Source of the DNA: Cocleimonas flava
GTDB lineage: Bacteria > Pseudomonadota > Gammaproteobacteria > Thiotrichales > Thiotrichaceae
Reading direction: 5' to 3'
DNA length: 64,000 bases
Assembly: GCF_004339015.1 (NCBI RefSeq)
Contig: NZ_SMFQ01000004.1
Location: 186,001-250,000 of the forward strand
In this document: piece by piece, positions 1-64,000 of the stretch
Position numbering within the stretch: the first letter of the stretch is position 1
Layout: the number at the start of each line of letters is the position of its first letter
Position numbers and translations under genes: made by a program
The notes under the pieces: model-generated
The model's input: the letters and a program-made list of their open reading frames with translations, nothing else
Database searches by the model: none
What the model was told of the DNA's origin: nothing

Positions 1-991
1 TATTGTTCCAGATGGCAGCAGAGGTATAAAAAAGAAAATCCTGATTAGTGTCTTTCAAATGAATTTCATTTCTTACTTTTCGATATTCTTCATTCTTTTT
101 GTTCAGCGTCTGGATATCGACGTTGTAGATTTCTTTACCGTAATTAATAAAATACGGAGAGAATTGTTCGTAATCGATATCTTGCAGTGACTTTATGTCA
201 AACATTCTGAGAAACTGTTTATTGCAAAAATCTATCTTGCCATCGGTACTAATCAAAATCCCCTGACTGGAATGGTCAACCAGCTGGAAGAAATTATTTT
301 CACTGATACGATAGCTTTCCCAGAGTTCTTTCAAGTTTTTCAATAGTTCATTGATGGAACTGACAACGACATCCAGTTCATTTCTTTTACTCCGATTCCC
401 TTCCAGAACTATTTCATTATCGAGTAATTCGAAGGATTCAATTTTCTTCAAAGATTGGGTGATATTGACAAGGTGTTTGGTAATCAAGAAATCGACAACA
501 AACAAAATAAAGCCCGCAACCAGGAAGGTACGAATGAAGTTGATAAACAGCACGACAAAAAACTGATTAATTAATGACTGTATGGCGTGATCTTTACTTA
601 TATGGAAATCAAACTCACCGATATGAATAATTTCATTTCGCCTTTCGTACTTGAGGTTACGTTTGTGTTTTATGGTGTTTTTATTATTTTCATTACCGGA
701 TTCTGATATTTTTTCACCCTGAAACAATACGCTCGCATAGGTTACTTCTGGGATTGCCACCAATCCATCAAGCAACACCTGAATTTGCAGCACATCCATA
801 TTCCAGGCGGCTGTTGAAAGCCCTTTCACATGACTTTTTGATATTTGTGTAGAAAGCGTATCGAGATACTCAATATCTTTTTTGTAATCTAAATATAGTT
901 GCAAACTGGTTGCCAACATTGTGACGAACGTACTAAATATGAATACGTAAAACAGCAGGGTTCTATTTAGTTTATGAGTAATGGTATGCAT
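1..991 (-). CDS. Membrane sensor protein with HAMP-like linker and PAS domain, C-terminal part outside window
   Basis: An open frame runs leftward from an ATG at 991 to the window edge without a stop (330 residues visible). It has an N-terminal membrane helix (about residues 10-31), a periplasmic region of about 110 residues, a second helix (about 140-165), a HAMP-like linker and a PAS-like segment beginning near 220 (ENNFFQLVDHSSQGIL). This is the input half of a sensor histidine kinase or a diguanylate cyclase; the output domain is not visible. It starts 13 bases after the stop of the periplasmic binding protein gene, so the two are probably one operon and the binding protein may present a ligand to this sensor, as LuxP does to LuxQ. 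That pairing is inferred from context. Confidence 0.8.
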   Translation of the reverse strand, partial: MHTITHKLNRTLLFYVFIFSTFVTMLATSLQLYLDYKKDIEYLDTLSTQISKSHVKGLSTAAWNMDVLQIQVLLDGLVAIPEVTYASVLFQGEKISESGNENNKNTIKHKRNLKYERRNEIIHIGEFDFHISKDHAIQSLINQFFVVLFINFIRTFLVAGFILFVVDFLITKHLVNITQSLKKIESFELLDNEIVLEGNRSKRNELDVVVSSINELLKNLKELWESYRISENNFFQLVDHSSQGILISTDGKIDFCNKQFLRMFDIKSLQDIDYEQFSPYFINYGKEIYNVDIQTLNKKNEEYRKVRNEIHLKDTNQDFLFYTSAAIWNN

Positions 992-1003
992 TGATACTTC
1001 TTG

Positions 1004-2167
1004 TTAGTTAACGTTATTAAAGACGTGACGTTCTTTGTTTAGCGTGTTACTAAACGTGCTTAGCTCATCAATCAATAGTTGTGATCCGAAATGACTGGTT
1101 GAAAAACTCTGGTTATAAGCCTTACTGAATTTTTTATAATCTATTTTCTTCCATAATTCCTGATCAAAAATACGCTCTATACCACTCAAATTTTCATTAT
1201 TGATTGAGCTGAAATGCGTTCTCTTCTGGATGAAATCAGGATAAAAGTGATTGAATTGATCATGCAATAGTACCATCAACCAGGCACCATCAAAAATATG
1301 ACCACCTATGGAGCAAGATAAACGCTGATCTTTGATTTCCTCAAATGTCGAAGGTAACCAATCAATACCGCAGGTGAGCGTGTCTTTACCTATGACTCTG
1401 TTCATATTCTCAGCACCTATTGCTGCGCCGCTTGCCATGTAATCTGAAGCAGACCAAATCAGATTAGTTTCGGGGAATAACTTCAGTAGGTTTTCAACGG
1501 TTTCTGTCGCTCTTCTCTTACTCCAATACGCATTCACGATGTGTAATAACTCCACATCATTATTCTCATCGACAAATACCTGCAAGCCCTTCTTTCTGCT
1601 AATAGATACCCGACTGCGATGGTCGCCGTTAATGCCAATAATATTTATTTTTCCATTTTTATCGGATAACTTTTTCTTTCTCGCTTCAGTGACTAATACT
1701 TTTGCTAACTGATAACCCGCCTGTTCGTCATCTGGCAATAAACTCCCTGACCATGTTTTCGATTGATACTGGTCATACTGACCTTCCTGGTAGTCGGCAT
1801 TGAATAAAAAGGTTTTTTGACCCAGCTGATTAGCCAATTTCATCAATTTAGCCGTGGCAACGACTTCGTTAACCATCACTAGATAATCTGGTCTTGTGGT
1901 TCTGTTTAATACACTCGTGCCTATTTTTATCGTAGTGGTAGGGTTATCATCAGCATATAAAATTTCTAATGAAATCCCCAAATCATCGGCAGCATCTCGC
2001 ATGATTTTATTAACAATATTAAAAAATTGGCTTTCAGCAAAATCTGGACTAATGAAAACTATTGATGGTTTTTTTATGGTACTAACTGTTGCGAGTACAG
2101 GGTATGAAAAAGCACAAACACCCGTAACAACCAATAGAGAAATCAGCTTTATAAAACATCGTTTCAT
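1004..2167 (-). CDS. Periplasmic substrate-binding protein (sugar-binding/LuxP-like fold)
   Basis: The 387-residue protein begins with a signal peptide (MKRCFIKLISLLVVTGVCAF). It continues with a type I periplasmic-binding fold: an early strand (PSIVFISPDF), a middle region with GINGDHRSRVSISRKKG, and a later segment (LIWSASDYMASGAAIGAE) typical of ribose/galactose-type binding proteins. No ABC permease or ATPase is nearby. The only partner is the membrane sensor immediately downstream, so a sensing role is more likely than transport. The ligand cannot be read from the sequence. The ATG at 2167 is directly followed by the signal peptide and is a safe start. Confidence 0.8.
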   Translation of the reverse strand: MKRCFIKLISLLVVTGVCAFSYPVLATVSTIKKPSIVFISPDFAESQFFNIVNKIMRDAADDLGISLEILYADDNPTTTIKIGTSVLNRTTRPDYLVMVNEVVATAKLMKLANQLGQKTFLFNADYQEGQYDQYQSKTWSGSLLPDDEQAGYQLAKVLVTEARKKKLSDKNGKINIIGINGDHRSRVSISRKKGLQVFVDENNDVELLHIVNAYWSKRRATETVENLLKLFPETNLIWSASDYMASGAAIGAENMNRVIGKDTLTCGIDWLPSTFEEIKDQRLSCSIGGHIFDGAWLMVLLHDQFNHFYPDFIQKRTHFSSINNENLSGIERIFDQELWKKIDYKKFSKAYNQSFSTSHFGSQLLIDELSTFSNTLNKERHVFNNVN

Positions 2168-2404
2168 ATAAGTGAGTACACCTTAATTTTTATCCTTTCT
2201 TAATTGTTAATGCCGGAGGTTATCGATGAACAATAATTTGCATGCGTATATTTTTGAATATATTAGTACAGAAATCATTTATTGTTATGACTATTAAGCA
2301 GATAACCCTGTTTCATCGAAATTAACAGGGTATTTAATACACCTACTGTTATAGCAAAAATGCACAAAGATTATCGAGTTTTACACTCTTTCTGGATATA
2401 TATC

Positions 2405-3016
2405 ATGAACAATAAAATTATTAAACAAGGCCTCGATGAAATTGCCACACGGGATTCAGATGTAGCAACTGCATTACTTCAGTTGGGTTATCCAGAACCT
2501 AGAATTCGACCACCAGGGTTTGAAACTTTTTTCTCCATCGTGGTTGGTCAACAGCTATCCACACATGCTGCAGCAGCAATTATGCTTCGTGCACGCGAAC
2601 TATTACCTGAACTCACCGCCGAGAAAGTGCTCGCCGTTACTGATGAACAACTGCGAAGTATTGGGCTATCAAAACAAAAAACGACTTACATTCAAGGTAT
2701 GGCAGAAGCCATCGCCCAAGGTGAGTTTACCCCTGAATCGCTTGAAACCATGGATGACGAAGAAGCGATCAAAGCGATTGTTGCACTCAAGGGTTTTGGC
2801 CCATGGAGTGCTGAAATATATTTGATGTTCTCGCTGCAACGCACCGATATTTTCCCCTCTGGGGATTTAGCCTTACTAGTAGCCTTACAAAAACTCAAAG
2901 GGCTGGATGAGAAACCAACCCCAGCCGAAGCTAAAAAAATAATTGAACACTGGTCTCCGTGGCGTTCAATCGGTAGCTTATTTTTATGGCACTACTATCA
3001 TGGTGCCCCTACCTGA
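2405..3016 (+). CDS. DNA-3-methyladenine glycosylase II-like (HhH-GPD family)
   Basis: Base-excision repair glycosylase that removes alkylated purines from DNA. The 203-residue protein carries the helix-hairpin-helix/GPD segment: LKGFGPWSAEIYLMFSL for the hairpin, then DIFPSGDLAL, whose Asp is the expected catalytic residue. It is shorter than E. coli AlkA (282 residues) and lacks the N-terminal AlkA domain, like the compact Mag-type enzymes. An in-frame ATG at 2360 would add 15 residues. I prefer the ATG at 2405 because a GGA lies 8 bases upstream and the extra residues look unlike the family. It is a single gene with no obvious operon partner. Confidence 0.85.
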   Translation: MNNKIIKQGLDEIATRDSDVATALLQLGYPEPRIRPPGFETFFSIVVGQQLSTHAAAAIMLRARELLPELTAEKVLAVTDEQLRSIGLSKQKTTYIQGMAEAIAQGEFTPESLETMDDEEAIKAIVALKGFGPWSAEIYLMFSLQRTDIFPSGDLALLVALQKLKGLDEKPTPAEAKKIIEHWSPWRSIGSLFLWHYYHGAPT

Positions 3017-3137
3017 TTGACTACGTTCTTCTTTTACAGAACGAAAATCGATTAAAAAATTAGTTTTATTAAACAGTATCCCTAAACCAGTACCCCAAAA
3101 CCAGTGCCCCTAAAACAATGTTCTATTAAATTTAATA

Positions 3138-3163
3138 CACCCCCCTACTTTGGAGCCTTTTTT
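3138..3163 (+). repeat. C-rich interspersed element, short form (copy 1)
   Basis: The copy reads C-run, TACTTTGGAGCC, then a T-tract. It lies between two genes on the plus strand, the glycosylase and metY. Confidence 0.85.
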
Positions 3164-3258
3164 ACGCTATTATTTAACCGAATTAAAAAACTACGTTGTT
3201 ACAATAATTATACATTCACATTCATTATTTAATTTTCTCAAAAATAAAGAGTACCGCT

Positions 3259-4530
3259 ATGAAATTAGAATCAATTGCACTTCACCACGGCTATAAATCG
3301 GAAGCGACAACTAAAGCTGCTGCCGTTCCTATCTATCAAACTACGTCTTATACGTTTGACGATACCCAGCACGGTGCGGATTTGTTCGATCTGAAAGTTC
3401 CCGGCAATATCTATACGCGCATCATGAATCCTACCAATGATGTTCTGGAGCAACGTGTTGCAGAAATGGAAGGTGGTATCGCCGGATTAGCCGTGTCATC
3501 CGGTATGTCTGCGATAACCTATGCGATTCAGGGTATTTGTGACGTAGGGTCAAATATCGTCAGCACTAGTCAGCTTTACGGTGGTACTTATAATCTATTC
3601 GCTCATGCTTTGCCTCGTCAAGGTATAGATGTTCGTATGGTCACTCATGATGATTACGAAGGTTTTGAAAATGCGATAGACGAAAACACCAAAGCCATTT
3701 TCTGCGAATCCATTGGTAACCCAGCCGGTAATATCGTTGACTTGGAAAAGTTAGCAGAAATTGCGCACAAACATGGTGTTCCGTTAATGGTTGATAATAC
3801 GGTAGCGACACCATTTTTATGTCGCCCTATCGATTTTGGCGCTGATATTGTGATTCACTCTTTGACTAAATACATCGGCGGTCACGGAAACTCCATAGGT
3901 GGAATGATTGTTGATTCAGGTAAGTTTGACTGGGTGGCAAACAAAGCTAGGTTCCCTATCTTGAATGAACCAGACCCTTCTTATCATGGTGTGGTTTATA
4001 CAGAAGCGCTTGGCCCTGCCGCGTATATCGGTCGTTGTCGTGTTGGTCCATTAAGAAACACCGGTTCGGCACTTGCACCACACAGTGCATTCCTGATTTT
4101 ACAGGGCTTGGAAACACTCGGGCTTCGTATGGAAAGACACTGTGAAAACGCAGAAAAACTAGCCGCTTACCTTAGCAATCACGAAAAAGTGAGCTGGGTA
4201 AATTACGCAACATTGCCAGATAGCCCTTACGCTGAAACCTGTAAAAAAATTACCAAAGGTAAAGCATCAGGTATTTTGAGCTTTGGCGTTAAAGGTGGAT
4301 TAGAAGCCGGTGGTAAATTCATCGATGCACTTGATATGATCTTACGTTTAGTGAATATCGGCGATGCAAAGTCATTGGCTTGTCATCCTGCAACCACTAC
4401 ACATCGCCAGTTAAACCCAGAAGAATTAGCCAAAGCCGGTGTCAGTGAAGATCTGATAAGAATCTCGGTGGGTATTGAAAACATCGACGATATCATTGCT
4501 GATGTGAGCCAGGCTCTGGAAAAAGTATAA
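3259..4530 (+). CDS. metY: O-acetylhomoserine sulfhydrylase (MetY)
   Basis: PLP-dependent Cys/Met metabolism enzyme that makes homocysteine (or methionine) from O-acetylhomoserine and sulfide (or methanethiol) in the cytosol. At 423 residues it has the family's usual length. Diagnostic segments are the N-terminal PIYQTTSYTFDDTQHGADLF, YTRIMNPTNDVLEQR, the cofactor region SSGMSAITYAIQ, and SLTKYIGGHGNSIGG, whose Lys is the PLP-binding lysine. The C-terminal LVNIGDAKSLACHPATTTH is typical of O-acetylhomoserine rather than cystathionine enzymes. It is monocistronic, followed by a strong terminator. I saw no SAM riboswitch in the 240-base leader. Confidence 0.95.
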   Translation: MKLESIALHHGYKSEATTKAAAVPIYQTTSYTFDDTQHGADLFDLKVPGNIYTRIMNPTNDVLEQRVAEMEGGIAGLAVSSGMSAITYAIQGICDVGSNIVSTSQLYGGTYNLFAHALPRQGIDVRMVTHDDYEGFENAIDENTKAIFCESIGNPAGNIVDLEKLAEIAHKHGVPLMVDNTVATPFLCRPIDFGADIVIHSLTKYIGGHGNSIGGMIVDSGKFDWVANKARFPILNEPDPSYHGVVYTEALGPAAYIGRCRVGPLRNTGSALAPHSAFLILQGLETLGLRMERHCENAEKLAAYLSNHEKVSWVNYATLPDSPYAETCKKITKGKASGILSFGVKGGLEAGGKFIDALDMILRLVNIGDAKSLACHPATTTHRQLNPEELAKAGVSEDLIRISVGIENIDDIIADVSQALEKV

Positions 4531-4568
4531 GCAAACACCAAGTGTTAAAAACGCTATAAAATAGCGCT

Positions 4569-4599
4569 AAAACTGCTGGAAATTCTTTCCGGCAGTTTT
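4569..4599 (+). terminator. Rho-independent terminator of metY
   Basis: Inverted repeat AAAACTGCTGGAA / TTCCGGCAGTTTT with a short loop and terminal T's, 38 bases after the metY stop. Confidence 0.8.
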
Positions 4600-4885
4600 C
4601 ATTCTAGTCTACAAAAATCTAAACGCACATAATACGCTCTGAATTTATTAGTTCTTTATTCATAGCTCAATCGCCATTTATTCATCATTTATTCATCATT
4701 TACTCGTCTTGTTCTAAAAAATTACGCTCAAATTCATTACAAAATAAAAATAAATTGAGTGATAAATATCAATGCTCTGTTTTTTTTAAAGGAAGATACT
4801 CTCGTTCGCGCACACTCAATCATGGCTATCAACACTGATAAGCCATAACTAAAAATGTCTTAACTAATAAACGAAGGACAAAAAA
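4600..4885. other. Intergenic, AT-rich leader before HiPIP gene
   Basis: No gene is visible. The stretch is AT-rich, has short direct repeats (TTCATCATTTATTCATCATTTA near 4680) and ends with AACGAAGGACAAAAAA, a good ribosome-binding site for the HiPIP gene. It presumably holds that gene's promoter. Confidence 0.5.
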
Positions 4886-5224
4886 ATGGAACAAAGTATT
4901 ATCGATCTAAAACGTAGAAACATTCTTAAGAAAAGCCTTTTCGGTTTATCGGCAGTTGTAGCAGCGTCAATTATTGCACCAAGCGTTTACGCTGATGATC
5001 TTCCAGAACTCACTGAAGATGATCCAATGGCAATAGGCTTAGGTTACAAAAAAGATACAGCCACTGTAGATGGTGCTGTTCAGACTAAGCACACGGCTGA
5101 ACAAAGCTGTTCTTCATGTGTTTTATATACGAGTAAATCTGATACAGCAGGCACTTGTACTATCTTTGCAGGAAAACAAGTAAGCGCTACGGGCTGGTGT
5201 ACAGCTTATGCCAAGAAAGCTTAA
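4886..5224 (+). CDS. High-potential iron-sulfur protein (HiPIP)
   Basis: Small periplasmic electron carrier with a [4Fe-4S] cluster. The 112-residue precursor has a twin-arginine-type signal (KRRNILKKSLFGLSAVVAAS), cleaved near YADD. The mature part carries the four cluster cysteines in HiPIP spacing: CSSC, then C in GTCTIF, then C in GWCTAY. The latter two segments are family hallmarks. It probably shuttles electrons between a membrane cytochrome complex and a terminal acceptor; no partner enzyme is next to it. It is monocistronic with its own terminator. Confidence 0.93.
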   Translation: MEQSIIDLKRRNILKKSLFGLSAVVAASIIAPSVYADDLPELTEDDPMAIGLGYKKDTATVDGAVQTKHTAEQSCSSCVLYTSKSDTAGTCTIFAGKQVSATGWCTAYAKKA

Positions 5225-5293
5225 GTTTGTGTTTCCGTTTGAATAAACACTTATAAAAAGCTAAGCGCATAAATCTTTCGATTAATGTAGTGA

Positions 5294-5327
5294 AGCCGAA
5301 AAGCTGAGATTGCTTTTCGGCTTTTTT
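5294..5327 (+). terminator. Rho-independent terminator after HiPIP gene
   Basis: Stem AGCCGAAAAGC / GCTTTTCGGCT followed by six T's. Confidence 0.9.
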
Positions 5328-5809
5328 ATTTGTCTTAACGAGTATCTCGAATAACCCATTCGATCCTGCCTAATTTTCTTTATTCACCATTATCGGTATT
5401 CCTTGTTTTATTGATCCTTGTTTTATTATCCCAAGTTTCCTCGTTTATCCGCTATCAATGGCTTTTAAACATTCAAGCATTTTTTGTTTACTACATTAGT
5501 TTTGTTGAAATACATATTCTTTTAAGTCAGTTTTGTTAAGTCTTTGTAAATAAATGTAAAGAACTAAACCATTACCTTATCCAGCCCTCATACCTTATAT
5601 AGGTTGTAACAATCTATTTAAGGAGACCTATACACGAGAATGATGCCGGATAAAAATGGCTTGAATTCCCTAGTTTTTCCGTAAAACACGATAAATGGCC
5701 TTACTATTCATCTTTTTTTACGAAAAACCTAAGAAATTACGCTCATTTATCTCTCGTCATATTCTCATCATAAATCTCGAAAATTATTTAACTCAGGAAG
5801 GAGTAACAG
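5328..5809. other. Long intergenic region without a supported gene
   Basis: About 480 AT-rich bases. They include a local repeat (TTGTTTTATTGATCCTTGTTTTATTATCC near 5403) and an AAGGAG at 5619-5624 that sits 15 bases from the nearest ATG, too far to support a gene. The end carries the ribosome-binding site AGGAAGGAG for the gene at 5810. Confidence 0.45.
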
Positions 5810-6565
5810 ATGAAGAATTCACTATTGATAGCATTGCTAGGCCTAACAGTTTCGGTAGTAACGCCTTCAATCGCAGCAGCGGATGACTTTAAATTTGGTC
5901 CGAATAAAAACTATAAAAACGATCAACACAGAAACCATAAACACAAACGCGTTAAAAAAGATGTCGCGAAACATCACAACGCCAAACAAAAGCAAATTCG
6001 TCGCGTGACTAAGGTGAAACCTCCTAAGCCACCAAAACTTCATCAACTTCCGCACAAAAGAATAATCGCAAAATTAGATAACAAATCTCAAAAGAGACAC
6101 AACAAGCGTTATATCGATAATCGCAAACACGTTAAAAAGCATGTGAAACATCATAATGAAAGACGTCATTACAATAAGCCACAGTCGTCGTTCTCAATTA
6201 CATGGAGTAGCAACGCACCCCAAATTGGCTATAACAACGTGCACAGAAAAGGCGTTTACAACAAGGGTGCACGCCAAGCGTTTAATATCTATGAACGTAA
6301 GAAGAGACAACAGAGTAGAATTCATCAAGGTAGAGAAAATGGCCAACTAGTAAAGCGTGAAGTGAAGCAACTTCGTCAGGAACAGCGCCAGATTCAACAT
6401 AAGATTGCTTACTATAAGCGCGATGGAAGATTAAACCGACACGAAAAATCAAGAATCAATCATTTGCAAAACGTTGCTTCTAATAATATTCGTAACAAGA
6501 TGAATAATCGTTTAACACGCTGGTCTCAACCAAGAAATAACCACTACGATTATGCCTGGTACTAA
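5810..6565 (+). CDS. Secreted His/Lys/Arg-rich protein of unknown function
   Basis: The 251-residue protein has a signal peptide cleaved after IAAADD. It continues with a very basic, His-rich stretch (about residues 30-120, with HRNHKHKRVKK and KKHVKHHNERRHY). The C-terminal helical segment runs RIHQGRENGQLVKREVKQ, then YYKRDGRLNRHEKSRI. That last segment resembles a widespread family of small periplasmic proteins with the pattern GxLtxxE...DGxLtxxE, which is loosely EF-hand-like. The His clusters suggest metal binding, but nothing proves it. The start is well supported by AGGAAGGAG just upstream. Monocistronic. Confidence 0.75.
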   Translation: MKNSLLIALLGLTVSVVTPSIAAADDFKFGPNKNYKNDQHRNHKHKRVKKDVAKHHNAKQKQIRRVTKVKPPKPPKLHQLPHKRIIAKLDNKSQKRHNKRYIDNRKHVKKHVKHHNERRHYNKPQSSFSITWSSNAPQIGYNNVHRKGVYNKGARQAFNIYERKKRQQSRIHQGRENGQLVKREVKQLRQEQRQIQHKIAYYKRDGRLNRHEKSRINHLQNVASNNIRNKMNNRLTRWSQPRNNHYDYAWY

Positions 6566-6615
6566 GCAACAGAGTTCCAACTAACATTACAGGTACTTTT
6601 ATTAATACCTAGATA

Positions 6616-6652
6616 CATACAAAAAGCCCGGATAAGCCGGGCTTTTTGTATG
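6616..6652. terminator. Bidirectional terminator
   Basis: Near-perfect inverted repeat CATACAAAAAGCCCGG / CCGGGCTTTTTGTATG between two convergent genes, with A-tract and T-tract on the two sides. Confidence 0.9.
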
Positions 6653-6663
6653 TAAAAATGTGA

Positions 6664-6978
6664 TTAATCTTTCTTGGAAATTTTGTCTTTCACATTATCA
6701 ACAAAATCATCAGTGGCATCTTTTACATTATCATAGGCCTCATCAGCTGCAGATTTCACTTCATCGGTAGCATTGCTTAACGCATCAGTGACTGATTTCT
6801 TACAAAATGCAGGGCCCAGGATTTTAGCTCCCAAACAGACGCCCGTTGCTGCGACAAATGCAGTGACTAATAGACCAATAATGGCGAAGAATTTACCGAA
6901 TAACGCAGTCAGTAAGAACATGACAGATAAAACGGCAAACACGACACGCAATTCACAACTTAAATTTTTCTCAAACAT
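6664..6978 (-). CDS. Small membrane protein with amphipathic C-terminal helix
   Basis: The 104-residue protein has one long or two close membrane helices (VVFAVLSVMFLLTALF and FFAIIGLLVTAFVAATGVCLG). An acidic/basic Ala-rich tail of repeating heptad-like units follows (NATDEVKSAADEAYDNVKDA), probably a coiled coil or amphipathic helix like those of apolipoprotein/LEA-like proteins. I do not recognise a family. It sits alone, convergent to the His-rich secreted protein with a shared terminator. A stress or envelope role would be a guess. Confidence 0.7.
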   Translation of the reverse strand: MFEKNLSCELRVVFAVLSVMFLLTALFGKFFAIIGLLVTAFVAATGVCLGAKILGPAFCKKSVTDALSNATDEVKSAADEAYDNVKDATDDFVDNVKDKISKKD

Positions 6979-7235
6979 AGCGACACCTCTATTTAATAAA
7001 CTTAACTGATACCAATATAAACTTAGTTACTGTTTTCTACTAGATTATCTTGCTGTTGAAATTTAAATGATTAAAATTTAGATAAATTGAATCCTAACTG
7101 CTAAGGTTAATTTAAAGAGAAGCAGTTAATCATTAGCCTGATAGAAATCAGCTATATGCAAGTTAATGCAAGAATATAGACATAAGCCAGTAAGTAGATA
7201 TAAGTAAATAAACAGACGACAAAGATAATTTTAAA

Positions 7236-7898
7236 ATGAAAATAATCAATGACTTAAGTCCTGAAGAAATTCAGCAATGTTTAAATAAACAAATACCATC
7301 CAGTTATGATGTTCCTACTTCTCCCGGCAATAGCAACAACAGTGAAACGGGCCAATATCCTAATCAACTGAATAAAGCACAACGCAAAGCGGCAGTCTTG
7401 ATCCCTTTTCTAAGAATTGAAGAGAGCTGGCACATTCTGTTTATTCGGCGCTCAATTATCGAAAATGATATGCACAGCGGGCAAGTTGCCTTTGTCGGCG
7501 GCAAGCATGAAGAAAATGATCCGTCCATCATACATACCGCATTGCGCGAAACTCATGAGGAAATCGGGATCAATCCTAACGATGTTAATGTACTGGGAAA
7601 ATTGAACCCACATTACACTGTAAGTCGGTTTGAAGTGACACCCGTAATCGCCACTGTAGCCTGGCCCTACGACCTAACTTTACAAAAATCAGAAGTCAGT
7701 CATGCCTTTACATTGCCGCTTGATTGGCTGGCAGATGAGAATAATCATGAAATCCGTTATCGGGAAGTGCCGAATGTAAAAGAACCTATTCCAGTGTTGT
7801 ATTTCAAGGAATATGAAGGTGAATTACTATGGGGCGCGACCGCTCGAATGACAGATTCTTTAATTAAGACACTGAAAAACGAGCCTGTAGATTACTAA
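7236..7898 (+). CDS. nudL: NUDIX hydrolase, CoA pyrophosphatase type
   Basis: Hydrolyses the pyrophosphate of CoA-like nucleotides. The 220-residue protein contains the CoA-type motif upstream of the Nudix box (LFIRRSIIENDMHSGQVAFV). The box itself (GGKHEEND, then ALRETHEEIGI) has the one-residue-longer spacing seen in NudL proteins. The second half (PHYTVSRFEVTPVIATVAW) also matches the family. The start ATG has no clear ribosome-binding site, and an N-terminal extension of about 40 residues before the domain is variable. NudL is the best-fitting family; the exact substrate is not proven. Confidence 0.85.
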   Translation: MKIINDLSPEEIQQCLNKQIPSSYDVPTSPGNSNNSETGQYPNQLNKAQRKAAVLIPFLRIEESWHILFIRRSIIENDMHSGQVAFVGGKHEENDPSIIHTALRETHEEIGINPNDVNVLGKLNPHYTVSRFEVTPVIATVAWPYDLTLQKSEVSHAFTLPLDWLADENNHEIRYREVPNVKEPIPVLYFKEYEGELLWGATARMTDSLIKTLKNEPVDY

Positions 7899-7901
7899 AG
7901 G

Positions 7902-7928
7902 CACCCCCCACCTTTGAGGCGTTTTTTT
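7902..7928 (+). repeat. C-rich interspersed element, short form (copy 2)
   Basis: Lies in the 28-base gap between convergent genes. Its T-tract forms the TAA stop codon of the decarboxylase on the minus strand. Confidence 0.85.
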
Positions 7929-9324
7929 ATTGAGTCAGTAAATCGCCTTCTTCTGCACATAACGCTAATACGTTATCTACAATTTCACTCGTTGTATCAA
8001 CATTCCCTAAAATCAAACGGATGCCACTACGGCCTTTAAAGCTTGCGTAATCAATAAACGAAGACCCTTTGCTTTTCAGATTTTTACAGATGGTAATATT
8101 AAGTTCACGCAATTGTTCTTCTGACAGTGCCGCTTCTGGTTCGTATCTAAATAGAATATTCAAATACGCTGAAGGTGCTAATAATGTAAAACGTGGGTGA
8201 TTTTCAATTTGCTCAACACAATGAGCTTTCATTATTTGCAAATGCTCGACTTTATTCGCAAAACCCTGGGAACCATTGGCTTTCCAACTCATCCACACTT
8301 TTAATGAATCTGCTCTGCGCCCACACTGAATGGACTTCTCACCCAGATTAAAGTCTGCATTTTCATCTTGATGGAACAAGTACTCACCGCCGCCGCCAGC
8401 AATTGCGTCTTTCAACATGCCTGGATTTTTTACCTGAATACCCGAAGCCGTCAAAGGTACGCTGAGTAATTTGTGCGCATCCCAACTCATCGAATCCGAC
8501 AACGAAACATCTGACATTAAATGACGATGGTCTTTACTGAATAACACAGGTGCGCCCCATGCGCCATCGACATGCAACCAAAGCGCATAACGTTTAGCGA
8601 TTTCAGCACACGGCTTAATCGGATCATAAGCACCTATCACAGTGGTACCTGCGGTTAACCCAATGTAAAAAGGCGTATGTCCTTTTTCCAGGGAAGACTT
8701 GATCTCTTTTTCCAGCTCTTCTGGGATCAGGCGCCCTTCTTCATCACTGGCCACACCGATCAAATTATCCGTACCAATCCCTAATAAATTGGCAGCACGC
8801 TGACTGGAGTAATGCGCTTGATCAGAGACATAAGCGACCAAGGTTTTACCCAGTAAGCCCAAACGTTTACAGTCACCTACTTTATGATGACGGCCTAACA
8901 TCATGCCGATAAGATTACCCTGACTACCACCACTCACTAGCACCCCTTCACCGTGTTCGTAGCCAATCAATTGATTCCATTGCTTGATTAATTCTAACTC
9001 CATCAATGTAGCGACGGGGCTCATTTGATAGGTATGCATATTTGCGTTGCTTAAGCTTGCTACCCATTCACCAAACAATGCAGGTGCATTTAAACCGGAA
9101 TATAAGAGTTTGAAGAAGTCTGTTTGACTGACATCTGGGTTAAGTCCCACATACTGTTTCGCAAACGCAATAAGTGTTTCTGAATCACAGCCTGAATCTG
9201 ATAATCCAACATCTAGTGTCTCAAGTACTTCTCTGGCAGAAGCCGCCGTATTAACGGGACGATCTTTTTCAAAATCCTGGATGACTTGCTTGAGCATTTC
9301 TAATTCATTATTCAGGTTGTGCAT
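7927..9324 (-). CDS. PLP-dependent group II amino-acid decarboxylase
   Basis: The 465-residue enzyme belongs to the group II decarboxylases, which include glutamate, aromatic amino acid, sulfinoalanine and diaminobutyrate decarboxylases. Visible hallmarks are SGGSQGNLIGMMLGRH (cofactor phosphate region), LTAGTTVIGAYDPI, HVDGAWGAP with the PLP-pairing Asp, and SMSWDAHKLLSVPL, where the Lys after DAH is the Schiff-base lysine. The substrate cannot be assigned from motifs; the sequence is closer to the aromatic/sulfinoalanine branch than to GadB. It is monocistronic. Its stop codon is formed at the edge of a C-rich repeat. Confidence 0.88.
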   Translation of the reverse strand: MHNLNNELEMLKQVIQDFEKDRPVNTAASAREVLETLDVGLSDSGCDSETLIAFAKQYVGLNPDVSQTDFFKLLYSGLNAPALFGEWVASLSNANMHTYQMSPVATLMELELIKQWNQLIGYEHGEGVLVSGGSQGNLIGMMLGRHHKVGDCKRLGLLGKTLVAYVSDQAHYSSQRAANLLGIGTDNLIGVASDEEGRLIPEELEKEIKSSLEKGHTPFYIGLTAGTTVIGAYDPIKPCAEIAKRYALWLHVDGAWGAPVLFSKDHRHLMSDVSLSDSMSWDAHKLLSVPLTASGIQVKNPGMLKDAIAGGGGEYLFHQDENADFNLGEKSIQCGRRADSLKVWMSWKANGSQGFANKVEHLQIMKAHCVEQIENHPRFTLLAPSAYLNILFRYEPEAALSEEQLRELNITICKNLKSKGSSFIDYASFKGRSGIRLILGNVDTTSEIVDNVLALCAEEGDLLTQ

Positions 9325-9546
9325 TGTACTTTTCCAGATTGTAATCGCTTATAACGAAGAATTATTTAAAGAGATTTGACTGGCAAATAGCTAATCAAAC
9401 TAAGGATTGAGTATAGGACGATATTTTTAAATTATTCAGGATCATAACAAAACATTTTAAAGCCTTACCAATATAAAGAAAATTTAACCGGACAAGCATA
9501 TTCCCTAAGCACTCAAAATAAGGTACAAAGGGTCTCTAAAATAATT

Positions 9547-9550
9547 GGGG
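9547..9550 (+). promoter_or_regulatory. Ribosome-binding site supporting an ATT start
   Basis: GGGG lies 8 bases before the ATT at 9559. No ATG, GTG or TTG exists in this frame between the upstream stop at 9445 and the TTG at 9625. Confidence 0.55.
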
Positions 9551-9558
9551 TAACACGC

Positions 9559-10410
9559 ATTAAAATTCCAAAGAGAATACAACCTCTGGTAGATGATGGT
9601 TTAGTCGATGAAGTACTAAGCCGCTTGATGAGCGGAAAAGAAGCTGATGTTTACGTAGTTCGCTGTGGTACTGAAATACGTGCTGCAAAAGTCTATAAAG
9701 AAGCGGCTAAGCGTAACTTCAAGAAAGCCGTGCAATACACCGAAGGTCGTAAAGTCAAAAATAGCCGACGCGCCCGTGCCATGGAAAAAGGCTCAAAATT
9801 CGGCCGTAAAGAACAAGAAAAAATCTGGCAGAATGCCGAAGTCGATGCACTGTATTTGCTTGCAGATGCCGATGTGCGTGTGCCCGAGCCTTATGGCTGT
9901 CTCGATGGCGTTCTGTTAATGGAACTGATTGTCGATAAGAATGGCGATGTAGCCCCACGTCTTGGTGATGTCACCATGACCGAAGAGGAAGCAATCGAAA
10001 ACTTTGCGATCGTGATGCAGGATGTTGTAAGAATGTTATGCGCCGGCACCATTCATGGTGATTTATCCGAGTTTAATGTACTGCTAGACGAATACGGACC
10101 GGTCATTATCGACCTACCTCAAGCGGTTAATGCCGCTGCTAACAACAACGCGAAATCCATGTTATTTCGCGATGTACAAAATATGATCACTTACTTTGGT
10201 CAGTTTGATCCTTATCTGCATGAAACACATTTTGCCGAAGAGATCTGGCAGCTCTATGAAGAAGGTAAACTCAAGCCCGACACAATTTTAACCGGTGAGT
10301 ATGTTGAAGATACCAGTGCCGCCGATGTGGATGGCGTACTTGAAGAGATTCAGGCAGCCTTCGATGAAGAACAAAGCCGTTTAGAGCGTAAACGTGAAAA
10401 CGATGCTTAA
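9559..10410 (+). CDS. RIO-type serine protein kinase, probable ATT start
   Basis: Atypical RIO kinase (283 residues from ATT). It has an N-terminal lobe with MSGKEADVYVV (nucleotide loop) and AAKVYKE (ATP lysine), a long insert with SRRARAMEKGSKFGRKE, the catalytic loop IHGDLSEFNVLL, and the metal-binding Asp in VIIDLPQAV. Bacterial homologues begin with a segment like MKTPKR..PLVE.GLIDEV. Here the equivalent residues (IKIPKRIQPLVDDGLVDEV) lie upstream of the first ordinary start, the TTG at 9625. The aligned first codon is ATT at 9559 with GGGG 8 bases before it, so initiation at ATT is likely. The bacterial substrate of this kinase is unknown. Confidence 0.88.
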   Translation: MKIPKRIQPLVDDGLVDEVLSRLMSGKEADVYVVRCGTEIRAAKVYKEAAKRNFKKAVQYTEGRKVKNSRRARAMEKGSKFGRKEQEKIWQNAEVDALYLLADADVRVPEPYGCLDGVLLMELIVDKNGDVAPRLGDVTMTEEEAIENFAIVMQDVVRMLCAGTIHGDLSEFNVLLDEYGPVIIDLPQAVNAAANNNAKSMLFRDVQNMITYFGQFDPYLHETHFAEEIWQLYEEGKLKPDTILTGEYVEDTSAADVDGVLEEIQAAFDEEQSRLERKRENDA

Positions 10411-10525
10411 TATTTAAGCATCCCGCTAATTTCACTCATTTTTTAACGGATATTCACACTATCTTAAACTACGCTTAAGCTTATAAAAAAAGAAAAGTGA
10501 CTTATTTAACCAGGAGAAATAATTT

Positions 10526-11485
10526 ATGAAAACTAAATTTGCTATATTCATGGCAACCATAGCGCTAGGTTTAACCACCAGTTTAAGTGCACAGGCAGAA
10601 ACGCGCGTTACCTTTAAATCGGCGAAAACCAGCTCATCTTATTACCAGATGGCAGTACAACTAGCTGAAGCCATGAAAAAAGGCAGCGATGGCGAAGTGA
10701 TTGTGACCGTCGAAGAGAGTCAGGGTTCGGTACAGAATGTTATGGAAGCGGCAAAGCGACCTGGTAATTATGTATTCACCACGCCTCCGGTCCTGGTCAA
10801 ATTAGCACAAAAAGAAATTGCCATGTTTAAAGGCAAAGGTAACCCTAAATTTAGCGAGATCCGTGCGTTATTCCCGATTCCTTCGTTAACCATGCACTTT
10901 GTAGTAAGAGCAGATAGTGGCATCACTGATTTCGCAGGATTAGAAGGCAAAACAATGCTTATCGGCAAAGGCTCATTTGGTGCGAAAGAAGGCACAAAAT
11001 ACCTAAAGCTTTTCGGTCTAGAAGGTAAAGTAAAGCAAGCCGGTGCAGAGTTAAACGCAGCCGTTGCAGCCCTCAAAAATAAACAAATCGATGGTTTTGT
11101 TACCGCAGGTTCATATCCTGCACCTAATGTTATCGAAGCTGCGGCAAGCACCGGCGTCTCTATTCTTTCTTTAACAGACGACCAGATAAAGCAAACCAAA
11201 CGTACTCGTCTAGTGATCCCTGCTGGCACTTACACGGGTGTTGATAAAGACACTGTGACCACATCATTACCTGTAGTTGCTCATGCGACCACTCAAATGG
11301 ATGATGACACGGCGTATTTACTCACTAAAACGTTCTGGACACAGAAAGAAAATTTAGGAAAAGATACCGCTTGGTGGAATGCTGTTACACCTAAAATGTT
11401 AGAAAACGTGTATGGCAAACTACACCCTGGTGCGCTTAAGTATTACGACGAGATTAAAGCAGACGTTCCGGAAGCAATTCGCTAA
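10526..11485 (+). CDS. TRAP transporter solute receptor, TAXI family
   Basis: Periplasmic receptor of a tripartite ATP-independent transporter. The 319-residue precursor has a signal peptide cleaved near LSAQAE. It has the TAXI pattern: TSSSYYQMAVQLAEAMK, ESQGSVQNVMEAAKRPG, FVVRADSGITDFAGLEGK, GKGSFGAKEG and a late GTYTGVDKDTVT. It starts after a good AGGAG. The fused permease gene follows 156 bases downstream, behind a strong hairpin that should raise receptor over permease expression. Substrates of TAXI systems are usually small organic acids or amino acids such as glutamate; nothing here decides. Confidence 0.93.
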   Translation: MKTKFAIFMATIALGLTTSLSAQAETRVTFKSAKTSSSYYQMAVQLAEAMKKGSDGEVIVTVEESQGSVQNVMEAAKRPGNYVFTTPPVLVKLAQKEIAMFKGKGNPKFSEIRALFPIPSLTMHFVVRADSGITDFAGLEGKTMLIGKGSFGAKEGTKYLKLFGLEGKVKQAGAELNAAVAALKNKQIDGFVTAGSYPAPNVIEAAASTGVSILSLTDDQIKQTKRTRLVIPAGTYTGVDKDTVTTSLPVVAHATTQMDDDTAYLLTKTFWTQKENLGKDTAWWNAVTPKMLENVYGKLHPGALKYYDEIKADVPEAIR

Positions 11486-11514
11486 TTCGGTTTATCAATA
11501 AACTATTTAGTAGC

Positions 11515-11552
11515 ACAATGAAGCAGGCTTTATTTATTGCTTGCTTCATTGT
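11515..11552 (+). terminator. Hairpin/attenuator between TRAP receptor and permease genes
   Basis: Inverted repeat ACAATGAAGCA / TGCTTCATTGT with an AT-rich loop. Its place inside a probable operon suggests partial termination or 3' end stabilisation of the receptor transcript. Confidence 0.65.
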
Positions 11553-11641
11553 TTATAACCGTTGCTAATCATCATCGTTAATAACCGTCCAAAAACAGTT
11601 AATACCCAATAAATCCAAGTAAAAAGAAACAAGTATAAAAG

Positions 11642-13417
11642 ATGCTTAATAAAAAAGAGTCACTCGGCTCGACTGAACCACTCTGGGTGCTCCTCGGCGC
11701 ACTCTCTGTGGTTTTTCATATCTGGCTTATTTTCAGTGGCTTAATCCCTAGTTTAGTTAGCCGCCCGTTGCACATGGCACTCGCACTTCCGTGGGTATTC
11801 ATTTATCTGGCGAAAACAAAAAGTGCCCAAAAGTGTGGGGGTGTATTTACTGTTCTGGGACTAGCGGCGTGTTTTTATATTGTTTTTAAACACGAATTAT
11901 TATCAGATCAATACGGTTCTTTAGAAGGACAATGGCAAATCTGGCTTGCCGGTTTTCTGATTATTTGTGTATTGGAGATGGCTCGACGCGCCATTGGCTG
12001 GCCATTACCAACAATAGCTGCACTCGCGCTTTTATATGGATTATTTGGTAGTCACTTGCCTGGTGAATTTGGACACCCGGGCTTACCCATAGAAAGTTTT
12101 CTCGGAACCATGACCGTTGCAGAAGGCGGATTATGGGGTAGCCTTACCGGCGTTTCAGTCAATATAGTCGCCATTTTTGTGATTATGGGGGCTGTTCTTA
12201 ATGCTGGTGAAGCGGGTCAAGGTTTTATGAATCTTGCAACCTCTGCGGCTGGCAGACTCAAAGGCGGAGCTGCCAAAGTCTCCGTACTATCCAGTGCTTT
12301 GTTTGGCTCTATCTCGGGTTCTGCCTCTGCCAATGTTGCATCAACTGGCGCGATTACCTTGCCGGCGATGGAAAAACTCAATTACCCTAAACGACTTGCT
12401 GGCGCTGTAGAAGCCGTGGCTTCTTCTGGTGGACAAATCATGCCACCACTCATGGGAGCTGGGGCTTTCGTCATGGTGGAGCTCACAGGAACTCCCTATA
12501 CTCAAATTATGGGAGCAGCCATCTTGCCTGCGGTCTTATATTTCTTAACCGTCTGGATTGGCATCAATGCCTACGCAGATCGCTATGATCTACAACCACT
12601 CGCAAAAGACCAATTACCCGAAAAGCGCACCGTTATCATTACGGCTAGTTTTTTTGCGGTGCCTTTTATTATTCTATTAGGGCTGATGTTTATCGGCGGC
12701 TATACCCCACAATTTGCAGCAGCAGGCGCAATTCTTTCTGGCTTTGTATTGTTATTTCTTGATGCCAACTTAAGTATCGATATAAAACGAACGACGCAAC
12801 GCTTAAAGAGCGTATGTCTGAATGCAGGCGAACAAATCGCCGTAATTGCATCGATTATTCTTTGTGCAGGATTAATTATCAGCGTGCTAGGACAGACTGG
12901 CCTTGGTATAAAAATTACTTCGTTAATTTTATCCGTAGGTGGCGAACAGATCTGGCCAGCGTTATTGCTCACCGCCCTAGCCTGTTTAATTCTAGGGATG
13001 GAAGTACCCACTACGGCTGCTTATGTGATTTGTATTTCAGTTGCAGGTCCTGCGCTACAAAAACTAGGATTAGAACCACTCATTGCGCACTTGTTTGTCT
13101 TTTGGTTCGCACTGTTATCTACCATCACCCCGCCAGTTTGCGGAGCTGTTTTCATTGCAGCCGGCATGATCGGCGAAAACTGGTTGAAGGTAGCGCTTAC
13201 CGCAATGGCTTTGGGCGTAGGGCTTTATATAATCCCATTAGGAATGATTGCCAACCCAGCGATAATTACGATCGCGACTGATCCACTTATGGCCTTATTA
13301 GTATTTGTAAAACTTGCCGTAGGATTGGCATTTGTTTCCTATGGGTTAATCGGCAAGCCAAAAATTCTCATAAAAGCAGGATTAATCGTTGCAGGTCTAT
13401 TCGCTGTTTTTATCTAG
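11642..13417 (+). CDS. TRAP transporter fused permease (DctQ-DctM type)
   Basis: Inner-membrane permease of 591 residues with many membrane helices. The DctM core is clear: SGSASANVASTGAITLPAM, ASSGGQIMPPLMGAGAFVM, GMEVPTTAAYVICISVAGPA and STITPPVCGAVFIAAGMIG are typical of the 4TM/12TM fused permeases that pair with TAXI receptors. It follows the receptor gene and forms one transporter with it. Residues 60-68 (KSAQKCGGV), in a loop after an early helix, are encoded by a reverse-oriented copy of the C-rich element, inserted in frame. The remainder looks intact. Confidence 0.93.
   Translation: MLNKKESLGSTEPLWVLLGALSVVFHIWLIFSGLIPSLVSRPLHMALALPWVFIYLAKTKSAQKCGGVFTVLGLAACFYIVFKHELLSDQYGSLEGQWQIWLAGFLIICVLEMARRAIGWPLPTIAALALLYGLFGSHLPGEFGHPGLPIESFLGTMTVAEGGLWGSLTGVSVNIVAIFVIMGAVLNAGEAGQGFMNLATSAAGRLKGGAAKVSVLSSALFGSISGSASANVASTGAITLPAMEKLNYPKRLAGAVEAVASSGGQIMPPLMGAGAFVMVELTGTPYTQIMGAAILPAVLYFLTVWIGINAYADRYDLQPLAKDQLPEKRTVIITASFFAVPFIILLGLMFIGGYTPQFAAAGAILSGFVLLFLDANLSIDIKRTTQRLKSVCLNAGEQIAVIASIILCAGLIISVLGQTGLGIKITSLILSVGGEQIWPALLLTALACLILGMEVPTTAAYVICISVAGPALQKLGLEPLIAHLFVFWFALLSTITPPVCGAVFIAAGMIGENWLKVALTAMALGVGLYIIPLGMIANPAIITIATDPLMALLVFVKLAVGLAFVSYGLIGKPKILIKAGLIVAGLFAVFI
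11818..11844 (-). repeat. C-rich interspersed element inside the TRAP permease gene (only reversed copy)
   Basis: The plus strand reads A-tract, GTGCCCAAAAGTGTGGGGGTGT, the reverse complement of the consensus. It is translated as KSAQKCGGV. In this copy TGT stands where intergenic copies have TAG or GTG. Confidence 0.8.
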
Positions 13418-13481
13418 TATTTATCTAGTATTTGTCTGGTTTCAAATAGCATAATTAGACTCATCGATAGAATCAGTAAGT

Positions 13482-13509
13482 CACCCCCCTACTTTGGGGG
13501 ATTTTTTTT
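13482..13509 (+). repeat. C-rich interspersed element, short form (copy 3)
   Basis: Lies between convergent genes, upstream of a bidirectional terminator. The variant carries TACTTTGGGGG and an eight-T tract. Confidence 0.85.
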
Positions 13510-13561
13510 ACGATATTTCTTTTAACTGGATTACCGAGCAAAACCGTCATTTTATCGTTGT

Positions 13562-13603
13562 CACAAAAAAGCCAGAGAGATTTTTCTGTCTGGCTTTTTT
13601 GTG
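13562..13603. terminator. Bidirectional terminator
   Basis: Inverted repeat CACAAAAAAGCCAGA / TCTGGCTTTTTTGTG between the convergent TRAP permease and DUF302 genes. Confidence 0.9.
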
Positions 13604-13661
13604 TTTATAGTTTAGTGTTTAAATTCAGTCAAACACTCGTATAAAAATAATGATCCTCAGT

Positions 13662-14054
13662 TTACAATGCTTCCAACTCCGCAATAACCGCATTGATATG
13701 CTTGGTCGCTTCAGTCGCTACAGCCTGAATCTCAGGATTCGTATCAAGCGTGAGTACCACTTCTGGTGCCATAAAATCAAAGAACGTTTCACCATCCACT
13801 TCTCGTACCGCAATCGTACAAGGTAATAAAGCACCAGCCTTGGGTGAAGCAGTTATAACCTGTTTTGCCATTGCCGGATTGCAGGCACCCAGTATTTTAT
13901 AAGGTGGGATTTCTTCACCGAGCTTGTTTTTAATCGTAGCCTGAACATCCACTTCGCTCACGATACCTAGCTTGTGATTCATGCAGGTTGCTTTTAGTGT
14001 TTCGATAGCTTGATCAATAGGTTGTTTGATGCTGGTAGATAATGTGTAAGACAT
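13662..14054 (-). CDS. DUF302 family protein
   Basis: A 130-residue cytosolic protein of the DUF302 fold. Visible segments are SYTLSTSIKQPIDQAIETLK, FGV-like LGIVSEVDVQATIKNKLG, YKILGACNPAMAKQ and LLPCTIAVREVDGETFFDFM. The family binds or responds to small ligands or metals in some cases, but its function is not established. An upstream in-frame ATG at 14111 would add a hydrophobic 19-residue leader. The ATG at 14054 is preferred because GGAG (plus-strand 14060-14063) lies 5 bases before it and the family starts here. Confidence 0.85.
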   Translation of the reverse strand: MSYTLSTSIKQPIDQAIETLKATCMNHKLGIVSEVDVQATIKNKLGEEIPPYKILGACNPAMAKQVITASPKAGALLPCTIAVREVDGETFFDFMAPEVVLTLDTNPEIQAVATEATKHINAVIAELEAL

Positions 14055-14213
14055 ACGTACTCCAAGAATATTTAGGAACAAAAAAAAGGATACTAAGATG
14101 AATGAATTCAACCCACATTGATATTAAGCAATTTAACTCATTTAGTCTCTTTAATAAGAACGACCAGTATTAGGTCCACACCCCACACATTCAGAGAGTT
14201 TTACTGTGCCTTA

Positions 14214-14867
14214 TTATTTATCTGTATCTGACTTAGTATCTGGTTTCTTTTTCCATTGATAGCCTGCTGGAGGTGCTACGTTAGACGATCCCTCAGAGGC
14301 AGGTTTTGCCGCTGATGGTTTCTTAGCTGATGGTTTCTTAGCTGATGGTTTCTTAGCTGACGGCTTTTTCGCCGTGGTCTTTACAGTAGAATTCGAAGGA
14401 GCAATTTTATCAGGACGATGAATCACCTGCAGACCATGCAGGAAATTACGTAAAATCTGGTCTTTGCATTCACGATAATGCTTATGACCGGGCTTTCTAA
14501 AAAAAGCACTCAGTTCGTGTTTGCTCATTTTAAAATTAGCTTTTGCCAGAATATCCAGCACATCTTCGGCTTGTAAACTCAAAGCGATCTTCATTTTCAT
14601 GAAAACCTGATTGTTATTGAGTCTCTTTTCAAGCGGTGGTTTAGGGCCTTCGCGTTTACCACGTTTGGATTCGATAAAGTTATTCAAAAATAATGCGAGC
14701 TGGCTATCAGTCAGTGCTACTTGTTCTGGATCATCATCGCGTTTCAACCAATTACTGATTTGAGCACGTGTTACTTTTTCATCCGCAGAACTCATTAATG
14801 CGATCATCTTTGAATCATCAAAATTAAAGATAAAACGAACGCGACGCAAAATATCATTACTTTTCAA
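14214..14867 (-). CDS. DUF1456 protein (YehS-like) with Lys/Pro/Ser repeat tail
   Basis: Homologue of E. coli YehS, made of two DUF1456 repeats: residues 3-70 starting KSNDILRRVRFIFNFDD, and about 80-140 with NNNQVFMKMKIALSLQAEDVLD and HKHYRECKDQILRNFLHGL. The function is unknown. E. coli YehS starts MLSNDIL, which aligns with the TTG at 14867 read as M-KSNDIL, with GAGGG 8 bases upstream. The longer TTG start at 14882 is less likely. The C-terminus carries a tandem five-residue repeat (KKPSA) from a 15-bp minisatellite, absent from E. coli YehS. Confidence 0.85.
   Translation of the reverse strand: MKSNDILRRVRFIFNFDDSKMIALMSSADEKVTRAQISNWLKRDDDPEQVALTDSQLALFLNNFIESKRGKREGPKPPLEKRLNNNQVFMKMKIALSLQAEDVLDILAKANFKMSKHELSAFFRKPGHKHYRECKDQILRNFLHGLQVIHRPDKIAPSNSTVKTTAKKPSAKKPSAKKPSAKKPSAAKPASEGSSNVAPPAGYQWKKKPDTKSDTDK
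14311..14370 (-). repeat. 15-bp minisatellite in the DUF1456 gene
   Basis: Three identical GCTGATGGTTTCTTA units and one divergent unit, encoding KKPSA repeats in the C-terminal tail. Unit number may vary between strains. Confidence 0.9.
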
Positions 14868-14875
14868 AAAATATA

Positions 14876-14880
14876 CCCTC
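14876..14880 (-). promoter_or_regulatory. Ribosome-binding site deciding the TTG start at 14867
   Basis: GAGGG on the minus strand, 8 bases before TTG at 14867. It places the start at KSNDIL, as in YehS homologues. Confidence 0.65.
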
Positions 14881-14968
14881 AAGGCAAATAACAGTGATTG
14901 TCTTTGCAGACCTTATAGTTAAGAACTGTACCAGAGTTTTAAAATATATACTCTATTAGATCAATAGG

Positions 14969-14996
14969 CACCCCCCTACTTTTAGACCCTTTTTTT
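14969..14996 (+). repeat. C-rich interspersed element, short form (copy 4)
   Basis: Lies between divergently transcribed genes, so it cannot be a terminator for either. The loop variant is TACTTTTAGACCC. Confidence 0.8.
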
Positions 14997-15105
14997 ACGC
15001 GCTGTCAAATCAATCCTTCTATAAACTGTTTTTATCAGTTTAAGCTAACATTCATGTCAGGTGAGATATAGTGTCCGAAAATTTAATAATAAATAAGGAA
15101 AAAAC

Positions 15106-15612
15106 ATGTCAGCGAATAATCCCTACGCAACGCCACAGGCGCCACTCACAACAAGAGGCACTGAAACTGATGGTGTCGGAGACCTAAATATATTTACTGC
15201 AGCCGGAAGACTCGGGCGTATTCGCTATTTGATGTACACCATGGGTGTGGGTCTTGTAGGCGGTATATTAGCGATGCTGTTGTTTATGATTCCGTTTATT
15301 GGCATTTTCCTAGGCATTGCATTGTATATTGGAATTATTGTGATATCTGTATTGCTTACGATTCAACGTTGTCACGACTTCAACAAAAGCGGCTGGTTTT
15401 CTTTATTGTTATTAATACCCATTGTTTCGTTGATCTTCTATTTCTGGCCTGGCACAAAAGGCGAAAACAATTTCGGGCATCAACCACCACCAAACAGTAC
15501 AGCGATCACCATAGGTGCATTTATATTATTAGCACTGTTTGTGCTTAGTATTGTAGCGGCTATTGCTTTACCTGCTTATCAGGATTACGCGCTTCGCGCT
15601 GCAGGGCAGTAA
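15106..15612 (+). CDS. DUF805 family membrane protein with pilin-like C-terminus
   Basis: The 168-residue protein has a cytosolic Pro-rich start (NNPYATPQAPL), the DUF805 signature (GRLGRIRYLMY, TIQRCHDFNKSGWF, FWPGTKGENNFG) and about four membrane helices. The C-terminal helix ends VAAIALPAYQDYALRAA, which closely resembles the N-terminal helix of type IV pilins and of many DUF805 relatives. Function is unknown. The start has a clear AAGGAAAAA ribosome-binding site. It is followed by a symmetric hairpin. Confidence 0.88.
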   Translation: MSANNPYATPQAPLTTRGTETDGVGDLNIFTAAGRLGRIRYLMYTMGVGLVGGILAMLLFMIPFIGIFLGIALYIGIIVISVLLTIQRCHDFNKSGWFSLLLLIPIVSLIFYFWPGTKGENNFGHQPPPNSTAITIGAFILLALFVLSIVAAIALPAYQDYALRAAGQ

Positions 15613-15620
15613 GATTTATG

Positions 15621-15653
15621 TAATGAAGCCAGCTATATGAGCTGGCTTCATTA
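15621..15653. terminator. Bidirectional hairpin between convergent genes
   Basis: Perfect inverted repeat TAATGAAGCCAGCT / AGCTGGCTTCATTA. The flanking T-tract is weak, but its position between convergent stops fits a terminator. Confidence 0.7.
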
Positions 15654-15682
15654 TTAATCGCAGTTAAGTATAACGTACTCAA

Positions 15683-15895
15683 TTAAACCAGATTCAACTG
15701 GTACTCTTCACCGTTAAATTCAATCACATCACCGTTAACGACTTTTTTTCTTTTTCTCGTTTCAGTCACGCCATTCAGGGTAACAAATCCTTCAGCAATC
15801 ACATGCTTGGCTTCGCCACCACTCGGTAGAATGCCTTCAAATTTTAAGACTTTATAAAGTTCTAATGGCTCGCGGGTAATTTCAATTATGTGCAT
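15683..15895 (-). CDS. Small S4-domain RNA-binding protein (YbcJ-like)
   Basis: The 70-residue protein consists of a single S4 RNA-binding domain: EPLELYKVLKFEGILPSGGE, AKHVIAEGFVTLNGVTETRK and KVVNGDVIEFNG. It matches E. coli YbcJ in length and layout. It probably binds structured RNA or ribosomal particles; no specific target is known. Monocistronic. Confidence 0.88.
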   Translation of the reverse strand: MHIIEITREPLELYKVLKFEGILPSGGEAKHVIAEGFVTLNGVTETRKRKKVVNGDVIEFNGEEYQLNLV

Positions 15896-16086
15896 GGATG
15901 ATACTCTTCAATAAATCTGTAATGAAGCAGCATAATGACAAAGGATCAGGCGTGAAGATAGTCCGAGACGCAATTAAACTGAGTTAATTAGCGTAACTTT
16001 AAAGTAACATTGAAACAATATTAGAGTATATTGGAGAAACGACTTTAGTAACAATCCAGATAATATTATCTGTAGATTTAATTAGG

Positions 16087-16112
16087 CACCCCCCTACTTA
16101 TAGAGGGTTTTT
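16087..16112 (+). repeat. C-rich interspersed element, short form (copy 5)
   Basis: The copy has TACTTATAGAGGG and a short T-tract. It lies between two minus-strand genes, 49 bases beyond the hemerythrin gene stop. Confidence 0.75.
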
Positions 16113-16160
16113 ACAAGGTTTTTATGCAGGCTGAAAACGGGTCTATACACTCTCGATGCA

Positions 16161-16742
16161 CTAAGAAATATCGACGACTTTGCGACTGCTTTTATAAATC
16201 GGATAAAGGATCTTTTCTTCTCGTTCGATTCTCTCTTCTAACAGCGCTCCCATCTGCTTAAATTCCTCAAGAAAAAACTCTATATTGTCTTCAGTGACTG
16301 GAATACAAGGACTCTGACTTAGAAACGAAAAGATAGAAATTGAAATGTTTTTCATCTCAGATGAAAACTTAGCCACCACTTTCTGCTCGGTAGAACTTTT
16401 AGAACTCGCCATCATTTTCAGATAGCTATAAAGTCTTTCGTCTTCTATCTGAATGTGATTTGTGAACTCGGTAGCAAACTCCACGAGGGTGAGTTGTAAG
16501 CTCACGATGTCTTTTTCTCTCGCTTGTTTTAAGGCTTTTCTATACAGCGCCATGATCTGAATATGATCATTTTCTAGTGCCCCAATCAGGCTGACATCGT
16601 AGGTGTGGAGTATTGAATTGATATCATTTTTCAGGTTATTGCTGTTGCTAATGCTGGGCTTGGAGCTCACAGTGTTATTAGCGCTTTCTTTGGCCAATTC
16701 CTTGGTCTTTTTTTTATGAGAAAATACTTTTAAAGAAGGCAT
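16161..16742 (-). CDS. Hemerythrin-like (HHE) domain protein
   Basis: The 193-residue protein has a low-complexity Lys/Ser N-terminus followed by a four-helix hemerythrin-like domain. Candidate iron ligands are in ENDHIQIMALYRKAL, EFTNHIQIEDERLYSYL and EREEKILYPIY. Such proteins bind a di-iron site and sense or carry oxygen or nitric oxide; the specific role here is unknown. It starts at ATG 16742. Its neighbours (cytochrome c'-like protein, rhomboid) may be independent. Confidence 0.8.
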   Translation of the reverse strand: MPSLKVFSHKKKTKELAKESANNTVSSKPSISNSNNLKNDINSILHTYDVSLIGALENDHIQIMALYRKALKQAREKDIVSLQLTLVEFATEFTNHIQIEDERLYSYLKMMASSKSSTEQKVVAKFSSEMKNISISIFSFLSQSPCIPVTEDNIEFFLEEFKQMGALLEERIEREEKILYPIYKSSRKVVDIS

Positions 16743-16900
16743 GAGATATTCCGAAACAACTCTCTAATTATAATTATTTTTCTAAACCCAATAACTAACA
16801 CATCAATAAACGATCGCTAATTTCCTATTTGCCATTCTGGCCAGGCGTATAACCGTTATAACCTTGTGCGAATATACTAGCACTGTTTCAACTATATCGA

Positions 16901-17347
16901 TTAACGAATCCGATAAGCCGTATGACAAGATACGCACGCAGCCGTGATATCAGATAACGCTTTGTAGGCTGGCAACAAATCGCCTTCCTGCGCTTTTAAC
17001 GCAAAACGACTGGCTGCACGATGCATAGCGGTACCCGCAGCCTGCATCCCTTTGGGCATCATACTCGCCATATGGCTAGCGCCGTGGTTATCCAGCGAAC
17101 TCATGCCCAATCTGTTTTCAGCCACATCTGCCGCTTTATCTGGTTCGTTATTCCCCATAAATTCAAGAATTTCATTCAATGCAGCGACGTGATCTCGCAT
17201 ATTCGCCATCATATGTTGTTGCATCATCTCAGGAAATTTCACAAGCTCACGCGAATCATTATTCGACATATTTGCGGTTACATTTGTGCTCATCGAAAAT
17301 ACTGAAAAAAGCAGGATTAATTTAAGAACATTGAGTTTGTCTTTCAT
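16901..17347 (-). CDS. Periplasmic monohaem cytochrome, cytochrome c'-like
   Basis: The 148-residue precursor has a signal peptide (KLILLFSVFSMSTNVTA). The mature part is predicted as a helical bundle and ends with the haem-binding site CVSCH at residues 139-143. A CXXCH near the C-terminus after a helical domain is the arrangement of cytochrome c' and of small related haem proteins. The His- and Met-rich middle (HGASHMASMMPKGMQ) is unusual. It may bind NO or act in electron transfer. Monocistronic. Confidence 0.82.
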   Translation of the reverse strand: MKDKLNVLKLILLFSVFSMSTNVTANMSNNDSRELVKFPEMMQQHMMANMRDHVAALNEILEFMGNNEPDKAADVAENRLGMSSLDNHGASHMASMMPKGMQAAGTAMHRAASRFALKAQEGDLLPAYKALSDITAACVSCHTAYRIR

Positions 17348-17397
17348 AGTAATTTCTCTATTTTAATTGGTTATACTACAGCTACTTTAAAATATGT

Positions 17398-18165
17398 ATG
17401 GTATTTCAATCAATGCAAAGTCCACTTCAATTATTGTCGAGTGTCGTCAATATTCTTATCGCGATAAACATCGTGATGTTTATCGGCACGTCAGGAAATC
17501 AGAGTGGATTAAACGATCTGCTTGCATTGCACTTTTCCCAAAACGAAAACTACCATGTATGGCAATACGTGACTCACATGTTTATGCATGGAAGTTTGCC
17601 ACACTTACTGTTCAATATGTTCGCATTGTGGATGTTTGGTACTCAACTGGAAAAAGTCCTCGGTAAATCGCGCTTTATCCTGTTTTACTTTGCCTGCGGT
17701 ATTGGCGCGGCGTTAATCTACAATGCGGTTAACCAGTTCCAGTTTAATGAAGTTTACGACATTCTGGTTAATGCAGGTATCAGTACCGCTGAAATTAGCT
17801 CAATGATTACGCAGCAGGTTTATCCACCGAAAATACTCAGCGCCGATCAAGCTTCAACCATGCTTAATATCTATCATGCGCCTATGGTTGGTGCTTCTGG
17901 GGCCATTTACGGCGTGTTGGTGGCATACGCGCTGACCTTTCCTAACGCCAAGCTGATGCTGATATTTATTCCTTATCCGATTGCGGCCAAGTATTTTGTG
18001 CCGGTCCTTATTGCTATAGACCTGTTTTCTGGGGTTACAGGATTTTCATTATTTGGTGGCGGTGTTGCTCACTTTGCACATGTTGGCGGTGCCATTATTG
18101 GTTTTATTTTAATGCTGGTATGGCGAAATATTATCAAGAGAAGCCAATCCTATACTGGCTTTTAA
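17398..18165 (+). CDS. Rhomboid family intramembrane serine protease
   Basis: The 255-residue membrane protein has the rhomboid core: VWQYVTHMFMHGSLPHLLFNM (the H..HxxxN segment of helix 2), the nucleophile in MVGASGAIYGVL (GASG) and the catalytic His in GVAHFAHVGGAIIGF. An extra loop of about 50 residues between helices 3 and 4 is longer than in GlpG. It cleaves membrane proteins within the bilayer; its substrate is unknown. It looks like a general rhomboid rather than the compact rhombosortase that processes GlyGly-CTERM proteins. The start codon has no obvious ribosome-binding site. Confidence 0.9.
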   Translation: MVFQSMQSPLQLLSSVVNILIAINIVMFIGTSGNQSGLNDLLALHFSQNENYHVWQYVTHMFMHGSLPHLLFNMFALWMFGTQLEKVLGKSRFILFYFACGIGAALIYNAVNQFQFNEVYDILVNAGISTAEISSMITQQVYPPKILSADQASTMLNIYHAPMVGASGAIYGVLVAYALTFPNAKLMLIFIPYPIAAKYFVPVLIAIDLFSGVTGFSLFGGGVAHFAHVGGAIIGFILMLVWRNIIKRSQSYTGF

Positions 18166-18333
18166 CTGCCTGAAATTTGTTAGAAAGAAATGAGAAACGC
18201 AATACGTTTTACATTTCAAATACAAGAATCAAAATGACAACATAAAAACACGCATCTATTCATCATGGGTTTGGTTTAAACATGCTATTTTTCAAGTATT
18301 TATAACAAATACTAGATACCAGACCTAACTATT

Positions 18334-19680
18334 TTGATACGACGTTACTTATTAATTTTGATTGCTCTATGCCCAGTCATTGCTGGCGCATACCCGATTA
18401 CGTCTTACCTTGAGATGGTAAAAGTCAGCAGTGTCAGTAATTCGTGGAAATCATTAACGTTAGATAATTCCTACTCTAATCCGGTTGTTGCCTGTACCTA
18501 TAACTTAACATCGGGTGCGAATGCAGAGGGTTCGGTCAGAGTACAAGTGCTTGGGTCAACAATTCTAGTTAGAGTGCAACGCCCGCTAAATGGTGCTGTT
18601 AGCGCATCTGATGTGTACTGTACAGTCTCTGAAGCTGGCTCATACACCTCCCCGATAAAATACGAAGCGTATACCATCGATTCAACCCAGACCAACAGTA
18701 ATGGTAATTGGGGGATTCCTAAAACAATTAATGTCACCGGTTCTAAAGTTCAAAACTATACCAATCCCGTAGTCACGGGTCAGGTAATGAGCTTTAACGA
18801 TCCAAATTTTGTCACTTTCTGGTCAAGCGCTTGTAATAAAAACAACCCCGCCACCAACGCTGCTATCTGTGTAGGGAAGCATACAGGTGAATCGGATATT
18901 ACCACCGAATATACCGAAACCTTAGGGTACTTCATTGCAGAACAAGCTGAATATACCTTAGCCAATGCTCATGTAAAAATTGCTTTGGGTGCGGATACTG
19001 TAAGAGGCGCAGTGACGCCCACACCTGCACCTCCGTATAACTATACTTTGCCGCGTTCTTACAGTTACGCAACAGCAACACTCTCAGCGATGGATGGTGG
19101 TGATGGAGGCTGGGCCGTTCTCTATGGATCAAACCCTATCTCCACTTCTATCAGCTTAGCGATTGATGAGGATACCGTCAGAAATACCGAGAGAAACCAT
19201 ACAACAGAGCAAGTGGCTTACTGGGTTATGGAGCCCATTCAACATCCAGAATTAAGCTTGAAGAAAACCATCGCGACAATTTACGACCCAATCAATCTGA
19301 CAAGCAACCCAAAATCGATACCAGGCGCAGTGCTGGAATATACGCTTCTGGGGGAAAATTCTGGTGACGGTCCTGCAGATAATAATTCCATCGTATTAAC
19401 CGACTTAGTGCCGGCAAACACAAAATTGTGTGTGGCTGATATCGCTAATTGTAAAGCACCCTACTTTACCAATGGCGCACAAAATAGTGGCTTAAGCCTC
19501 GCTTCGACAACGTATTCGAACGACAATGGCGCTACTTACACCTTTACCGCAACTCCCGATGCTGAAGGTGCAAATACCCTGGTAACGAATTTTAAAACCG
19601 CAATGAGTGGAAGTTTTCTACCACAAACAGGCGCTACCGCTCCTTCGTTTACGGTAAAGTTTAGAGTGATACTGGACTAG
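18334..19680 (+). CDS. Secreted protein with lectin-like repeats and a C-terminal DUF11-type domain
   Basis: The 448-residue protein starts at TTG (18334) immediately before a signal peptide (MIRRYLLILIALCPVIAGAYP). Two similar beta-rich units follow: residues 24-115 (SWKSLTLDNSYSNPVVACTY, then RVQVLGSTILVRVQ) and about 125-210 (KVQNYTNPVVTGQV, then ETLGYFIAEQAEY). They resemble H-type-lectin-like surface repeats. The last 150 residues look like a DUF11 domain (SLKKTIATIYDPIN, IPGAVLEYTLLGENSGDGPADN, VLTDLVPANTK). It is probably exported; there is no sorting tail or membrane anchor. Domain names are by eye. Confidence 0.75.
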   Translation: MIRRYLLILIALCPVIAGAYPITSYLEMVKVSSVSNSWKSLTLDNSYSNPVVACTYNLTSGANAEGSVRVQVLGSTILVRVQRPLNGAVSASDVYCTVSEAGSYTSPIKYEAYTIDSTQTNSNGNWGIPKTINVTGSKVQNYTNPVVTGQVMSFNDPNFVTFWSSACNKNNPATNAAICVGKHTGESDITTEYTETLGYFIAEQAEYTLANAHVKIALGADTVRGAVTPTPAPPYNYTLPRSYSYATATLSAMDGGDGGWAVLYGSNPISTSISLAIDEDTVRNTERNHTTEQVAYWVMEPIQHPELSLKKTIATIYDPINLTSNPKSIPGAVLEYTLLGENSGDGPADNNSIVLTDLVPANTKLCVADIANCKAPYFTNGAQNSGLSLASTTYSNDNGATYTFTATPDAEGANTLVTNFKTAMSGSFLPQTGATAPSFTVKFRVILD

Positions 19681-19728
19681 CAACTCACGTATTCAAGTGA
19701 ATTGCGTTATAGCAAAAAATATAAGGGC

Positions 19729-20112
19729 TTATTCTAATGCGGGACGACTATCAACCATAATGCGATCCAAATCCTGTTGCGCTTTTTTCGGGTTTGCCTT
19801 GTCATTATCATCCATCATTTCACAGCCATCCTTAATCATTTCAGCAATGGTCGAAGGATAGTAACGGCAATCTTCAGGTCGATCGAAATAGATATCGCAG
19901 GTGTACACATTGGAGTCTGGTGCTTTTCTCAACCACGGGCAAAGCTCAATCAGTTTACCAGTTTCCGGGCTCGTCCAGATTTTGCTATTAGCGACATACT
20001 CTGCAATATCAGGCCGGAAGACCTCCCAATATTCGATTTCATCTGGCGAAGCTGAGAGCTGACCATTGCTGTATTTGATACAGCATTTTCCGCATGAATT
20101 ACATTCTTTGAT
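19729..20112 (-). CDS. YkgJ-like cysteine-cluster protein, probable ATC start
   Basis: The 127-residue protein has a putative zinc/iron-binding cluster at the N-terminus (ECNSCGKCC), ELCPWL in the middle and CDIYFDRPEDCRYYP, all typical of the YkgJ/UPF0153 family. The frame opens right after a TAA, and the first ordinary start codon is a TTG (19932) that would delete the whole CxxCxxCC motif. An ATC at 20112 sits 8 bases after AAGGAG and gives the expected IKEC start (MKEC in homologues). Initiation at ATC is therefore proposed. Function of the family is not well established. Confidence 0.82.
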   Translation of the reverse strand: MKECNSCGKCCIKYSNGQLSASPDEIEYWEVFRPDIAEYVANSKIWTSPETGKLIELCPWLRKAPDSNVYTCDIYFDRPEDCRYYPSTIAEMIKDGCEMMDDNDKANPKKAQQDLDRIMVDSRPALE

Positions 20113-20120
20113 AAGCGCCT

Positions 20121-20126
20121 CTCCTT
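20121..20126 (-). promoter_or_regulatory. Strong ribosome-binding site supporting an ATC start
   Basis: AAGGAG on the minus strand, 8 bases before ATC at 20112. No ATG, GTG or TTG precedes the conserved Cys cluster in this frame. Confidence 0.7.
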
Positions 20127-20162
20127 ACTGCGATAAATCTAAGACGATAATGATAATAATGG

Positions 20163-20189
20163 CACCCCCCACCTTTGGGGCACTTTTTT
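20163..20189 (+). repeat. C-rich interspersed element, short form (copy 6)
   Basis: Consensus-like copy with CCACCTTTGGGGCAC and a T-tract. It lies between two minus-strand genes. Confidence 0.9.
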
Positions 20190-20213
20190 CTGTTTTGTTT
20201 ACTGCTTTATCGG

Positions 20214-20420
20214 TTACTCGTTTGATTTTGCCTTAACCGCATTATAAATAATCATGAGAATTAAAGAGCTTATCGCACCCGACGGCACCGCCAGCACTAT
20301 CATAAAAAAGTAACCCGCACTCTCGCCGAACACAGAATATACGAGCACCGTCAAAATCGTTGCAATCACCATTGTGCCGAGCGCTATAGTAAGAAATATA
20401 TTTTTATTTTCGTTAGTCAT
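20214..20420 (-). CDS. Small two-helix membrane protein (paralog at 55930)
   Basis: The 68-residue protein has two membrane helices (FLTIALGTMVIATILTVLVY and GYFFMIVLAVPSGAISSLIL). It is clearly related to the 61-residue protein at 55930-56115: both share IALGT, the FGE..GYFF turn and AVP[ST]GAI. It matches no family I can name. The conserved core between two differently located copies supports it as a real gene. Function unknown. Confidence 0.75.
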   Translation of the reverse strand: MTNENKNIFLTIALGTMVIATILTVLVYSVFGESAGYFFMIVLAVPSGAISSLILMIIYNAVKAKSNE

Positions 20421-20464
20421 TCTGTATTTGTTTTAATGTTCAATTGCATCATAAAATCACAACA

Positions 20465-21889
20465 TCAAGGCGCTTGGTAAGCGGGTAATTCAACCACATA
20501 AGCATCTACCGATTGACCATCGTCAGCACCACTCCAGTCAGAGCCAAACAACACACGAGTTCCCGATGGGCTAATCACCGCATGCGGCTCACCCCAGTAA
20601 TCAAACTCATTTTCATCAGCACGATGATGTCCAATGCGATACACCTGCACATTATCCTTATCTTGCACGTTTGCAATGATCAATTCCTGATCTAACAATG
20701 CTTGGCCGTCTTCCTGATATCCAACCATCGATGCAGCGATCCAGCCAGGATTACGATGCGCCAATGCCGAAATATGCGTACCCGTTTTGGCATAATCATA
20801 ACCTTGCCTCTGACTAATCACATCAAAACATTCAGCCGTTGTGAGGTCATGCGCAATGATATTCCCATCACAACCACCCTGAGGACCTGGGTTAAATTCG
20901 ACGGAGAATAAGGCATCATTACCATTTCCTAAACGGCCCAGACTTTCATGTTCTGGATTATTCTTATTCAATTGGCGTAACGCGACACCATCTGCACCAT
21001 AAACCGTTGTGTGATGAAAATAGCGCTTTCCACTGGGTGTTGGCATCGGTGCCAAATAACGCACATCAGACATGCTAAACGTGGTTAAGGTATCCGTAGA
21101 AATCCGATAAGAAAATGCAACATCATTGGCACAACGGAAACCAAACACGTCAGAATCGTAAGACATCATCTGTACATCGTTACCCAGGTTCACACTGTAC
21201 TGATCGCAATTCGACTTTGCTGCCAGATTCACCAATACCTTCTTGTTGCGCGTGCTTACGGAATAGCGGATTAAATCCGCGGTGATTTTATCGACATAGT
21301 AAAAGTTATCGGGGTTTACATAATCCCAGAAAATCTGTTCGATATCATCGGGGATAACATCATCCAGATTGCGAATAAAGACATAAGTGTGGCCATCCAG
21401 TAATTGATGAACGCCATTCGCCTGATCGTATAAAAGCATAAACGATTCATCCGCATTCCATGCCTGAATCGTGCTGTACATCGGTTTAATGACATTTCCC
21501 GTACCCGCATTACTGATACGACGAATGCTGGTGCCAAATGACGGGTCGGTGATCGCTTCGAGATAAGCAGGTTTGGCGATATCCTGCATCGGGTGAAACG
21601 CCATATCATTCGCGGTCAACCCTTGTGCTGGGTTTGCAGAACTCGGGATTGGATTAATTTCTGTTTCTGTTTCTGTTTCTGTTTCTGTTTCTGTTTCTGT
21701 TTCTGTTTCTGTTTCTGTTTCTGTTTCTGTTTCTGTTTCTGTTTCTGTTTCTACAGGAGTATCGACTTCGTCTTCTGTGTTGCCAGTTATTTCGTCAGAA
21801 TTGACACTACTGGAATTTGATCCACCACCACAGGCTATCAGTAATAAAAACAGTGGTAGAACTAACCATTTATGATTTGAATGATTCAT
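20465..21889 (-). CDS. Lipoprotein with (Thr-Glu)n linker and probable beta-propeller domain
   Basis: The 474-residue protein has a lipoprotein signal ending LLLIACGGGS (lipobox Cys). A low-complexity acidic linker follows, with about 16 consecutive Thr-Glu pairs encoded by a hexanucleotide repeat. The 370-residue domain then carries recurring segments such as SFGTSIRRISN, ESFMLLYDQANGVHQLLDG, PSGKRYFHHTTVYG and ISPSGTRVLFGSDWSG. These look like blades of a WD40/TolB-type or oligogalacturonate-lyase-like propeller. It is probably an outer-membrane-anchored surface protein; any enzymatic role is unproven. Monocistronic. Confidence 0.75.
   Translation of the reverse strand: MNHSNHKWLVLPLFLLLIACGGGSNSSSVNSDEITGNTEDEVDTPVETETETETETETETETETETETETETETETEINPIPSSANPAQGLTANDMAFHPMQDIAKPAYLEAITDPSFGTSIRRISNAGTGNVIKPMYSTIQAWNADESFMLLYDQANGVHQLLDGHTYVFIRNLDDVIPDDIEQIFWDYVNPDNFYYVDKITADLIRYSVSTRNKKVLVNLAAKSNCDQYSVNLGNDVQMMSYDSDVFGFRCANDVAFSYRISTDTLTTFSMSDVRYLAPMPTPSGKRYFHHTTVYGADGVALRQLNKNNPEHESLGRLGNGNDALFSVEFNPGPQGGCDGNIIAHDLTTAECFDVISQRQGYDYAKTGTHISALAHRNPGWIAASMVGYQEDGQALLDQELIIANVQDKDNVQVYRIGHHRADENEFDYWGEPHAVISPSGTRVLFGSDWSGADDGQSVDAYVVELPAYQAP
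21658..21752 (-). repeat. Hexanucleotide tandem repeat (TTTCTG on plus) in lipoprotein gene
   Basis: About 16 perfect or near-perfect TTTCTG units encoding Thr-Glu pairs. Slippage would change linker length without a frameshift. Confidence 0.95.
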
Positions 21890-21987
21890 TGCGAAGCCCG
21901 TGCAGTAAATTGATAAGGTTAATGACTAGATAATGTTAAGGCACTAAAGTTCAAACATACACCAGGCTTTGCTAATCTAAGCAAAGC

Positions 21988-22014
21988 CACCCCCCTACTT
22001 ACAGGGCTTTTTTT
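21988..22014 (+). repeat. C-rich interspersed element, short form (copy 7)
   Basis: Variant TACTTACAGGGC plus T-tract. It lies between two minus-strand genes, beyond the fpr stop. Confidence 0.8.
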
Positions 22015-22035
22015 AGCCGGTATTAACGAAACCCG

Positions 22036-22809
22036 TTAACGCTCTACAAAGGCGCGTTCAATCACGTAATGTCCTAATTTACCCTTGTTAAATTCCACAA
22101 AGCCCATGCCATCAAGAATGCCACACATCTCTTCTAACATTGATGGACTGCCGCACAGCATAAAGCGGTCGTCTTCCGGATTGGCTTTGGGTAAACCGAT
22201 ATCTTCGAATAATTTACCCGACTGAATCAAATTGGATAATCTGCCCTGATTGCGAAATTCCTCGCGGGTCACAGTGGGATAATAGATAAGCTTTTCTTTC
22301 ACTAAATCGCCGAAGTATTCGTTATTCGGTAATTCGTTGGAGATGTAGTTTTCATAAGCGAGTTCAGAAACCGTGCGCACGCCATGTGTAAGAATCACTT
22401 TGTCGTAACGCTCATAAATATCCGGGTCTTTGATAATGCTCATAAACGGTGCTAAACCGGTACCGGTGCTGATTAAATACAGGTGCTTGCCAGGAAGCAA
22501 ATTATCCGCAATCAACGTGCCTGTTGGCTTGGTGCTGACTAATACCTCATCGCCAATTTTAAGATTACGTAGTCGAGACGTTAACGGACCGTCCGTAACT
22601 TTGATGCTGAAAAACTCGAGCTCTTCTTCGTAATTGGCACTGGCAATACTGTATGCACGGGTTAACGGTTTCCCTTCAACCTCTAAACCAATCATCACAA
22701 AGTGACCATTATGAAAACGAAAATTGTGTTCACGAGTGGTTTTAAATGAGAATAAAGAATCATTCCAGTGATGAACATCTGTCACTGTCTCAGTTACGAG
22801 TTTAGCCAT
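22036..22809 (-). CDS. fpr: Ferredoxin--NADP reductase
   Basis: Cytosolic FAD enzyme that exchanges electrons between NADPH and ferredoxin or flavodoxin. The 257-residue protein has the compact bacterial layout: FAD-binding barrel with RAYSIASANYEEELEFFSI, the phosphate-binding VSTKPTGTL region, nucleotide-binding ISTGTGLAPFMSII, and the C-terminal FMLCGSPSMLEEM and GKLGHYVIERAFVER, matching the E. coli Fpr ending style. Homologues often respond to oxidative stress; no regulatory site was recognised here. Monocistronic. Confidence 0.95.
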   Translation of the reverse strand: MAKLVTETVTDVHHWNDSLFSFKTTREHNFRFHNGHFVMIGLEVEGKPLTRAYSIASANYEEELEFFSIKVTDGPLTSRLRNLKIGDEVLVSTKPTGTLIADNLLPGKHLYLISTGTGLAPFMSIIKDPDIYERYDKVILTHGVRTVSELAYENYISNELPNNEYFGDLVKEKLIYYPTVTREEFRNQGRLSNLIQSGKLFEDIGLPKANPEDDRFMLCGSPSMLEEMCGILDGMGFVEFNKGKLGHYVIERAFVER

Positions 22810-23117
22810 AATAAAAGTCTTCTTATGTTTGAATTAGGTTTTGATTTAGGTTTAGAAATAAAAAATAAAGATTGGGTTAACGATCAAATAAACAAGGCGG
22901 GCGATTATCACTCATTGATTAAACGGTTTCTAGTTCTATTAAATACAGTGATGTTTTAACTTTTGTTTTAATCTTTTTTTTAAACTTAGTTTAGTTTCGC
23001 TTTGTTACCGACCCTTCCCTATAGGCGATTACATTCTTGTTTTTATCCGTGACTGTCATTAAACGTTAACAATAACTCAGTATGGTGCAGCAATTTTTAA
23101 TGAGTAGGATATTAACC

Positions 23118-24662
23118 ATGCGCTTAAACCGAAACCTTCCCCCTCTAGCAGTTTTACTGCTCTCATCTACACTGATTGCGTGTAATTCATCGAGCGACGA
23201 TAAATCCGCAAAAATCGAAGGATACGTTGATTCTGTAGCAACGTTGGACTTTCAATCATTCAACGCTCAAGAGAACGCTCTGGAAGCTAAAGGCTTACGT
23301 GTTTTTGGTCCAAATGCCGATTTAGCCGCTGACCTTGAGCCTGAATATGTGACAGTTTCTGCCGATTCCACAACAGCATGGGTCTCATTACAGGAAAATA
23401 ATGGTATCGCTAAAGTAGATCTACTGTCAGCGACAATCACAGATATATTCCCATTGGGTTTTAAAGACCATGGCGCCGCGGGCAATGAACTGGACGCCAG
23501 TGATAAAGACGACGATGCAGTTATCCTGCGTTCGTTCCCAAATCTCAAAGGCATGTATCAACCAGATGGTATCGCCAGTTTCGAACAAGATGGCGTAACG
23601 TATATCGTTTCTGCTAATGAAGGTGATGCACGCGAATACGATGGCTTTGTAGAAGAATCACGCGTTGAAGATATCACTTTAAATGCAAGCGCATTTCCAG
23701 ATGCTGCCACCCTTCAAGACGAGACAATTTTAGGTCGTTTAAACATCACTCAAAACCTGACATCTGCAGTTACTCAAAGCACGCCTTATACAACTTTGAA
23801 TAGTTATGGCGCACGCTCATTCAGTATCTGGAATGGCGAAACAGGTGCACTCGTTTTTGATAGCGGTAGCGACTTGGCCAAACAAGCCGTGACAGCAGGT
23901 GTTTATCCTGATGGACGAAGCGACTCGAAAGGTACAGAACCTGAGAATGTCGCAATCGGTACTGTCGCTGGCAAACGTTTGGCATTTATCGGATTAGAGC
24001 GCGCAAACGCAGTCGCTGTTTATGATATTAGCGATTTAAGTGATGTAACGTTTGTGGAAATGCTCACCCATGCGGATGATGTAGCCCCAGAAGGTATTCT
24101 ATTTATATCTGCTGATGACAGCCCGAATGAACTTGCAACACTGATCGTTTCTAATGAAGTGTCAGGCAGCATCACCATTTATGAAGCAGATGCTGATGGT
24201 AAATTTGGTACGAATACAGGACGTCTTGTTCTTGTGGGTGGCGAAGCAGCGGCTGAAATCAGCGCTTATGACAAAACCACTAAACGTTTATTTGTACTCA
24301 ATAACGGTGAAGACTTAACGGCATCACAAGTCGATGTAATCGATATCAGCGATACTGCGAACCCTGTTCTCGAATCAAGCATTAGCACCAGTACGCTAGG
24401 CGGTGGAATAAACTCAGTGGCCGTATCGAATGGTTTACTCGCTGTGGCAATTCAGGCAGATGAAAAAACAGATGCGGGAAAAGTAGCCATCTACGATACC
24501 GACACGCTCAGCCTGATTGATTCTGCAGTTGTTGGTGCGCTGCCTGATATGGTTACATTTAGTAAAGATGGAACCATGATCATTACTGCTGATGAAGGTG
24601 AGCCAAACGATGATTACAGTATCGACCCAATAGGTTCGGTGTCGATAATTCGCTTAAAATAG
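23118..24662 (+). CDS. Lipoprotein with choice-of-anchor-I domain
   Basis: From the ATG at 23118 the 514-residue protein starts with a lipoprotein signal (LLLSSTLIACNSSS). The rest matches the choice-of-anchor-I family of secreted propeller-like proteins: PNLKGMYQPDGIASF, YIVSANEGDAREYDGF, NSYGARSFSIWNGETGALV, GVYPDGRSDSKGTEPENVAIG and ADEGEPNDDYSIDPIGSVSI. ATGs at 23082 and 23100 lie in frame, but they would put charged residues before the signal. Some relatives are fused to phosphatases; this one has no catalytic domain that I can see. It is exported and probably membrane-anchored. Confidence 0.88.
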   Translation: MRLNRNLPPLAVLLLSSTLIACNSSSDDKSAKIEGYVDSVATLDFQSFNAQENALEAKGLRVFGPNADLAADLEPEYVTVSADSTTAWVSLQENNGIAKVDLLSATITDIFPLGFKDHGAAGNELDASDKDDDAVILRSFPNLKGMYQPDGIASFEQDGVTYIVSANEGDAREYDGFVEESRVEDITLNASAFPDAATLQDETILGRLNITQNLTSAVTQSTPYTTLNSYGARSFSIWNGETGALVFDSGSDLAKQAVTAGVYPDGRSDSKGTEPENVAIGTVAGKRLAFIGLERANAVAVYDISDLSDVTFVEMLTHADDVAPEGILFISADDSPNELATLIVSNEVSGSITIYEADADGKFGTNTGRLVLVGGEAAAEISAYDKTTKRLFVLNNGEDLTASQVDVIDISDTANPVLESSISTSTLGGGINSVAVSNGLLAVAIQADEKTDAGKVAIYDTDTLSLIDSAVVGALPDMVTFSKDGTMIITADEGEPNDDYSIDPIGSVSIIRLK

Positions 24663-24697
24663 AAAGATACCAATTACGATCAGCAATCAACTTAATG

Positions 24698-24724
24698 CTA
24701 GCGCTTCGTTCTGAAGCGCTAGCA
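24698..24724 (+). terminator. Hairpin after the choice-of-anchor-I gene
   Basis: Perfect stem GCTAGCGCTTC / GAAGCGCTAGC with a five-base loop. The T-tract of the C-rich element follows about 30 bases later. Confidence 0.7.
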
Positions 24725-24737
24725 ACACTTCAATAGG

Positions 24738-24765
24738 CACCCCCCACCTTTGGGGCACTTTTTTT
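24738..24765 (+). repeat. C-rich interspersed element, short form (copy 8)
   Basis: Best-consensus copy: six C's, ACCTTTGGGGCAC and seven T's. It lies between convergent genes. Confidence 0.9.
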
Positions 24766-24818
24766 CAAAGACATTAACTACAAATCGTTAATACTCAATT
24801 TGACCGGTAACGTTTTCA

Positions 24819-25709
24819 TTAAGCCACTTTGCTAACTCTGGCTTTCCTAACCGTCCTGACTGACATATAAATATTCAACGCAAGGCCTGTTAGGATCAAT
24901 AATGCTGCAATAATTTTCCAGATCGGCATGGGTTCACCTAACATCAAATACGAAGCCATCATTCCGGATACAGGAACCAGTAACGCCCAGGGTGTCACCA
25001 CCGAAGCATTGTAACGACTGATTAAATAATTCCAGATGCCATAACCGATCAGCGTATTTCCGATGGTTTGCCACAACACCACGTAAACGCTAGTCATTGA
25101 TGCCGATTGGATACTGCTTTTCATCAACGTCCAACCTTCAAAATACAGCGACATTGCAAACAATACAGGCACGGTAAACAACGACGAATAAGCGAGAAAC
25201 GCAATAATATCAACCTTACCCGCTTTCTTGATCACCATATTCCCCATGGCCCAACTCATCGCCGCAATCAACACCAGAACCAGACCTAATAGTGTTGTGT
25301 TGTCATCGACCTTACTGCCGATTAAAGCGATGCCAGAAAAACTAATCAGCAATGCAATCCATTGCGCTGGCTTTATCGTTTCTTTGAACATAAAGATCGC
25401 GAAGATAATACTGAAGAAAATCTGCGTTTGTACCACCAGAGATGCAAGGCCTGGCGATATATCATTTTGCATCGCATAAAACAGCACACCAAACTGGCCG
25501 AAACCAATTAACAATCCATACGCCGCTATTAACCCCCAACCCGCTTTGGGACGCTTCATAAAAAAGACCAGAGGGAATGCCACTAAAAAGAAGCGAATCG
25601 CAGCAAATAAAAATGGTGGCAACTCATCCAGACCGTATTTAATAAATACGAAATTTGTACCCCAAATCAAGGTAACAAAGAAAGCGAGAAGCTGATGTGA
25701 TTTACTCAT
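24819..25709 (-). CDS. EamA family exporter (EamA/YdeD-like)
   Basis: The 296-residue inner-membrane protein has ten predicted helices in two EamA repeats. The first starts FFVTLIWGTNFVFIKYGL and contains FGQFGVLFYAMQ; the second ends LLVPVSGMMASYLMLGEP. It resembles E. coli EamA, an exporter of cysteine-pathway metabolites, more than the general drug/metabolite group, but the substrate is inferred. A TTG/ATG-type upstream start (25805) adds an unlikely 32-residue hydrophobic leader. The ATG at 25709 is preferred because the family begins there. Confidence 0.88.
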   Translation of the reverse strand: MSKSHQLLAFFVTLIWGTNFVFIKYGLDELPPFLFAAIRFFLVAFPLVFFMKRPKAGWGLIAAYGLLIGFGQFGVLFYAMQNDISPGLASLVVQTQIFFSIIFAIFMFKETIKPAQWIALLISFSGIALIGSKVDDNTTLLGLVLVLIAAMSWAMGNMVIKKAGKVDIIAFLAYSSLFTVPVLFAMSLYFEGWTLMKSSIQSASMTSVYVVLWQTIGNTLIGYGIWNYLISRYNASVVTPWALLVPVSGMMASYLMLGEPMPIWKIIAALLILTGLALNIYMSVRTVRKARVSKVA

Positions 25710-26053
25710 GACAATGCTCGAGGTAACGTCTATAAACCCAAAAAAAGTAATTTGGATGAAACTAATTTTGTAAATTAGCACCAAGATCTGCTGATAAATA
25801 GACACAGTTGCGATTAAATCTGTACTTGAACATGGCGCATATCAACTTACTTATTTGTTTAAATGTTCTAAGCTATAAATAAATGTTAAGGTGAAGTCAT
25901 TCACATCAAACAAGGGGTTCTAATATTTTCTTATATTTTTTTATAGAAAAAGTTCTGTAAACACCCTGTGAGCAGCTCCGTGAGAGAGCTCAGTAAAATA
26001 GCAAAAACACTATGAAACACTTAAAACTAACCTAAAAAAACAGCTTTTAATAA

Positions 26054-26869
26054 ATGGATTTAACAACACTTCCCGACACAAAAAATTGGTTAATTTTTAC
26101 TGATCTCGACGGTACTTTATTAGACCATCATGATTATCGTTTCACTGCTGCCCAACCAGCATTAAAACAACTCAAACAACGTGGCATTCCGGTAATCATA
26201 AACTCCAGTAAAACCCTTGCTGAAATTGCACAGATTTCCAGCGATTTAGGTATGAATACCCCTCAAATTGCAGAAAATGGCAGTATCATTTTCGACCCTG
26301 AAGAAACGCAGACACATATTTTAGGCGCAGATTACACAACAATTTGTCAGGTGCTAGATGCCCTGAGACGAGAACATGGATATTGCTTTAACGGTTTTCA
26401 TGACTGGAGTGCAGAGCAAATCGTTGAACACACTGGCTTAAGCCTTCAGGCAGCAAGAAATGCAGCCCAACGCCAAGGCAGTGAACCCTTATTATGGGAA
26501 GATGACGAAGCGCTGATCGAAGATTTCCGTCAATACTTAAAACAACATGGTCTAGAATTAAAACGGGGTGGACGTTTTTGGCATGTAATGGGACAAACCG
26601 ATAAAGTTGAAGCGATGCATTTTGTGCAGAAACATCTAAATAATAACTCGAAAGCTTTTACCATTGCCCTTGGCGATAGTGCGAATGATAAAGACATGCT
26701 GACAGCAGCCAATGTCGCGATTATCGTCAGCAACCCAAAAGGCACACCGTTTACTATCGACGCGAATAAAAGACCAACACCCAATCACCTGATAAAAACC
26801 ACATTAGAAGGCCCTGCTGGTTGGAACGAAGCAATAATGCAACTCTTGCAGGGATCAACAACAAACTAG
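26054..26869 (+). CDS. HAD-family phosphoglycerate-sugar phosphatase (GpgP/MPGP type)
   Basis: The 271-residue HAD phosphatase belongs to the mannosyl-3-phosphoglycerate phosphatase group. Motif I is LIFTDLDGTLLD (nucleophile Asp), motif II lies in VIINSSKTLAEI, and motif IV is IALGDSANDKDML. It is followed 58 bases later by glucosyl-3-phosphoglycerate synthase, so its substrate is most likely glucosyl-3-phosphoglycerate and its product glucosylglycerate. The specificity is from context. Together the two genes form a two-step compatible-solute pathway. Confidence 0.9.
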   Translation: MDLTTLPDTKNWLIFTDLDGTLLDHHDYRFTAAQPALKQLKQRGIPVIINSSKTLAEIAQISSDLGMNTPQIAENGSIIFDPEETQTHILGADYTTICQVLDALRREHGYCFNGFHDWSAEQIVEHTGLSLQAARNAAQRQGSEPLLWEDDEALIEDFRQYLKQHGLELKRGGRFWHVMGQTDKVEAMHFVQKHLNNNSKAFTIALGDSANDKDMLTAANVAIIVSNPKGTPFTIDANKRPTPNHLIKTTLEGPAGWNEAIMQLLQGSTTN

Positions 26870-26927
26870 CAGATAGTCAAAAGAAAGAATTACAGAAAGA
26901 AACTCACTCAAAAATAAAAAGGATGTC

Positions 26928-28142
26928 ATGTCAGACTTTAAACAAACAGGACCAATTACAACACTCCACAAATTACCGGGTGCGTCATTAGAAAAAATTG
27001 AGAATGAATTAAGACGCCTATCCAAAAGACATCCAATGACTCTCATCCTGCCCTCCTTATTTTCTGAACTGGAAGGCCCTGCATTATCGGGAATTTTAGA
27101 TGAGCTACAACATGCCGATTACATCAATGAAATCGTCATTGGTCTGGATCAGGCAGATCAAAAACAGTTTGATTATGCACGTGAGTTCTTTTCCAGATTA
27201 CCCCAGAAAAAACGCATTCTTTGGAATGACGGACCTCGCTTAAAAGCCGTTGCTAAAATGCTGGAAGACAAAAAACTGGCGCCCGATCAACCCGGCAAAG
27301 GACGCAATGTCTGGTACTGCATGGGCTATATTCTAGCTGCTAATAACAGTAAAGCGATTGCCCTACACGATTGCGATATTCTTACCTATACCCGTGAAAT
27401 TCCGGCTCGGCTGTTTTACCCCATTGCCAACCCTGCACTGGATTTTGAATTCTGTAAGGGCTATTACGCCCGCGTAAATGCTAAACAACAACTCAGTGGT
27501 CGTGTCACACGTTTATTTGTACAACCGATGTTGCTGGCGCTGAAAAAGGTATTAGGTAATATCGAATACATCGAATTTCTCGATGCATTCCGCTACCCAT
27601 TATCAGGTGAATTCTCCATGAGTGATGACATGCTCAACTCAATGCGAATCCCGAGTGACTGGGGTCTGGAAATCGGCATACTCTCCGAAGCTTATCGCAA
27701 CACATCGCCACGACGCGTTTGTCAGGTTGATATTGCCGATAATTACGATCACAAGCATCAGGAAATGGGTGGCGAAGATCACACACAAGGCTTGTCTCGC
27801 ATGAGTCATGAAATTACCAAAGCGCTGTTTAGAAAATTAGGTACTGAAGGCCATGCGATGAATAAAGCCTTCTTCCGCGCAGTAAAAGCCACCTACCTGC
27901 GCGAAGCATTAGACTTGCTGGATAACTTTAACGCAGATGCGCAAATTAATGGTTTAACCATGGATATCCATGCCGAAGAAAAGACCATCGAACTCTTCGC
28001 CAGCAGTATTATTGAAGCGGGTGAAACCTATCTGAAAAACCCGATGGAAGTGCCTTTCATCCCTAACTGGCGTCGTGTATTCAGCGCTGTACCAGATTTA
28101 ACCGATCAAATACTGGAAGCGGTTGAACTGGACAACGCCTGA
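26928..28142 (+). CDS. gpgS: Glucosyl-3-phosphoglycerate synthase
   Basis: Glycosyltransferase (GT81) that joins glucose from an NDP-sugar to 3-phosphoglycerate. The 404-residue protein has the nucleotide-sugar segment LILPSLFSELEGPALSGIL, a charged KRILWNDGPRLK region, the metal-binding ALHDCDILTY (DxD-like), FEFCKGYYARV, and the acceptor/PLSGEFSM and IPSDWGLEIGIL segments typical of GpgS. Its ribosome-binding site AAAAGGATGTC is good. It works with the phosphatase just upstream. The convergent phosphorylase downstream degrades the product. Confidence 0.94.
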   Translation: MSDFKQTGPITTLHKLPGASLEKIENELRRLSKRHPMTLILPSLFSELEGPALSGILDELQHADYINEIVIGLDQADQKQFDYAREFFSRLPQKKRILWNDGPRLKAVAKMLEDKKLAPDQPGKGRNVWYCMGYILAANNSKAIALHDCDILTYTREIPARLFYPIANPALDFEFCKGYYARVNAKQQLSGRVTRLFVQPMLLALKKVLGNIEYIEFLDAFRYPLSGEFSMSDDMLNSMRIPSDWGLEIGILSEAYRNTSPRRVCQVDIADNYDHKHQEMGGEDHTQGLSRMSHEITKALFRKLGTEGHAMNKAFFRAVKATYLREALDLLDNFNADAQINGLTMDIHAEEKTIELFASSIIEAGETYLKNPMEVPFIPNWRRVFSAVPDLTDQILEAVELDNA

Positions 28143-28156
28143 TAATTAAATGAAAA

Positions 28157-28178
28157 GAAGCGAATCAAACGTCGCTTC
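28157..28178. terminator. Small hairpin between convergent genes
   Basis: GAAGCGA / TCGCTTC stem between the gpgS and GH13 stops. It is short and lacks a T-tract, so it is a weak terminator at best. Confidence 0.45.
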
Positions 28179-28191
28179 AAATACGGATGAG

Positions 28192-29967
28192 TTATACAGA
28201 CACTGCCAACCAAAGACAGGCATACGGCTTTAACACCAGCATATTGCCTTCTCTTTCTGGTTCTACGTCATAGAGAACATTTTTCCATTCGCCCGGTTCA
28301 CCAAGAATCGGGCGTATTTTCGCATCATCCAGATACTGATTCACTTTACTGAAATTATATAAAGCCACAATCTTCTGTTTACAATCCAGCGAAACACGCA
28401 CCACGCCTAACACCTTGTCATCCAGATCTAGCACATCCTGCGTTGCATCTGGGTGGAAAGCAGCCTGCTCGCGGCGCACTTTGATGCGGCGCAAATACTC
28501 ATTCATTAAAAGATGCGTACTACTCTCTGGTACTTCCAGCAAAGCTTCTAACTCATCAATATTCCATTGATGACGATTGATCGAACGCGTCGTACCTGTG
28601 ACTTCGACGTGTTCGTGATCGTTCGGCGTAGCGAGCAAGGAATGAATATAAATACCCGGAATACCACGCATCGACAAAGCAACTGTTTGTGACAGAAGAA
28701 AACGCGCGACTTGCCATGGTGCAGACTGATTACCCGGATTTCTAAACGCATCGAAATACGTTACATTGATTTCATACGGGACATTCTTACCTTCAACATT
28801 CTTGCGGGTAGAAATATACGCACCACCGGCACGCATATCCTCAAGCAACTGTTTTAGCTCATCTTCAGGAATCAATCCTTCCAGTGGACGAACGCCGATT
28901 CCATCGTGCGATGCCGTAAAGTTAAAATAGGTACACCCCTCTGGCGGTGGCGTTAGATGTTTCAACCATTCATATAAGTAAAGGGTATTACTGGTGTGAA
29001 TCGCGTGTAGCAACAACGGTGGCAAACTAAACTGATACACCATCTGGGCTTCATCGCCTTCACCAAAATAACTGATGTTTTCTTCGTGCGGCACATTCGT
29101 TTCTGTTAATAGAATTGCCCCTGGGCTTACCGCGTCCGTCACATCGCGTAATAGTTTCACCACCTCGTGTGTTTGAGGTAAATGCAAACAAGACGTGCCC
29201 TCTTCTTTCCATAAGAAAGCAATTGCATCAAGACGCGTAATGCGCGAACCCTGGCTGATATAAAACAGCAAAATATCCAGCATTTCCAACAACACTTTGG
29301 GGTTCTTGTAATTTAAGTCGACCTGATCTGCACTAAACGTCGTCCAGACATGGCGAATACCGGAATGCGTCGGGATATCCGTCAACAACGGCGTACTTCT
29401 GGGACGCACCACGTGAGACCAGTCTTTGTTTGGATCTTCGTAAATGAAGAAATCTTTATAAGGGTCGCGATCAGCACGAAAATCAGAGAAATACAGACTC
29501 ACGCGCGAACAATGGTTCAATACGAAATCAAACATCAGATTGAAATTTTCACCGAGCTTATCTACATCATCCCAGGTGCCTAAATCCGACCGAATCACAC
29601 GATAGTCAGCAACAGAAAAACCATCGTCAGACGTGTAAGGAAAAATCGGCAATAAATGAATCACATTAAAATAATCACTGAGGCGTTTATCAGCAAATTC
29701 TTTAAGGGTTTGTAGCGATGCTTTTTCAGGCGTACCTTGATTGGTACTTTCCTGCTGTGAACTCGATTGAATCGAGTCACCATAACTAATCAGGGTGACG
29801 TCTTTCTCATCCCAATGGCTTTTGAAATGGTGTTTATCAATCGCTTTCTGATATTTCTGTATGCGCTGTTCTAACTCGGGAATAAACCATTCTGCGACCT
29901 CCTCACCGTACAAAAAATTTAAACGGGTAACTATCTGGCTGATAGTGTCTGCAGGAAGTTTCTTCAT
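28192..29967 (-). CDS. GH13_18 phosphorylase, probable glucosylglycerate phosphorylase
   Basis: The 591-residue enzyme has the sucrose-phosphorylase-like GH13_18 architecture. Visible GH13 regions are FNVIHLLPIFPYTSDDGFSV, LMFDFVLNHCS, the nucleophile Asp in RITRLDAIAFLW, the acid/base Glu in AILLTETNVP, and FTASHDGIGVRPLEG. Its placement against gpgS and the phosphatase fits glucosylglycerate phosphorylase, which splits glucosylglycerate with phosphate into glucose 1-phosphate and glycerate. Sucrose phosphorylase is the main alternative. It is cytosolic, with no signal peptide. Confidence 0.9.
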   Translation of the reverse strand: MKKLPADTISQIVTRLNFLYGEEVAEWFIPELEQRIQKYQKAIDKHHFKSHWDEKDVTLISYGDSIQSSSQQESTNQGTPEKASLQTLKEFADKRLSDYFNVIHLLPIFPYTSDDGFSVADYRVIRSDLGTWDDVDKLGENFNLMFDFVLNHCSRVSLYFSDFRADRDPYKDFFIYEDPNKDWSHVVRPRSTPLLTDIPTHSGIRHVWTTFSADQVDLNYKNPKVLLEMLDILLFYISQGSRITRLDAIAFLWKEEGTSCLHLPQTHEVVKLLRDVTDAVSPGAILLTETNVPHEENISYFGEGDEAQMVYQFSLPPLLLHAIHTSNTLYLYEWLKHLTPPPEGCTYFNFTASHDGIGVRPLEGLIPEDELKQLLEDMRAGGAYISTRKNVEGKNVPYEINVTYFDAFRNPGNQSAPWQVARFLLSQTVALSMRGIPGIYIHSLLATPNDHEHVEVTGTTRSINRHQWNIDELEALLEVPESSTHLLMNEYLRRIKVRREQAAFHPDATQDVLDLDDKVLGVVRVSLDCKQKIVALYNFSKVNQYLDDAKIRPILGEPGEWKNVLYDVEPEREGNMLVLKPYACLWLAVSV

Positions 29968-30401
29968 ACTTAAGTACTTTCTGGTGAGTTAGGAATTTAA
30001 AATATATCTTAATTAAACATTATAATCTTGGTTAAAACGCGGTTTGGATATAGAAATACTAACCCGCTTGTTTAAATTAGATAACCTGTAATATTAGTTA
30101 CTTAATAATTTTTTATATATTTTTAGACGTTTTAAAGTCATTTATCCAATAGGCATCAGACTTTTTTCTCTCAAAAAACTTCTGGACGAATATTATTTTT
30201 GCTTCTATAAGAAATACTGATACATCGTTCAAATCACATATATACACAACAATAATACGTATTTCGTTGTATCAAATAACAGACTTAATCGAGTTATTGA
30301 AAATATTGGATTTGACTGTTAGTTGGAAAATGTCAGAAAAAACAATGTAAGCAATACCTGTCAGATCAAGTCTAAACATCTATCAACTTGAGGGAAAAAC
30401 G
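29968..30401. other. AT-rich intergenic region between divergent genes
   Basis: No gene, hairpin or C-rich element was found in these 434 bases. They are strongly AT-rich and must hold the promoters of the GH13 phosphorylase gene and of the acidic lipoprotein gene (ribosome-binding site TTGAGGG near 30390). Confidence 0.5.
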
Positions 30402-31292
30402 ATGCGACTTAAAATAATCTTACTACTTAGTATTTGTTTCACTTTTGTGGCTTGCGGTGGCGGAGGAAGTAACTCTGACACAAATGACGATATGACCGAA
30501 GATATGACATCTGAAGAAGATACAAATCCTGAAAACGACGATGATACTGAAGAATCTGATGACAGTTACAGCGACAGTGGCAGTGATAGTAACAATGACG
30601 ACGGTTCTGATGATGGCGGTGAAACAGGCGGCGATGATACAGGTGGCTCCGCAGGAAATTGCATCACAATACCTCGCCCTATTGTAGGACAAAAAATCAC
30701 CCTGAAAAGAACCAGCGATCAAGATAGTACCGTTAGTACAGAAACAGAAACCGTGACTGTCTCTAATAATACAACATTATCGTTAGATACCACCTACGAA
30801 CAAAATGTTGCTGGCTTTAATATTTCCAGCACGGGTGATATGACATTCACCTATACCATAGCCAATAACTTTCGGGACATTACCAAATTAGAAACCAACT
30901 TAGTGACTAATAATTCACTCACAGGTGAAATTGAAACCAATCTGGTCAATGAATATTCACCTTACTGGCGAGTTGCCTCTGATGAAATTTGTGAAGGTCA
31001 AACGTGGACAACAGATTCGGTCGTAACCACCACGGTAACATCTAGTGCCGATCCATCTGCTAACACCATGACAAACAATCAAAATATCATATTCACCATA
31101 GAAAGCGTAAACATCCAGAAAACAGTAACCGCAGGAACCTTCTCGACTTATCAAATACGTCAGGAAGACGCTAATGGGGTAAATACCATCTGGTTTGATA
31201 AAGCCACGGGATTATGGGTAATTAGTGAAGGCCGAAATTCAGACGGTGATCTCATCGGAACAGCCGAACTCATTTCAATGGAACAGCTATAA
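30402..31292 (+). CDS. Acidic lipoprotein of unknown function
   Basis: The 296-residue protein has a lipoprotein signal (LLLSICFTFVACGGGG). An Asp/Glu/Ser/Gly-rich linker of about 65 residues follows. A beta-rich domain of about 200 residues contains two cysteines (CITIPRPIVGQK and DEICEGQTW) and ends DANGVNTIWFDKATGLWVI. The domain resembles uncharacterised surface proteins with a steroid-like or lipid-carrier beta fold, but I do not recognise a named family. It is probably anchored to the outer membrane. A hairpin follows the stop. Confidence 0.75.
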   Translation: MRLKIILLLSICFTFVACGGGGSNSDTNDDMTEDMTSEEDTNPENDDDTEESDDSYSDSGSDSNNDDGSDDGGETGGDDTGGSAGNCITIPRPIVGQKITLKRTSDQDSTVSTETETVTVSNNTTLSLDTTYEQNVAGFNISSTGDMTFTYTIANNFRDITKLETNLVTNNSLTGEIETNLVNEYSPYWRVASDEICEGQTWTTDSVVTTTVTSSADPSANTMTNNQNIIFTIESVNIQKTVTAGTFSTYQIRQEDANGVNTIWFDKATGLWVISEGRNSDGDLIGTAELISMEQL

Positions 31293-31315
31293 GGTATCGT
31301 ATTGATACATAAAAG

Positions 31316-31365
31316 ACCATCCGACAAATGCCTAACAAAACGCATATAAACGTCGGATGGTTTTA
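31316..31365 (+). terminator. Hairpin after the acidic lipoprotein gene, REP-like stem
   Basis: ACCATCCGAC / GTCGGATGGT with a 26-base loop, then TTTT. The stem shares the CATCCGAC / GTCGGATG core of the REP-like palindromes elsewhere in the window. Confidence 0.6.
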
Positions 31366-31461
31366 ACTCAATTGTCTATTCAACTAACCGAGTTTTTTAT
31401 TATAAATAATCATTGTTTATTCGAATCAGTATTTATTGGCGTCTAATAAATATATCTAAGC

Positions 31462-31489
31462 CACCCCCCTACTTATAGGCAGTTTTTTT
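31462..31489 (+). repeat. C-rich interspersed element, short form (copy 9)
   Basis: Variant TACTTATAGGCAG plus seven T's. It lies between convergent genes, 6 bases from the DUF1287 stop. Confidence 0.85.
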
Positions 31490-31494
31490 CAGCA

Positions 31495-32313
31495 TCATTC
31501 TGGAGATAATGCCTCACTCTTGTAATGCCCAATAATCTTGAAATCAAACAACATATCATTCATTTGTGGGCCACCACCAATGTTGTGAACGATTAAAGGA
31601 TTACTGGTATGTTCAGATACGTAATTCGAGACGATGCCGATATGCACCATGTTTGTTCCTTTCGCGCTACTGCCACTTGGTTTACTCAAATCCCAGGCGA
31701 CGACATTACCTGCTAAGTAATCCATCGGGTCATCCGAGATGGGTAACGATGCGCCAGCGCGTTCGAAGAACGTCATTAAATTAGGCACACGCCGATGATC
31801 GATATTGGTATCCGGTTTAGACAGCTTCCATTTGTTGGGATAACTACGGAAATTACGCTTCATATCCTCGTGGACACGTTGTTGCAAATCGATCCCTAGG
31901 CCACGAAATGAGCGTATCACCACATCGGTACAAACGCCGATATCTGCAGGAACATCACCCATAGGATATGCAATTTTGCGATAACTACCGTCGTATCTGA
32001 CATTAGATTGAAGGCGCAATTCAGCTTGAATCGCCAAGTGATCCTGAAACGTTAATTCTCTCTCTGGCTCCACATCGATTTCTTGCTGATCAGTAGTGAG
32101 TTGAGTGTGGCTGGGCTTTGTACTCTGGTCGATATTCACATCGTCAATAATTGCATCGCCGATAATGACATCGCGGATAATGGCATCGCCGTTAAGAGTA
32201 TCGTCTTTGAATATGTGATGTTTGATCGATGAAAGCTGCACAGTAGCAACTAAACCAACTATTAAGGCGAGTAATAATATTGCTGTTCGGACATGGTGCT
32301 GTGTGCTTTTCAT
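31495..32313 (-). CDS. DUF1287 family protein, paralog A
   Basis: The 272-residue protein has an N-terminal membrane anchor (ILLLALIVGLVATVQL) and a variable Asp-rich linker with repeated GDAII-like units. The DUF1287 domain follows: KIAYPMGDVPADIGVCTDVV, VHEDMKRNFRSYP, PDTNIDHRRVPNLM and VHIGIVSNYVS. The conserved Cys in GVCTDVV and His in VHIGIV look like a papain/NlpC-like catalytic pair (inference). E. coli YijF is a relative. Two paralogs lie at 38309 and 45163. The GTG start at 32328 runs into the C-rich element; the ATG at 32313 (MKSTQ) is shared with paralog C. Confidence 0.87.
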   Translation of the reverse strand: MKSTQHHVRTAILLLALIVGLVATVQLSSIKHHIFKDDTLNGDAIIRDVIIGDAIIDDVNIDQSTKPSHTQLTTDQQEIDVEPERELTFQDHLAIQAELRLQSNVRYDGSYRKIAYPMGDVPADIGVCTDVVIRSFRGLGIDLQQRVHEDMKRNFRSYPNKWKLSKPDTNIDHRRVPNLMTFFERAGASLPISDDPMDYLAGNVVAWDLSKPSGSSAKGTNMVHIGIVSNYVSEHTSNPLIVHNIGGGPQMNDMLFDFKIIGHYKSEALSPE

Positions 32314-32325
32314 GATTACGTTTGC

Positions 32326-32374
32326 CACCCCCCTACTTTGAATGATATTTACGTTTTATAAGGATACTTTTTTT
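32326..32374 (+). repeat. C-rich interspersed element, reduced medium form (copy 10)
   Basis: TACTTTG is followed by AATGATATTTACGTTTTATAAGGA, then ACTTTTTTT: a shortened version of the medium insert. It lies between divergent starts. Confidence 0.75.
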
Positions 32375-32497
32375 CATTAATTTCTAAAAATGTAAATCGA
32401 TCACATTTTGAATCCTGAGTCACGTTTAAAATAACGACTAATAGCATACGCTGATATCGCAAAACAACGCAAATGACAACATTCAAAAAGGAATAAT

Positions 32498-33211
32498 ATG
32501 TGCGACATATTACCGGGAGGTAGAAGAGTCAGACACAGGATGCCAAGGCATCCTCAATGTTATGAAACCAATCCACCGCCAGAAAATTCACCAACAACGC
32601 GTGGTACAACAGGTACTAACAGCAACCTTCAACGACAATATCAAAGACGTTTCGAGCTTTCACTGGAACGTGCTGGCATCAATGAAGCGATAGAACGACT
32701 TCATGCCACATTACTCTCCGAAGCCCGCCGTATGAGTGCCAGCATGTCATACGAAAGCTTCACCACACTTGATGCTAACCCAAATCAGGCAATACGGCTG
32801 TTTCAATCAGTGCTTCAAAACGTACTAGAGAATATCCGCGATGCCGGCTTATCCAGAATGCTACCCCAATTCGTGATGAGATTAATGGGATCACCACTGA
32901 CCTATCTAACTGGTCTTCAAAGCGTTTACGATCAAAGCCGTTGGGACTCTCGCGATGCAGGTCGACGCAATAGTTTTCGTACTCAACAGGTCTATGCGCA
33001 CCTCATTTGGGTGTATGCCAGTAGCGCTTCAGACAACAATCTGCAACGCGCCATAGAGTACAACCAAACACTCGTCACTCAGGGACTAAGATACATACGC
33101 TGGAAAGAGCAAGAGTTACCGCGTCTTCGCGCATGGGTATTACAAAACACCACGGCCATAGATCGCGGCGGAACATGGGATGTACCTTCAACAGGATTAA
33201 GACATTACTGA
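32498..33211 (+). CDS. Hypothetical protein, first gene of an unknown two-gene unit
   Basis: The 237-residue protein has no signal peptide. It has a basic, Pro-rich start (LPGGRRVRHRMPRHPQCY) and a mostly helical remainder (FELSLERAGINEAIERLHAT, RLFQSVLQNVLENIRDAGL, VYAHLIWVYASSASDNNLQ). I do not recognise a family. It has a good ribosome-binding site (AAAGGAATAAT) and is followed 29 bases later by a second unknown gene. The helical middle could be a tetratricopeptide-like or all-alpha effector fold, but that is speculation. Confidence 0.7.
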   Translation: MCDILPGGRRVRHRMPRHPQCYETNPPPENSPTTRGTTGTNSNLQRQYQRRFELSLERAGINEAIERLHATLLSEARRMSASMSYESFTTLDANPNQAIRLFQSVLQNVLENIRDAGLSRMLPQFVMRLMGSPLTYLTGLQSVYDQSRWDSRDAGRRNSFRTQQVYAHLIWVYASSASDNNLQRAIEYNQTLVTQGLRYIRWKEQELPRLRAWVLQNTTAIDRGGTWDVPSTGLRHY

Positions 33212-33240
33212 AAATTTAACGCGATAAAGGAGTATTAAAA

Positions 33241-33948
33241 TTGAATAAAGTTGATGTTGAAAAAATTTGGACAGATGTTCAAGGAGAAGCTGGCAACCGC
33301 TCTAAAGGATCATTCAAACGCGCGCTCTGGTACGGAAATAACAGCAAGGTATTCGGACAAAACAAAGGCGCACGAAAAGCCATTCGTAATGCACCCAAGC
33401 AAATTGCATTAGGGTCGCTGGATTTTGCAGGCATGGCCCCGGGGTTAGGTGCTGCTGTAGGCATGGTGGTCGATCAAGCCTTATCCGCAGGTAAGGACCT
33501 TTATAGTGCTGAGGTTAAGCCCTACTTAAAGCAAAAACCCACTTCAGCTGATGAACAATTGCGTAAACAGGTTAAGAGCTCCGTTAAGGACATGAAGTCT
33601 AATGCCTTTCAGGTAATGGATAGAAATCTGGTAAAACTGAAAGACTCCGGCAAAAAAGTAAGCCCATCCATTAGAGACTTAATGGCCGCTGCCCCAAGCG
33701 CGACGTATCAGAATTCATCCATGGGCGTTTCAATTGGCGGATCATCAGATGATGAGAAGCAAGCTAAAAAAGCACACGATGCTTTGCGCCAGATTGCAGA
33801 AACTGAGTATTATATAGACAAAGAAATGGGCATGGTTAAGGTCCTACAAGAAGCTTTGGTAGTTCTTGAAAAAGACCTCAACAAGATGCAAGTATCAACT
33901 CAGAAAGTGCGTAAAGAAGTGATGGATTATATTGAGAGTGCTTTATAG
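33241..33948 (+). CDS. Hypothetical protein with Gly/Ala-rich hydrophobic segment
   Basis: The 235-residue protein starts at TTG (33241) with AAAGGAG 8 bases upstream. It has a basic N-terminal 50 residues and a Gly/Ala-rich hydrophobic stretch at about 57-83 (GSLDFAGMAPGLGAAVGMVV) that could insert in a membrane. A Lys-rich middle and a C-terminal coiled coil (ETEYYIDKEMGMVKVLQEAL) follow. It matches no family I know. It is probably co-transcribed with the preceding gene. A colicin-like or secreted effector pair is one possibility, without direct evidence. Confidence 0.68.
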   Translation: MNKVDVEKIWTDVQGEAGNRSKGSFKRALWYGNNSKVFGQNKGARKAIRNAPKQIALGSLDFAGMAPGLGAAVGMVVDQALSAGKDLYSAEVKPYLKQKPTSADEQLRKQVKSSVKDMKSNAFQVMDRNLVKLKDSGKKVSPSIRDLMAAAPSATYQNSSMGVSIGGSSDDEKQAKKAHDALRQIAETEYYIDKEMGMVKVLQEALVVLEKDLNKMQVSTQKVRKEVMDYIESAL

Positions 33949-34086
33949 TTTAAAACTGAATATGTAATAACGGAATATTCAGTCGAATCATGATAACGCT
34001 TAAGTGAACTAGACTAACCAAAGTATATATTTTAATTTGAACACATAATTGGAAAGTAAATACATTATCTAAGGATAGGATTAAAA

Positions 34087-34629
34087 ATGAAAACATTAAA
34101 AACATTTTTTGCAAAGCTTATTACTTTATCATTGCTGTTAATAGCAGTACCTTCTTCAGTATTTGCCGGAGATGCTAGTTTACCCGTCATTAATTTTGCT
34201 CTCCCAGCTGGAGCAACAGCTGTGCCTTCACTTTCAGGAACAATGCTTGTTATATTGAGTTTACTATTGTTCGTAGTAGCTCTTAAAATTTCCAAACAAA
34301 AAAATGCTAATACCGGAAAATTCTTTGTTACCTTAATAGGTGTCACAGCAATTGTTTCAGGCAGTGGCGGAATTAAGATGATATCTGAAGTTAATGCCGG
34401 TAATGATGCTGTATTTATTAATATTCCTGAAAACATTACAAGAACGTTAGATACATACACTCCATACACATTTAAAAACACGAATGCTCAAGCTTTAACA
34501 ATCACTTTAGAAGAGAATGATTATTCTTGTATTTCATTGGATGGGGGTGCAACGCTTCCTTTGTGCAATGATGGTTCACTCGCCCCAGACTCCTCTTGTG
34601 GAATAGTATGTATTAATCCACCAGATTGA
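34087..34629 (+). CDS. Putative midcut-by-XrtH protein (exosortase H substrate)
   Basis: The 180-residue protein has a signal peptide (LLLIAVPSSVFAG). About 20 residues later comes a second hydrophobic tract preceded by a sorting-like motif and followed by basic residues (AVPSLSGTMLVILSLLLFVV, then KISKQK). This is like a sorting signal placed in the middle instead of at the C-terminus. A Cys-containing C-terminal domain (DYSCISLDGG, SSCGIVCINPP) follows. This layout fits proteins annotated as midcut by exosortase H. XrtH itself is not in the window. The identification rests on motif recognition from memory. Confidence 0.65.
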   Translation: MKTLKTFFAKLITLSLLLIAVPSSVFAGDASLPVINFALPAGATAVPSLSGTMLVILSLLLFVVALKISKQKNANTGKFFVTLIGVTAIVSGSGGIKMISEVNAGNDAVFINIPENITRTLDTYTPYTFKNTNAQALTITLEENDYSCISLDGGATLPLCNDGSLAPDSSCGIVCINPPD

Positions 34630-34975
34630 GAGTTTTAAGCTTTTAGAAATATTTGTAAGAAATTATTTTTAAACTGATTCGATTTCAGTTTAATTAACTT
34701 TATGTTTTTTGTGTAATTCGGGTTTAATTTACTTTATATACTACAAGCAAAAATCCTTAAAATAGACGTGAATTTAATAGAAATAAACCATAGTTTACTG
34801 GAAATACATCTTCCAGCAGTTTAATTTGCCGCCATTTTTGGTGGCATCTTTGGCGGCATAGTTTCCCAAAAAAAACTGAACATGATAGAGTCATAACAGT
34901 TTGAAGCTAATTTTCCTATGACGTCAACGGGGATTTGTATCTAGTGCTTTCAAGTTCACCGGTATAATTTATTTT
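34630..34975. other. Intergenic, AT-rich, with one hairpin
   Basis: No gene is visible. The 34826-34858 stretch forms TTGCCGCCA / TGGCGGCA around a loop that itself contains TGGTGGCA, a small palindrome of unknown role. A C-rich element in medium form follows. Confidence 0.45.
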
Positions 34976-35115
34976 CACCCCCCCCACCTTTGAATGATAT
35001 TAGGTTTTTGTTTTTTGAAAACGTAAATAGAGCCGAGCTTGCGAGACAAAAGCTTTAGCTGACCCTTCAGGGTGAGGCGTAGCCGAATAATTTATGCTTT
35101 GCGGGGGCACTTTTT
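34976..35115 (+). repeat. C-rich interspersed element, extended medium form (copy 11)
   Basis: About 140 bp. The C-rich start is followed by AATGATATTAGG..., a TTTTTG/CAAAA-type hairpin, a middle module with GACCCTTCAGGGTGAGGC and TAGCCGAATAATTTATGC, and the GGGGGCACTTTTTC end. It combines parts of the medium and long forms. Confidence 0.85.
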
Positions 35116-35138
35116 CAATGAATGAATGATTGATTGAA

Positions 35139-35170
35139 CTGTCAGACAAGCATTGCGCCATCCGACCCAC
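35139..35170 (+). repeat. Partial REP-like palindrome
   Basis: GTCAGACAAGCATTGCGCCATCCGACCCAC, one arm of the REP-like unit, following the T-tract of copy 11 after about 25 bases. Confidence 0.6.
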
Positions 35171-35179
35171 ACTAATCAT

Positions 35180-36643
35180 CTAAAAAACTGGCACCAAGGT
35201 TAACTTCGAATAATCAAGGTATTGCAATGGGTTCTCTTGCAAACCTGTATTTGTATAAAATCGGCTTAAATCATTTGAGCTTGAAGCAACCTCAATCGCC
35301 GCGCGTTGTGGGGCTGAATGGATCGCTTCCCTCATATTAAAAATGATGTTGTTATAGTCTGGTTTAAAGCCATTTATATTATTCGTAATTTGGCAATTCG
35401 ACATATTCTTGAATTCAAATTCATTCGACACATTACCCAAAATTCTACAGTTTTTATTTTCAAAAACTTTGATCGAACCTGTCGCCTGTCGTTTGTTTTT
35501 TACCTGATCAACCAATAACACAAAATTACCGGCAACCACGTTATCAATCCCTCTGGATAGCGTCACACCATGATGTTGATTCGAGGCGCAGAAATTATTG
35601 ATGATCTTTATATTGGCGTAAGGCAAAGACCTAAATCGTCCAAAAAAAGAATCTCCTTTTTCATCACGCGTAAAAAAGCACTGCCATCCCGTTAAATTAG
35701 GATTCCTCAACGGTGTCTTACCCACCAGCGAAACATTATTACGAATCGTGATATTGGTGTTATTGCGCTTCTGTTTACTGGTATATAACTGGATCATATC
35801 GCTATGAACATACTGTGTTTTGCGAAAGCGTTGTTTATAAAAAACAGGGGTTCGGGTATGCATTAAATTAGAATCGAATAATGCATTATTCACACCACCA
35901 CCAGAAAACATATCGCTCGCCACTCTCACGGCTTTATTGGCTACCGCGTAAAATCCATTCATATCATGAAATTCAACCCCATGAAACAAATCGGTAAACA
36001 GCGTTCTATCGATGATAATGTTGTTACTTTGTTTAATCAGCAGACCTGATTGACTGGCCAGAATCGTATCGAGTTTTCCGCGTTTTAATGCGACTAGATT
36101 ATTGTTTTTATCGCTAAAGTGTAAATTGCTTAAACGAACGTTATTTGAATTCCTGATCTGCCATGAGTAATTATTTCGGGCGGTATCCCATAAATTACTG
36201 ACCTTAAAATGACTGATGGTGACATTGTGCAGATTTTCCCAGGTTATATTTTCCAGGAAAGGCGCCCTATTTTGACCCAACATACCAAGGATAAGCACCG
36301 GCGCATTAAAACGGCGCTTTTGTTTGTAATGGTAACGCTTATCTCTGAGGTTGCTTCTTACGACAATAATCTCGCCGCCCGTGGCATTATCTAAAACCTC
36401 TGACAGTTGCTGAAAATTAAACACGTTGAAGACAATATTATTATTGATAATGTCAGCAGCATTAATTTTATCCAGCTTGCTTGAAGATAAGCTTGGCATC
36501 TCGATTTGAAATTGAGAATTGTCCTTGGCATAACCCTTGGCAAAGGTTACAAACTCTTCTGCATAAGCGTGACTATTTGCGAAAAATAAAACGATTAACA
36601 GAATGGAATTAGCAATGTTTAATTGACGGAATAAGTGTTTCAT
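35180..36643 (-). CDS. Secreted right-handed beta-helix protein
   Basis: The 487-residue precursor has a signal peptide cleaved near AYAEE. A long parallel beta-helix follows, with recurring short strands such as ENITWENLHNVTISHFKV, NSNNVRLSNLHFSD, QSNNIIIDRTLF, NTNITIRNNVSLV and YANIKIINNFC. A conserved-looking HSDMIQLYTS lies mid-way. The fold is shared by polysaccharide lyases (alginate/chondroitin type) and by carbohydrate-binding epimerases, but I cannot place the catalytic residues. It is exported; the natural target is probably a polysaccharide. Monocistronic. Confidence 0.78.
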   Translation of the reverse strand: MKHLFRQLNIANSILLIVLFFANSHAYAEEFVTFAKGYAKDNSQFQIEMPSLSSSKLDKINAADIINNNIVFNVFNFQQLSEVLDNATGGEIIVVRSNLRDKRYHYKQKRRFNAPVLILGMLGQNRAPFLENITWENLHNVTISHFKVSNLWDTARNNYSWQIRNSNNVRLSNLHFSDKNNNLVALKRGKLDTILASQSGLLIKQSNNIIIDRTLFTDLFHGVEFHDMNGFYAVANKAVRVASDMFSGGGVNNALFDSNLMHTRTPVFYKQRFRKTQYVHSDMIQLYTSKQKRNNTNITIRNNVSLVGKTPLRNPNLTGWQCFFTRDEKGDSFFGRFRSLPYANIKIINNFCASNQHHGVTLSRGIDNVVAGNFVLLVDQVKNKRQATGSIKVFENKNCRILGNVSNEFEFKNMSNCQITNNINGFKPDYNNIIFNMREAIHSAPQRAAIEVASSSNDLSRFYTNTGLQENPLQYLDYSKLTLVPVF

Positions 36644-36859
36644 ATTGCCTTGTTGATTATTGTTATTATTAAAATCAGACCAGCTTTTCTAGTAAAAATT
36701 CAAAAATAAATATTTACTGAATAACTTAGTATATCTAGCCACTAATTAAGCAGAGCTTAATACGACATCACTATACATGGCATAGGTTGATCCAACAAAG
36801 TTATCCAATCACGTTTTATACGACCTACTTGATTGACGCCTACAAGTTAACGCGCAGGC

Positions 36860-37453
36860 TCATTGATCAAAATCACCGGCTTGGTATTTCAGTAACACAG
36901 CATCATTTGCTAAGGATGCCGCTTCAACCAAAGCCTTTCCGTGACAATCACCATCGACAGCCCAGTATTCATTATCTTCATGCACTACCGTTTTTACACC
37001 GGGTACTTTAGCAAGTGACTGATAAATCTCATTGTTGAATGCGGTTGCAACATCTCCACTTCTGAAAAACTCTCCTGAGGAAACCATCACCGACCACTCA
37101 AACTCATCGCCTATCGATTTTATTGCAGAAATTCCCTGCAATGATTTATTAAGGTTAGTCCCCACTCTTTCCCAAACTTCTAACACCTCATCGTCATTCA
37201 CGTTTTGTTTTTCAACCATTACATCACCAATAGATGACGCACAGATACAAGGTCGCGCATCCTCTTTTTGTTTCTGGCGTTGCATATAATTTCGCCAAAT
37301 CAGCAATAAAGCGCCACCACCAAAAAACAGCACGGATAAAACGCCAATCACCTTAGGTACTAAACCTGTTTGATTAAGCAGAAAGATACCAACCACAGCA
37401 AACAGTAAACTGCCAAGAATTGAACCAAGGGGTGTCGATAAGAAATGTTTCAT
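36860..37453 (-). CDS. Hypothetical membrane-anchored protein
   Basis: The 197-residue protein has two N-terminal membrane helices (SILGSLLFAVVGIFLLNQTG and VIGVLSVLFFGGGALLLIW). A short basic linker and a soluble domain of about 120 residues follow (DDEVLEVWERVGTNLNKSL, DEFEWSVMVSSGEFFRSGDV, GVKTVVHEDNEYWAVDGDC). No family was recognised. The soluble domain probably faces the cytosol. Monocistronic, in a repeat-rich region. Confidence 0.7.
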   Translation of the reverse strand: MKHFLSTPLGSILGSLLFAVVGIFLLNQTGLVPKVIGVLSVLFFGGGALLLIWRNYMQRQKQKEDARPCICASSIGDVMVEKQNVNDDEVLEVWERVGTNLNKSLQGISAIKSIGDEFEWSVMVSSGEFFRSGDVATAFNNEIYQSLAKVPGVKTVVHEDNEYWAVDGDCHGKALVEAASLANDAVLLKYQAGDFDQ

Positions 37454-37762
37454 AATGGATCAAGTCTAGATCATAAATGGAAACATTGATAAGTCACTTG
37501 AGTGTGAGACTCAGAAATAACGAAATAAAGGGTTCAAATAGTTTATTAAGCCACCCCCCGGCTTTGGGGGCACTTTTTTACAATGATTACTTTTACTTCG
37601 CTTTCACATAGCATTTACATAACTTTATTTAGTTTCTATCTGGAAATATTAACAAAGCATCCATCCCCCCAGAAATTTCGGATATGATTTACTCGTCAAG
37701 AAGATAGTATTAAGTTATCTATGATAAAAACCTATAAAAAAGCACGAGGGATTTAATAAACC
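37454..37762. other. Divergent intergenic region with one C-rich element
   Basis: It holds the C-rich element at 37552-37579 and otherwise AT-rich sequence, including a CATCCCCCCAGAAATTTCGG stretch near 37661 that resembles a decayed C-run. It must include promoters for the genes on both sides. Confidence 0.5.
37552..37579 (+). repeat. C-rich interspersed element, short form (copy 12)
   Basis: Variant CCGGCTTTGGGGGCAC plus T-tract, located between divergent starts. Like copy 13 it has CGGCTT in place of [T/C]AC[C/T]TT. Confidence 0.85.
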
Positions 37763-38251
37763 ATGGATGCCAAATTCAGAATAACTGAAGCAGATTACGT
37801 GAATGCCGGAAAACTCTTTAGCAGAACGACCACCAAGGTAAAACTCATTCTACTTCTGGGTGTGGTGCTTTTGGTATTGGGAGAAGTATTTGGTCCGCGC
37901 AGTTTGTCGGGGGCATTAATCGGCGGATTGCTGGGAGGCACTTTAGTCGCGGTACTGATTAAATACATCATCTCGCCCTACATGCTAAAACGACATTACC
38001 GCAAGTACAAAGCCATGCATGAAGAATTTACCATACAGCAACAGGATAATGGCGTATTCATAGGCTCTTCAAGTGGCGAAGGTATAGTCAAATGGGACAA
38101 TATTCTGAAATGGCGGCAAAACGACGATTATATTTTGCTCTACCCGATGCCGCGTTTGTACCATATCGTGCCTAAATCAATCGCTAAGCACGGCTTTGAT
38201 ATTGATGGACTGGTCGAAAGCCTTAATAAACATGTCGGTTGCGAAACCTGA
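37763..38251 (+). CDS. YcxB-like family membrane protein
   Basis: The 162-residue protein has two membrane helices (VKLILLLGVVLLVLGEVFG and ALIGGLLGGTLVAVLIKYII). The YcxB-type C-terminal part follows: EEFTIQQQDNGVFIGSSSGE, IVKWDNILKWRQNDDYILLY and HIVPKSIAKHGF. The family is widespread, often small and of unknown function. The stop is 33 bases before the C-rich element shared with the convergent DUF1287 gene. Confidence 0.8.
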   Translation: MDAKFRITEADYVNAGKLFSRTTTKVKLILLLGVVLLVLGEVFGPRSLSGALIGGLLGGTLVAVLIKYIISPYMLKRHYRKYKAMHEEFTIQQQDNGVFIGSSSGEGIVKWDNILKWRQNDDYILLYPMPRLYHIVPKSIAKHGFDIDGLVESLNKHVGCET

Positions 38252-38283
38252 TAAAAACTGATAAAAACGAAAAGAATAATTGC

Positions 38284-38310
38284 CACCCCCCGGCTTAGAG
38301 GCACTTTTTT
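38284..38310 (+). repeat. C-rich interspersed element, short form (copy 13)
   Basis: The CCGGCTTAGAGGCAC variant. Its T-tract contributes to the TAA stop of DUF1287 paralog B on the minus strand. Confidence 0.85.
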
Positions 38311-39487
38311 ATGAGCCGGTTTCACCCTCGTAATCAACGTAATCCAAGTAATCATTGTTTTTCGCAAACGATTTCATTCTCGAAGAGGACAATGCAGTAC
38401 CGTAATTAAAATGACCCGTAATCCTGTGTTTGAACAACATGTCGTTTAACTCAGGGCCTGCTCCGATATTATGCACAATTAACGGATTACCCGTAATCGC
38501 AGAAACTGAATTAGACACAATGCCAATATGCGTGAGCCCTTGACCCAAATCCCAAGTCACGATATTCCCTACTTTATAATCCGCAGGGTTATGCGTAACG
38601 GCTAAGGATGCGCCAATACGCTTAAAATATGTGATCAAATTGGGGACACGCCGATGATCAATATTGGTATCAGGTTTAGATAATCGCCAATTATTCGGAT
38701 AACGATGGAAATTACGTTTCATATCCTCATGCACACGTTGTTGCAGATCAATCCCTAAACCACGAAATGATCGAATCACAACGTCGGTACATACGCCGAT
38801 GTTTTTAGGCACATCACCCATTGGATAGCCGATTTTCACATAGCGACCGTCATAGGTAACATTCGATTGCAGACGCAATTCAGCCTGTCTCGCGAGGTGA
38901 TCCTGAAAAGATGAGATGGCGACAATGGGTGAGGCTTGAATGCTAGGTGTAGCTCTCGGTATTGATGCTCTTTGCAGCGCATCTTTAAGATCGTTTTCAA
39001 TACTTTCTGTGAATTGCTCTGCGATTTTAAACTCAGAGAGTTTAAGTGTTGCAAGTTTAGCTACATCTTTATTTGCATCTTTATGTACATCAACAATTTC
39101 ATTATCTTCATCGCTCGCTAACTCAAATAAAAAATAATAAGACTGATCAATATCCTGATGCGCTAACCCAAATTCATCTTCAGTTACACCTTTAATAACA
39201 TCATCTCCAATATTCCAAGATGAAGGTTTCGCCTGTGTACCTTGAGCTGACCATACGTAAATGGTCGGTAAAGCATATTTTGCAGAGGATGTTTGCTTAT
39301 TGATCGGTTGTTGATGAGCTACAGAATCGTGTGATTCAATTGTTTTCGACGCATCCGAAACACTTGGCAATGGTTGTTTCAGACTGCCCACTTTATTCAG
39401 CAATATCGTTTTGGCAACACCTAACAAACCGACGAATAAGGTCAGTAAAAGCAGTGTTTTCAAATAGGGAATGGTGAGTTTTTTCAT
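38309..39487 (-). CDS. DUF1287 family protein, paralog B (long linker)
   Basis: The 392-residue member has an N-terminal membrane anchor (TLLLLTLFVGLLGVAKTILL) and a 170-residue variable linker not found in paralogs A and C. The same DUF1287 domain follows: KIGYPMGDVPKNIGVCTDVV, VHEDMKRNFHRYP, PDTNIDHRRVPNLI and THIGIVSNSVS. The putative catalytic Cys and His are kept. The stop is TAA at the edge of a C-rich element. It lies directly downstream of an AP2-like gene, an order repeated at 45163-46828. Confidence 0.87.
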   Translation of the reverse strand: MKKLTIPYLKTLLLLTLFVGLLGVAKTILLNKVGSLKQPLPSVSDASKTIESHDSVAHQQPINKQTSSAKYALPTIYVWSAQGTQAKPSSWNIGDDVIKGVTEDEFGLAHQDIDQSYYFLFELASDEDNEIVDVHKDANKDVAKLATLKLSEFKIAEQFTESIENDLKDALQRASIPRATPSIQASPIVAISSFQDHLARQAELRLQSNVTYDGRYVKIGYPMGDVPKNIGVCTDVVIRSFRGLGIDLQQRVHEDMKRNFHRYPNNWRLSKPDTNIDHRRVPNLITYFKRIGASLAVTHNPADYKVGNIVTWDLGQGLTHIGIVSNSVSAITGNPLIVHNIGAGPELNDMLFKHRITGHFNYGTALSSSRMKSFAKNNDYLDYVDYEGETGS

Positions 39488-39578
39488 TACCCTTACAGTA
39501 ATAAATCATCCACACGGAATTGATAAGCGACATAAGAATAGAAGGTAGTAATTGTGCTTTGAATTGCTTTTATTAAGC

Positions 39579-39604
39579 CACCCCCTACCTTACGGGCACT
39601 TTTT
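39579..39604 (+). repeat. C-rich interspersed element, short form (copy 14)
   Basis: CCCCCTACCTTACGGGCAC plus T-tract, followed after 20 bases by a REP-like arm. It is equivalent in position to copy 19 in the duplicated block. Confidence 0.85.
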
Positions 39605-39624
39605 CTGAATGAATAATAAAATAA

Positions 39625-39664
39625 TGTAGGTTGGATAAGCATGGCGCCACCCGACTTATCCCAC
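39625..39664 (+). repeat. REP-like palindrome, internally deleted
   Basis: TAGGTTGGATAAGCATGGCGCCACCCGACTTATCCCAC: left arm and truncated right arm of the REP-like unit. Confidence 0.7.
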
Positions 39665-39672
39665 TAATCTCT

Positions 39673-40338
39673 TCAAGTCATACTTAAAAGCTCAGCATCT
39701 TTAATATTATGATCGCTCATATATTTCAATACTTCTGCCTTAAATGGTTTGTTATTTTTAAACTGCATCAATAATTGTTTAAACCATGACACCAAAATAT
39801 CTTCTGAAATCACAGGTGCAAGTGCTCCAATATGTACTGCCTGCTTTTGCGTAAAATATAAATACCTGAAAACGATTAACAGCCTTTCCTTAACCGGTAT
39901 ATTTTTATAAATCGAATCGAATAAAGCATAGTCTTTATTTTTTTGTAGAAACTCACAGGCTTTAAACCATGCCATTTCATAACCGTATTTGTTAATACTA
40001 AAGTTCTTATGAAAACGAATATTATTTGTCGTACCCTGCACATGAAAATAACAGGTGTTGTACGAAATTCTAAACTTAATGCCTTTAACGCCGGTAGAAT
40101 AAGGAGAACTGATTCTTCTCAATTCCTTAGCTGCAATATCGCGTTTACTACTTGCCAGGTTTTTTTCCATCATCCATTTTGCATGGAGTGATTTAGCATC
40201 TGATAAAATCTCATCTTCTGATTTATCCGTCGATTTAAAACTATAATACTTTTGCATTAATTTCGAATCGACCATAACAGCAACACGGACGCCGATGAAC
40301 CCTGCCTTATGCTCGTCTTTTCTATACGTTCTAATCAT
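39673..40338 (-). CDS. AP2-like domain protein, copy 1 of a duplicated gene
   Basis: The 221-residue basic protein has a central segment (GIKFRISYNTCYFHVQG, FHKNFSINKYGYEMAWFKAC) resembling the AP2/integrase-type DNA-binding domain: a three-stranded sheet then a helix. No recombinase domain is attached. It is about 90 percent identical (200 of 221 by my count) to the gene at 46163. The ATG at 40365 would add nine residues; the ATG at 40338 (MIRTYRK) is shared by both copies. It may be a regulator or a relic of a mobile element. The function is unknown. Confidence 0.75.
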   Translation of the reverse strand: MIRTYRKDEHKAGFIGVRVAVMVDSKLMQKYYSFKSTDKSEDEILSDAKSLHAKWMMEKNLASSKRDIAAKELRRISSPYSTGVKGIKFRISYNTCYFHVQGTTNNIRFHKNFSINKYGYEMAWFKACEFLQKNKDYALFDSIYKNIPVKERLLIVFRYLYFTQKQAVHIGALAPVISEDILVSWFKQLLMQFKNNKPFKAEVLKYMSDHNIKDAELLSMT

Positions 40339-40500
40339 ATCTCTAACGATGTTAACTATTTGCAATGAGTAAATTCACATTATTAATTTACACAGATACC
40401 ATCGAAAAACATAATTAAAGTATGGAAAGCCCTTAATTACTTATTTTAATTAGTTTTTATGTTAATTAGTTGTTTATTGGGCGTAGAAAAATCAGAAAGT

Positions 40501-40698
40501 TACCCCTCTACTTACCATGAGCTTTCCATTTCGTTTTTTGAAATGGACAACTCAGCCGAGGTGCAACCGAGACAACGCTGGAACGCAGTAACGACGACCC
40601 GAAGGGTGAGGCCTTAGCCGAATATTTATGCCGGAGTTTAGGACTAGCTCGTCTGTAACACAACTCTAGACCTTACGCGTGTATTTAGGTACTTTTTT
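40501..40698 (+). repeat. C-rich interspersed element, long form (copy 15)
   Basis: About 198 bp: ACCCCTCTACTTACC start, ATTTCGTTTTTTGAAAT hairpin, a module with CGACCCGAAGGGTGAGGC and TAGCCGAATATTTATGCC, then GACTAGCTCGTC and a TACTTTTTTCG end. Nearly identical to copy 20. Confidence 0.88.
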
Positions 40699-40716
40699 CG
40701 ATGACAAATAAAGTAT

Positions 40717-40743
40717 GTAGGTCGGATAAGCAAAGCGCCATAC
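40717..40743 (+). repeat. Partial REP-like palindrome
   Basis: GTAGGTCGGATAAGCAAAGCGCCATAC, left arm only, 18 bases after the long C-rich element. Confidence 0.7.
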
Positions 40744-40779
40744 AAGCTATTTGATAACTTTTCCCGGAGCTCGCGTTAC

Positions 40780-41193
40780 TTAGCGAAGCCTCTCTTTAAA
40801 TTTTTCTAAGAGTTCCATATCATCCCGCCCTACTGTTGGCACTATATTGTTATCCGCATCAAGCATGAATATCTCAGGGTTTTGAGGATCAGGGCTGGAA
40901 TTATCTTGAATATTCTTAGGATCACTACCAAATATTTCCGGATCCAAAGTATTTTTATCAACATCGCCATCTATTAATGCATAAGGTTTTACTTTGTTAT
41001 TTTTTCTAACATTTGCTGCAGATTGACGTCTTCTTTTAGTTTCTTTTTTCTTTCTCTCAATCTCAGCGACTACCTTATCTAACTTTTGAATCGCAGCCAT
41101 TTCACTCTTACTAAATAGCGGTTTAGCAAAAGCAGGTGCAGAAAACACAAACATCACCATTAAAAATAAACTGAAGGATTTTAAAAGTTTCAT
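40780..41193 (-). CDS. Small secreted protein of unknown function
   Basis: The 137-residue precursor has a signal peptide (FLMVMFVFSAPAFAK). A charged, probably helical segment follows (MAAIQKLDKVVAEIERKKKE), then an acidic/Pro-Asn-rich stretch (DPEIFGSDPKN, DPQNPEIFMLDADNN) with a repeated NPEIF-like unit. No family was recognised. The gene is bounded on its 3' side by the REP-like arm. Confidence 0.65.
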   Translation of the reverse strand: MKLLKSFSLFLMVMFVFSAPAFAKPLFSKSEMAAIQKLDKVVAEIERKKKETKRRRQSAANVRKNNKVKPYALIDGDVDKNTLDPEIFGSDPKNIQDNSSPDPQNPEIFMLDADNNIVPTVGRDDMELLEKFKERLR

Positions 41194-41604
41194 AGTTAAA
41201 TATTAGTCCATATTTTAAATATGTCTAATCAACCAATAAATATCACCGTCTGACTATCAAACACTTTTACTCAATGAACAATGAAAATGTACCTTGGATT
41301 AGCCTAGCGCCATCCGACATGACCATGATGATTTTCATACTATAGCTCTCATACAATAGCTCTCGTACTACAGCTCTCATACAAATGTCGGATGGCGTAC
41401 CTTAACCGACCTACTTTGCTTTCAATGGTAATTCATAAACAGTAGGTATTTCACCAAGCTATTTTAAGAACGTGTGTTACAGTGATAAAGATAACTGCTT
41501 GAATCCACATTTTCTCTCCCGCCCTAATTATTGATTTCATATCTTTTTTCAAGCACAGGGAAACTCGCCATTATTTCGTTTACTCAAAATAATCTCACTT
41601 AAGT
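41194..41604. other. Intergenic region with an expanded REP-like palindrome
   Basis: About 410 bases without a gene. The REP-like unit occupies 41289-41415. The remainder is AT-rich leader of the pseudouridine synthase gene. Confidence 0.5.
41289..41415. repeat. REP-like palindrome with internal ATAGCTCTCATACA repeats
   Basis: Arms TAGCCTAGCGCCATCCGACAT and ATGTCGGATGGCG...ACCGACCTAC enclose about 60 bases with three copies of a TAGCTCTC[AG]TAC unit. It is the longest REP-like unit in the window. Confidence 0.8.
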
Positions 41605-41631
41605 GTGCAAGAACACCCACTGAAAAAAACA

Positions 41632-42210
41632 ATGAATACAGCAGCGAACGATTCGAGAAAACTGTTGGCGCTCAATAAACCTAAGGGTTATGTCGTCACG
41701 CGCTCTGATGAGCTAGGACGAAAAACAGTCTACGACCTTTTACCTCAATGGGTTTTTAATGATGGGTGGATGCCCATCGGACGACTAGACCTGGAATCCA
41801 AAGGGATTCTATTATTTACAACTAACGGCAAAATGGGTGAAAGACTCACCAGACCGGGGAATTGCATCAAAGTCTACGAGATTTGGGTCAGAGGTCACGT
41901 AACAGACGAGCATATTGCAGCCGCGCTGAAAGGCGTGGAAAGCAGAGAAGATATGCTGAAAGTGCTCAGTGTTGAAAGAAAAGGCACGGGAGGCGCAAAA
42001 ACAAAACTTTGGGTAGCGATTGACGAAGGAAAAAACCGGCATATTCGTCGGCTTTTTGGCGCATTGAAAGATCCCAAATTTGCGACCGCTTTAAAAGTCT
42101 TAAAACTAACACGAATCAGTATTGGTAGTTTCAGACCAAACATCGAAAGCGGTAAATGGCGTTATCTATCTTTAGCGGAAGAAACAATGCTAATTAAGAA
42201 TCTTAGTTAA
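41632..42210 (+). CDS. RsuA/RluE-type pseudouridine synthase
   Basis: The 192-residue enzyme converts a uridine in ribosomal RNA to pseudouridine. The family signature is clear: LLALNKPKGYVVTRSDELGR, the catalytic Asp in MPIGRLDLESKGILLFTTNG, YEIWVRGHVT, and GKNRHIRRLFGAL. It lacks an N-terminal S4 domain, as RluE does. The target position cannot be read from the sequence. A GTG at 41605 in frame would add nine residues; the ATG at 41632 is preferred but has no strong ribosome-binding site. Confidence 0.88.
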   Translation: MNTAANDSRKLLALNKPKGYVVTRSDELGRKTVYDLLPQWVFNDGWMPIGRLDLESKGILLFTTNGKMGERLTRPGNCIKVYEIWVRGHVTDEHIAAALKGVESREDMLKVLSVERKGTGGAKTKLWVAIDEGKNRHIRRLFGALKDPKFATALKVLKLTRISIGSFRPNIESGKWRYLSLAEETMLIKNLS

Positions 42211-42229
42211 TATAAAAAACGATCTTTGA

Positions 42230-42255
42230 CACCCCCCTAGTTTGAGGAGGTTTTT
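42230..42255 (+). repeat. C-rich interspersed element, short form (copy 16)
   Basis: CACCCCCCTAGTTTGAGGAGG plus T-tract, between the pseudouridine synthase gene and a convergent hairpin. Confidence 0.8.
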
Positions 42256-42288
42256 ATATTTGATTAAGTAAAAATCGCGGATACAAAA

Positions 42289-42309
42289 AAGCCCGAAATT
42301 ATCGGGCTT
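42289..42309. terminator. Bidirectional terminator
   Basis: AAGCCCGA / TCGGGCTT stem, flanked by an A-tract on the left, between convergent genes. Confidence 0.8.
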
Positions 42310-42340
42310 GTTATTAGTCAAACTATAGATGTCTAATATT

Positions 42341-42943
42341 TTATCTTGGATATCTAATTCCGCCAAAGCAGTTATTAGCGTATTTTTTAGCCCAGAATTT
42401 TCGCTTCTTTTCTAGACGATTATATTGGCTTGCTTTGTACCCTCTTTTCATACGATCTTCAGCTCTTTCCTTCATTTCTTCAATGTATGAACATTCCCGA
42501 TCATTAATGTCTTTATCTAATTTCTTTTGCTTCCGAGCCTGAGCCTGTTTTTGTAATCTTATTTTTTGAGAATAATCAGACTGTAAGCGGTTGTTCATAT
42601 CGTTATAAACGGGTTGTGGTATGTAATTACTCGTTTGCTTATATCTGCGGTTTTTTAATGATTCTGGCATAACGGTAACCTTTTTTTCACCTTGCCATTT
42701 TATGTAACCTTTCTTATGAGTATTATTATTCTTAACATTATGTCTTATTTGATTATTCATTGGAGTTAAAGTGCCAGTTTTTTGATAGACAACCTTAGAT
42801 TGATAAGATGCTCCCTTTAAACGCTGACTATCGTTAAAATGCCCATTTTCTACATCTGGTAGATACCATGCGAAGAAATACAAAATTGCTGCTAAGCCCA
42901 TTGACGGGACGATTATCATTGCAAGCTTTTCATAAGAATTCAT
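42341..42943 (-). CDS. Small basic membrane-anchored protein
   Basis: The 200-residue protein has one N-terminal membrane helix (MIIVPSMGLAAILYFFAWYL). A strongly basic, helical remainder follows (QKIRLQKQAQARKQKKLDKD, MKERAEDRMKRGYKASQYN). It has three Cys in the C-terminal part. No family was recognised. It is probably real because it has a signal-anchor start and a shared terminator, but the role is unknown. Confidence 0.6.
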   Translation of the reverse strand: MNSYEKLAMIIVPSMGLAAILYFFAWYLPDVENGHFNDSQRLKGASYQSKVVYQKTGTLTPMNNQIRHNVKNNNTHKKGYIKWQGEKKVTVMPESLKNRRYKQTSNYIPQPVYNDMNNRLQSDYSQKIRLQKQAQARKQKKLDKDINDRECSYIEEMKERAEDRMKRGYKASQYNRLEKKRKFWAKKYANNCFGGIRYPR

Positions 42944-43248
42944 ATCTATACCGTTCCTTTTTATTCAGATTAGTATATTAGTTTTATATGTTACTTTGCA
43001 TACCATTAGTCGTATGGCGAATAAGAAAGCGAATTATGGATAAATAACAGAAAATTACTTATGGGCTCTGTTTTTAAGTCATCCCCCTACTTTTTGGCAC
43101 TTTTTATACTCTGACTCTATTACCATTCAAAACTATAAGTTTTAGCTTCATGCATACCCTTAATCAAATATCTTAGATTAAGTTTAGCCAATATATTATT
43201 ATTAAATAATAAGCACAAAAACTAAATAATAAAAATAATAGAAAAGCT
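42944..43248. other. Divergent intergenic region with one C-rich element
   Basis: The C-rich element is at 43080-43105. The rest is very AT-rich leader of the DUF4116 gene. No other feature was found. Confidence 0.45.
43080..43105 (+). repeat. C-rich interspersed element, short form (copy 17)
   Basis: CATCCCCCTACTTTTTGGCAC plus T-tract, between divergent starts. Confidence 0.8.
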
Positions 43249-45117
43249 ATGACAAAAATAATTAAAACATCTGTAATAGCTATATCTCTATTTATATTTA
43301 TATCGCTTTTGACCACCAGTTACTTTTATATTAAATATAATAAATGGCACTTAATTATTGCCAATAAAACTAATCAAGATATAACTTTTGTAACTAATTA
43401 CTGCTCTAGTTCCGATACAGAACTAAAGGTACCAAAAAATTCTTCAGAAAATTTCTCCTGTTATTCGGCAATAACGAACAAGAAACATATATGTGCAGAT
43501 AAAATTGGTTGTACCTACATTCAACACGAATTTGATGATGGGTTTATCGGTGGATCTGTTATTGCTGATATATCTGTTTCTACCAATAGTTTTACTTTCG
43601 ACTCACTTGAGCAATGGAAAGCGAAATTAGGAAGCACAAACAAAGAAACTGTATTATCGATAATTGAATTGAATAAAAACAACACCAATAGTGAAACTTA
43701 CGGCTACCTAAAAAACATAGACACACGCCTCAGGCAGGATGAGGAGGTTATTTTTGCTGTCTTAAAATACCGCCCCAAAGAAATTACCTTAATCGATCAA
43801 CACATAAAAGATCACGAATTCATTTTCAAAGCTTTAGAAACGAATCCATCTATCCTCTCTCACCTAAATGACCAATCGAAGAAAACCATGAATGTAGCAA
43901 TGCAAAGAGACATCAAACTTTTTGCAAGGCTCAATAAAATTCTTCTTAACGATTTTGATTATGTAAAAACTCAGGTAATGAAAGATGGGCTTAATATTCA
44001 ATTTGCCTCAGACCGTTTAAAACAAAATAAAGACATTGTTTTGCTGGCTGTCAAACAAAATGGAAGGGCTCTACAATACGCTGGAGATACCTTGAAAAAT
44101 GATACAGAGATCGCATTAGCAGCAATAAAGAATACAGTCCACTCAATTGAATTTGCTGGAAAGGATATAAAGAAGAAGAAAGAAATCGCCTTAATCACAA
44201 TAAAGGATTACCCACCAGCTATTAGATATTTTGACCCATCAATACAAAACGACGAGGATGTTTTAAAAATAATTTTAGATGAGGTTAAGCGGGAGATTAC
44301 AAATTTATCCTATATTCAAGGTACATCGGTTGAAAAAAACAAAAGCTTCATGTTATCTGCAATCAAATTACAACCTAGAATATTTTACAGCTTATCAAAT
44401 GAGTTTCAAAAAGATGAGGACATAGTACTTGTAGCTGTTAAACATAATGGTAGATTACTAAAAACATTAGATCCTAAATTAAAAAATCATAAGAAAATTG
44501 TTCTAACTGCTATAAGTAATGATGCAAATGCGATCCGATATGCAAGCAAAGCCTTACAAAAAGATCATGATGTGTTGCTTTTGGCTGCAAAAAATAAGAC
44601 CTCTTTCATAGATGAAATAAACATACAGTCTATAAACAACAAAGAAATCGTAATGGAAGTACTTAAATACGATGTTGATTTAATTCATTATATGGACAGT
44701 AAATTTAAAAATGATAGAGATGTAATGTTGTTGGCTATTACAAAAAGTCATGAGAACCTACTTTTTACACCACTACCGCTGAGACTAAAAAGACAATTTT
44801 CTTTAGATGCCGTAAAACTAAATGGCTTAGCCTTGGAGTTTATAGGCTCAAGATATGAACCCAAAAGAAGTATCGTTTATGACTTAGGTCGTAAAAATAA
44901 CCCGCTTAAAAACGACATAGAAATTATACTAGCGGCAGTTAAACAAAATGGCTTAGCCCTTCGCCACGCCCCAATCGAATTGCGCCGAGATAAAAATGTT
45001 GTATTTGAAGCCGTAAAACAAAACCCTAAAGCAATCGAATTCGCTGTTGGTACAGATGTCACTAATGAGGTTTACAATATGCAACAACGTTACAAGTCCA
45101 AGCTTAATAAAAGTTGA
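43249..45117 (+). CDS. DUF4116 repeat protein, membrane-anchored
   Basis: The 622-residue protein has an N-terminal membrane helix (VIAISLFIFISLLTTSYFY) and a beta-rich Cys-containing 90-residue segment. At least nine DUF4116 units of about 45 residues follow, recognisable as LKQNKDIVLLAVKQNGRALQ, LKNDTEIALAAIKN, FQKDEDIVLVAVKHNGRLL, LQKDHDVLLLAAKN and LKNDIEIILAAVKQNGLALR. DUF4116 repeats are common in amoebal and marine genomes and are thought to be protein-interaction surfaces. Where the anchored protein acts cannot be decided. The coding strand is AT-rich, unlike core genes. Confidence 0.85.
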   Translation: MTKIIKTSVIAISLFIFISLLTTSYFYIKYNKWHLIIANKTNQDITFVTNYCSSSDTELKVPKNSSENFSCYSAITNKKHICADKIGCTYIQHEFDDGFIGGSVIADISVSTNSFTFDSLEQWKAKLGSTNKETVLSIIELNKNNTNSETYGYLKNIDTRLRQDEEVIFAVLKYRPKEITLIDQHIKDHEFIFKALETNPSILSHLNDQSKKTMNVAMQRDIKLFARLNKILLNDFDYVKTQVMKDGLNIQFASDRLKQNKDIVLLAVKQNGRALQYAGDTLKNDTEIALAAIKNTVHSIEFAGKDIKKKKEIALITIKDYPPAIRYFDPSIQNDEDVLKIILDEVKREITNLSYIQGTSVEKNKSFMLSAIKLQPRIFYSLSNEFQKDEDIVLVAVKHNGRLLKTLDPKLKNHKKIVLTAISNDANAIRYASKALQKDHDVLLLAAKNKTSFIDEINIQSINNKEIVMEVLKYDVDLIHYMDSKFKNDRDVMLLAITKSHENLLFTPLPLRLKRQFSLDAVKLNGLALEFIGSRYEPKRSIVYDLGRKNNPLKNDIEIILAAVKQNGLALRHAPIELRRDKNVVFEAVKQNPKAIEFAVGTDVTNEVYNMQQRYKSKLNKS

Positions 45118-45155
45118 GGTTTAGGAAAACAATTTAGAGGATAAAAAAATAAAGC

Positions 45156-45183
45156 CACCCCCCTACTTTTGGGCTATTTTTTT
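45156..45183 (+). repeat. C-rich interspersed element, short form (copy 18)
   Basis: GCCACCCCCCTACTTTTGGGCTATTTTTT. On the minus strand it encodes the end of DUF1287 paralog C (KIAQK) and its TAG stop. Confidence 0.85.
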
Positions 45184-46008
45184 ATCGCCATACTTATAAT
45201 GCCCAATAATCTTAAAATCAAACAACATATCATTCATTTGTGGGCCTGCTCCGATATTGTGAACAATCAAGGGATTACTCGTTAACTCAGATACGTAATT
45301 AGAGACGATTCCTATATGCAACAGTACTTTGCTCCTGCTCTTACCTTTTACTGCGTTTAAATCCCAAACGACAATATCCCCAGCAATATAATCCATCGGA
45401 TCATCCTTAATCTTTAACGATGCGCCAGCGCGATTGAAGTAAGTCATCAGATTAGGCACACGCCGATGATCGATATTAGTATCAGGTCTAGACAGCTTCC
45501 ATTTGTTGGGATAGCTGCGGAAATTACGTTTCATATCCTCATGAACACGTTGTTGCAGATCAAGACCCAAACCTCGAAACGATCGAATAACCACATCCGT
45601 ACAGACGCCGATATTTTCAGGAACATCGCCCATCGGATAAGCAATTTTGCGATAACTACCGTCGTATCTAACATCAGACTGGAGACGTAATTCAGTTTGA
45701 ATTGCCAAGTGATCCTGAAACGTTAATTCCTTCTCAGGTACTTCAACGATAGTTGGCTCAATAAGCTCAACATCGGTTTGACGCTGATCGGCATCTTGAC
45801 TGGGGTTTGACTGGGGATTAATGTTTTTCGAGTGATCTTTTAATACATCGTCATTAAAAGTATCGCCGCTAAAAGTATCGTCTTTGAATTTATGATCTTT
45901 GATGAATGAAAGCTGCCCAGTAGCCAACAACGCGATCACTCCAACAAACCCAACCACTAAGACGAGTAATAGAATTGTTTTGCGATAATGGTTTTGTGTG
46001 CTTTTCAT
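45163..46008 (-). CDS. DUF1287 family protein, paralog C
   Basis: The 281-residue protein is close to paralog A: same MKSTQ start, N-terminal membrane helix (ILLLVLVVGFVGVIALL), acidic linker (DTFSGDTFNDDVLKD) and DUF1287 domain (KIAYPMGDVPENIGVCTDVV, PDTNIDHRRVPNLM, LHIGIVSNYVS). A longer start at 46119 would translate a C-rich element (KSAPKVGGV); the ATG at 46008 is preferred because paralog A starts there. The last residues KKIAQK and the TAG stop come from the C-rich element at 45156-45183, so the native C-terminus has been replaced or trimmed. Confidence 0.87.
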   Translation of the reverse strand: MKSTQNHYRKTILLLVLVVGFVGVIALLATGQLSFIKDHKFKDDTFSGDTFNDDVLKDHSKNINPQSNPSQDADQRQTDVELIEPTIVEVPEKELTFQDHLAIQTELRLQSDVRYDGSYRKIAYPMGDVPENIGVCTDVVIRSFRGLGLDLQQRVHEDMKRNFRSYPNKWKLSRPDTNIDHRRVPNLMTYFNRAGASLKIKDDPMDYIAGDIVVWDLNAVKGKSRSKVLLHIGIVSNYVSELTSNPLIVHNIGAGPQMNDMLFDFKIIGHYKYGDKKIAQK

Positions 46009-46022
46009 AGTTACGTTTGTCA

Positions 46023-46050
46023 CACCCCCCACCTTTGGGGCACTTTTTTT
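46023..46050 (+). repeat. C-rich interspersed element, short form (copy 19)
   Basis: Consensus copy (CCCCCCACCTTTGGGGCAC plus seven T's). It is in the readable variant (no TAG), upstream of DUF1287 paralog C and followed by a full REP-like unit. Confidence 0.9.
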
Positions 46051-46064
46051 ATGAATCATTATTA

Positions 46065-46149
46065 GGTAGGTTGGATAAGCTTTATACCATCCTGTACGAT
46101 CTTGATTGATCTCACACAAATGTTGGATGGCTTACCTTATCCGACTTAC
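46065..46149. repeat. REP-like palindrome, full length
   Basis: Arms GTAGGTTGGATAAGC...CATCCTGTA and TGTTGGATGGCTTACCTTATCCGACTTAC, about 85 bases. Confidence 0.85.
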
Positions 46150-46162
46150 CCCACAAATCGCT

Positions 46163-46828
46163 TCAAGTCATACTTAAAAGCTCAGTATCTTTAATATTAT
46201 GATCGCTCATATATTTTAATACTTCCGCCTTAAACGGCTTGTTACTTTTAAACTGCGTTAATAATTGTTTAAGCCACGACACCAAAATATCTTCAGGAAT
46301 AATAGGTACGATAGCCTCAATGTGTACTGCCTGCTTTTGCGTAAAATATAAATACCTGAAAGCGATTAACAGCCTTTCCTTAACCGGTATATTTTTATAA
46401 ATCGAATCGAATAAAGAATAGTCTTTATTTTTTTGTAGGAACTCACACGCTTTAAACCACGCCATTTCATAACCGTATTTGTTAATACTAAAGTTCTTAT
46501 GAAAACGAATTTTATTCGTCATGCCCTGCACATAAAAATAACAAGTATTATGCGAAATTCTAAACTTAATCCCTTTAATTCCTGTAGAAAAAGGAGAACT
46601 AACCCGCCTCAATTCCTTAGCAGCAATATCGCGTTTACTGCTAGCCAGGTTTTTTTCCATCATCCATTTTGCATGAAGTGATTTAGCATCCGATAAAATC
46701 TCATCTTCTGATTGATCAGTAGATTTAAAAGTATAATACTTTTGCATTAATTTCGAATCGACCATAACAGCAACACGGATTCCGATAAATCCTGCCTTAT
46801 GCTCGTCTTTTCTATAGGTTCTAATCAT
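46163..46828 (-). CDS. AP2-like domain protein, copy 2 of a duplicated gene
   Basis: The 221-residue protein differs from the one at 39673 at about 21 positions, mostly conservative. It has the same AP2-like core (GIKFRISHNTCYFYVQG, FHKNFSINKYGYEMAWFKAC) and the same end (HNIKDTELLSMT). The high identity of both proteins, and of the flanking repeats, shows a recent segmental duplication. No integrase or transposase accompanies either copy. Confidence 0.78.
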   Translation of the reverse strand: MIRTYRKDEHKAGFIGIRVAVMVDSKLMQKYYTFKSTDQSEDEILSDAKSLHAKWMMEKNLASSKRDIAAKELRRVSSPFSTGIKGIKFRISHNTCYFYVQGMTNKIRFHKNFSINKYGYEMAWFKACEFLQKNKDYSLFDSIYKNIPVKERLLIAFRYLYFTQKQAVHIEAIVPIIPEDILVSWLKQLLTQFKSNKPFKAEVLKYMSDHNIKDTELLSMT

Positions 46829-47199
46829 ATCTATATAAAAATTAACGTCTGATATTTAATGAATTCATAAGATCAATTTACACAGATACCATCGAAAAAC
46901 ATAATAAAAGTATGAGGATGTGTTTAATTACTTCTGTTAATAAGTTTTTATGTTAATTACTTGTTTATTGGGAGTAGAAATAATCAGAAAGTCACCCCCT
47001 ACTTACCATGAGCTTGCCATTTCGTTTTTTGAAATGGACAACTCAGACGAGGTGCAACCGAGACAACGTTGGAACGCAGTGACGACGACCCGAAGGGTGA
47101 GGCCTTAGCCGAATATTTATGCCAGAGCTTAGGACTAGCTCGTCTGTAAGACGACTCTAGACCTTACGCGTGTATTTAGGCGGTTTTTCTCGATGACAA
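46829..47199. other. Intergenic region dominated by a long C-rich element
   Basis: Upstream part (46829-46992) is the AT-rich promoter region of the AP2-like gene, closely matching 40366-40500. The remainder is the long element. No further gene was seen. Confidence 0.5.
46993..47189 (+). repeat. C-rich interspersed element, long form (copy 20)
   Basis: About 197 bp, near-identical to copy 15: C-rich start, ATTTCGTTTTTTGAAAT hairpin, GACCCGAAGGGTGAGGC module, GACTAGCTCGTC, and a GGCGGTTTTTCTCG end. Confidence 0.88.
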
Positions 47200-47484
47200 T
47201 TAAAAGTATGTAGGTCGGATAAGGCCTAGTTTCTCTTTAGCCTCTGCAAAACCGATGTATTTACCCTCTTCTATCTCTAGCAAGCCCTGAGCAATGGCTT
47301 TTACAAATGCTAATTCTTCACCATGTTTTTCAAACTCTTCAAGCCCCTGCACCACAGCCACTCCACAACCACGACTGGTTAAAAGAATGGGTCGATGAGA
47401 GTCCTTGGCATGATTGACAACCTTGCCAGGATTAACTTTAAGATCAGATAGAGAAATCACATCTTCGGAAAATTTAGTTTGCAT
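47200..47484 (-). CDS. Phd/YefM-type antitoxin, orphan, REP-derived C-terminus
   Basis: The 94-residue protein has the antitoxin DNA-binding N-terminus: VISLSDLKVNPGKVVNHAKD, then RPILLTSRGCGVAVVQGLEEFEK. The Phd/YefM family neutralises a toxin and represses its own operon. No toxin gene (RelE/ParE/Doc) lies next to it. The final residues (LIRPTYF) and the stop are read from a REP-like arm (47209-47225), so the original end and any downstream toxin were probably lost when repeats moved in. Confidence 0.85.
   Translation of the reverse strand: MQTKFSEDVISLSDLKVNPGKVVNHAKDSHRPILLTSRGCGVAVVQGLEEFEKHGEELAFVKAIAQGLLEIEEGKYIGFAEAKEKLGLIRPTYF
47209..47225 (+). repeat. Partial REP-like palindrome at the end of the antitoxin gene
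   Basis: GTAGGTCGGATAAGGCC, left arm only, translated on the minus strand as the antitoxin C-terminus. Confidence 0.75.
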
Positions 47485-47673
47485 AGCCTTGCCTTAAAGA
47501 ACAGAAAGACCTGTTAATAGCACCTATTTAATGGACATGTCAAAAAACTTGGGAGGTTTACAAATGGCTTGTTGATAACACACAAAGATACAGACATCAG
47601 ATAATAATTGGCAATATACCAACGATTATAAAAGGGGTGTCCAGTTACATAGCTAAATAAGAATAATGAAATA

Positions 47674-47755
47674 GCCCCCCCTAGTTTTGAATGATATTAC
47701 GTTTTTGTCGCGTTTAAAAACGTAAATAGAATTTATGCTTTGCGAGGCAGTTTTT
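47674..47755 (+). repeat. C-rich interspersed element, medium form (copy 21)
   Basis: GCCCCCCCTAGTTTTG, AATGATATTACG, ACGTTTTT...AAAAACGT hairpin, TAGAATTTATGCTTTGCGA, GGCAGTTTTT: about 82 bp. Confidence 0.88.
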
Positions 47756-47896
47756 ATCAATCAGAATCTTCCTTGGTTTCATGAGTAACCGTTTGTCGAG
47801 GATATATCAATAACTTACAGGCTCGTCTACCGGTTGAATATTGCTTATGAGCGTTTGGTTGTCCTATTTATTTCGGAGTAGAAATAATCAGAAAGT

Positions 47897-47921
47897 CACC
47901 CCCTACTTATGGGCACTTTTT
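47897..47921 (+). repeat. C-rich interspersed element, short form (copy 22)
   Basis: CACCCCCTACTTATGGGCAC plus T-tract, followed after 20 bases by the full REP-like unit. Confidence 0.85.
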
Positions 47922-47941
47922 CTCGATGAACAATAATATCG

Positions 47942-48026
47942 GTAGGTTGGATAAGCATAGCGCCACCCGACATGAATATGATTGATCTGATTGAAATGTC
48001 GGATGGCGTTCATTATCCGACCTACT
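47942..48026. repeat. REP-like palindrome, full length
   Basis: GTAGGTTGGATAAGCATAGCGCCACCCGACAT paired with ATGTCGGATGGCG...TATCCGACCTAC: the clearest full unit in the window. Confidence 0.88.
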
Positions 48027-48048
48027 GCGTTATATGTACTTTAAAAGT

Positions 48049-48073
48049 CACCCCCCTACTTTTGGGCGGTTTT
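48049..48073 (+). repeat. C-rich interspersed element, short form (copy 23)
   Basis: CACCCCCCTACTTTTGGGCGGTTTT. Its TAG (minus strand) is the stop of the small membrane gene at 48056. Confidence 0.85.
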
Positions 48074-48469
48074 ATTCTCAGTACTTTCAATTTCTCGTTT
48101 TAACTTTTGTAACTGCAAATCAAAGTACTCATCTTGCTTAGGTTGTATTTTTGTATGCCATTGCCTAAAGCCATAAAACATCAGCAAAATTGCTATAGTT
48201 GTTGTCCCTGAAAGTCCATAGATATAGGTTTGTTTGTTTTTTACTTGAGCCTTAATACGTGCTTCAATAAATTTGCCAATACCAGTCTTTTCTTTTACTT
48301 CCTCTGTACCTGGAATACTCTCATATTCTTTAACTAGATAATGTAGTTTTTCGTTGGTAGAAGTACCAACCCATATAGTTCCTAAGATGCTGGTGATAAG
48401 TAGTAATAAACCAAACATGGCATAGAACTTGTAAATGTTGTCAGTAGGAAGAGGTATTTTAGATTCCAT
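48056..48469 (-). CDS. Small two-helix membrane protein, third gene of the DGQHR/HEPN-like operon
   Basis: The 137-residue protein has two membrane helices (FYAMFGLLLLITSILGTIWV and YIYGLSGTTTIAILLMFYGF) joined by a 50-residue segment. A charged C-terminal helix (DLQLQKLKREIESTENK) should face the cytosol. It starts at the ATG at 48469, 5 bases after AGGA and 8 bases after the previous stop; an ATG at 48490 overlapping the previous gene is also possible. The final KTAQK and TAG stop come from a C-rich element, so the true end may be altered. It may be the membrane effector of the cassette. Confidence 0.75.
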   Translation of the reverse strand: MESKIPLPTDNIYKFYAMFGLLLLITSILGTIWVGTSTNEKLHYLVKEYESIPGTEEVKEKTGIGKFIEARIKAQVKNKQTYIYGLSGTTTIAILLMFYGFRQWHTKIQPKQDEYFDLQLQKLKREIESTENKTAQK

Positions 48470-48476
48470 ATTATTC

Positions 48477-49820
48477 CTAAGCGCTTTCATCCCAAAGAGT
48501 TATTGAATTGGACTTGTACCAAACTAAATCATTTTCAGCACTTAATAATAGAAACACCATTTCTTCGAGAATCTTCAACAAAAAATCTTCAAGAATTATC
48601 TTACATCCAATAGGATACTTTTCACTAGAGATATGAAATTCAGTTTCTTTATTATGAACAATTGAACAACGCACTTTATAAACTACACTAGAGAGAAATG
48701 TACTGATGTTTAATAATGTTAAAGAGTTGTAACTTTTAAACAATGACAACTTTTCTAAGAATTCCTCAATTTCAGCAACATTACTAGAATTCCTAGCTAT
48801 AAAAGCTTTCCATTCATCATAAGCAAACTTATTAAAAGTATTGCCATCAAATGGCAATAAAAAGCTTCGTTCAAACAAATCTCTAATTGCTTTATTTTCA
48901 TTGATTTCTACTGATTTATATAACCTTTTAAAGTCTCTTATTGAGAACATAGTATTCGTTGATGTTCGTTCAAGGCTTACAATTGGAGCTTTAAACATAA
49001 AATTTTCAATTATATGAAAAATTGAAAGATATTTTGTCAGTACATCTTTACGATTATTATATTCACCTAATATCCCAACTACATCTTCAAACTGAGCATA
49101 AGATAAACTTGGTGAATAAAGTTCGATTGAAGAATTTGAAGGTGTAGGCAGATAATCGATTACTGGAACTGTCTGTTCACCTGATGAAGCCATATGAATT
49201 TTAAGTAACTCAATAACATTTTTATTGGCTGATCCAGCAACCAAAACCGATTCATCACAAAAAAGTAATTCTTGAATAGTATTAAAATCAATATCACAAG
49301 ATGATGAAAGTATTGAATACCAACATTCAATATCAGACTCAAAACAAATGAGTTCATTTAATGAAGTTTCATCAACAGGGTTAAACCATATTAGATTTTT
49401 AGAAGCATCCCCAAGGTTACTAGCGTACGCATGAGAGTCAAAACCAAGTTGTACTTCAGCAAATTGAAAGGAAATACCAATGTCTTCATCTTGAATTTCA
49501 GTAATATTTTCAATTATACGTTCTGAAATCATGATAATAAAAATAACCTTCGAATACGAAAAACCTGGAAACGCTGAAAAGTCATTATTAAATTGTAAAA
49601 ACTGCTCTTTCAAAGAATCATAATTATTGTAAATAGTGCAGTTTCTTTTGCACGTTTGTAATTTAATTTTTTCTAAAGATATATTTTCTGTCAAACTATC
49701 AAATAAATTTTGTTTCTCTTCATCTAAGGTATTCCAATAAGTTTCTAACGCTTCAGATTCCTCAGATATATTTGAAATACAAGCTATAAGATCGGAATAT
49801 AATGATTCAGCTTTTTTCAC
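48477..49820 (-). CDS. Protein with C-terminal HEPN-like segment, second gene of a putative defence operon
   Basis: The 447-residue protein has no signal or membrane helix. Most of it is of unknown fold. The C-terminal 90 residues contain STFLSSVVYKVRCSIVHNKE, whose R-x4-H spacing in a helix is the active-site pattern of HEPN ribonucleases (typically RNxxxH). A long helix follows (LEDFLLKILEEMVFLLLSAE). The ATG overlaps the stop of the preceding DGQHR-like gene by four bases, indicating translational coupling. The gene is AT-rich. An RNA-degrading effector is proposed; this is inference. Confidence 0.72.
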   Translation of the reverse strand: MKKAESLYSDLIACISNISEESEALETYWNTLDEEKQNLFDSLTENISLEKIKLQTCKRNCTIYNNYDSLKEQFLQFNNDFSAFPGFSYSKVIFIIMISERIIENITEIQDEDIGISFQFAEVQLGFDSHAYASNLGDASKNLIWFNPVDETSLNELICFESDIECWYSILSSSCDIDFNTIQELLFCDESVLVAGSANKNVIELLKIHMASSGEQTVPVIDYLPTPSNSSIELYSPSLSYAQFEDVVGILGEYNNRKDVLTKYLSIFHIIENFMFKAPIVSLERTSTNTMFSIRDFKRLYKSVEINENKAIRDLFERSFLLPFDGNTFNKFAYDEWKAFIARNSSNVAEIEEFLEKLSLFKSYNSLTLLNISTFLSSVVYKVRCSIVHNKETEFHISSEKYPIGCKIILEDFLLKILEEMVFLLLSAENDLVWYKSNSITLWDESA

Positions 49821-51025
49821 AAATCACCCCCTGAAAATATATCTCTCCAATTGATAGTTTCAGTGAAACCTGATTCTGAAAATTTTATAAAAGCATTATA
49901 TATGTTCTTTTTATTTATATTTCCAATATTAACTTTTGCTAAATCAACACTATTTCTACATTCTTCATATTCTAGTAAGTTACATTTTTCGAAATTATCA
50001 GCAAGCCGACCTATGCATTCATCTATCTGATTAACATCAGATATTTGTTGTCCAATAGCTCCAAACAAAGATACAAGTGATACTTCTCTACCAACCCATT
50101 GAGTTCCTAGGTCTTGAAACTCTCTTTTGGCTGCCACATCAATTGCATATACAGATTTTATAAATTTCTCTATTAGTTCATATGAAAAATAACTCATAAG
50201 CTCATATAGCTTTTTTTCATCTTCTTGCATCTTTGCTATAAATTGAGTATTTGTTGTAACTGGCTTTTTATCTAAAAAAGAAATTAGTGCTGATATTAGA
50301 TGTGAGAAATGATAAGTGCCTAGTTCTCTTTGTTTACTGAACGTAATACTAGAAACTTCCTTCTCTCTTTTTATTGAAATACTACCACTTTTAACATCTT
50401 CCATAATTGGAAGAATATTTTGAAATAACAATTCAAGTTGATGCTTTATGTTTACTGGTTTATGACCAGCATTCAAAACTAACATTTTTCTAACTTCATC
50501 TTCTGGAGATAATCCACTCCACAACTCGAACCATTGATAGTTAGCATCAAAACAATCATTAAGTTCATTTTCACCATGTTCTTCGAAGAATTTTTTGATT
50601 TCTATTAGTATGTTACTCGAAGAACCTATTTCTAAAAGTTGGTCACGAAATTTTCTTTTAAACTGAAAATCAGTTAATTGTTCATAGGCATCCTTTATAT
50701 CCCTAAGAAAAAGCTCTTTTGTCTCATAAATTAGTTTCATTCGATGAGTTCTTTGAAGCCCATCTAGAATTTTAAAATCATCCACTATTTCGTTCTGTAA
50801 CTCATTGACATCTTTATCTGATATCAAAGTAATTGAAGGAATGTGTCCTTTTTTAAGAATAGTATTAACTAATCTATCCAGATAAGAATTATTAACAATT
50901 GAACGTTGGACATCGTAATTATCGTAGTCGGAAGGTAAAGTTGAAATGTAATCTTTCAAGGAAGCTTTTATTAAAAGACAAGTACTGTTATTTTCTTCTT
51001 TTCTATCTAGTATTTCAAAATTCAT
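49817..51025 (-). CDS. DGQHR/DUF262-like (ParB-type) protein, first gene of a putative defence operon
   Basis: The 402-residue protein has near its N-terminus the ParB/DUF262/DGQHR pattern: YDVQRSIVNNSYLDRLVNTI, an IPSITLI strand, and FKILDGLQRTHRMKLI (equivalent to the [VI]DGQ.R motif). A middle segment (MLVLNAGHKPVNIKHQLELL) resembles the LNxGxxP motif of DUF262. The second half is helical and unassigned. Such domains act in restriction-like or nucleotide-sensing defence proteins (GmrS, DndB). It heads a three-gene operon with coupled start/stop overlap. The gene is visibly lower in G+C than core genes. Confidence 0.78.
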   Translation of the reverse strand: MNFEILDRKEENNSTCLLIKASLKDYISTLPSDYDNYDVQRSIVNNSYLDRLVNTILKKGHIPSITLISDKDVNELQNEIVDDFKILDGLQRTHRMKLIYETKELFLRDIKDAYEQLTDFQFKRKFRDQLLEIGSSSNILIEIKKFFEEHGENELNDCFDANYQWFELWSGLSPEDEVRKMLVLNAGHKPVNIKHQLELLFQNILPIMEDVKSGSISIKREKEVSSITFSKQRELGTYHFSHLISALISFLDKKPVTTNTQFIAKMQEDEKKLYELMSYFSYELIEKFIKSVYAIDVAAKREFQDLGTQWVGREVSLVSLFGAIGQQISDVNQIDECIGRLADNFEKCNLLEYEECRNSVDLAKVNIGNINKKNIYNAFIKFSESGFTETINWRDIFSGGDL

Positions 51026-51129
51026 AAATTAAGTTTTCATATTTATCGATTATGGTTGGTAATATTTTGTTTGTTTCATCATATATTTTTTCTTATTCTA
51101 TTAATAGAATATATTTTGTATAAAAAGGA

Positions 51130-51153
51130 CGCCCCTACTTTGAGGCACTTTTT
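51130..51153 (+). repeat. C-rich interspersed element, shortened (copy 24)
   Basis: CGCCCCTACTTTGAGGCAC plus T-tract. The C-run is reduced to four. It is followed after 31 bases by the 83-bp hairpin repeat. Confidence 0.75.
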
Positions 51154-51184
51154 GATTACGAAAGAAATATCAATAGTAGTTAAT

Positions 51185-51267
51185 TGACCATCGTACATCG
51201 ACGATTCCTTACAGAATCTACGATGAACTTTCTTGGCTCTTGGTGAGCCTCAGAAAGCTACTTTTTC
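51185..51267 (+). repeat. 83-bp hairpin repeat, copy 1
   Basis: Contains CTTTCTTGGCTC / GAGCCTCAGAAAG stem and a smaller ATCGT / ACGAT hairpin, ending CTACTTTTTC. A second copy is at 52479. Both lie just after a C-rich element. Confidence 0.85.
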
Positions 51268-51405
51268 TAACAACTGATCAATTCTAACCCTACTCTTAAT
51301 CTCAAGCTTCACAACAAGAACTATCAAAACCACCTATCATCAATAAGATGAAATAATTCATCTGATATTATATTTTACAAACTACACAATGATTCGGACT
51401 AGCAT

Positions 51406-52293
51406 GTGAAATATTACAAACCAGATTGGTATTCTATCGGAGGCAATGTAGATGCAAATGCTTCATTCAAAGAACAGAATACGTTTTGGTTGAATGAGTG
51501 CGATAAATGGTTGGCGCAGTTAGCGTCAGAACTGACGTCGAAACGAGCGCAGGAGCTAGCGCCAAGAACCAGCGAATCATATTCCACCGTAGAGTCACAG
51601 AACTTCATCATCTTAAGTGCTGAAGATGAGAAATACACGAATCATTTTCTTAAGTTCCTGGAATTCTCAAGAACGAAAATTTTAGATAATCTTAAAGATG
51701 TCGCATCAGATGACGGTTTTGCTAAACATGTTCTGATCATCACGGCTGATCAAGAGACGTATTATGATTATCTCTTCATGTTCTACCCCGAGGATTCAAA
51801 AGTCGGCTTAAGTGGCGGGGTGTATTTAAATGATGGATACGGCCATTTTGTTTTCCCATCACAAGAAATCTCTTTCACAGAATCAGTCGCTGCCCACGAA
51901 TTAACTCATGCGTGTTTGGCTCATCTACCTATACCGCTCTGGTTAAATGAGGGGTTGGCGGTTTCGATGGAAGATGTTGTTTTGAATAGAAATCATTTTC
52001 AGATGAATACAGCCATTATTTTCAAACATCAAAAATACTGGAACGAGGATAATATTCAAGCCTTCTGGGATGGCTCCAGCTTTGGGAGTACAGGTGTTGG
52101 ACAAGAACTCAGCTATCACTTGGGCCAGTTATTAGTGAGAAATATTTCTGAAGACTATGAACTGTTCGCACGTTTTTGCAATGACGCACATTTTAGTGAT
52201 GGCGGTGAAAAAGCCTTTCTAGAATATTTCAATATTTCATTGGGTGATCTCATTGAGGGTTTACTAGGCGATGGAGACTGGAGCCCCAAATAA
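51406..52293 (+). CDS. HExxH metallopeptidase-like protein
   Basis: The 295-residue protein has a gluzincin-type zinc motif AAHELTHACLAHL (two His of HExxH) followed by WLNEGLA, whose Glu is the expected third ligand, as in peptidase MA-like families. No signal peptide is seen, so it may be cytosolic or exported by another route. The start is GTG at 51406 without a strong ribosome-binding site. It is isolated between two repeat clusters and might be a cargo gene; no inhibitor or partner is recognised. Confidence 0.78.
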   Translation: MKYYKPDWYSIGGNVDANASFKEQNTFWLNECDKWLAQLASELTSKRAQELAPRTSESYSTVESQNFIILSAEDEKYTNHFLKFLEFSRTKILDNLKDVASDDGFAKHVLIITADQETYYDYLFMFYPEDSKVGLSGGVYLNDGYGHFVFPSQEISFTESVAAHELTHACLAHLPIPLWLNEGLAVSMEDVVLNRNHFQMNTAIIFKHQKYWNEDNIQAFWDGSSFGSTGVGQELSYHLGQLLVRNISEDYELFARFCNDAHFSDGGEKAFLEYFNISLGDLIEGLLGDGDWSPK

Positions 52294-52369
52294 ACATATC
52301 AGGCTGATACTGATAGCAGGTTGTTATAAGAACGGTTTAAATGAAATTAGGAAGGTGTTTTTAAAATGA

Positions 52370-52449
52370 CACCCCCCTACTTATGAATGATATTACGTTT
52401 TTGTGTTTTAAAAACGTAAATAGAATTTATGCTTTGCGAGGCACTTTTT
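52370..52449 (+). repeat. C-rich interspersed element, medium form (copy 25)
   Basis: CACCCCCCTACTTATG, AATGATATTACG, ACGTTTTT...AAAAACGT hairpin, TAGAATTTATGCTTTGCGA, GGCACTTTTT: 80 bp, near-identical to copy 21. Confidence 0.9.
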
Positions 52450-52478
52450 CGTAGCAGTAAATAACAACAGTGTTTGAT

Positions 52479-52561
52479 CGACCACTGTCCATAGACGATT
52501 CCTTACAGAAACTACGATGAACTTTCTTGGCTCTTGCTGAGCCTCAGAAAGCTGCTTTTTC
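52479..52561 (+). repeat. 83-bp hairpin repeat, copy 2
   Basis: Same CTTTCTTGGCTC / GAGCCTCAGAAAG stem and ACGATTCCTTACAGAA...CTACGAT core as the copy at 51185, differing by a few bases. Confidence 0.85.
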
Positions 52562-52768
52562 GATTAATCTCAAGATTACCGTTTTATTTGATCTGCTTGT
52601 TATCATTTTAAGAGTCCCATTCAGTAGACTAAGAAATATTCTATATATATTAGTTTTGTTTAACCGTTTTGTTTAACCGTTTAATTATGCCTTTTATCGT
52701 TAGAAGCACTATTACCCGCTATTCAGTGTTCTAATCCCTTCTACTAATAATTATTCAAATAAAAAATC

Positions 52769-54514
52769 ATGATATCTCTCTTAGTTTTTAAATCCCTAAA
52801 ATCTTATCTCTTAATTCTACTGATTGGTGGATTACAGATAACATCTCTTTACGCTGAAGAAATTTCAAACCCTATCAACGTGGGTGATATTGAAACTAAC
52901 TCTAGTATTAAAAGTGATTGGCTTGGCTTAAATTATTTTCCACTTGATGATAGTGATGATATCCCTCAAACAGAGTCTGAAAGAATCAATTGGAAAGTCG
53001 CGACGATGGCTGATGATGAAAATAGTTTATTTATTTTCTATGAAAATAACTTTTCCAATATTAGTGAAACAACTACCCACGGATCACGTTTAGGCTTTTC
53101 CTGGGGCTATCAGGTATTTCTTGATACGGATGATTCTTCTGACACTGGATTTCAACTAAGTAATGTATTCGGCGCTGATTATGTGATTGAAGGCAATGTA
53201 TTAATGAAATATGAGGGTTCTGGTTCAAACTGGAATTGGTCTACTCTAGGTGCACTTTCCTCAAATTTCTCTGCAACCAAGGTCGAATATAAACTTTCTA
53301 GAGTTTCGATTGGTAACCCTAAAAAAATAAAAGCAGTATTTCAGGGAAGTAATTATGCATTCGGCGGTGTTACTACTGATCTGTACCCTAACGGTGCTTT
53401 CGATGATAATGCCAGCACTCGATATTTCACGTATAAATTAGCTGATTCTCCAAACATAGGAGCGAATACCCCACCTGTTTTGAATGATCTACACTTTGTT
53501 GTCCCGAAAAACAGTCGTGAATTAGGATACAACATTGATGGAACAGATGTTGATAGTCAGTTTTTAACTTACGAAATTCTTTCAACGCCTCAAAATGGTA
53601 GTTTTTGGTTCAGGTGGTTTGGTGATGTCGATTACGTAATTTTCTATTCACCCAATCAGGGTTTTGTCGGTGAAGATACGTTTACTTACAAGGCTTCCGA
53701 TTCAGTAGATGATTCGCGTATAGCAACGGTTACCTTCAATGTGGTTGAAGATAATTCACTTGATTCATACTCAAATGTAGTTGATGACGAATCTATGGTG
53801 ATTGATGGGCAAATAAGTGAATGGGATTCTGTAAAGGCATTTACTGATATAGATAGAATTGTTCAAACGGCTTCAGGACCTGATTGGATAAACGCTAGCC
53901 TTGCTCATAGCAATGACAATCTGTATTTATACCAGAAGAATCGCAATCCAATCGTTACTGATGAATTGAGCGGTAATTACATCCCTTGGATTTATCAAGT
54001 TTACTTAGATACTGATCAGAACAAAGACTCTGGATACTTACTGAGTGATGGTATTGGTGCTGAGTACATGATCGAAGGTAACTACTTATACTTTTACAAT
54101 GGGTCTGGAAGTGATTGGAATTGGCAAGAATTGTCTGAACTTGAAGCCTCATTTGCAGGAAACTTATCTGAGATTAAGATTCCTAGAAATTTAATTAGCT
54201 TTACTCAAAGTAATTTCAATCTGAGTTTTTACGGCAATGGCTATAGCAGAGTTATTTATCCATCTACCAGCAATCGCTTCTTTGAATACAGCATTGGCGC
54301 TGGAGTATCTGCTCCTGAATTGAATATAGCGGATAGACAAGAAGGTTTAATCAAGTCACCTTTAAGCCATCAACCTGTAGCATCAACTTCTATCGAAAAT
54401 AGTACGGATACAACGACAGGAACAAGTTCAGGTGGTGGATTATTTAGCTATTGGTTTATACTTTTTGGCGTTTCATTGTTAGTTACCAGACGAAAATTCA
54501 ACGCTAAATTTTAA
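52769..54514 (+). CDS. Secreted GlyGly-CTERM protein with two CBM9-like domains
   Basis: The 581-residue protein has a signal peptide (LILLIGGLQITSLYAEE). Two related beta domains occupy about 30-220 and 340-510, each with a YQV[FY]LDTD...SGY/GF turn and a GSGS[ND]WNW motif resembling CBM9/DOMON-like sugar-binding modules. Between them is a cadherin-like/Ig segment (VLNDLHFVVPKNSREL, NQGFVGEDTFTYKASDS). The C-terminus (GGGLFSYWFILFGVSLLV then TRRK) is a GlyGly-CTERM sorting tail, expected to be cleaved by a rhombosortase and handled by type II secretion. It is thus probably a surface or secreted glycan-binding protein. Confidence 0.82.
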   Translation: MISLLVFKSLKSYLLILLIGGLQITSLYAEEISNPINVGDIETNSSIKSDWLGLNYFPLDDSDDIPQTESERINWKVATMADDENSLFIFYENNFSNISETTTHGSRLGFSWGYQVFLDTDDSSDTGFQLSNVFGADYVIEGNVLMKYEGSGSNWNWSTLGALSSNFSATKVEYKLSRVSIGNPKKIKAVFQGSNYAFGGVTTDLYPNGAFDDNASTRYFTYKLADSPNIGANTPPVLNDLHFVVPKNSRELGYNIDGTDVDSQFLTYEILSTPQNGSFWFRWFGDVDYVIFYSPNQGFVGEDTFTYKASDSVDDSRIATVTFNVVEDNSLDSYSNVVDDESMVIDGQISEWDSVKAFTDIDRIVQTASGPDWINASLAHSNDNLYLYQKNRNPIVTDELSGNYIPWIYQVYLDTDQNKDSGYLLSDGIGAEYMIEGNYLYFYNGSGSDWNWQELSELEASFAGNLSEIKIPRNLISFTQSNFNLSFYGNGYSRVIYPSTSNRFFEYSIGAGVSAPELNIADRQEGLIKSPLSHQPVASTSIENSTDTTTGTSSGGGLFSYWFILFGVSLLVTRRKFNAKF

Positions 54515-54540
54515 GATAAAATCTGACTATGTGAGTATAT

Positions 54541-54574
54541 AAAATATCGGCTGTAGATTTATGGCCGATATTTT
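54541..54574 (+). terminator. Terminator after the GlyGly-CTERM gene
   Basis: AAAATATCGGC / GCCGATATTTT stem with a 12-base loop and trailing T's. Confidence 0.8.
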
Positions 54575-54656
54575 AATAAGTATGAAAAGCCAGAACCAGA
54601 TTAAATATCAAAAGTGCTAACAAAGAAGTCAGTTCCCCTAACCTAGGTTTTAATAA

Positions 54657-54682
54657 CACCCCCCACCTTTGGGGCACTTTTT
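54657..54682 (+). repeat. C-rich interspersed element, short form (copy 26)
   Basis: CACCCCCCACCTTTGGGGCAC plus T-tract, between convergent genes, followed by a decayed REP-like arm at 54698-54728. Confidence 0.88.
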
Positions 54683-54697
54683 CAACGAACTATAATA

Positions 54698-54728
54698 ATT
54701 AGTTCGAATAAGCATTGCGCCATTCGAT
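54698..54728 (+). repeat. Decayed REP-like arm
   Basis: AGTTCGAATAAGCATTGCGCCATTCGATC, similar to the REP-like left arm but with several changes. Confidence 0.5.
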
Positions 54729-54771
54729 CAAAAAAAACTTATTTACACGGCTTAATGTGTTGATTAAAACT

Positions 54772-55461
54772 CTAATCGATTTCGACCGCTTCGGGAATGC
54801 CTGCAAAGATACTGTAGGCCATCCAGCGCGATACATTACTCGTCAGTTGCGGTGGTCCTAACAGTTTTAGGCGGCTTTCTCGAATTGCTTTCTTGTAGGT
54901 GGTATCTCCCATCCACACTTCGATCATGGTGCGTAGGTCGGTATTAAACCAAACATCAACGTCCCTGCCAGGGTCTTCAAGGCACACATCTACTTCGTCA
55001 TTCTGTACAACTATCCACCATTTTTTTAGATTTTCTAAATCGGTAAAGTTGAATTGAATCGTCGTTTCATTGCCTGCGAGTTTCTCGGGTTTAATACTCC
55101 TTACCAGATAGATCATCAATAGTTCGACATCGAGTTCAGAGTTCTGCATTTGTCCACGCGCCCATTTCATTCCCCAGTCGCCCAACTGCATTATGACGGG
55201 GTAAAGGTCTTTTCCGGCTTCAGACAAAAAGTACTCGTAACCTTTCTGCATATTGATTTTTTTGCGAACCATCAGGCCGTTTTCTGTTAGCTCATTGAGC
55301 CGCTTGGTTAGCATGGTTGGAGATATCAGTGCCATGCCGCGTTGAAATTCATTGAACCTTGTAGCGCCCATCAGGGCTTCTCTAATAATTAGAAAGGTCC
55401 ACTTTTCTCCTAATAACTCGGATGCTTTTGCAACCGGACAAAACTGTTTGTACTCCATCAC
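54772..55461 (-). CDS. HxlR-type winged-helix regulator
   Basis: The 229-residue protein has the HxlR winged helix at residues 8-105: CPVAKASELLGEKWTFLIIR, TRFNEFQRGMALISPTMLTK and RLNELTENGLMVRKKI. The extra C-terminal domain (about 120 residues) resembles an SCP2-like/sterol-carrier module (TIQFNFTDLENLKKWW, DVWFNTDLRTMIEVWMGD) and may bind a small hydrophobic ligand. It is divergent from a tautomerase gene and probably represses both through the two palindromes at 55481-55521. The Cys at residue 8 fits redox- or aldehyde-sensing members of the family. Confidence 0.88.
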   Translation of the reverse strand: MMEYKQFCPVAKASELLGEKWTFLIIREALMGATRFNEFQRGMALISPTMLTKRLNELTENGLMVRKKINMQKGYEYFLSEAGKDLYPVIMQLGDWGMKWARGQMQNSELDVELLMIYLVRSIKPEKLAGNETTIQFNFTDLENLKKWWIVVQNDEVDVCLEDPGRDVDVWFNTDLRTMIEVWMGDTTYKKAIRESRLKLLGPPQLTSNVSRWMAYSIFAGIPEAVEID

Positions 55462-55480
55462 AACCTCCTAAGTTAACTAT

Positions 55481-55499
55481 GTGTAGTTGCTTACTACAC
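55481..55499. promoter_or_regulatory. Palindromic operator 1 of the HxlR/tautomerase region
   Basis: GTGTAGTTGCTTACTACAC, with TGTAGT / ACTACA arms. It lies 20 bases from the regulator start, with its centre 22 bases from operator 2, and is a candidate HxlR site. Confidence 0.75.
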
Positions 55500-55502
55500 A
55501 AT

Positions 55503-55521
55503 CTGTAGTGCATTACTACAG
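55503..55521. promoter_or_regulatory. Palindromic operator 2 of the HxlR/tautomerase region
   Basis: CTGTAGTGCATTACTACAG, same TGTAGT / ACTACA arms as operator 1, about two helical turns away, allowing two dimers to bind on one DNA face. Confidence 0.75.
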
Positions 55522-55639
55522 TTTACGTCGCATCTTTTTTTGTCTGCGAATTCTATTATTTCCTCACCAACACAAACTGTTTGGTTTTATTTATACACTT
55601 TTTTTTAACAACTTTTTATTAACTATAGGAAAAAATATT

Positions 55640-55864
55640 ATGCCACTTATCAACGTAAAGCTAATTGAAGATGTATTCACACCCGCACAGAAGACACAAA
55701 TCATCGAGAAACTTACCGATGCCATGGTAGAAATCGAAGGTGAAAACATGCGCGGAGTGACCTGGGTATATATCGAGGATATCAAGCAAGGCGACTTGGG
55801 TATCGGAGGAAAACCCCTCCACGCTAAAGATGTTCATAGCCTTCAACGCGGCGAAGCTGCATAA
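55640..55864 (+). CDS. 4-oxalocrotonate tautomerase family enzyme
   Basis: The 74-residue protein begins MPLINVKLIEDVFTPAQ. Removal of Met would expose Pro1, the catalytic base of the tautomerase superfamily. It continues KTQIIEKLTDAMVEIEG and TWVYIEDIKQGDLGIGG, as in small 4-OT proteins. The frame is open further upstream (55487), but the ATG at 55640 is preferred because the Pro must be at position 2 and TATAGGA precedes it. It is divergently controlled with the HxlR regulator. The substrate is unknown. Confidence 0.9.
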   Translation: MPLINVKLIEDVFTPAQKTQIIEKLTDAMVEIEGENMRGVTWVYIEDIKQGDLGIGGKPLHAKDVHSLQRGEAA

Positions 55865-55874
55865 AGCTTGAACG

Positions 55875-55902
55875 GGCATCGGCTGTGAAAACAGCTGATG
55901 CC
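55875..55902 (+). terminator. Hairpin after the tautomerase gene
   Basis: GGCATCGGCTGT / ACAGCTGATGCC stem with a GAAA-type loop, without a strong T-tract. Confidence 0.6.
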
Positions 55903-55929
55903 TAATCTATTTAGAAAACAGATTTTTTA

Positions 55930-56115
55930 TTACTTTTTAGGCCATAAGGTATCATAAGCCACAAATAGGAATAGTGAGAGAATAGCGCCAGTCGGAACGG
56001 CTATAAATTTCACAAAAAAGTATCCTAAATTTTCTCCGAAAATAAAATACACACCGAAAGTTAATAAAGAACCAATGACTATTGTGCCTAGTGCAATAAC
56101 AAGAATATATTTCAT
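55930..56115 (-). CDS. Small two-helix membrane protein (paralog of 20214)
   Basis: The 61-residue protein has two membrane helices (YILVIALGTIVIGSLLTFGV and LGYFFVKFIAVPTGAILSLF). It shares IALGT, FGE, GYFF and AVP[ST]GAI with the protein at 20214. The start lies one base after the recD stop at 56117, so it could be read from the same transcript as recB-recD. Function unknown. Confidence 0.72.
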   Translation of the reverse strand: MKYILVIALGTIVIGSLLTFGVYFIFGENLGYFFVKFIAVPTGAILSLFLFVAYDTLWPKK

Positions 56116-56116
56116 G

Positions 56117-58048
56117 TTATGCGTTGGATAATGATTGCTCTATCCGAGTCGCCTTAACCACCTCAGCCTTAACCCCAGTTACCAACACACTCTCACTCGC
56201 GACAATACTCACCTGCTCTTTTGCACGGGTGATTCCGGTATAGATTAATTGTCTTGTTAGCAATGGCATTTCTTCGTGTGGCAATATCAAAACGACTTGA
56301 TTGAATTCTGAGCCCTGGCTTTTATGGATGGTCATCGCCCATGTGGTTTCGTGTGCGGGTAGTCGCACTGGAGAGAAACTTTTGTATGCATGAGAGCCAT
56401 CAGCGGCAGAAAGCCCATCGTCAGCAGAAGGAAAATACACTTTTACTTCGCCATCTCTAATCAGGGTGATTCCAGTATCGCCATTAAACAGCCCTTTGCC
56501 ATAACTGTTTTGAGTAATCATAATGGGACGACCGTGATACCAGCTTTGGTTATTGTTCGAGAACTTTTTGCGGAAATGTATCTGGTTTTGTTTTGCCAGT
56601 GCGGTTTCGATGCGACTGCTCATATTCACGCTGCCGTTCGGTCCGCGGCGTAAAGCACATAACACTCGGTATTGAGTGAATGCCTGAAAGATTTCATCGT
56701 AGCTAGCGTCAGGATTATTGATAACGTCGATATACGTTCGCCACGGTTTGATTAGCTCGGCATCTCTTAATGTATCTGGTGCGATGAGTTTACAATTCTC
56801 ACTGTTGCTATCTTTGAGTAAGCTGAGTAATTTTCTGCTATCACCTTGATTGGCGGCTATCGCGCTTTGTCCGATGTCGCTGTCTTTGGAGAAGCGCCAG
56901 TTTTTCTTTAGCGTCACCAAGTGCTCGCTTTTATCCTCTTCTAATCCGCTACACATATCGGCAAATACCGAGCCTGTTTCTACGGATGAGAGTTGATCTT
57001 TATCGCCGATGAGAATCAGTTTCGCATGAGCGGGAACGGCTTCGACAAGTTTAGACATAAGCGCGATATCGATCATCGAGGCTTCATCGACCAAGACTAC
57101 ATCGGCATTCAATGAGTTGTTGCGATTGTGTTTGAAGTTGACGCTGCCGTGCTGGTAGCCGAGTAGTTTGTGAATGGTACTGGCTTCGCTGGGCATGAGT
57201 GCCGCTGCATCTTCTGTCAAACCCAGACCTGCTTGCGCATCGCGAATCGAATCGAGCATACGAATAGCGGCTTTACCGGTTGGCGCGGCTAATAAAACCT
57301 TGAAATTATTTGTTAAGCCACCCCCCACCTTTGGGGCAGTTTTTTCATCTGATGAAGATAAATGCTGTTCAATCAATAATGCCAGTAAACGCGTTATCGT
57401 GGTTGTTTTACCCGTGCCCGGGCCACCTGAGACGATTAGGAATTGATGTTTTAATGCCAGCTCTACAGCGCGGCGTTGCCAATTGATTTCTTTTGACTCT
57501 TTTTCGTTTGCACTATCTTTATCGTCAGAGAACAATTCATCCAGACGTTGTTGTGCCCAACTATCCTGATTTTCCGACTTGGTAATGGAATCAATATCTT
57601 CATCAACAGTCATACGCGCGCGTATTTGTTTCGCCAGTTGGTTTTGGTATTGCCAGTAACGTCGAAGGTACAAATAACCCTGATCGATTATCAGTGGTTT
57701 GTAATCCCCTGCTTCGCCGCCGACATTGGTTTGCAATAATACGGCTTGATCTTCTTCCGTTACCGGAATCGCAATTTGACCTTCGCGAGTGTGTTTGCTG
57801 ATCTCTAAAGTGCAGCGTTTGATGACTTTGTTTTGTGCTATTTGTAAGTCGCTTTCTTTATCTTTCGAGCTGTTTAGCTCTTGCATGAGTTCTGCAAGTT
57901 GCTTGTCTAGTGCTTCGTATTCTTCTGCTTCTGGTGGAGCTTGTTGCTGCAAATTTGTCGATGGTGTTTCTACTGTTTCTGGCAGTACGTCACTTGCGTC
58001 CTTTTTCGAATCAGCAGAATCACCGAACATGGAGAGTTGCTCTGACAT
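56117..58048 (-). CDS. recD: Exodeoxyribonuclease V subunit alpha (RecD)
   Basis: SF1B helicase subunit of RecBCD. The 643-residue protein has Walker A (VSGGPGTGKTTTITRL), motif Ia (LLAAPTGKAAIRML), motif II (VVLVDEASMIDIAL), a GDKDQLSSVETGSVFADM region and the C-terminal MTIHKSQGSEFNQVV and YTGITRAKEQVSIV. Its ATG overlaps the recB stop by one base. Between Walker A and motif Ia (about residues 234-242) is the peptide KTAPKVGGG, encoded by a C-rich element (57319-57345) in frame. E. coli RecD has a much shorter loop there. The helicase motifs on both sides are intact. Confidence 0.96.
   Translation of the reverse strand: MSEQLSMFGDSADSKKDASDVLPETVETPSTNLQQQAPPEAEEYEALDKQLAELMQELNSSKDKESDLQIAQNKVIKRCTLEISKHTREGQIAIPVTEEDQAVLLQTNVGGEAGDYKPLIIDQGYLYLRRYWQYQNQLAKQIRARMTVDEDIDSITKSENQDSWAQQRLDELFSDDKDSANEKESKEINWQRRAVELALKHQFLIVSGGPGTGKTTTITRLLALLIEQHLSSSDEKTAPKVGGGLTNNFKVLLAAPTGKAAIRMLDSIRDAQAGLGLTEDAAALMPSEASTIHKLLGYQHGSVNFKHNRNNSLNADVVLVDEASMIDIALMSKLVEAVPAHAKLILIGDKDQLSSVETGSVFADMCSGLEEDKSEHLVTLKKNWRFSKDSDIGQSAIAANQGDSRKLLSLLKDSNSENCKLIAPDTLRDAELIKPWRTYIDVINNPDASYDEIFQAFTQYRVLCALRRGPNGSVNMSSRIETALAKQNQIHFRKKFSNNNQSWYHGRPIMITQNSYGKGLFNGDTGITLIRDGEVKVYFPSADDGLSAADGSHAYKSFSPVRLPAHETTWAMTIHKSQGSEFNQVVLILPHEEMPLLTRQLIYTGITRAKEQVSIVASESVLVTGVKAEVVKATRIEQSLSNA
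57319..57345 (+). repeat. C-rich interspersed element inside recD (copy 27)
   Basis: CCACCCCCCACCTTTGGGGCAGTTTTTT. On the recD strand it reads KTAPKVGGG with no stop, in the same frame as the copies in recB and the TRAP permease. Confidence 0.92.
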
Positions 58049-61000
58049 TAGCTTGCCTCCTGTGTTTCGGGCTGTACGTTGTGGCTAGGTAGACGCATAA
58101 ACAAACCATCCAATGCATTAATCAAATCGAGACTCGGTTTATGGTAAAACACACCCCCCCACTTTGAGGCACTTTTTTGTGAGTCCTGATCTAATTGTTC
58201 GGTTTTTGTCATGCCACGAATAAACAGGTAATACGCGCCACCGAAATGCGTTTCCCATTGATAGCTGGGTAAACGCTGTTCTAAATAGCGGTGTAACGCC
58301 ACGCAGTAGATGAGGTATTGCAGATAGTAATGCGCCTCAGCCATTGGCGTGAAGAGTTTTTCAGGCGCATAGTTTTCAAGCGTATTGGATTTGTAATCCG
58401 CCAGATAGTATTTACCATTGTATTCGAAAATCAGGTCGATAAAGCCTTTTAGGTAGCCTTCGACTTCATCGAAATACAAGGTGTCTACAGCTTCGCGGAT
58501 TTGACGCCACTTCGGTGTTGTGTCGGATTCGTCATCTACCGGTAAATGCTGAAATAAGGTTTGTTTTAGCTTTTCGATATCGAGTCGTTCGAGTGGCAGA
58601 TAGAATTCCATCTCGTCCAAACGCTGTGCTTTACTCAGCTTATTCAGTGACAAGATTTCGGTTTCTGCTGACATTTGATTCTGATGCAGTTCAGCCTCAA
58701 TGCTTTCTCCAATCAAACGCATCGCGGCTTGTTTGTGCTTTTCTTCGAAGCTGTATTTTTCGAGGATTCTATCGAAGGTTTCTGTTTGCTCTTCCAGTGG
58801 CTGGGTGAAGTCAATATTCTCGTAAATTTCGTGCAAGGCAGTACCCGCAGTTGCGCCTTTGGGGAAGGCTTCTACGATATTTTCAGCGCCATCATCCGCC
58901 TGCGCTATTTGTTTATTATTGATTTCGACAAAACTGTCGTAATCGGGCGTTTCGGCGTGTGCGCCAGCGGTCAAGCCACTAAAACTGGTGATTTGCGCTT
59001 GCGATTTAATCTCGGCGGTAAATTCACGGGCTGTCAGGGTTTGATTTGTTTCAATCGGCTGATACACCAAATCCTGTGGATACTCGGGCAAATCATCGAG
59101 TGAGATATTGCCGTTACCAACGGTTTCGAGTTTCAGTAAGTTTTGCTCGTACGCCAGTTTGAATTCGGCTTTCTGTTCTTTTTCTGCTTTGCCAGAACCG
59201 GACGGATTGCTTTTACCATTGGTGAGTAACCAACCCAGTGCAGAACGATCGGGACTGCCACTGATGGTTTCTGGGAACACCACAATATTGCACTGATATT
59301 TAGCACGGGTTAACGCCACATAAAGCAGTCGCGTATCTTCTGCCAGTTCTTCCTGTTTTTTCAGTTCTTTATGCTCATCACTTTCTGATGAACCAATTTC
59401 TAGATAACTGCGTTCGTCTTTGTGAAAGGTGAATATTTTATCGCTATTCGCTTTCGGGCTTAAACCGACATAGGGGCAATAGACGATGGGGTATTCCAGA
59501 CCTTTTGATTTGTGAATAGTGACGATTTTGACGAGGTTTTCATCGCTTTCTAGACGCAATTCGCTTTCTGTGGCGCTGCTGTTTTCTTGGCGCTGTTTCA
59601 GCCACAACAGGACTTCTTCGATACTTAATGATTTCTTACGAACTGCTTGATGGATGATTTCTGCGAGGTGCAGAGTATTGGTTATCCGGCGTTCGCCATC
59701 CATAAAGTTGAGCAGATGTTGATGCGTGTTTTGTGATTTCATCAAAGCGCGCATCATCGGTAGAAAGCCATGATGCTTCCATTGGTATTGCCAGTTCTGG
59801 AATAACAATAGAATCTCTTCCCAGGCATTGCTGTCTGACTCTAAATCTAACAAGTCCTGTGCTTGATACCCCATAAGTTCGGTGACCAATGCACGACGTA
59901 CATTATCTTCGCGTTGCGGATCGGCAATCGCTGTGAGTAATCGATGAATTTCAACCGCTTCGTGGGTTTCGAAAATACTTTGCTTACTGCTTTGCACACT
60001 GGCGATTTTACGTTGATTAAGCGCGGCTTTGATCATATCGCCTTGCGTGTGCGAGCGGATTAAAATCGCGATATCTCCACCACCAATAGGCTTGCCTTCA
60101 ATGGTTGCCTTACCCTGATTGGATGCATTGAGTAATTCTGCAATATCACCCGCTACTGCATCGGCGATTTCTTTGCGGATTGCATCGGCAGATTGAGGTT
60201 CTGGTTTGCCATCAGGTTTTTCGCCAGGCGTTTGATTAAAGCGCCACAGTTGCAATGGAGTTCGCGCCTCTGGTGCTTGAATATCATTGAGGTCTTTTCC
60301 CGACTTGACCTGCACGTATTCGATGCCTTCATCCTGAAAGGGATTATCAGACTGAGCGTATAAGGTATTAAACGCAGAGATTAATTTGTCATGCGAACGC
60401 CAGTTAGTTTTAAGTGTGTGATGATTGCTTTCATCCGTATCGGCTTTGGCTTTTAGATAGGTATGAATATCACCACCACGGAAACTATAAATCGCCTGCT
60501 TCGGATCACCAACTAAGAAAACAGCGTTTTCTTGGGTGTGCGGATCATTATAAATAGTACTAAAAATATCGTATTGAATCGGGTCCGTATCCTGAAATTC
60601 ATCAATCAGTGCAGCTTGATATTTCTTGCGTAAATCTATCGCCAGTTGCGGGTTAGTTTTTAACGCCTGTTGAAGTTGTAATAGCAGGTCATCGAAGGAT
60701 AAAACACCGAGGCGTTTTTTCTCTTTCGGGAGTTCTTCTTGTAAATATCTCAGTAGCTCGATGCGGGTGTTATTGAGAAAATCATCTGAGCCTTTATTAA
60801 GTTGTTCCCAAAGTTCTGAAAAGGATTCCCATGCTGAGAAAAAGCTGTGTTCTGGCGGGGTGCATTTAGCTTTAGTCCCTGTCTCTATATATGAATGTTT
60901 AAATTTCTGCGCGCTTTCAATGAAATCTGCATTGATATCAAACAAGGCTTTAATTTGATTCATTTCGTTGCATAACTTTGCAACCGTGGGTTTCCTGAAT

Positions 61001-61791
61001 TTATTACCGTTTAAGTTTTTATCTTCTAATAATATTTGGGTGATTTCAGCACCGTCTGTTTGCCATTGTTTAACAATATTCTGTAAGCCTTTTTCCAGAA
61101 TGTCCCATTTGTCCGTTTTTTCACTTTCATTCGAACTAGCATCATTTGAGCAATTTACATTGTTTTCTGGACCGCATAATTCAAGATACGGTTTACCCAC
61201 AGCATTTCTAATATCTTTGAGTAATGAGTCGGGCGTGACACTTTTCTGGTGTAATTTGAAGATTAATGATTTCGGTGCGTTGTCGGTATACCTTCGCCAA
61301 AAATCATCCGTGAGTTTTTGCATTAACTCACTGTCATCATCCATCAGTTCGCTTTCAAAAGGTAGCCCTGCTTCGAAGGCATTTTCACTCAAGGTGCGTT
61401 GGCAGAAACCGTGGATGGTAAATATCGCGGCTTCATCAAGACTGAGTTTGGCGCGATTTAAACGGCGAATCGCTTCTTCGTAATCAGATTCACGTTCGAT
61501 GAGTTCCAATACTTCGCCGTATTCTTTTTTAAGTGCATCTGTCAGGCCGTGTTCGTTGATTGCTTTAAATGCGGCTAATGCGCCGACTAATCTTTGACGC
61601 ACATCATCTCGCAGTTCTTTGGTAGCCGCTTCGGTGAACGTTACGACTAAAATCTGGTCAACTGTGAGATTCTTTTCGAGTATCAAACGAAGGAACAGCA
61701 AGGTTACAGTCCACGATTTACCCGTGCCCGCGCTGGCTTCTATTAAATTTATTGAGGATAAGGGAATTTCGTAGGGATTTAGGGTTCTCAT
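58048..61791 (-). CDS. recB: Exodeoxyribonuclease V subunit beta (RecB)
   Basis: SF1A helicase-nuclease subunit of RecBCD (1247 residues from ATG 61791; a TTG at 61800 is less likely). Visible parts are Walker A (LIEASAGTGKSWTVTLLFL), motif II (ALIDEFQDTDPIQ), VGDPKQAIYSFRGGDIHTYL, KIVTIHKSKGLEYPIVY, RLLYVALTRAKYQ, and the C-terminal nuclease motif GFIDLIFEYNGKYYLADYKS. Near the C-terminus (about residue 1208) the peptide KSASKWGGV between LFIRGMTK and FYHKPSLDL is encoded by a C-rich element, in frame. recC is not adjacent. Confidence 0.96.
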   Translation of the reverse strand: MRTLNPYEIPLSSINLIEASAGTGKSWTVTLLFLRLILEKNLTVDQILVVTFTEAATKELRDDVRQRLVGALAAFKAINEHGLTDALKKEYGEVLELIERESDYEEAIRRLNRAKLSLDEAAIFTIHGFCQRTLSENAFEAGLPFESELMDDDSELMQKLTDDFWRRYTDNAPKSLIFKLHQKSVTPDSLLKDIRNAVGKPYLELCGPENNVNCSNDASSNESEKTDKWDILEKGLQNIVKQWQTDGAEITQILLEDKNLNGNKFRKPTVAKLCNEMNQIKALFDINADFIESAQKFKHSYIETGTKAKCTPPEHSFFSAWESFSELWEQLNKGSDDFLNNTRIELLRYLQEELPKEKKRLGVLSFDDLLLQLQQALKTNPQLAIDLRKKYQAALIDEFQDTDPIQYDIFSTIYNDPHTQENAVFLVGDPKQAIYSFRGGDIHTYLKAKADTDESNHHTLKTNWRSHDKLISAFNTLYAQSDNPFQDEGIEYVQVKSGKDLNDIQAPEARTPLQLWRFNQTPGEKPDGKPEPQSADAIRKEIADAVAGDIAELLNASNQGKATIEGKPIGGGDIAILIRSHTQGDMIKAALNQRKIASVQSSKQSIFETHEAVEIHRLLTAIADPQREDNVRRALVTELMGYQAQDLLDLESDSNAWEEILLLFQNWQYQWKHHGFLPMMRALMKSQNTHQHLLNFMDGERRITNTLHLAEIIHQAVRKKSLSIEEVLLWLKQRQENSSATESELRLESDENLVKIVTIHKSKGLEYPIVYCPYVGLSPKANSDKIFTFHKDERSYLEIGSSESDEHKELKKQEELAEDTRLLYVALTRAKYQCNIVVFPETISGSPDRSALGWLLTNGKSNPSGSGKAEKEQKAEFKLAYEQNLLKLETVGNGNISLDDLPEYPQDLVYQPIETNQTLTAREFTAEIKSQAQITSFSGLTAGAHAETPDYDSFVEINNKQIAQADDGAENIVEAFPKGATAGTALHEIYENIDFTQPLEEQTETFDRILEKYSFEEKHKQAAMRLIGESIEAELHQNQMSAETEILSLNKLSKAQRLDEMEFYLPLERLDIEKLKQTLFQHLPVDDESDTTPKWRQIREAVDTLYFDEVEGYLKGFIDLIFEYNGKYYLADYKSNTLENYAPEKLFTPMAEAHYYLQYLIYCVALHRYLEQRLPSYQWETHFGGAYYLFIRGMTKTEQLDQDSQKSASKWGGVFYHKPSLDLINALDGLFMRLPSHNVQPETQEAS
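58152..58178 (+). repeat. C-rich interspersed element inside recB (copy 28)
   Basis: CACCCCCCCACTTTGAGGCACTTTTTT. On the recB strand it reads KSASKWGGV, where TGG stands in the position that is TAG in stop-bearing copies. Confidence 0.92.
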
Positions 61792-61945
61792 GAAAACCAA
61801 TATTACCTTGTTTTTATGTCAGATATCAGTAATCTTGAACTTAAGGAAGCTCAAAATACCCTTAGGCTTATTCAAGAATAACTTACATGTCGAAGTGGAT
61901 GGCATAAGAACTAAAATACTTAGCTAATTAAGAATAAAACAAATT

Positions 61946-62725
61946 ATGTCATTTCAAAAAACTCAAGGTAAGTCATTTACTTATCTATTTGCATTCGCGC
62001 TTGTCTTTTCGCTGTCGTTACTTGTTTCAAGTAATCTATCCGCCAAGGAAAGAGTGTATATTTTAGCCGGCCAATCGAACATGATGGGCAAAGGCAAAAC
62101 ACATCAATTACCAGCATTTTTAAAACGCCAGCCGAGTAATGTTGAGTTTTATTACCAAGGTCGTAAACGTGAGTTGGCGAAGTTTTCACATTTCGGCCCT
62201 GAAGTGAGTTTTGCCCATGCCATTTCCCGTGCTTTCCCTAACGATAAACACATCATTATTAAACATGTGGCAACAGGCAGCTCGATCAATCAATGGTTGC
62301 CCGGTTCTGGTTTATTCGCAGGTTTATTACGCCAACGCGGTTTCGTTAAAGTCGGCACACAAAGCAATAATATTGTAAATACAAAAGTAGATGCAGTGAT
62401 CTGGATGCAAGGCGAACGCGATGCGCGTTCAGAACATAATGCTTACAACTACGAATCAAATCTTAAACGCTTTATCACAGGCGTGAGAAGACAATTAGAT
62501 TCGCCGCGTAGCGTGTTCATCATGGGAGAAGTGAATCCTGAAGACCCTGCATTCTTTATGCTCGATACCGTGCAACAAGCGCAGGTTAATACGCAAAGAA
62601 CCCTACCCAGTGTGAAACTGGTATCAACCAATGGTCTAGGTAAAATTTATGACCATGTTCATTACGATACTCAAGGCCAGCTGGAATTAGGCAAGCGCTT
62701 CGCCAGAGCTTATACCAATAGATAA
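61946..62725 (+). CDS. Secreted SGNH-type esterase (sialate O-acetylesterase/CE6-like)
   Basis: The 259-residue precursor has a signal peptide (LFAFALVFSLSLLVSSNLSAK). The esterase domain contains the nucleophile Ser in YILAGQSNMMGKG, HVATGSSINQWLPGSG, VIWMQGERDARSEHNAYNYE and the catalytic Asp/His region KIYDHVHYDTQGQLELG. It resembles sialate O-acetylesterase domain / CE6 acetyl-xylan esterases and probably removes acetyl groups from polysaccharides in the periplasm or outside. Monocistronic; divergent from recB. Confidence 0.88.
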   Translation: MSFQKTQGKSFTYLFAFALVFSLSLLVSSNLSAKERVYILAGQSNMMGKGKTHQLPAFLKRQPSNVEFYYQGRKRELAKFSHFGPEVSFAHAISRAFPNDKHIIIKHVATGSSINQWLPGSGLFAGLLRQRGFVKVGTQSNNIVNTKVDAVIWMQGERDARSEHNAYNYESNLKRFITGVRRQLDSPRSVFIMGEVNPEDPAFFMLDTVQQAQVNTQRTLPSVKLVSTNGLGKIYDHVHYDTQGQLELGKRFARAYTNR

Positions 62726-62990
62726 TCAGAGCAATAACTTGCTCGGCTATATGTGATCCAATTCAGCTTAAAAAATACTGTCTTTGATTTGAAATCACTG
62801 CAGTTCAGTTTAAATTAACTATTTTAGTACCGTTAATCTGGTACTTCGAACAAGGTTTAATCTCACACCACTTACAGTCAGTATCAATGCGATAAGCAAT
62901 ATAAAAATTCTAATTATCCGTGTTGATTCAATTATTTAACGTTACTCTTTTTTTACTAAAAGTTGACGTTTTTGGAGACTGAAAATACAC
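62726..62990. other. Intergenic region, AT-rich
   Basis: No gene or repeat found in 265 bases. The end (TTTTTGGAGACTGAAAATACAC) has a GGAG for the next gene. Confidence 0.4.
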
Positions 62991-63362
62991 ATGCAAACGC
63001 ACCACATTATCGATTCAAATCATTTAGAAACCTGCCTTTTCAAATTTTGTCGTTCAGATAGTACAGGTACTGTTTTTATTACCACAGATAAGAATCAATC
63101 GTGCCAAATCATTTTAGAAGATGGCGAGGTAAAGGCTGCAGCTCTTGGTCAAAAAAGAGGATTTGAAGCTATTTTAGAGCTCAAGGAAACACGTGTTAAA
63201 CGTTACTCTTTTATTCAAAACATGAAATTCCCACTTTCCATATACGCTAATATCATTTGCAGTGACACTGTATTGGAGATTCTTGGATACAATGTGAATG
63301 ATATTTCAAATTCTCGAATGTATGCAGAAACACAAGATACGTTCTACGCTCGTCAATTATAG
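62991..63362 (+). CDS. Small DUF4388-like protein
   Basis: The 123-residue protein has the pattern GTVFITTDKNQSCQIILEDGEVKAAALGQKRG written here in two parts: a GTVFITTDKNQSCQII strand and a LEDGEVKAAALGQKRGFEAI segment. This resembles DUF4388/PATAN-type domains found in signalling proteins. It has no output domain or signal peptide. It starts at ATG 62991. It precedes rnr but with its own 140-base gap, so co-transcription is uncertain. Confidence 0.65.
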   Translation: MQTHHIIDSNHLETCLFKFCRSDSTGTVFITTDKNQSCQIILEDGEVKAAALGQKRGFEAILELKETRVKRYSFIQNMKFPLSIYANIICSDTVLEILGYNVNDISNSRMYAETQDTFYARQL

Positions 63363-63502
63363 AAGAGTCATTCAAGTCTAAGCCAGGCATTACATCAAAT
63401 ATCAGGCTAATCTCAGCTAATCCCAAACTCGTTTTATTGAATAATTTAAACGTTATTATTTTTTGACTTTAATTAGATAAATTATCATTAAAAAGGCGTA
63501 GA

Positions 63503-64000
63503 ATGCGCCTCATGAAAAATTATAAAGATCCGCACAAAGAACGCGAGGCGAAAAAATACGATCGCCCTATCCCAAGCCGTGAGTTAATGCTCGATGTCAT
63601 GGACAAAACGGGCCACCCGATGGGATTCAACGAATTAGCCGATGCTCTCGGCGTCACCGAACAACCAGACCTCGATGCAATGAAGTTCCGTTTACGCGCT
63701 ATGGAGCGTGACGGTCAGATTTTATTTAATCGTGGTAAAAAATATGTACCCACTACCAAAGCCGATTTAATTGCAGGTCGTGTTCAAGGACACCCTGACG
63801 GTTTTGGCTTTTTAATCCCTGAAGATGGCTCTGACGATCTGTACTTGCACGGCAAACAGATGCGTAAAGTCATGCATGGCGATAAGGTACTTGCCAGCGT
63901 CACCGGTATCGACCGTAGAGGTCGTCGCGAAGGCGCCGTCATTGAAGTTTTAGAAAACAACACAGAGTCTGTTGTCGGTCGTTATTTTGTCGAAAGTGGT
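63503..64000 (+). CDS. rnr: Ribonuclease R, N-terminal part (window ends inside)
   Basis: The 3'-5' exoribonuclease R is open from ATG 63503 to the window edge (166 residues visible). The start segment HKEREAKKYDRPIPSRELM matches the EREAEKY..PIPSRE start of E. coli RNase R. A winged helix (LRAMERDGQILFNRGKKYV) and the first cold-shock-like domain (GRVQGHPDGFGFLIPEDGSD) follow. AAGG 6 bases before 63503 supports this start; an in-frame ATG at 63512 is also possible. The catalytic RNB domain is beyond the window. Confidence 0.93.
   Translation, partial: MRLMKNYKDPHKEREAKKYDRPIPSRELMLDVMDKTGHPMGFNELADALGVTEQPDLDAMKFRLRAMERDGQILFNRGKKYVPTTKADLIAGRVQGHPDGFGFLIPEDGSDDLYLHGKQMRKVMHGDKVLASVTGIDRRGRREGAVIEVLENNTESVVGRYFVESG

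Follow-up and report, generated by a model that had tools for sequence, protein, structure and literature searches.

The window, by which we mean the whole 64-kb stretch of DNA analysed here, contains recD (56117..58048, minus strand, 643 aa), recB (58048..61800, minus strand, 1250 aa), and a gene for a TRAP transporter permease (11642..13417, plus strand, 591 aa). The best PDB matches of the first two products are E. coli RecD and RecB, and helicase domains were also found; the permease was named in a sequence-only reading of this DNA, and homologues of it were found. Translation gives the peptides KTAPKVGGG in RecD (motif 57314..57345, minus strand), KSASKWGGV in RecB (58147..58178, minus strand), and KSAQKCGGV in the permease (11817..11848, plus strand), which agrees with the claim of that reading that one repeat lies within all three open reading frames. 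The same three copies are present in G007, the nearest relative of the source genome (G000), and other species have their own dialects at the RecD and RecB loops. As had been proposed, the peptides are placed in variable loops and are part of a genome-wide repeat. Alignment with E. coli RecD confirmed that intact core motifs flank the RecD loop on both sides, while the alignment of RecB with E. coli RecB stops short of the motif. The copies were further said to share one frame. This holds for RecD, RecB, and the permease, but not as a rule, since all frames are in use in the G000 sample: of its 29 strong coding copies (score ≥30), 10, 9, and 3 are in same-strand frames 0, 1, and 2, respectively, and seven are antisense. 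In the same sample, the core is GTA, which gives TAG in one frame, in 178 of 225 strong intergenic copies, and GTG, GGT, or GTT in 24 of the 29 strong coding copies. This difference in spelling may be an indirect sign of translation through the copies.

The word in G000 is composed of AAAAA, about 7 nt, WAAGTAGGGGGGTG, nC, and TTT. A weight matrix located 26 copies in the window, 24 of them on the minus strand, and 287 copies in 944 kb of G000, which projects to about 1,370 genome-wide. With up to three mismatches, a 22-base pattern has 12 matches in the window versus 0 in 100 shuffles, and 476 in the whole genome versus 0 for the reversed pattern. In the G000 sample, the core 10-mer was observed 199 times versus 0.42 expected, and the 13-base core has 170 exact copies versus 65 singly mismatched ones (0 and 0 when simulated). 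The motif word is also the most over-represented word in G007, G008, G003, G006, G011, G009, and G010; in G002, it is outranked by a tandem repeat. Chance resemblance of the three peptides, to which we assign practically no probability, is refuted by the shuffles, the reversed pattern, and the species' own forms in both recD and recB.

The copies are unevenly sited. Although ORFs make up 85.5% of the DNA, 245 of the 287 copies are intergenic; the 42 copies called coding are a rough count, as ORFs come from a simple longest-ORF caller, used because a codon-score gene caller gave only 141 genes, and some short ORFs are possibly spurious. The 42 include copies in the genome-maintenance genes for RecB, RecD, a UmuC/DinB-type polymerase, and Mfd (weak, score 23). 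A copy is found in 64 of 104 convergent regions and in 31 of 121 divergent regions. Close pairs are inverted in 26 of 28 cases, often about 30-40 bp apart. Of the copies in tandem gene arrays, 61 have the T-run on the strand of the gene and 56 on the opposite strand. Segment L066, mostly N, was excluded from the final 287-copy counts (strand ratio, convergent and divergent regions, coding share) and is still included in the frame, core-spelling, close-pair, base-skew, 13-base-core, and tandem-array counts. By eye, single copies do not have an obvious palindromic core. A longer hairpin-bearing repeat embeds both motif halves and is matched by many similar sequences in G007 and G008; left-half words (AAAAAGTGCC) were found joined to other sequence.

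The other weight-matrix copies in the window are on the minus strand, with one exception. Intergenic copies lie at 3133..3164, 13477..13508, 20158..20189, 21983..22014, 24733..24764, 31457..31488, 37547..37578, 42225..42256, 43075..43106, 45151..45182, and 48044..48075, and a slightly degenerate one at 51123..51154. The intergenic copies at 16082..16113 and 39574..39605 are also in G007, and that at 14964..14995 is there with an altered spacer; the copy at 32321..32352, whose left part is off consensus, has the usual short form in G007. The intergenic copy at 47891..47922 is the sole anchored G000 copy without a G007 counterpart. For the intergenic copy at 54652..54683, the G007 contig matching the left flank has the word's left half alone and then diverges. 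Two intergenic copies touch minus-strand ORFs, one overlapping a stop codon (7897..7928) and one at an ORF end (38279..38310). The match at 52365..52396 is the right end of the longer hairpin-bearing repeat, which extends to about 52449 and has both motif halves. The copy at 46018..46049 falls in the first part of ORF 45163-46119, upstream of what we infer to be the true start (MKSTQNH...), and is hence probably non-coding. The exception in strand is a weak coding match on the plus strand (51796..51827, score 19.9) in ORF 51406-52293, which scores lower in G007 and may be due to chance.

The word is restricted to one clade and is spelled differently within it. Nine of the 12 genomes of the genus (Cocleimonas group, Thiotrichaceae) have 314-741 generic core matches, while G001, G004, and G005 have 17, 10, and 1, and each of 83 genomes outside the genus has at most 17. 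The G010 form occurs 207 times in G010 and at most five times in each of the 11 others; the form of G009 and G002 occurs 477 and 263 times there, 10 times in G010, and not in the other nine. The RecD loop has the form of its own genome in seven species (G000, G007, G008, G009, G010, G002, and G011, the G011 form being defined by few copies). The RecB loop has it clearly in G000, G007, G009, G010, and G002, and in degenerate shape in G011 and G008. G006 has the motif in the genome but not in the RecD loop. Since a RecD tree of 12 rows, without G003 and G004, leaves the order of G001, G005, and G006 unresolved, one gain of the motif and several losses are indistinguishable. Judged by sequence, the RecD, RecB, and permease peptides are coding copies of this genome-wide, clade-restricted DNA word.

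We then compared the copies with relatives. In G007, a same-strand copy is present for 32 of 33 anchored G000 copies, although conservation of the core is partly built in because copies were found by the motif; 26 of the 59 G000 test-stretch copies were not anchored. As controls, 8 of 56 anchored motif-free intergenic regions hold a copy (19 of 75 not anchored). In the other direction, G000 lacks 5 of the 39 G007 copies that were anchored (20 of 59 not anchored), and one copy found only in G007 aligns with a decayed intergenic counterpart in G000. Among the anchored sites of G000 and G007, in the intervals short enough to be resolved, we recognised no clean empty site. Eleven coding copies were compared with homologues. 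In LpxD, GlyS, MetG, a response regulator, and a D-lactate dehydrogenase-like protein, the motif stands in place of native residues and the alignment has no gap; a UmuC-like polymerase has a gap there, and FadJ-like and FDH-beta-like proteins do not align at the motif. The alignment of orthologues, suggested earlier as a way to find insertion boundaries, gave a divided answer. The RecD and RecB loops are both longer than in the motif-poor G001 and G005, the RecD loop also being longer than that of E. coli, whereas the permease has no extra residues. An origin by insertion may apply to RecD and RecB and is not borne out in six of the 11 copies. The broader claim, in which insertion is the usual way into genes and the element spreads in the manner of a Rickettsia palindromic element, is not supported by the five gapless proteins and the permease.

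These comparisons bear on a very small mobile element, of the type of cyanobacterial small dispersed repeats, REPINs, or Rickettsia palindromic elements, whose in-frame insertion is tolerated as a peptide. The strong consensus, intergenic siting, and inverted pairs would suit such an element, as would the loose left halves, the longer repeat with both halves, the extra residues in the loops of RecD and RecB, and the gap in the UmuC-like polymerase. Moreover, other dispersed repeats are truly inserted in frame in these same RecD/RecB loops in G008, G011, and one MAG contig (L035). The gapless coding copies, the decayed counterpart in G000, and the lack of recognised empty sites among anchored intervals, which inserted elements would leave in relatives, make this rather unlikely. 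The different dialects at the same loop are better explained by co-evolution of a recognised word than by transposition. Y1 (IS200/RAYT) transposase matches are present in G007, G009, G010, and G002, but there are none in five motif-bearing genomes, namely G000, which is complete, G003, G006, G008, and G011, and mobilisation by IS200/RAYT was rejected on this ground.

A polar chromosome signal (KOPS-like or Chi-like), or a different site for a nucleoid protein, that is read in the direction of replication would be consistent with the one-sided orientation in the window. With the G-rich strand as a proxy for the leading strand, intergenic copies prefer it 174:71 in G000 and 36:8 in G007, and copies prefer it 15:2 in G008 and, in small samples, 4:2 in G006 and 3:0 in G002. 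Much of this bias follows from base skew, which alone predicts strand odds between 1.45 (whole motif) and 2.28 (core) versus 2.46 observed. A replication signal should be polar in all bearers, yet G010 (18:15) and G009 (5:3) have hardly any strand preference, if any, and the small G003 sample has 1:5; in G009, 13 of 32 neighbouring copies, among the matches listed, are on the same strand. The avoidance of genes, the preference for convergent gene ends, the length of the word, and the inversion of close pairs also argue against such a signal, which we consider unlikely. The gene-end siting, with a copy in most convergent regions, would instead fit an intrinsic transcription terminator or 3-prime-end element, C-rich and then a T-run on one strand, in which inverted pairs could form stems; the available part of PMC13020248 notes that uptake sequences occur in terminators. 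The nearly equal strand counts in tandem arrays led us to reject a directional terminator, and as some copies are inside genes and terminators do not need a shared 13-base core, we regard this function as quite improbable.

The repeat looks less like a jumping element than a species tag such as certain other bacteria have for recognising and taking up own DNA, and its sequence properties make it a candidate DNA uptake sequence, a reading that we hold to be probable. The data here show the abundance, the strong consensus, the position conserved in two close species, the dialects, and the inverted pairs, together with the origin of several coding copies without insertion. A surface DNA receptor of the competence pilus would prefer DNA with the species' own word. 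As kin DNA is taken up and recombined, matching copies would be favoured over mismatched ones. Copies would arise through point mutation in tolerant places such as gene ends and protein loops and be kept there, and when the receptor preference shifts, they would drift to a new dialect, the recD and recB copies included. Three parts of this proposal are putative, namely the receptor, its preference in uptake, and the drive. A ComEC family is present in 11 and a GspH/FimT-type pilin family in 12 of the 12 genus genomes; as these include motif-poor ones, the competence genes do not discriminate and were dropped as support. Several observations speak against an uptake word. The loose left halves and the longer repeat with both halves are unexplained by point mutation alone, and the longer RecD and RecB loops are as insertion would give. 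The G006 RecD loop without the motif, the anchored G007 copies missing in G000, and the Y1 matches in four motif-bearing genomes count against it as well, and so does the coding share, which is below the 65% that the available text of PMC1626085 reports for the H. influenzae USS.

Uptake sequences are described only for Neisseriaceae and Pasteurellaceae in the parts of PMC1626085 and PMC3630211 available. The word here shares with them its copy number and rank as top over-represented word, the excess of exact over singly mismatched copies, dialects by species group, close inverted pairs, gene-end siting, and fewer copies in coding DNA. For the Pasteurellaceae USS, the accessible sections of PMC1626085 also describe a core bordered by AT-rich tracts, a split of the family into two groups of dialects, and a non-coding preference, which have counterparts here, and an origin by substitution rather than insertion; several coding copies here lack an insertion. 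The USS core is AAGTGCGGT, while here the core is a G-run; the A-tracts here are mainly on the 5-prime side, some species have a strand bias, the coding share is lower, and uptake is putative. The Neisseriaceae DUS likewise has dialects along species groups and dyad pairs, and its word contains a stop codon in one frame (PMC3630211, in part). It has 10 bp without flanking motifs according to the available text of PMC1626085, unlike the about 30 bp with spaced A-tracts here, and it has a receptor such as ComP, the counterpart of which is putative here. The same text reports known uptake sequences to have no orientation bias. Because the G000 strand bias, seen also in G007, is unlike this and uptake is putative, we do not claim membership of the DUS/USS class. 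REP/REPIN sequences are, in the available part of PMC3116915, also short, numerous, mostly extragenic, and in inverted pairs; they come with a RAYT, whereas here G000 has no Y1 match, a palindromic core is not obvious, and several coding copies lack an insertion.

It is an evenly balanced possibility that a third uptake-sequence system arose independently in the Cocleimonas group, built on a G-run core and phased A-tracts and divided into at least four dialects in one genus, with recB and recD keeping their in-frame words through changes of dialect so that these words follow the receptor's taste. In the open-licence PMC literature, we found neither an uptake sequence in Cocleimonas nor the term together with Thiotrichales, and it was absent among the matches listed for sulphur bacteria. 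If this is true, word origin, receptor-genome co-change, and the reason why recombination genes carry words could be tested independently in a third lineage, unrelated to the other two, that has several dialects within its one genus. An uptake word would likewise account for the odd peptides of RecD, RecB, and other proteins, which could be taken for insertions by mistake. Rickettsia palindromic elements also give in-frame peptides in tolerated loops like those of RecD and RecB; they are truly inserted and much longer than the word here, unlike the six compared coding copies without insertion. The small dispersed repeats of cyanobacteria are similar to the word in length and likewise very short and dispersed, but they are mobile, and here clean empty sites were not recognised among the anchored sites. 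In the unmasked segment of G000 with the lowest copy density, L263, two ORFs of about 1,400 aa lie side by side, and from size alone we take them to be rpoB and rpoC; the idea that low-density segments are foreign DNA was given up for this reason.

The peptides KTAPKVGGG, KSASKWGGV and KSAQKCGGV, which the sequence-only reading had placed inside RecD (recD, 56117-58048, minus strand), RecB (recB, 58048-61800, minus strand) and a TRAP permease (11642-13417, plus strand), are all present, and a single repeat codes for all three. According to a weight matrix trained on 464 kb of the Cocleimonas flava genome (G000; 4.49 Mb, 10 contigs, the window being part of it), this repeat consists of five or six A, ~7 nt often with GCCY, WAAGTAGGGGGGTG, nC, and a T-rich end. 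The matrix finds 26 copies in the window, 24 of them on the minus strand, and no match scoring >15 in simulated sequence of the training-sample length (464 kb). The 287 copies in 944 kb of G000 project to ~1,370 for the genome. A whole-genome pattern search returned 105 + 371 matches and its reversed-pattern control none; the exact 13-base core was seen 170 times in G000 and its one-mismatch forms 65 times, versus 0 and 0 in simulated sequence. In 232 of 246 intergenic copies, a stretch of four or more A precedes the AAG core and stops 9-11 nt, mostly 10, short of its G, a spacing partly fixed by the ungapped matrix. This arrangement resembles the spaced AT segments of the uptake sequences of Pasteurellaceae (USS) described in PMC1626085.

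The copies avoid genes: 245 are intergenic and 42 coding, although 85.5% of the DNA lies in ORFs. Convergent regions are preferred, 64 of 104 having a copy, compared with 103 of 324 tandem and 31 of 121 divergent regions. Close pairs are inverted in 26 of 28 cases, 19 with the A-tracts inward.

Generic core matches number 314-741 in nine of the 12 genus genomes and 17, 10, and 1 in the other three; the 83 genomes outside the genus have at most 17 each, about the level of a reversed control. Forms of the repeat, here called dialects, are proper to species or species groups. The G010 form GAAAAANAGGGGGGGTGG occurs 207 times in G010 and at most five times in each of the 11 other genus genomes. 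That of G009 and G002, AAAAAAGGGGGGGATGGG (one mismatch allowed), occurs 477 and 263 times there, 10 times in G010, and never in the other nine. A form ending in GTGTCTTTT is common to G008 and G003, and that of G006 ends in GTGTACTTT, the forms of G003, G006, and G011 resting on 4 to 6 copies only. The RecD loop carries its own genome's form in G000, its nearest relative G007, G008, G009, G010, G002, and G011, and the RecB loop does so in G000, G007, G009, G010, and G002, being degenerate in G011 and G008. Among the loops obtained (all but both loops of G003 and G004 and RecB of G006), the motif is absent from RecD of G001 and G005, which have few or no motifs genome-wide, and of the motif-bearing G006, and from RecB of G001 and G005. 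A different over-represented word, TCTACCGGAG, was noticed in motif-poor G005 (loci L157, L281, L282). A metagenome-assembled genome titled Hyphomicrobiales probably has a wrong title or is a mixed bin, because its contigs L034 and L035 carry RecD and RecB resembling those of G010.

The sequence-only reading had further proposed that the element spreads by in-frame insertion into genes. We compared G000 with G007, an uncultured Cocleimonas sp. whose RecD is 90% identical and which is the nearest named relative found; we take it to belong to Thiotrichaceae. A 184-kb stretch of G000 has 59 copies, and 32 of the 33 anchored on both sides have a same-strand G007 copy (25/26 intergenic, 7/7 coding). 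Eight of 56 anchored, motif-free G000 intergenic regions hold a motif in G007. In the reverse comparison, 34 of 39 anchored copies are common to both and five are absent, one of these weak. Across the 25 intergenic pairs, identity is mostly 88-100% in core columns, partly built in as copies were found by the motif itself, 60-76% in the spacer, and ~50% in the flanks. Among one-species-only copies in the shorter intervals, to which the length comparison applies, one case might, by its 39-bp length difference, have been an insertion. Its alignment places a decayed copy opposite the core of the copy in G007, with a single gap of one base; a 17-base gap begins in the T-run at the motif end.

Homologue alignments have no gap across the motif in LpxD, an OmpR-type response regulator, GlyS, MetG (with a one-residue gap a few positions upstream), and a D-lactate dehydrogenase-like protein. 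The proposed insertion in the TRAP permease is not supported: at ~34% identity, the protein has no gap at the motif against the G011 homologue L233, and compared with homologues L232 and L235 it has five residues fewer, rather than more, at or beside the motif. In a UmuC-like polymerase, an alignment gap overlaps the motif start; a FadJ-like protein aligns poorly at its copy, and in a formate-dehydrogenase-like subunit the copy is the C-terminal tail beyond the alignment. The motif-bearing loops are longer than in E. coli RecD and in RecB of G001 and G005. By these four comparisons (G007 anchoring, length, homologue alignments, and RecD/RecB loops in the genus), insertion appears to fail as a general account; overall, the insertion reading is partly supported. 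The RecD and RecB loops may have been lengthened once, the word being retained thereafter.

We consider it fairly probable that the word works like an uptake sequence. Taken together, its strong consensus, the replacement of one dialect by another at a given site, its location at gene ends, its inverted pairs, and the fact that it arose without insertion in several genes match the profile of DNA uptake sequences. Point mutation would supply matches to the word, preferential uptake plus recombination would keep and spread matching copies, and a shift of receptor preference would pull copies to a new dialect. Uptake sequences are described as subject to such drive (PMC1939737), as not being insertions (PMC1626085), as having dialects (PMC3630211), and as occurring in terminators (PMC13020248). 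ComEC-family proteins are found in 11 and GspH/FimT-family proteins in all 12 genus genomes, motif-poor relatives included. We do not claim membership among the USS or the DUS of Neisseriaceae, because uptake itself is a prediction here and because those sequences are reported (PMC1626085) to lack orientation bias, whereas the motif prefers the G-rich strand in G000 (174:71) and G007 (36:8). The preference is also seen in G008 (15:2) and in the small samples of G006 (4:2) and G002 (3:0), is slight in G010 (18:15) and G009 (5:3), and is 1:5 in the small G003 sample; 13 of 32 neighbouring G009 copies among the matches listed share a strand. Much of the bias, perhaps not all, is due to composition, since intergenic base skew predicts strand odds of 1.45 to 2.28 and 2.46 is observed in G000. 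A polar function of the word in some species is a less probable reading.

Within genes, the core of the 29 strong copies reads GTG in 18, GTA in five, GGT in four, and GTT in two; it is GTA in 178 of 225 strong intergenic copies. Of the 29, 22 have the orientation of their gene (10 in frame 0, nine in frame 1, and three in frame 2) and seven are antisense. Coding copies look selected for translation, because a GTA core would yield TAG in one frame. Some weaker matches lie in WTPPHFWAL of a UbiA-family (CyoE-like) protein and GGGVVGD of 3-dehydroquinate synthase. We take these to be native conserved residues, and the matches may be chance resemblances. Genome-maintenance proteins with a copy include both RecB and RecD as well as a UmuC/DinB-type polymerase and, as a weak match, Mfd, which hints at a possible bias toward this class of genes. 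Runs of 6 to 9 G occur inside the recB and recD loops (e.g. 58152-58165; also G010 and G009 loci), and as an idea only, slippage there could make both genes phase variable. A second, partial copy of the recD 3-prime end is present in G007 (L056, G007:C67) and G008 (L057, L059, G008:C162).

Part of the word also seems to travel with a true dispersed repeat, as suggested by isolated left halves and by a longer repeat that contains the two halves together. The latter is a hairpin-bearing dispersed repeat of ~85 bp (52365-52449) whose ends are the two motif halves, with dozens of similar matches (~30-95 bp) in G007 and G008. The left half AAAAAGTGCC is attached to unrelated flanks, with the G-run half missing, at minus-strand position 28885 of the window (~35106-35115), near 4685 in L143, and near 3442 in L045. 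Matches to Y1 (IS200/RAYT-type) transposases were found in four motif-bearing genomes and in none of the other five, G000 among them. In-frame entry of repeats into the RecD or RecB loops looks right for G011 (L159), G008 (L032), and contig L035, there with other elements: these loops also contain in-frame stretches, resembling GSETTLERSDDDPKGE and DIIEL.VSK (DIIEL.VSK.ET), that reappear in different genes and species and are apparently other dispersed palindromes. A second dispersed, REP-like repeat, GTAGGTTGGATAAGCATGGCGCCACCCGAC with variants, has eight copies among the matches listed in the window (35137, 39626, 40717, 41289, 46066, 47942, 54699, and 56119). Tandem TTTCTG units fill 21634-21776 inside ORF 20465-21889. 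A block 77-83% identical over 300 nt recurs near 31.7k, 38.5k, and 45.4k with a spacing of ~6.8 kb, and a second, 91% identical, lies at 39.65k and 46.14k, 6.5 kb apart.
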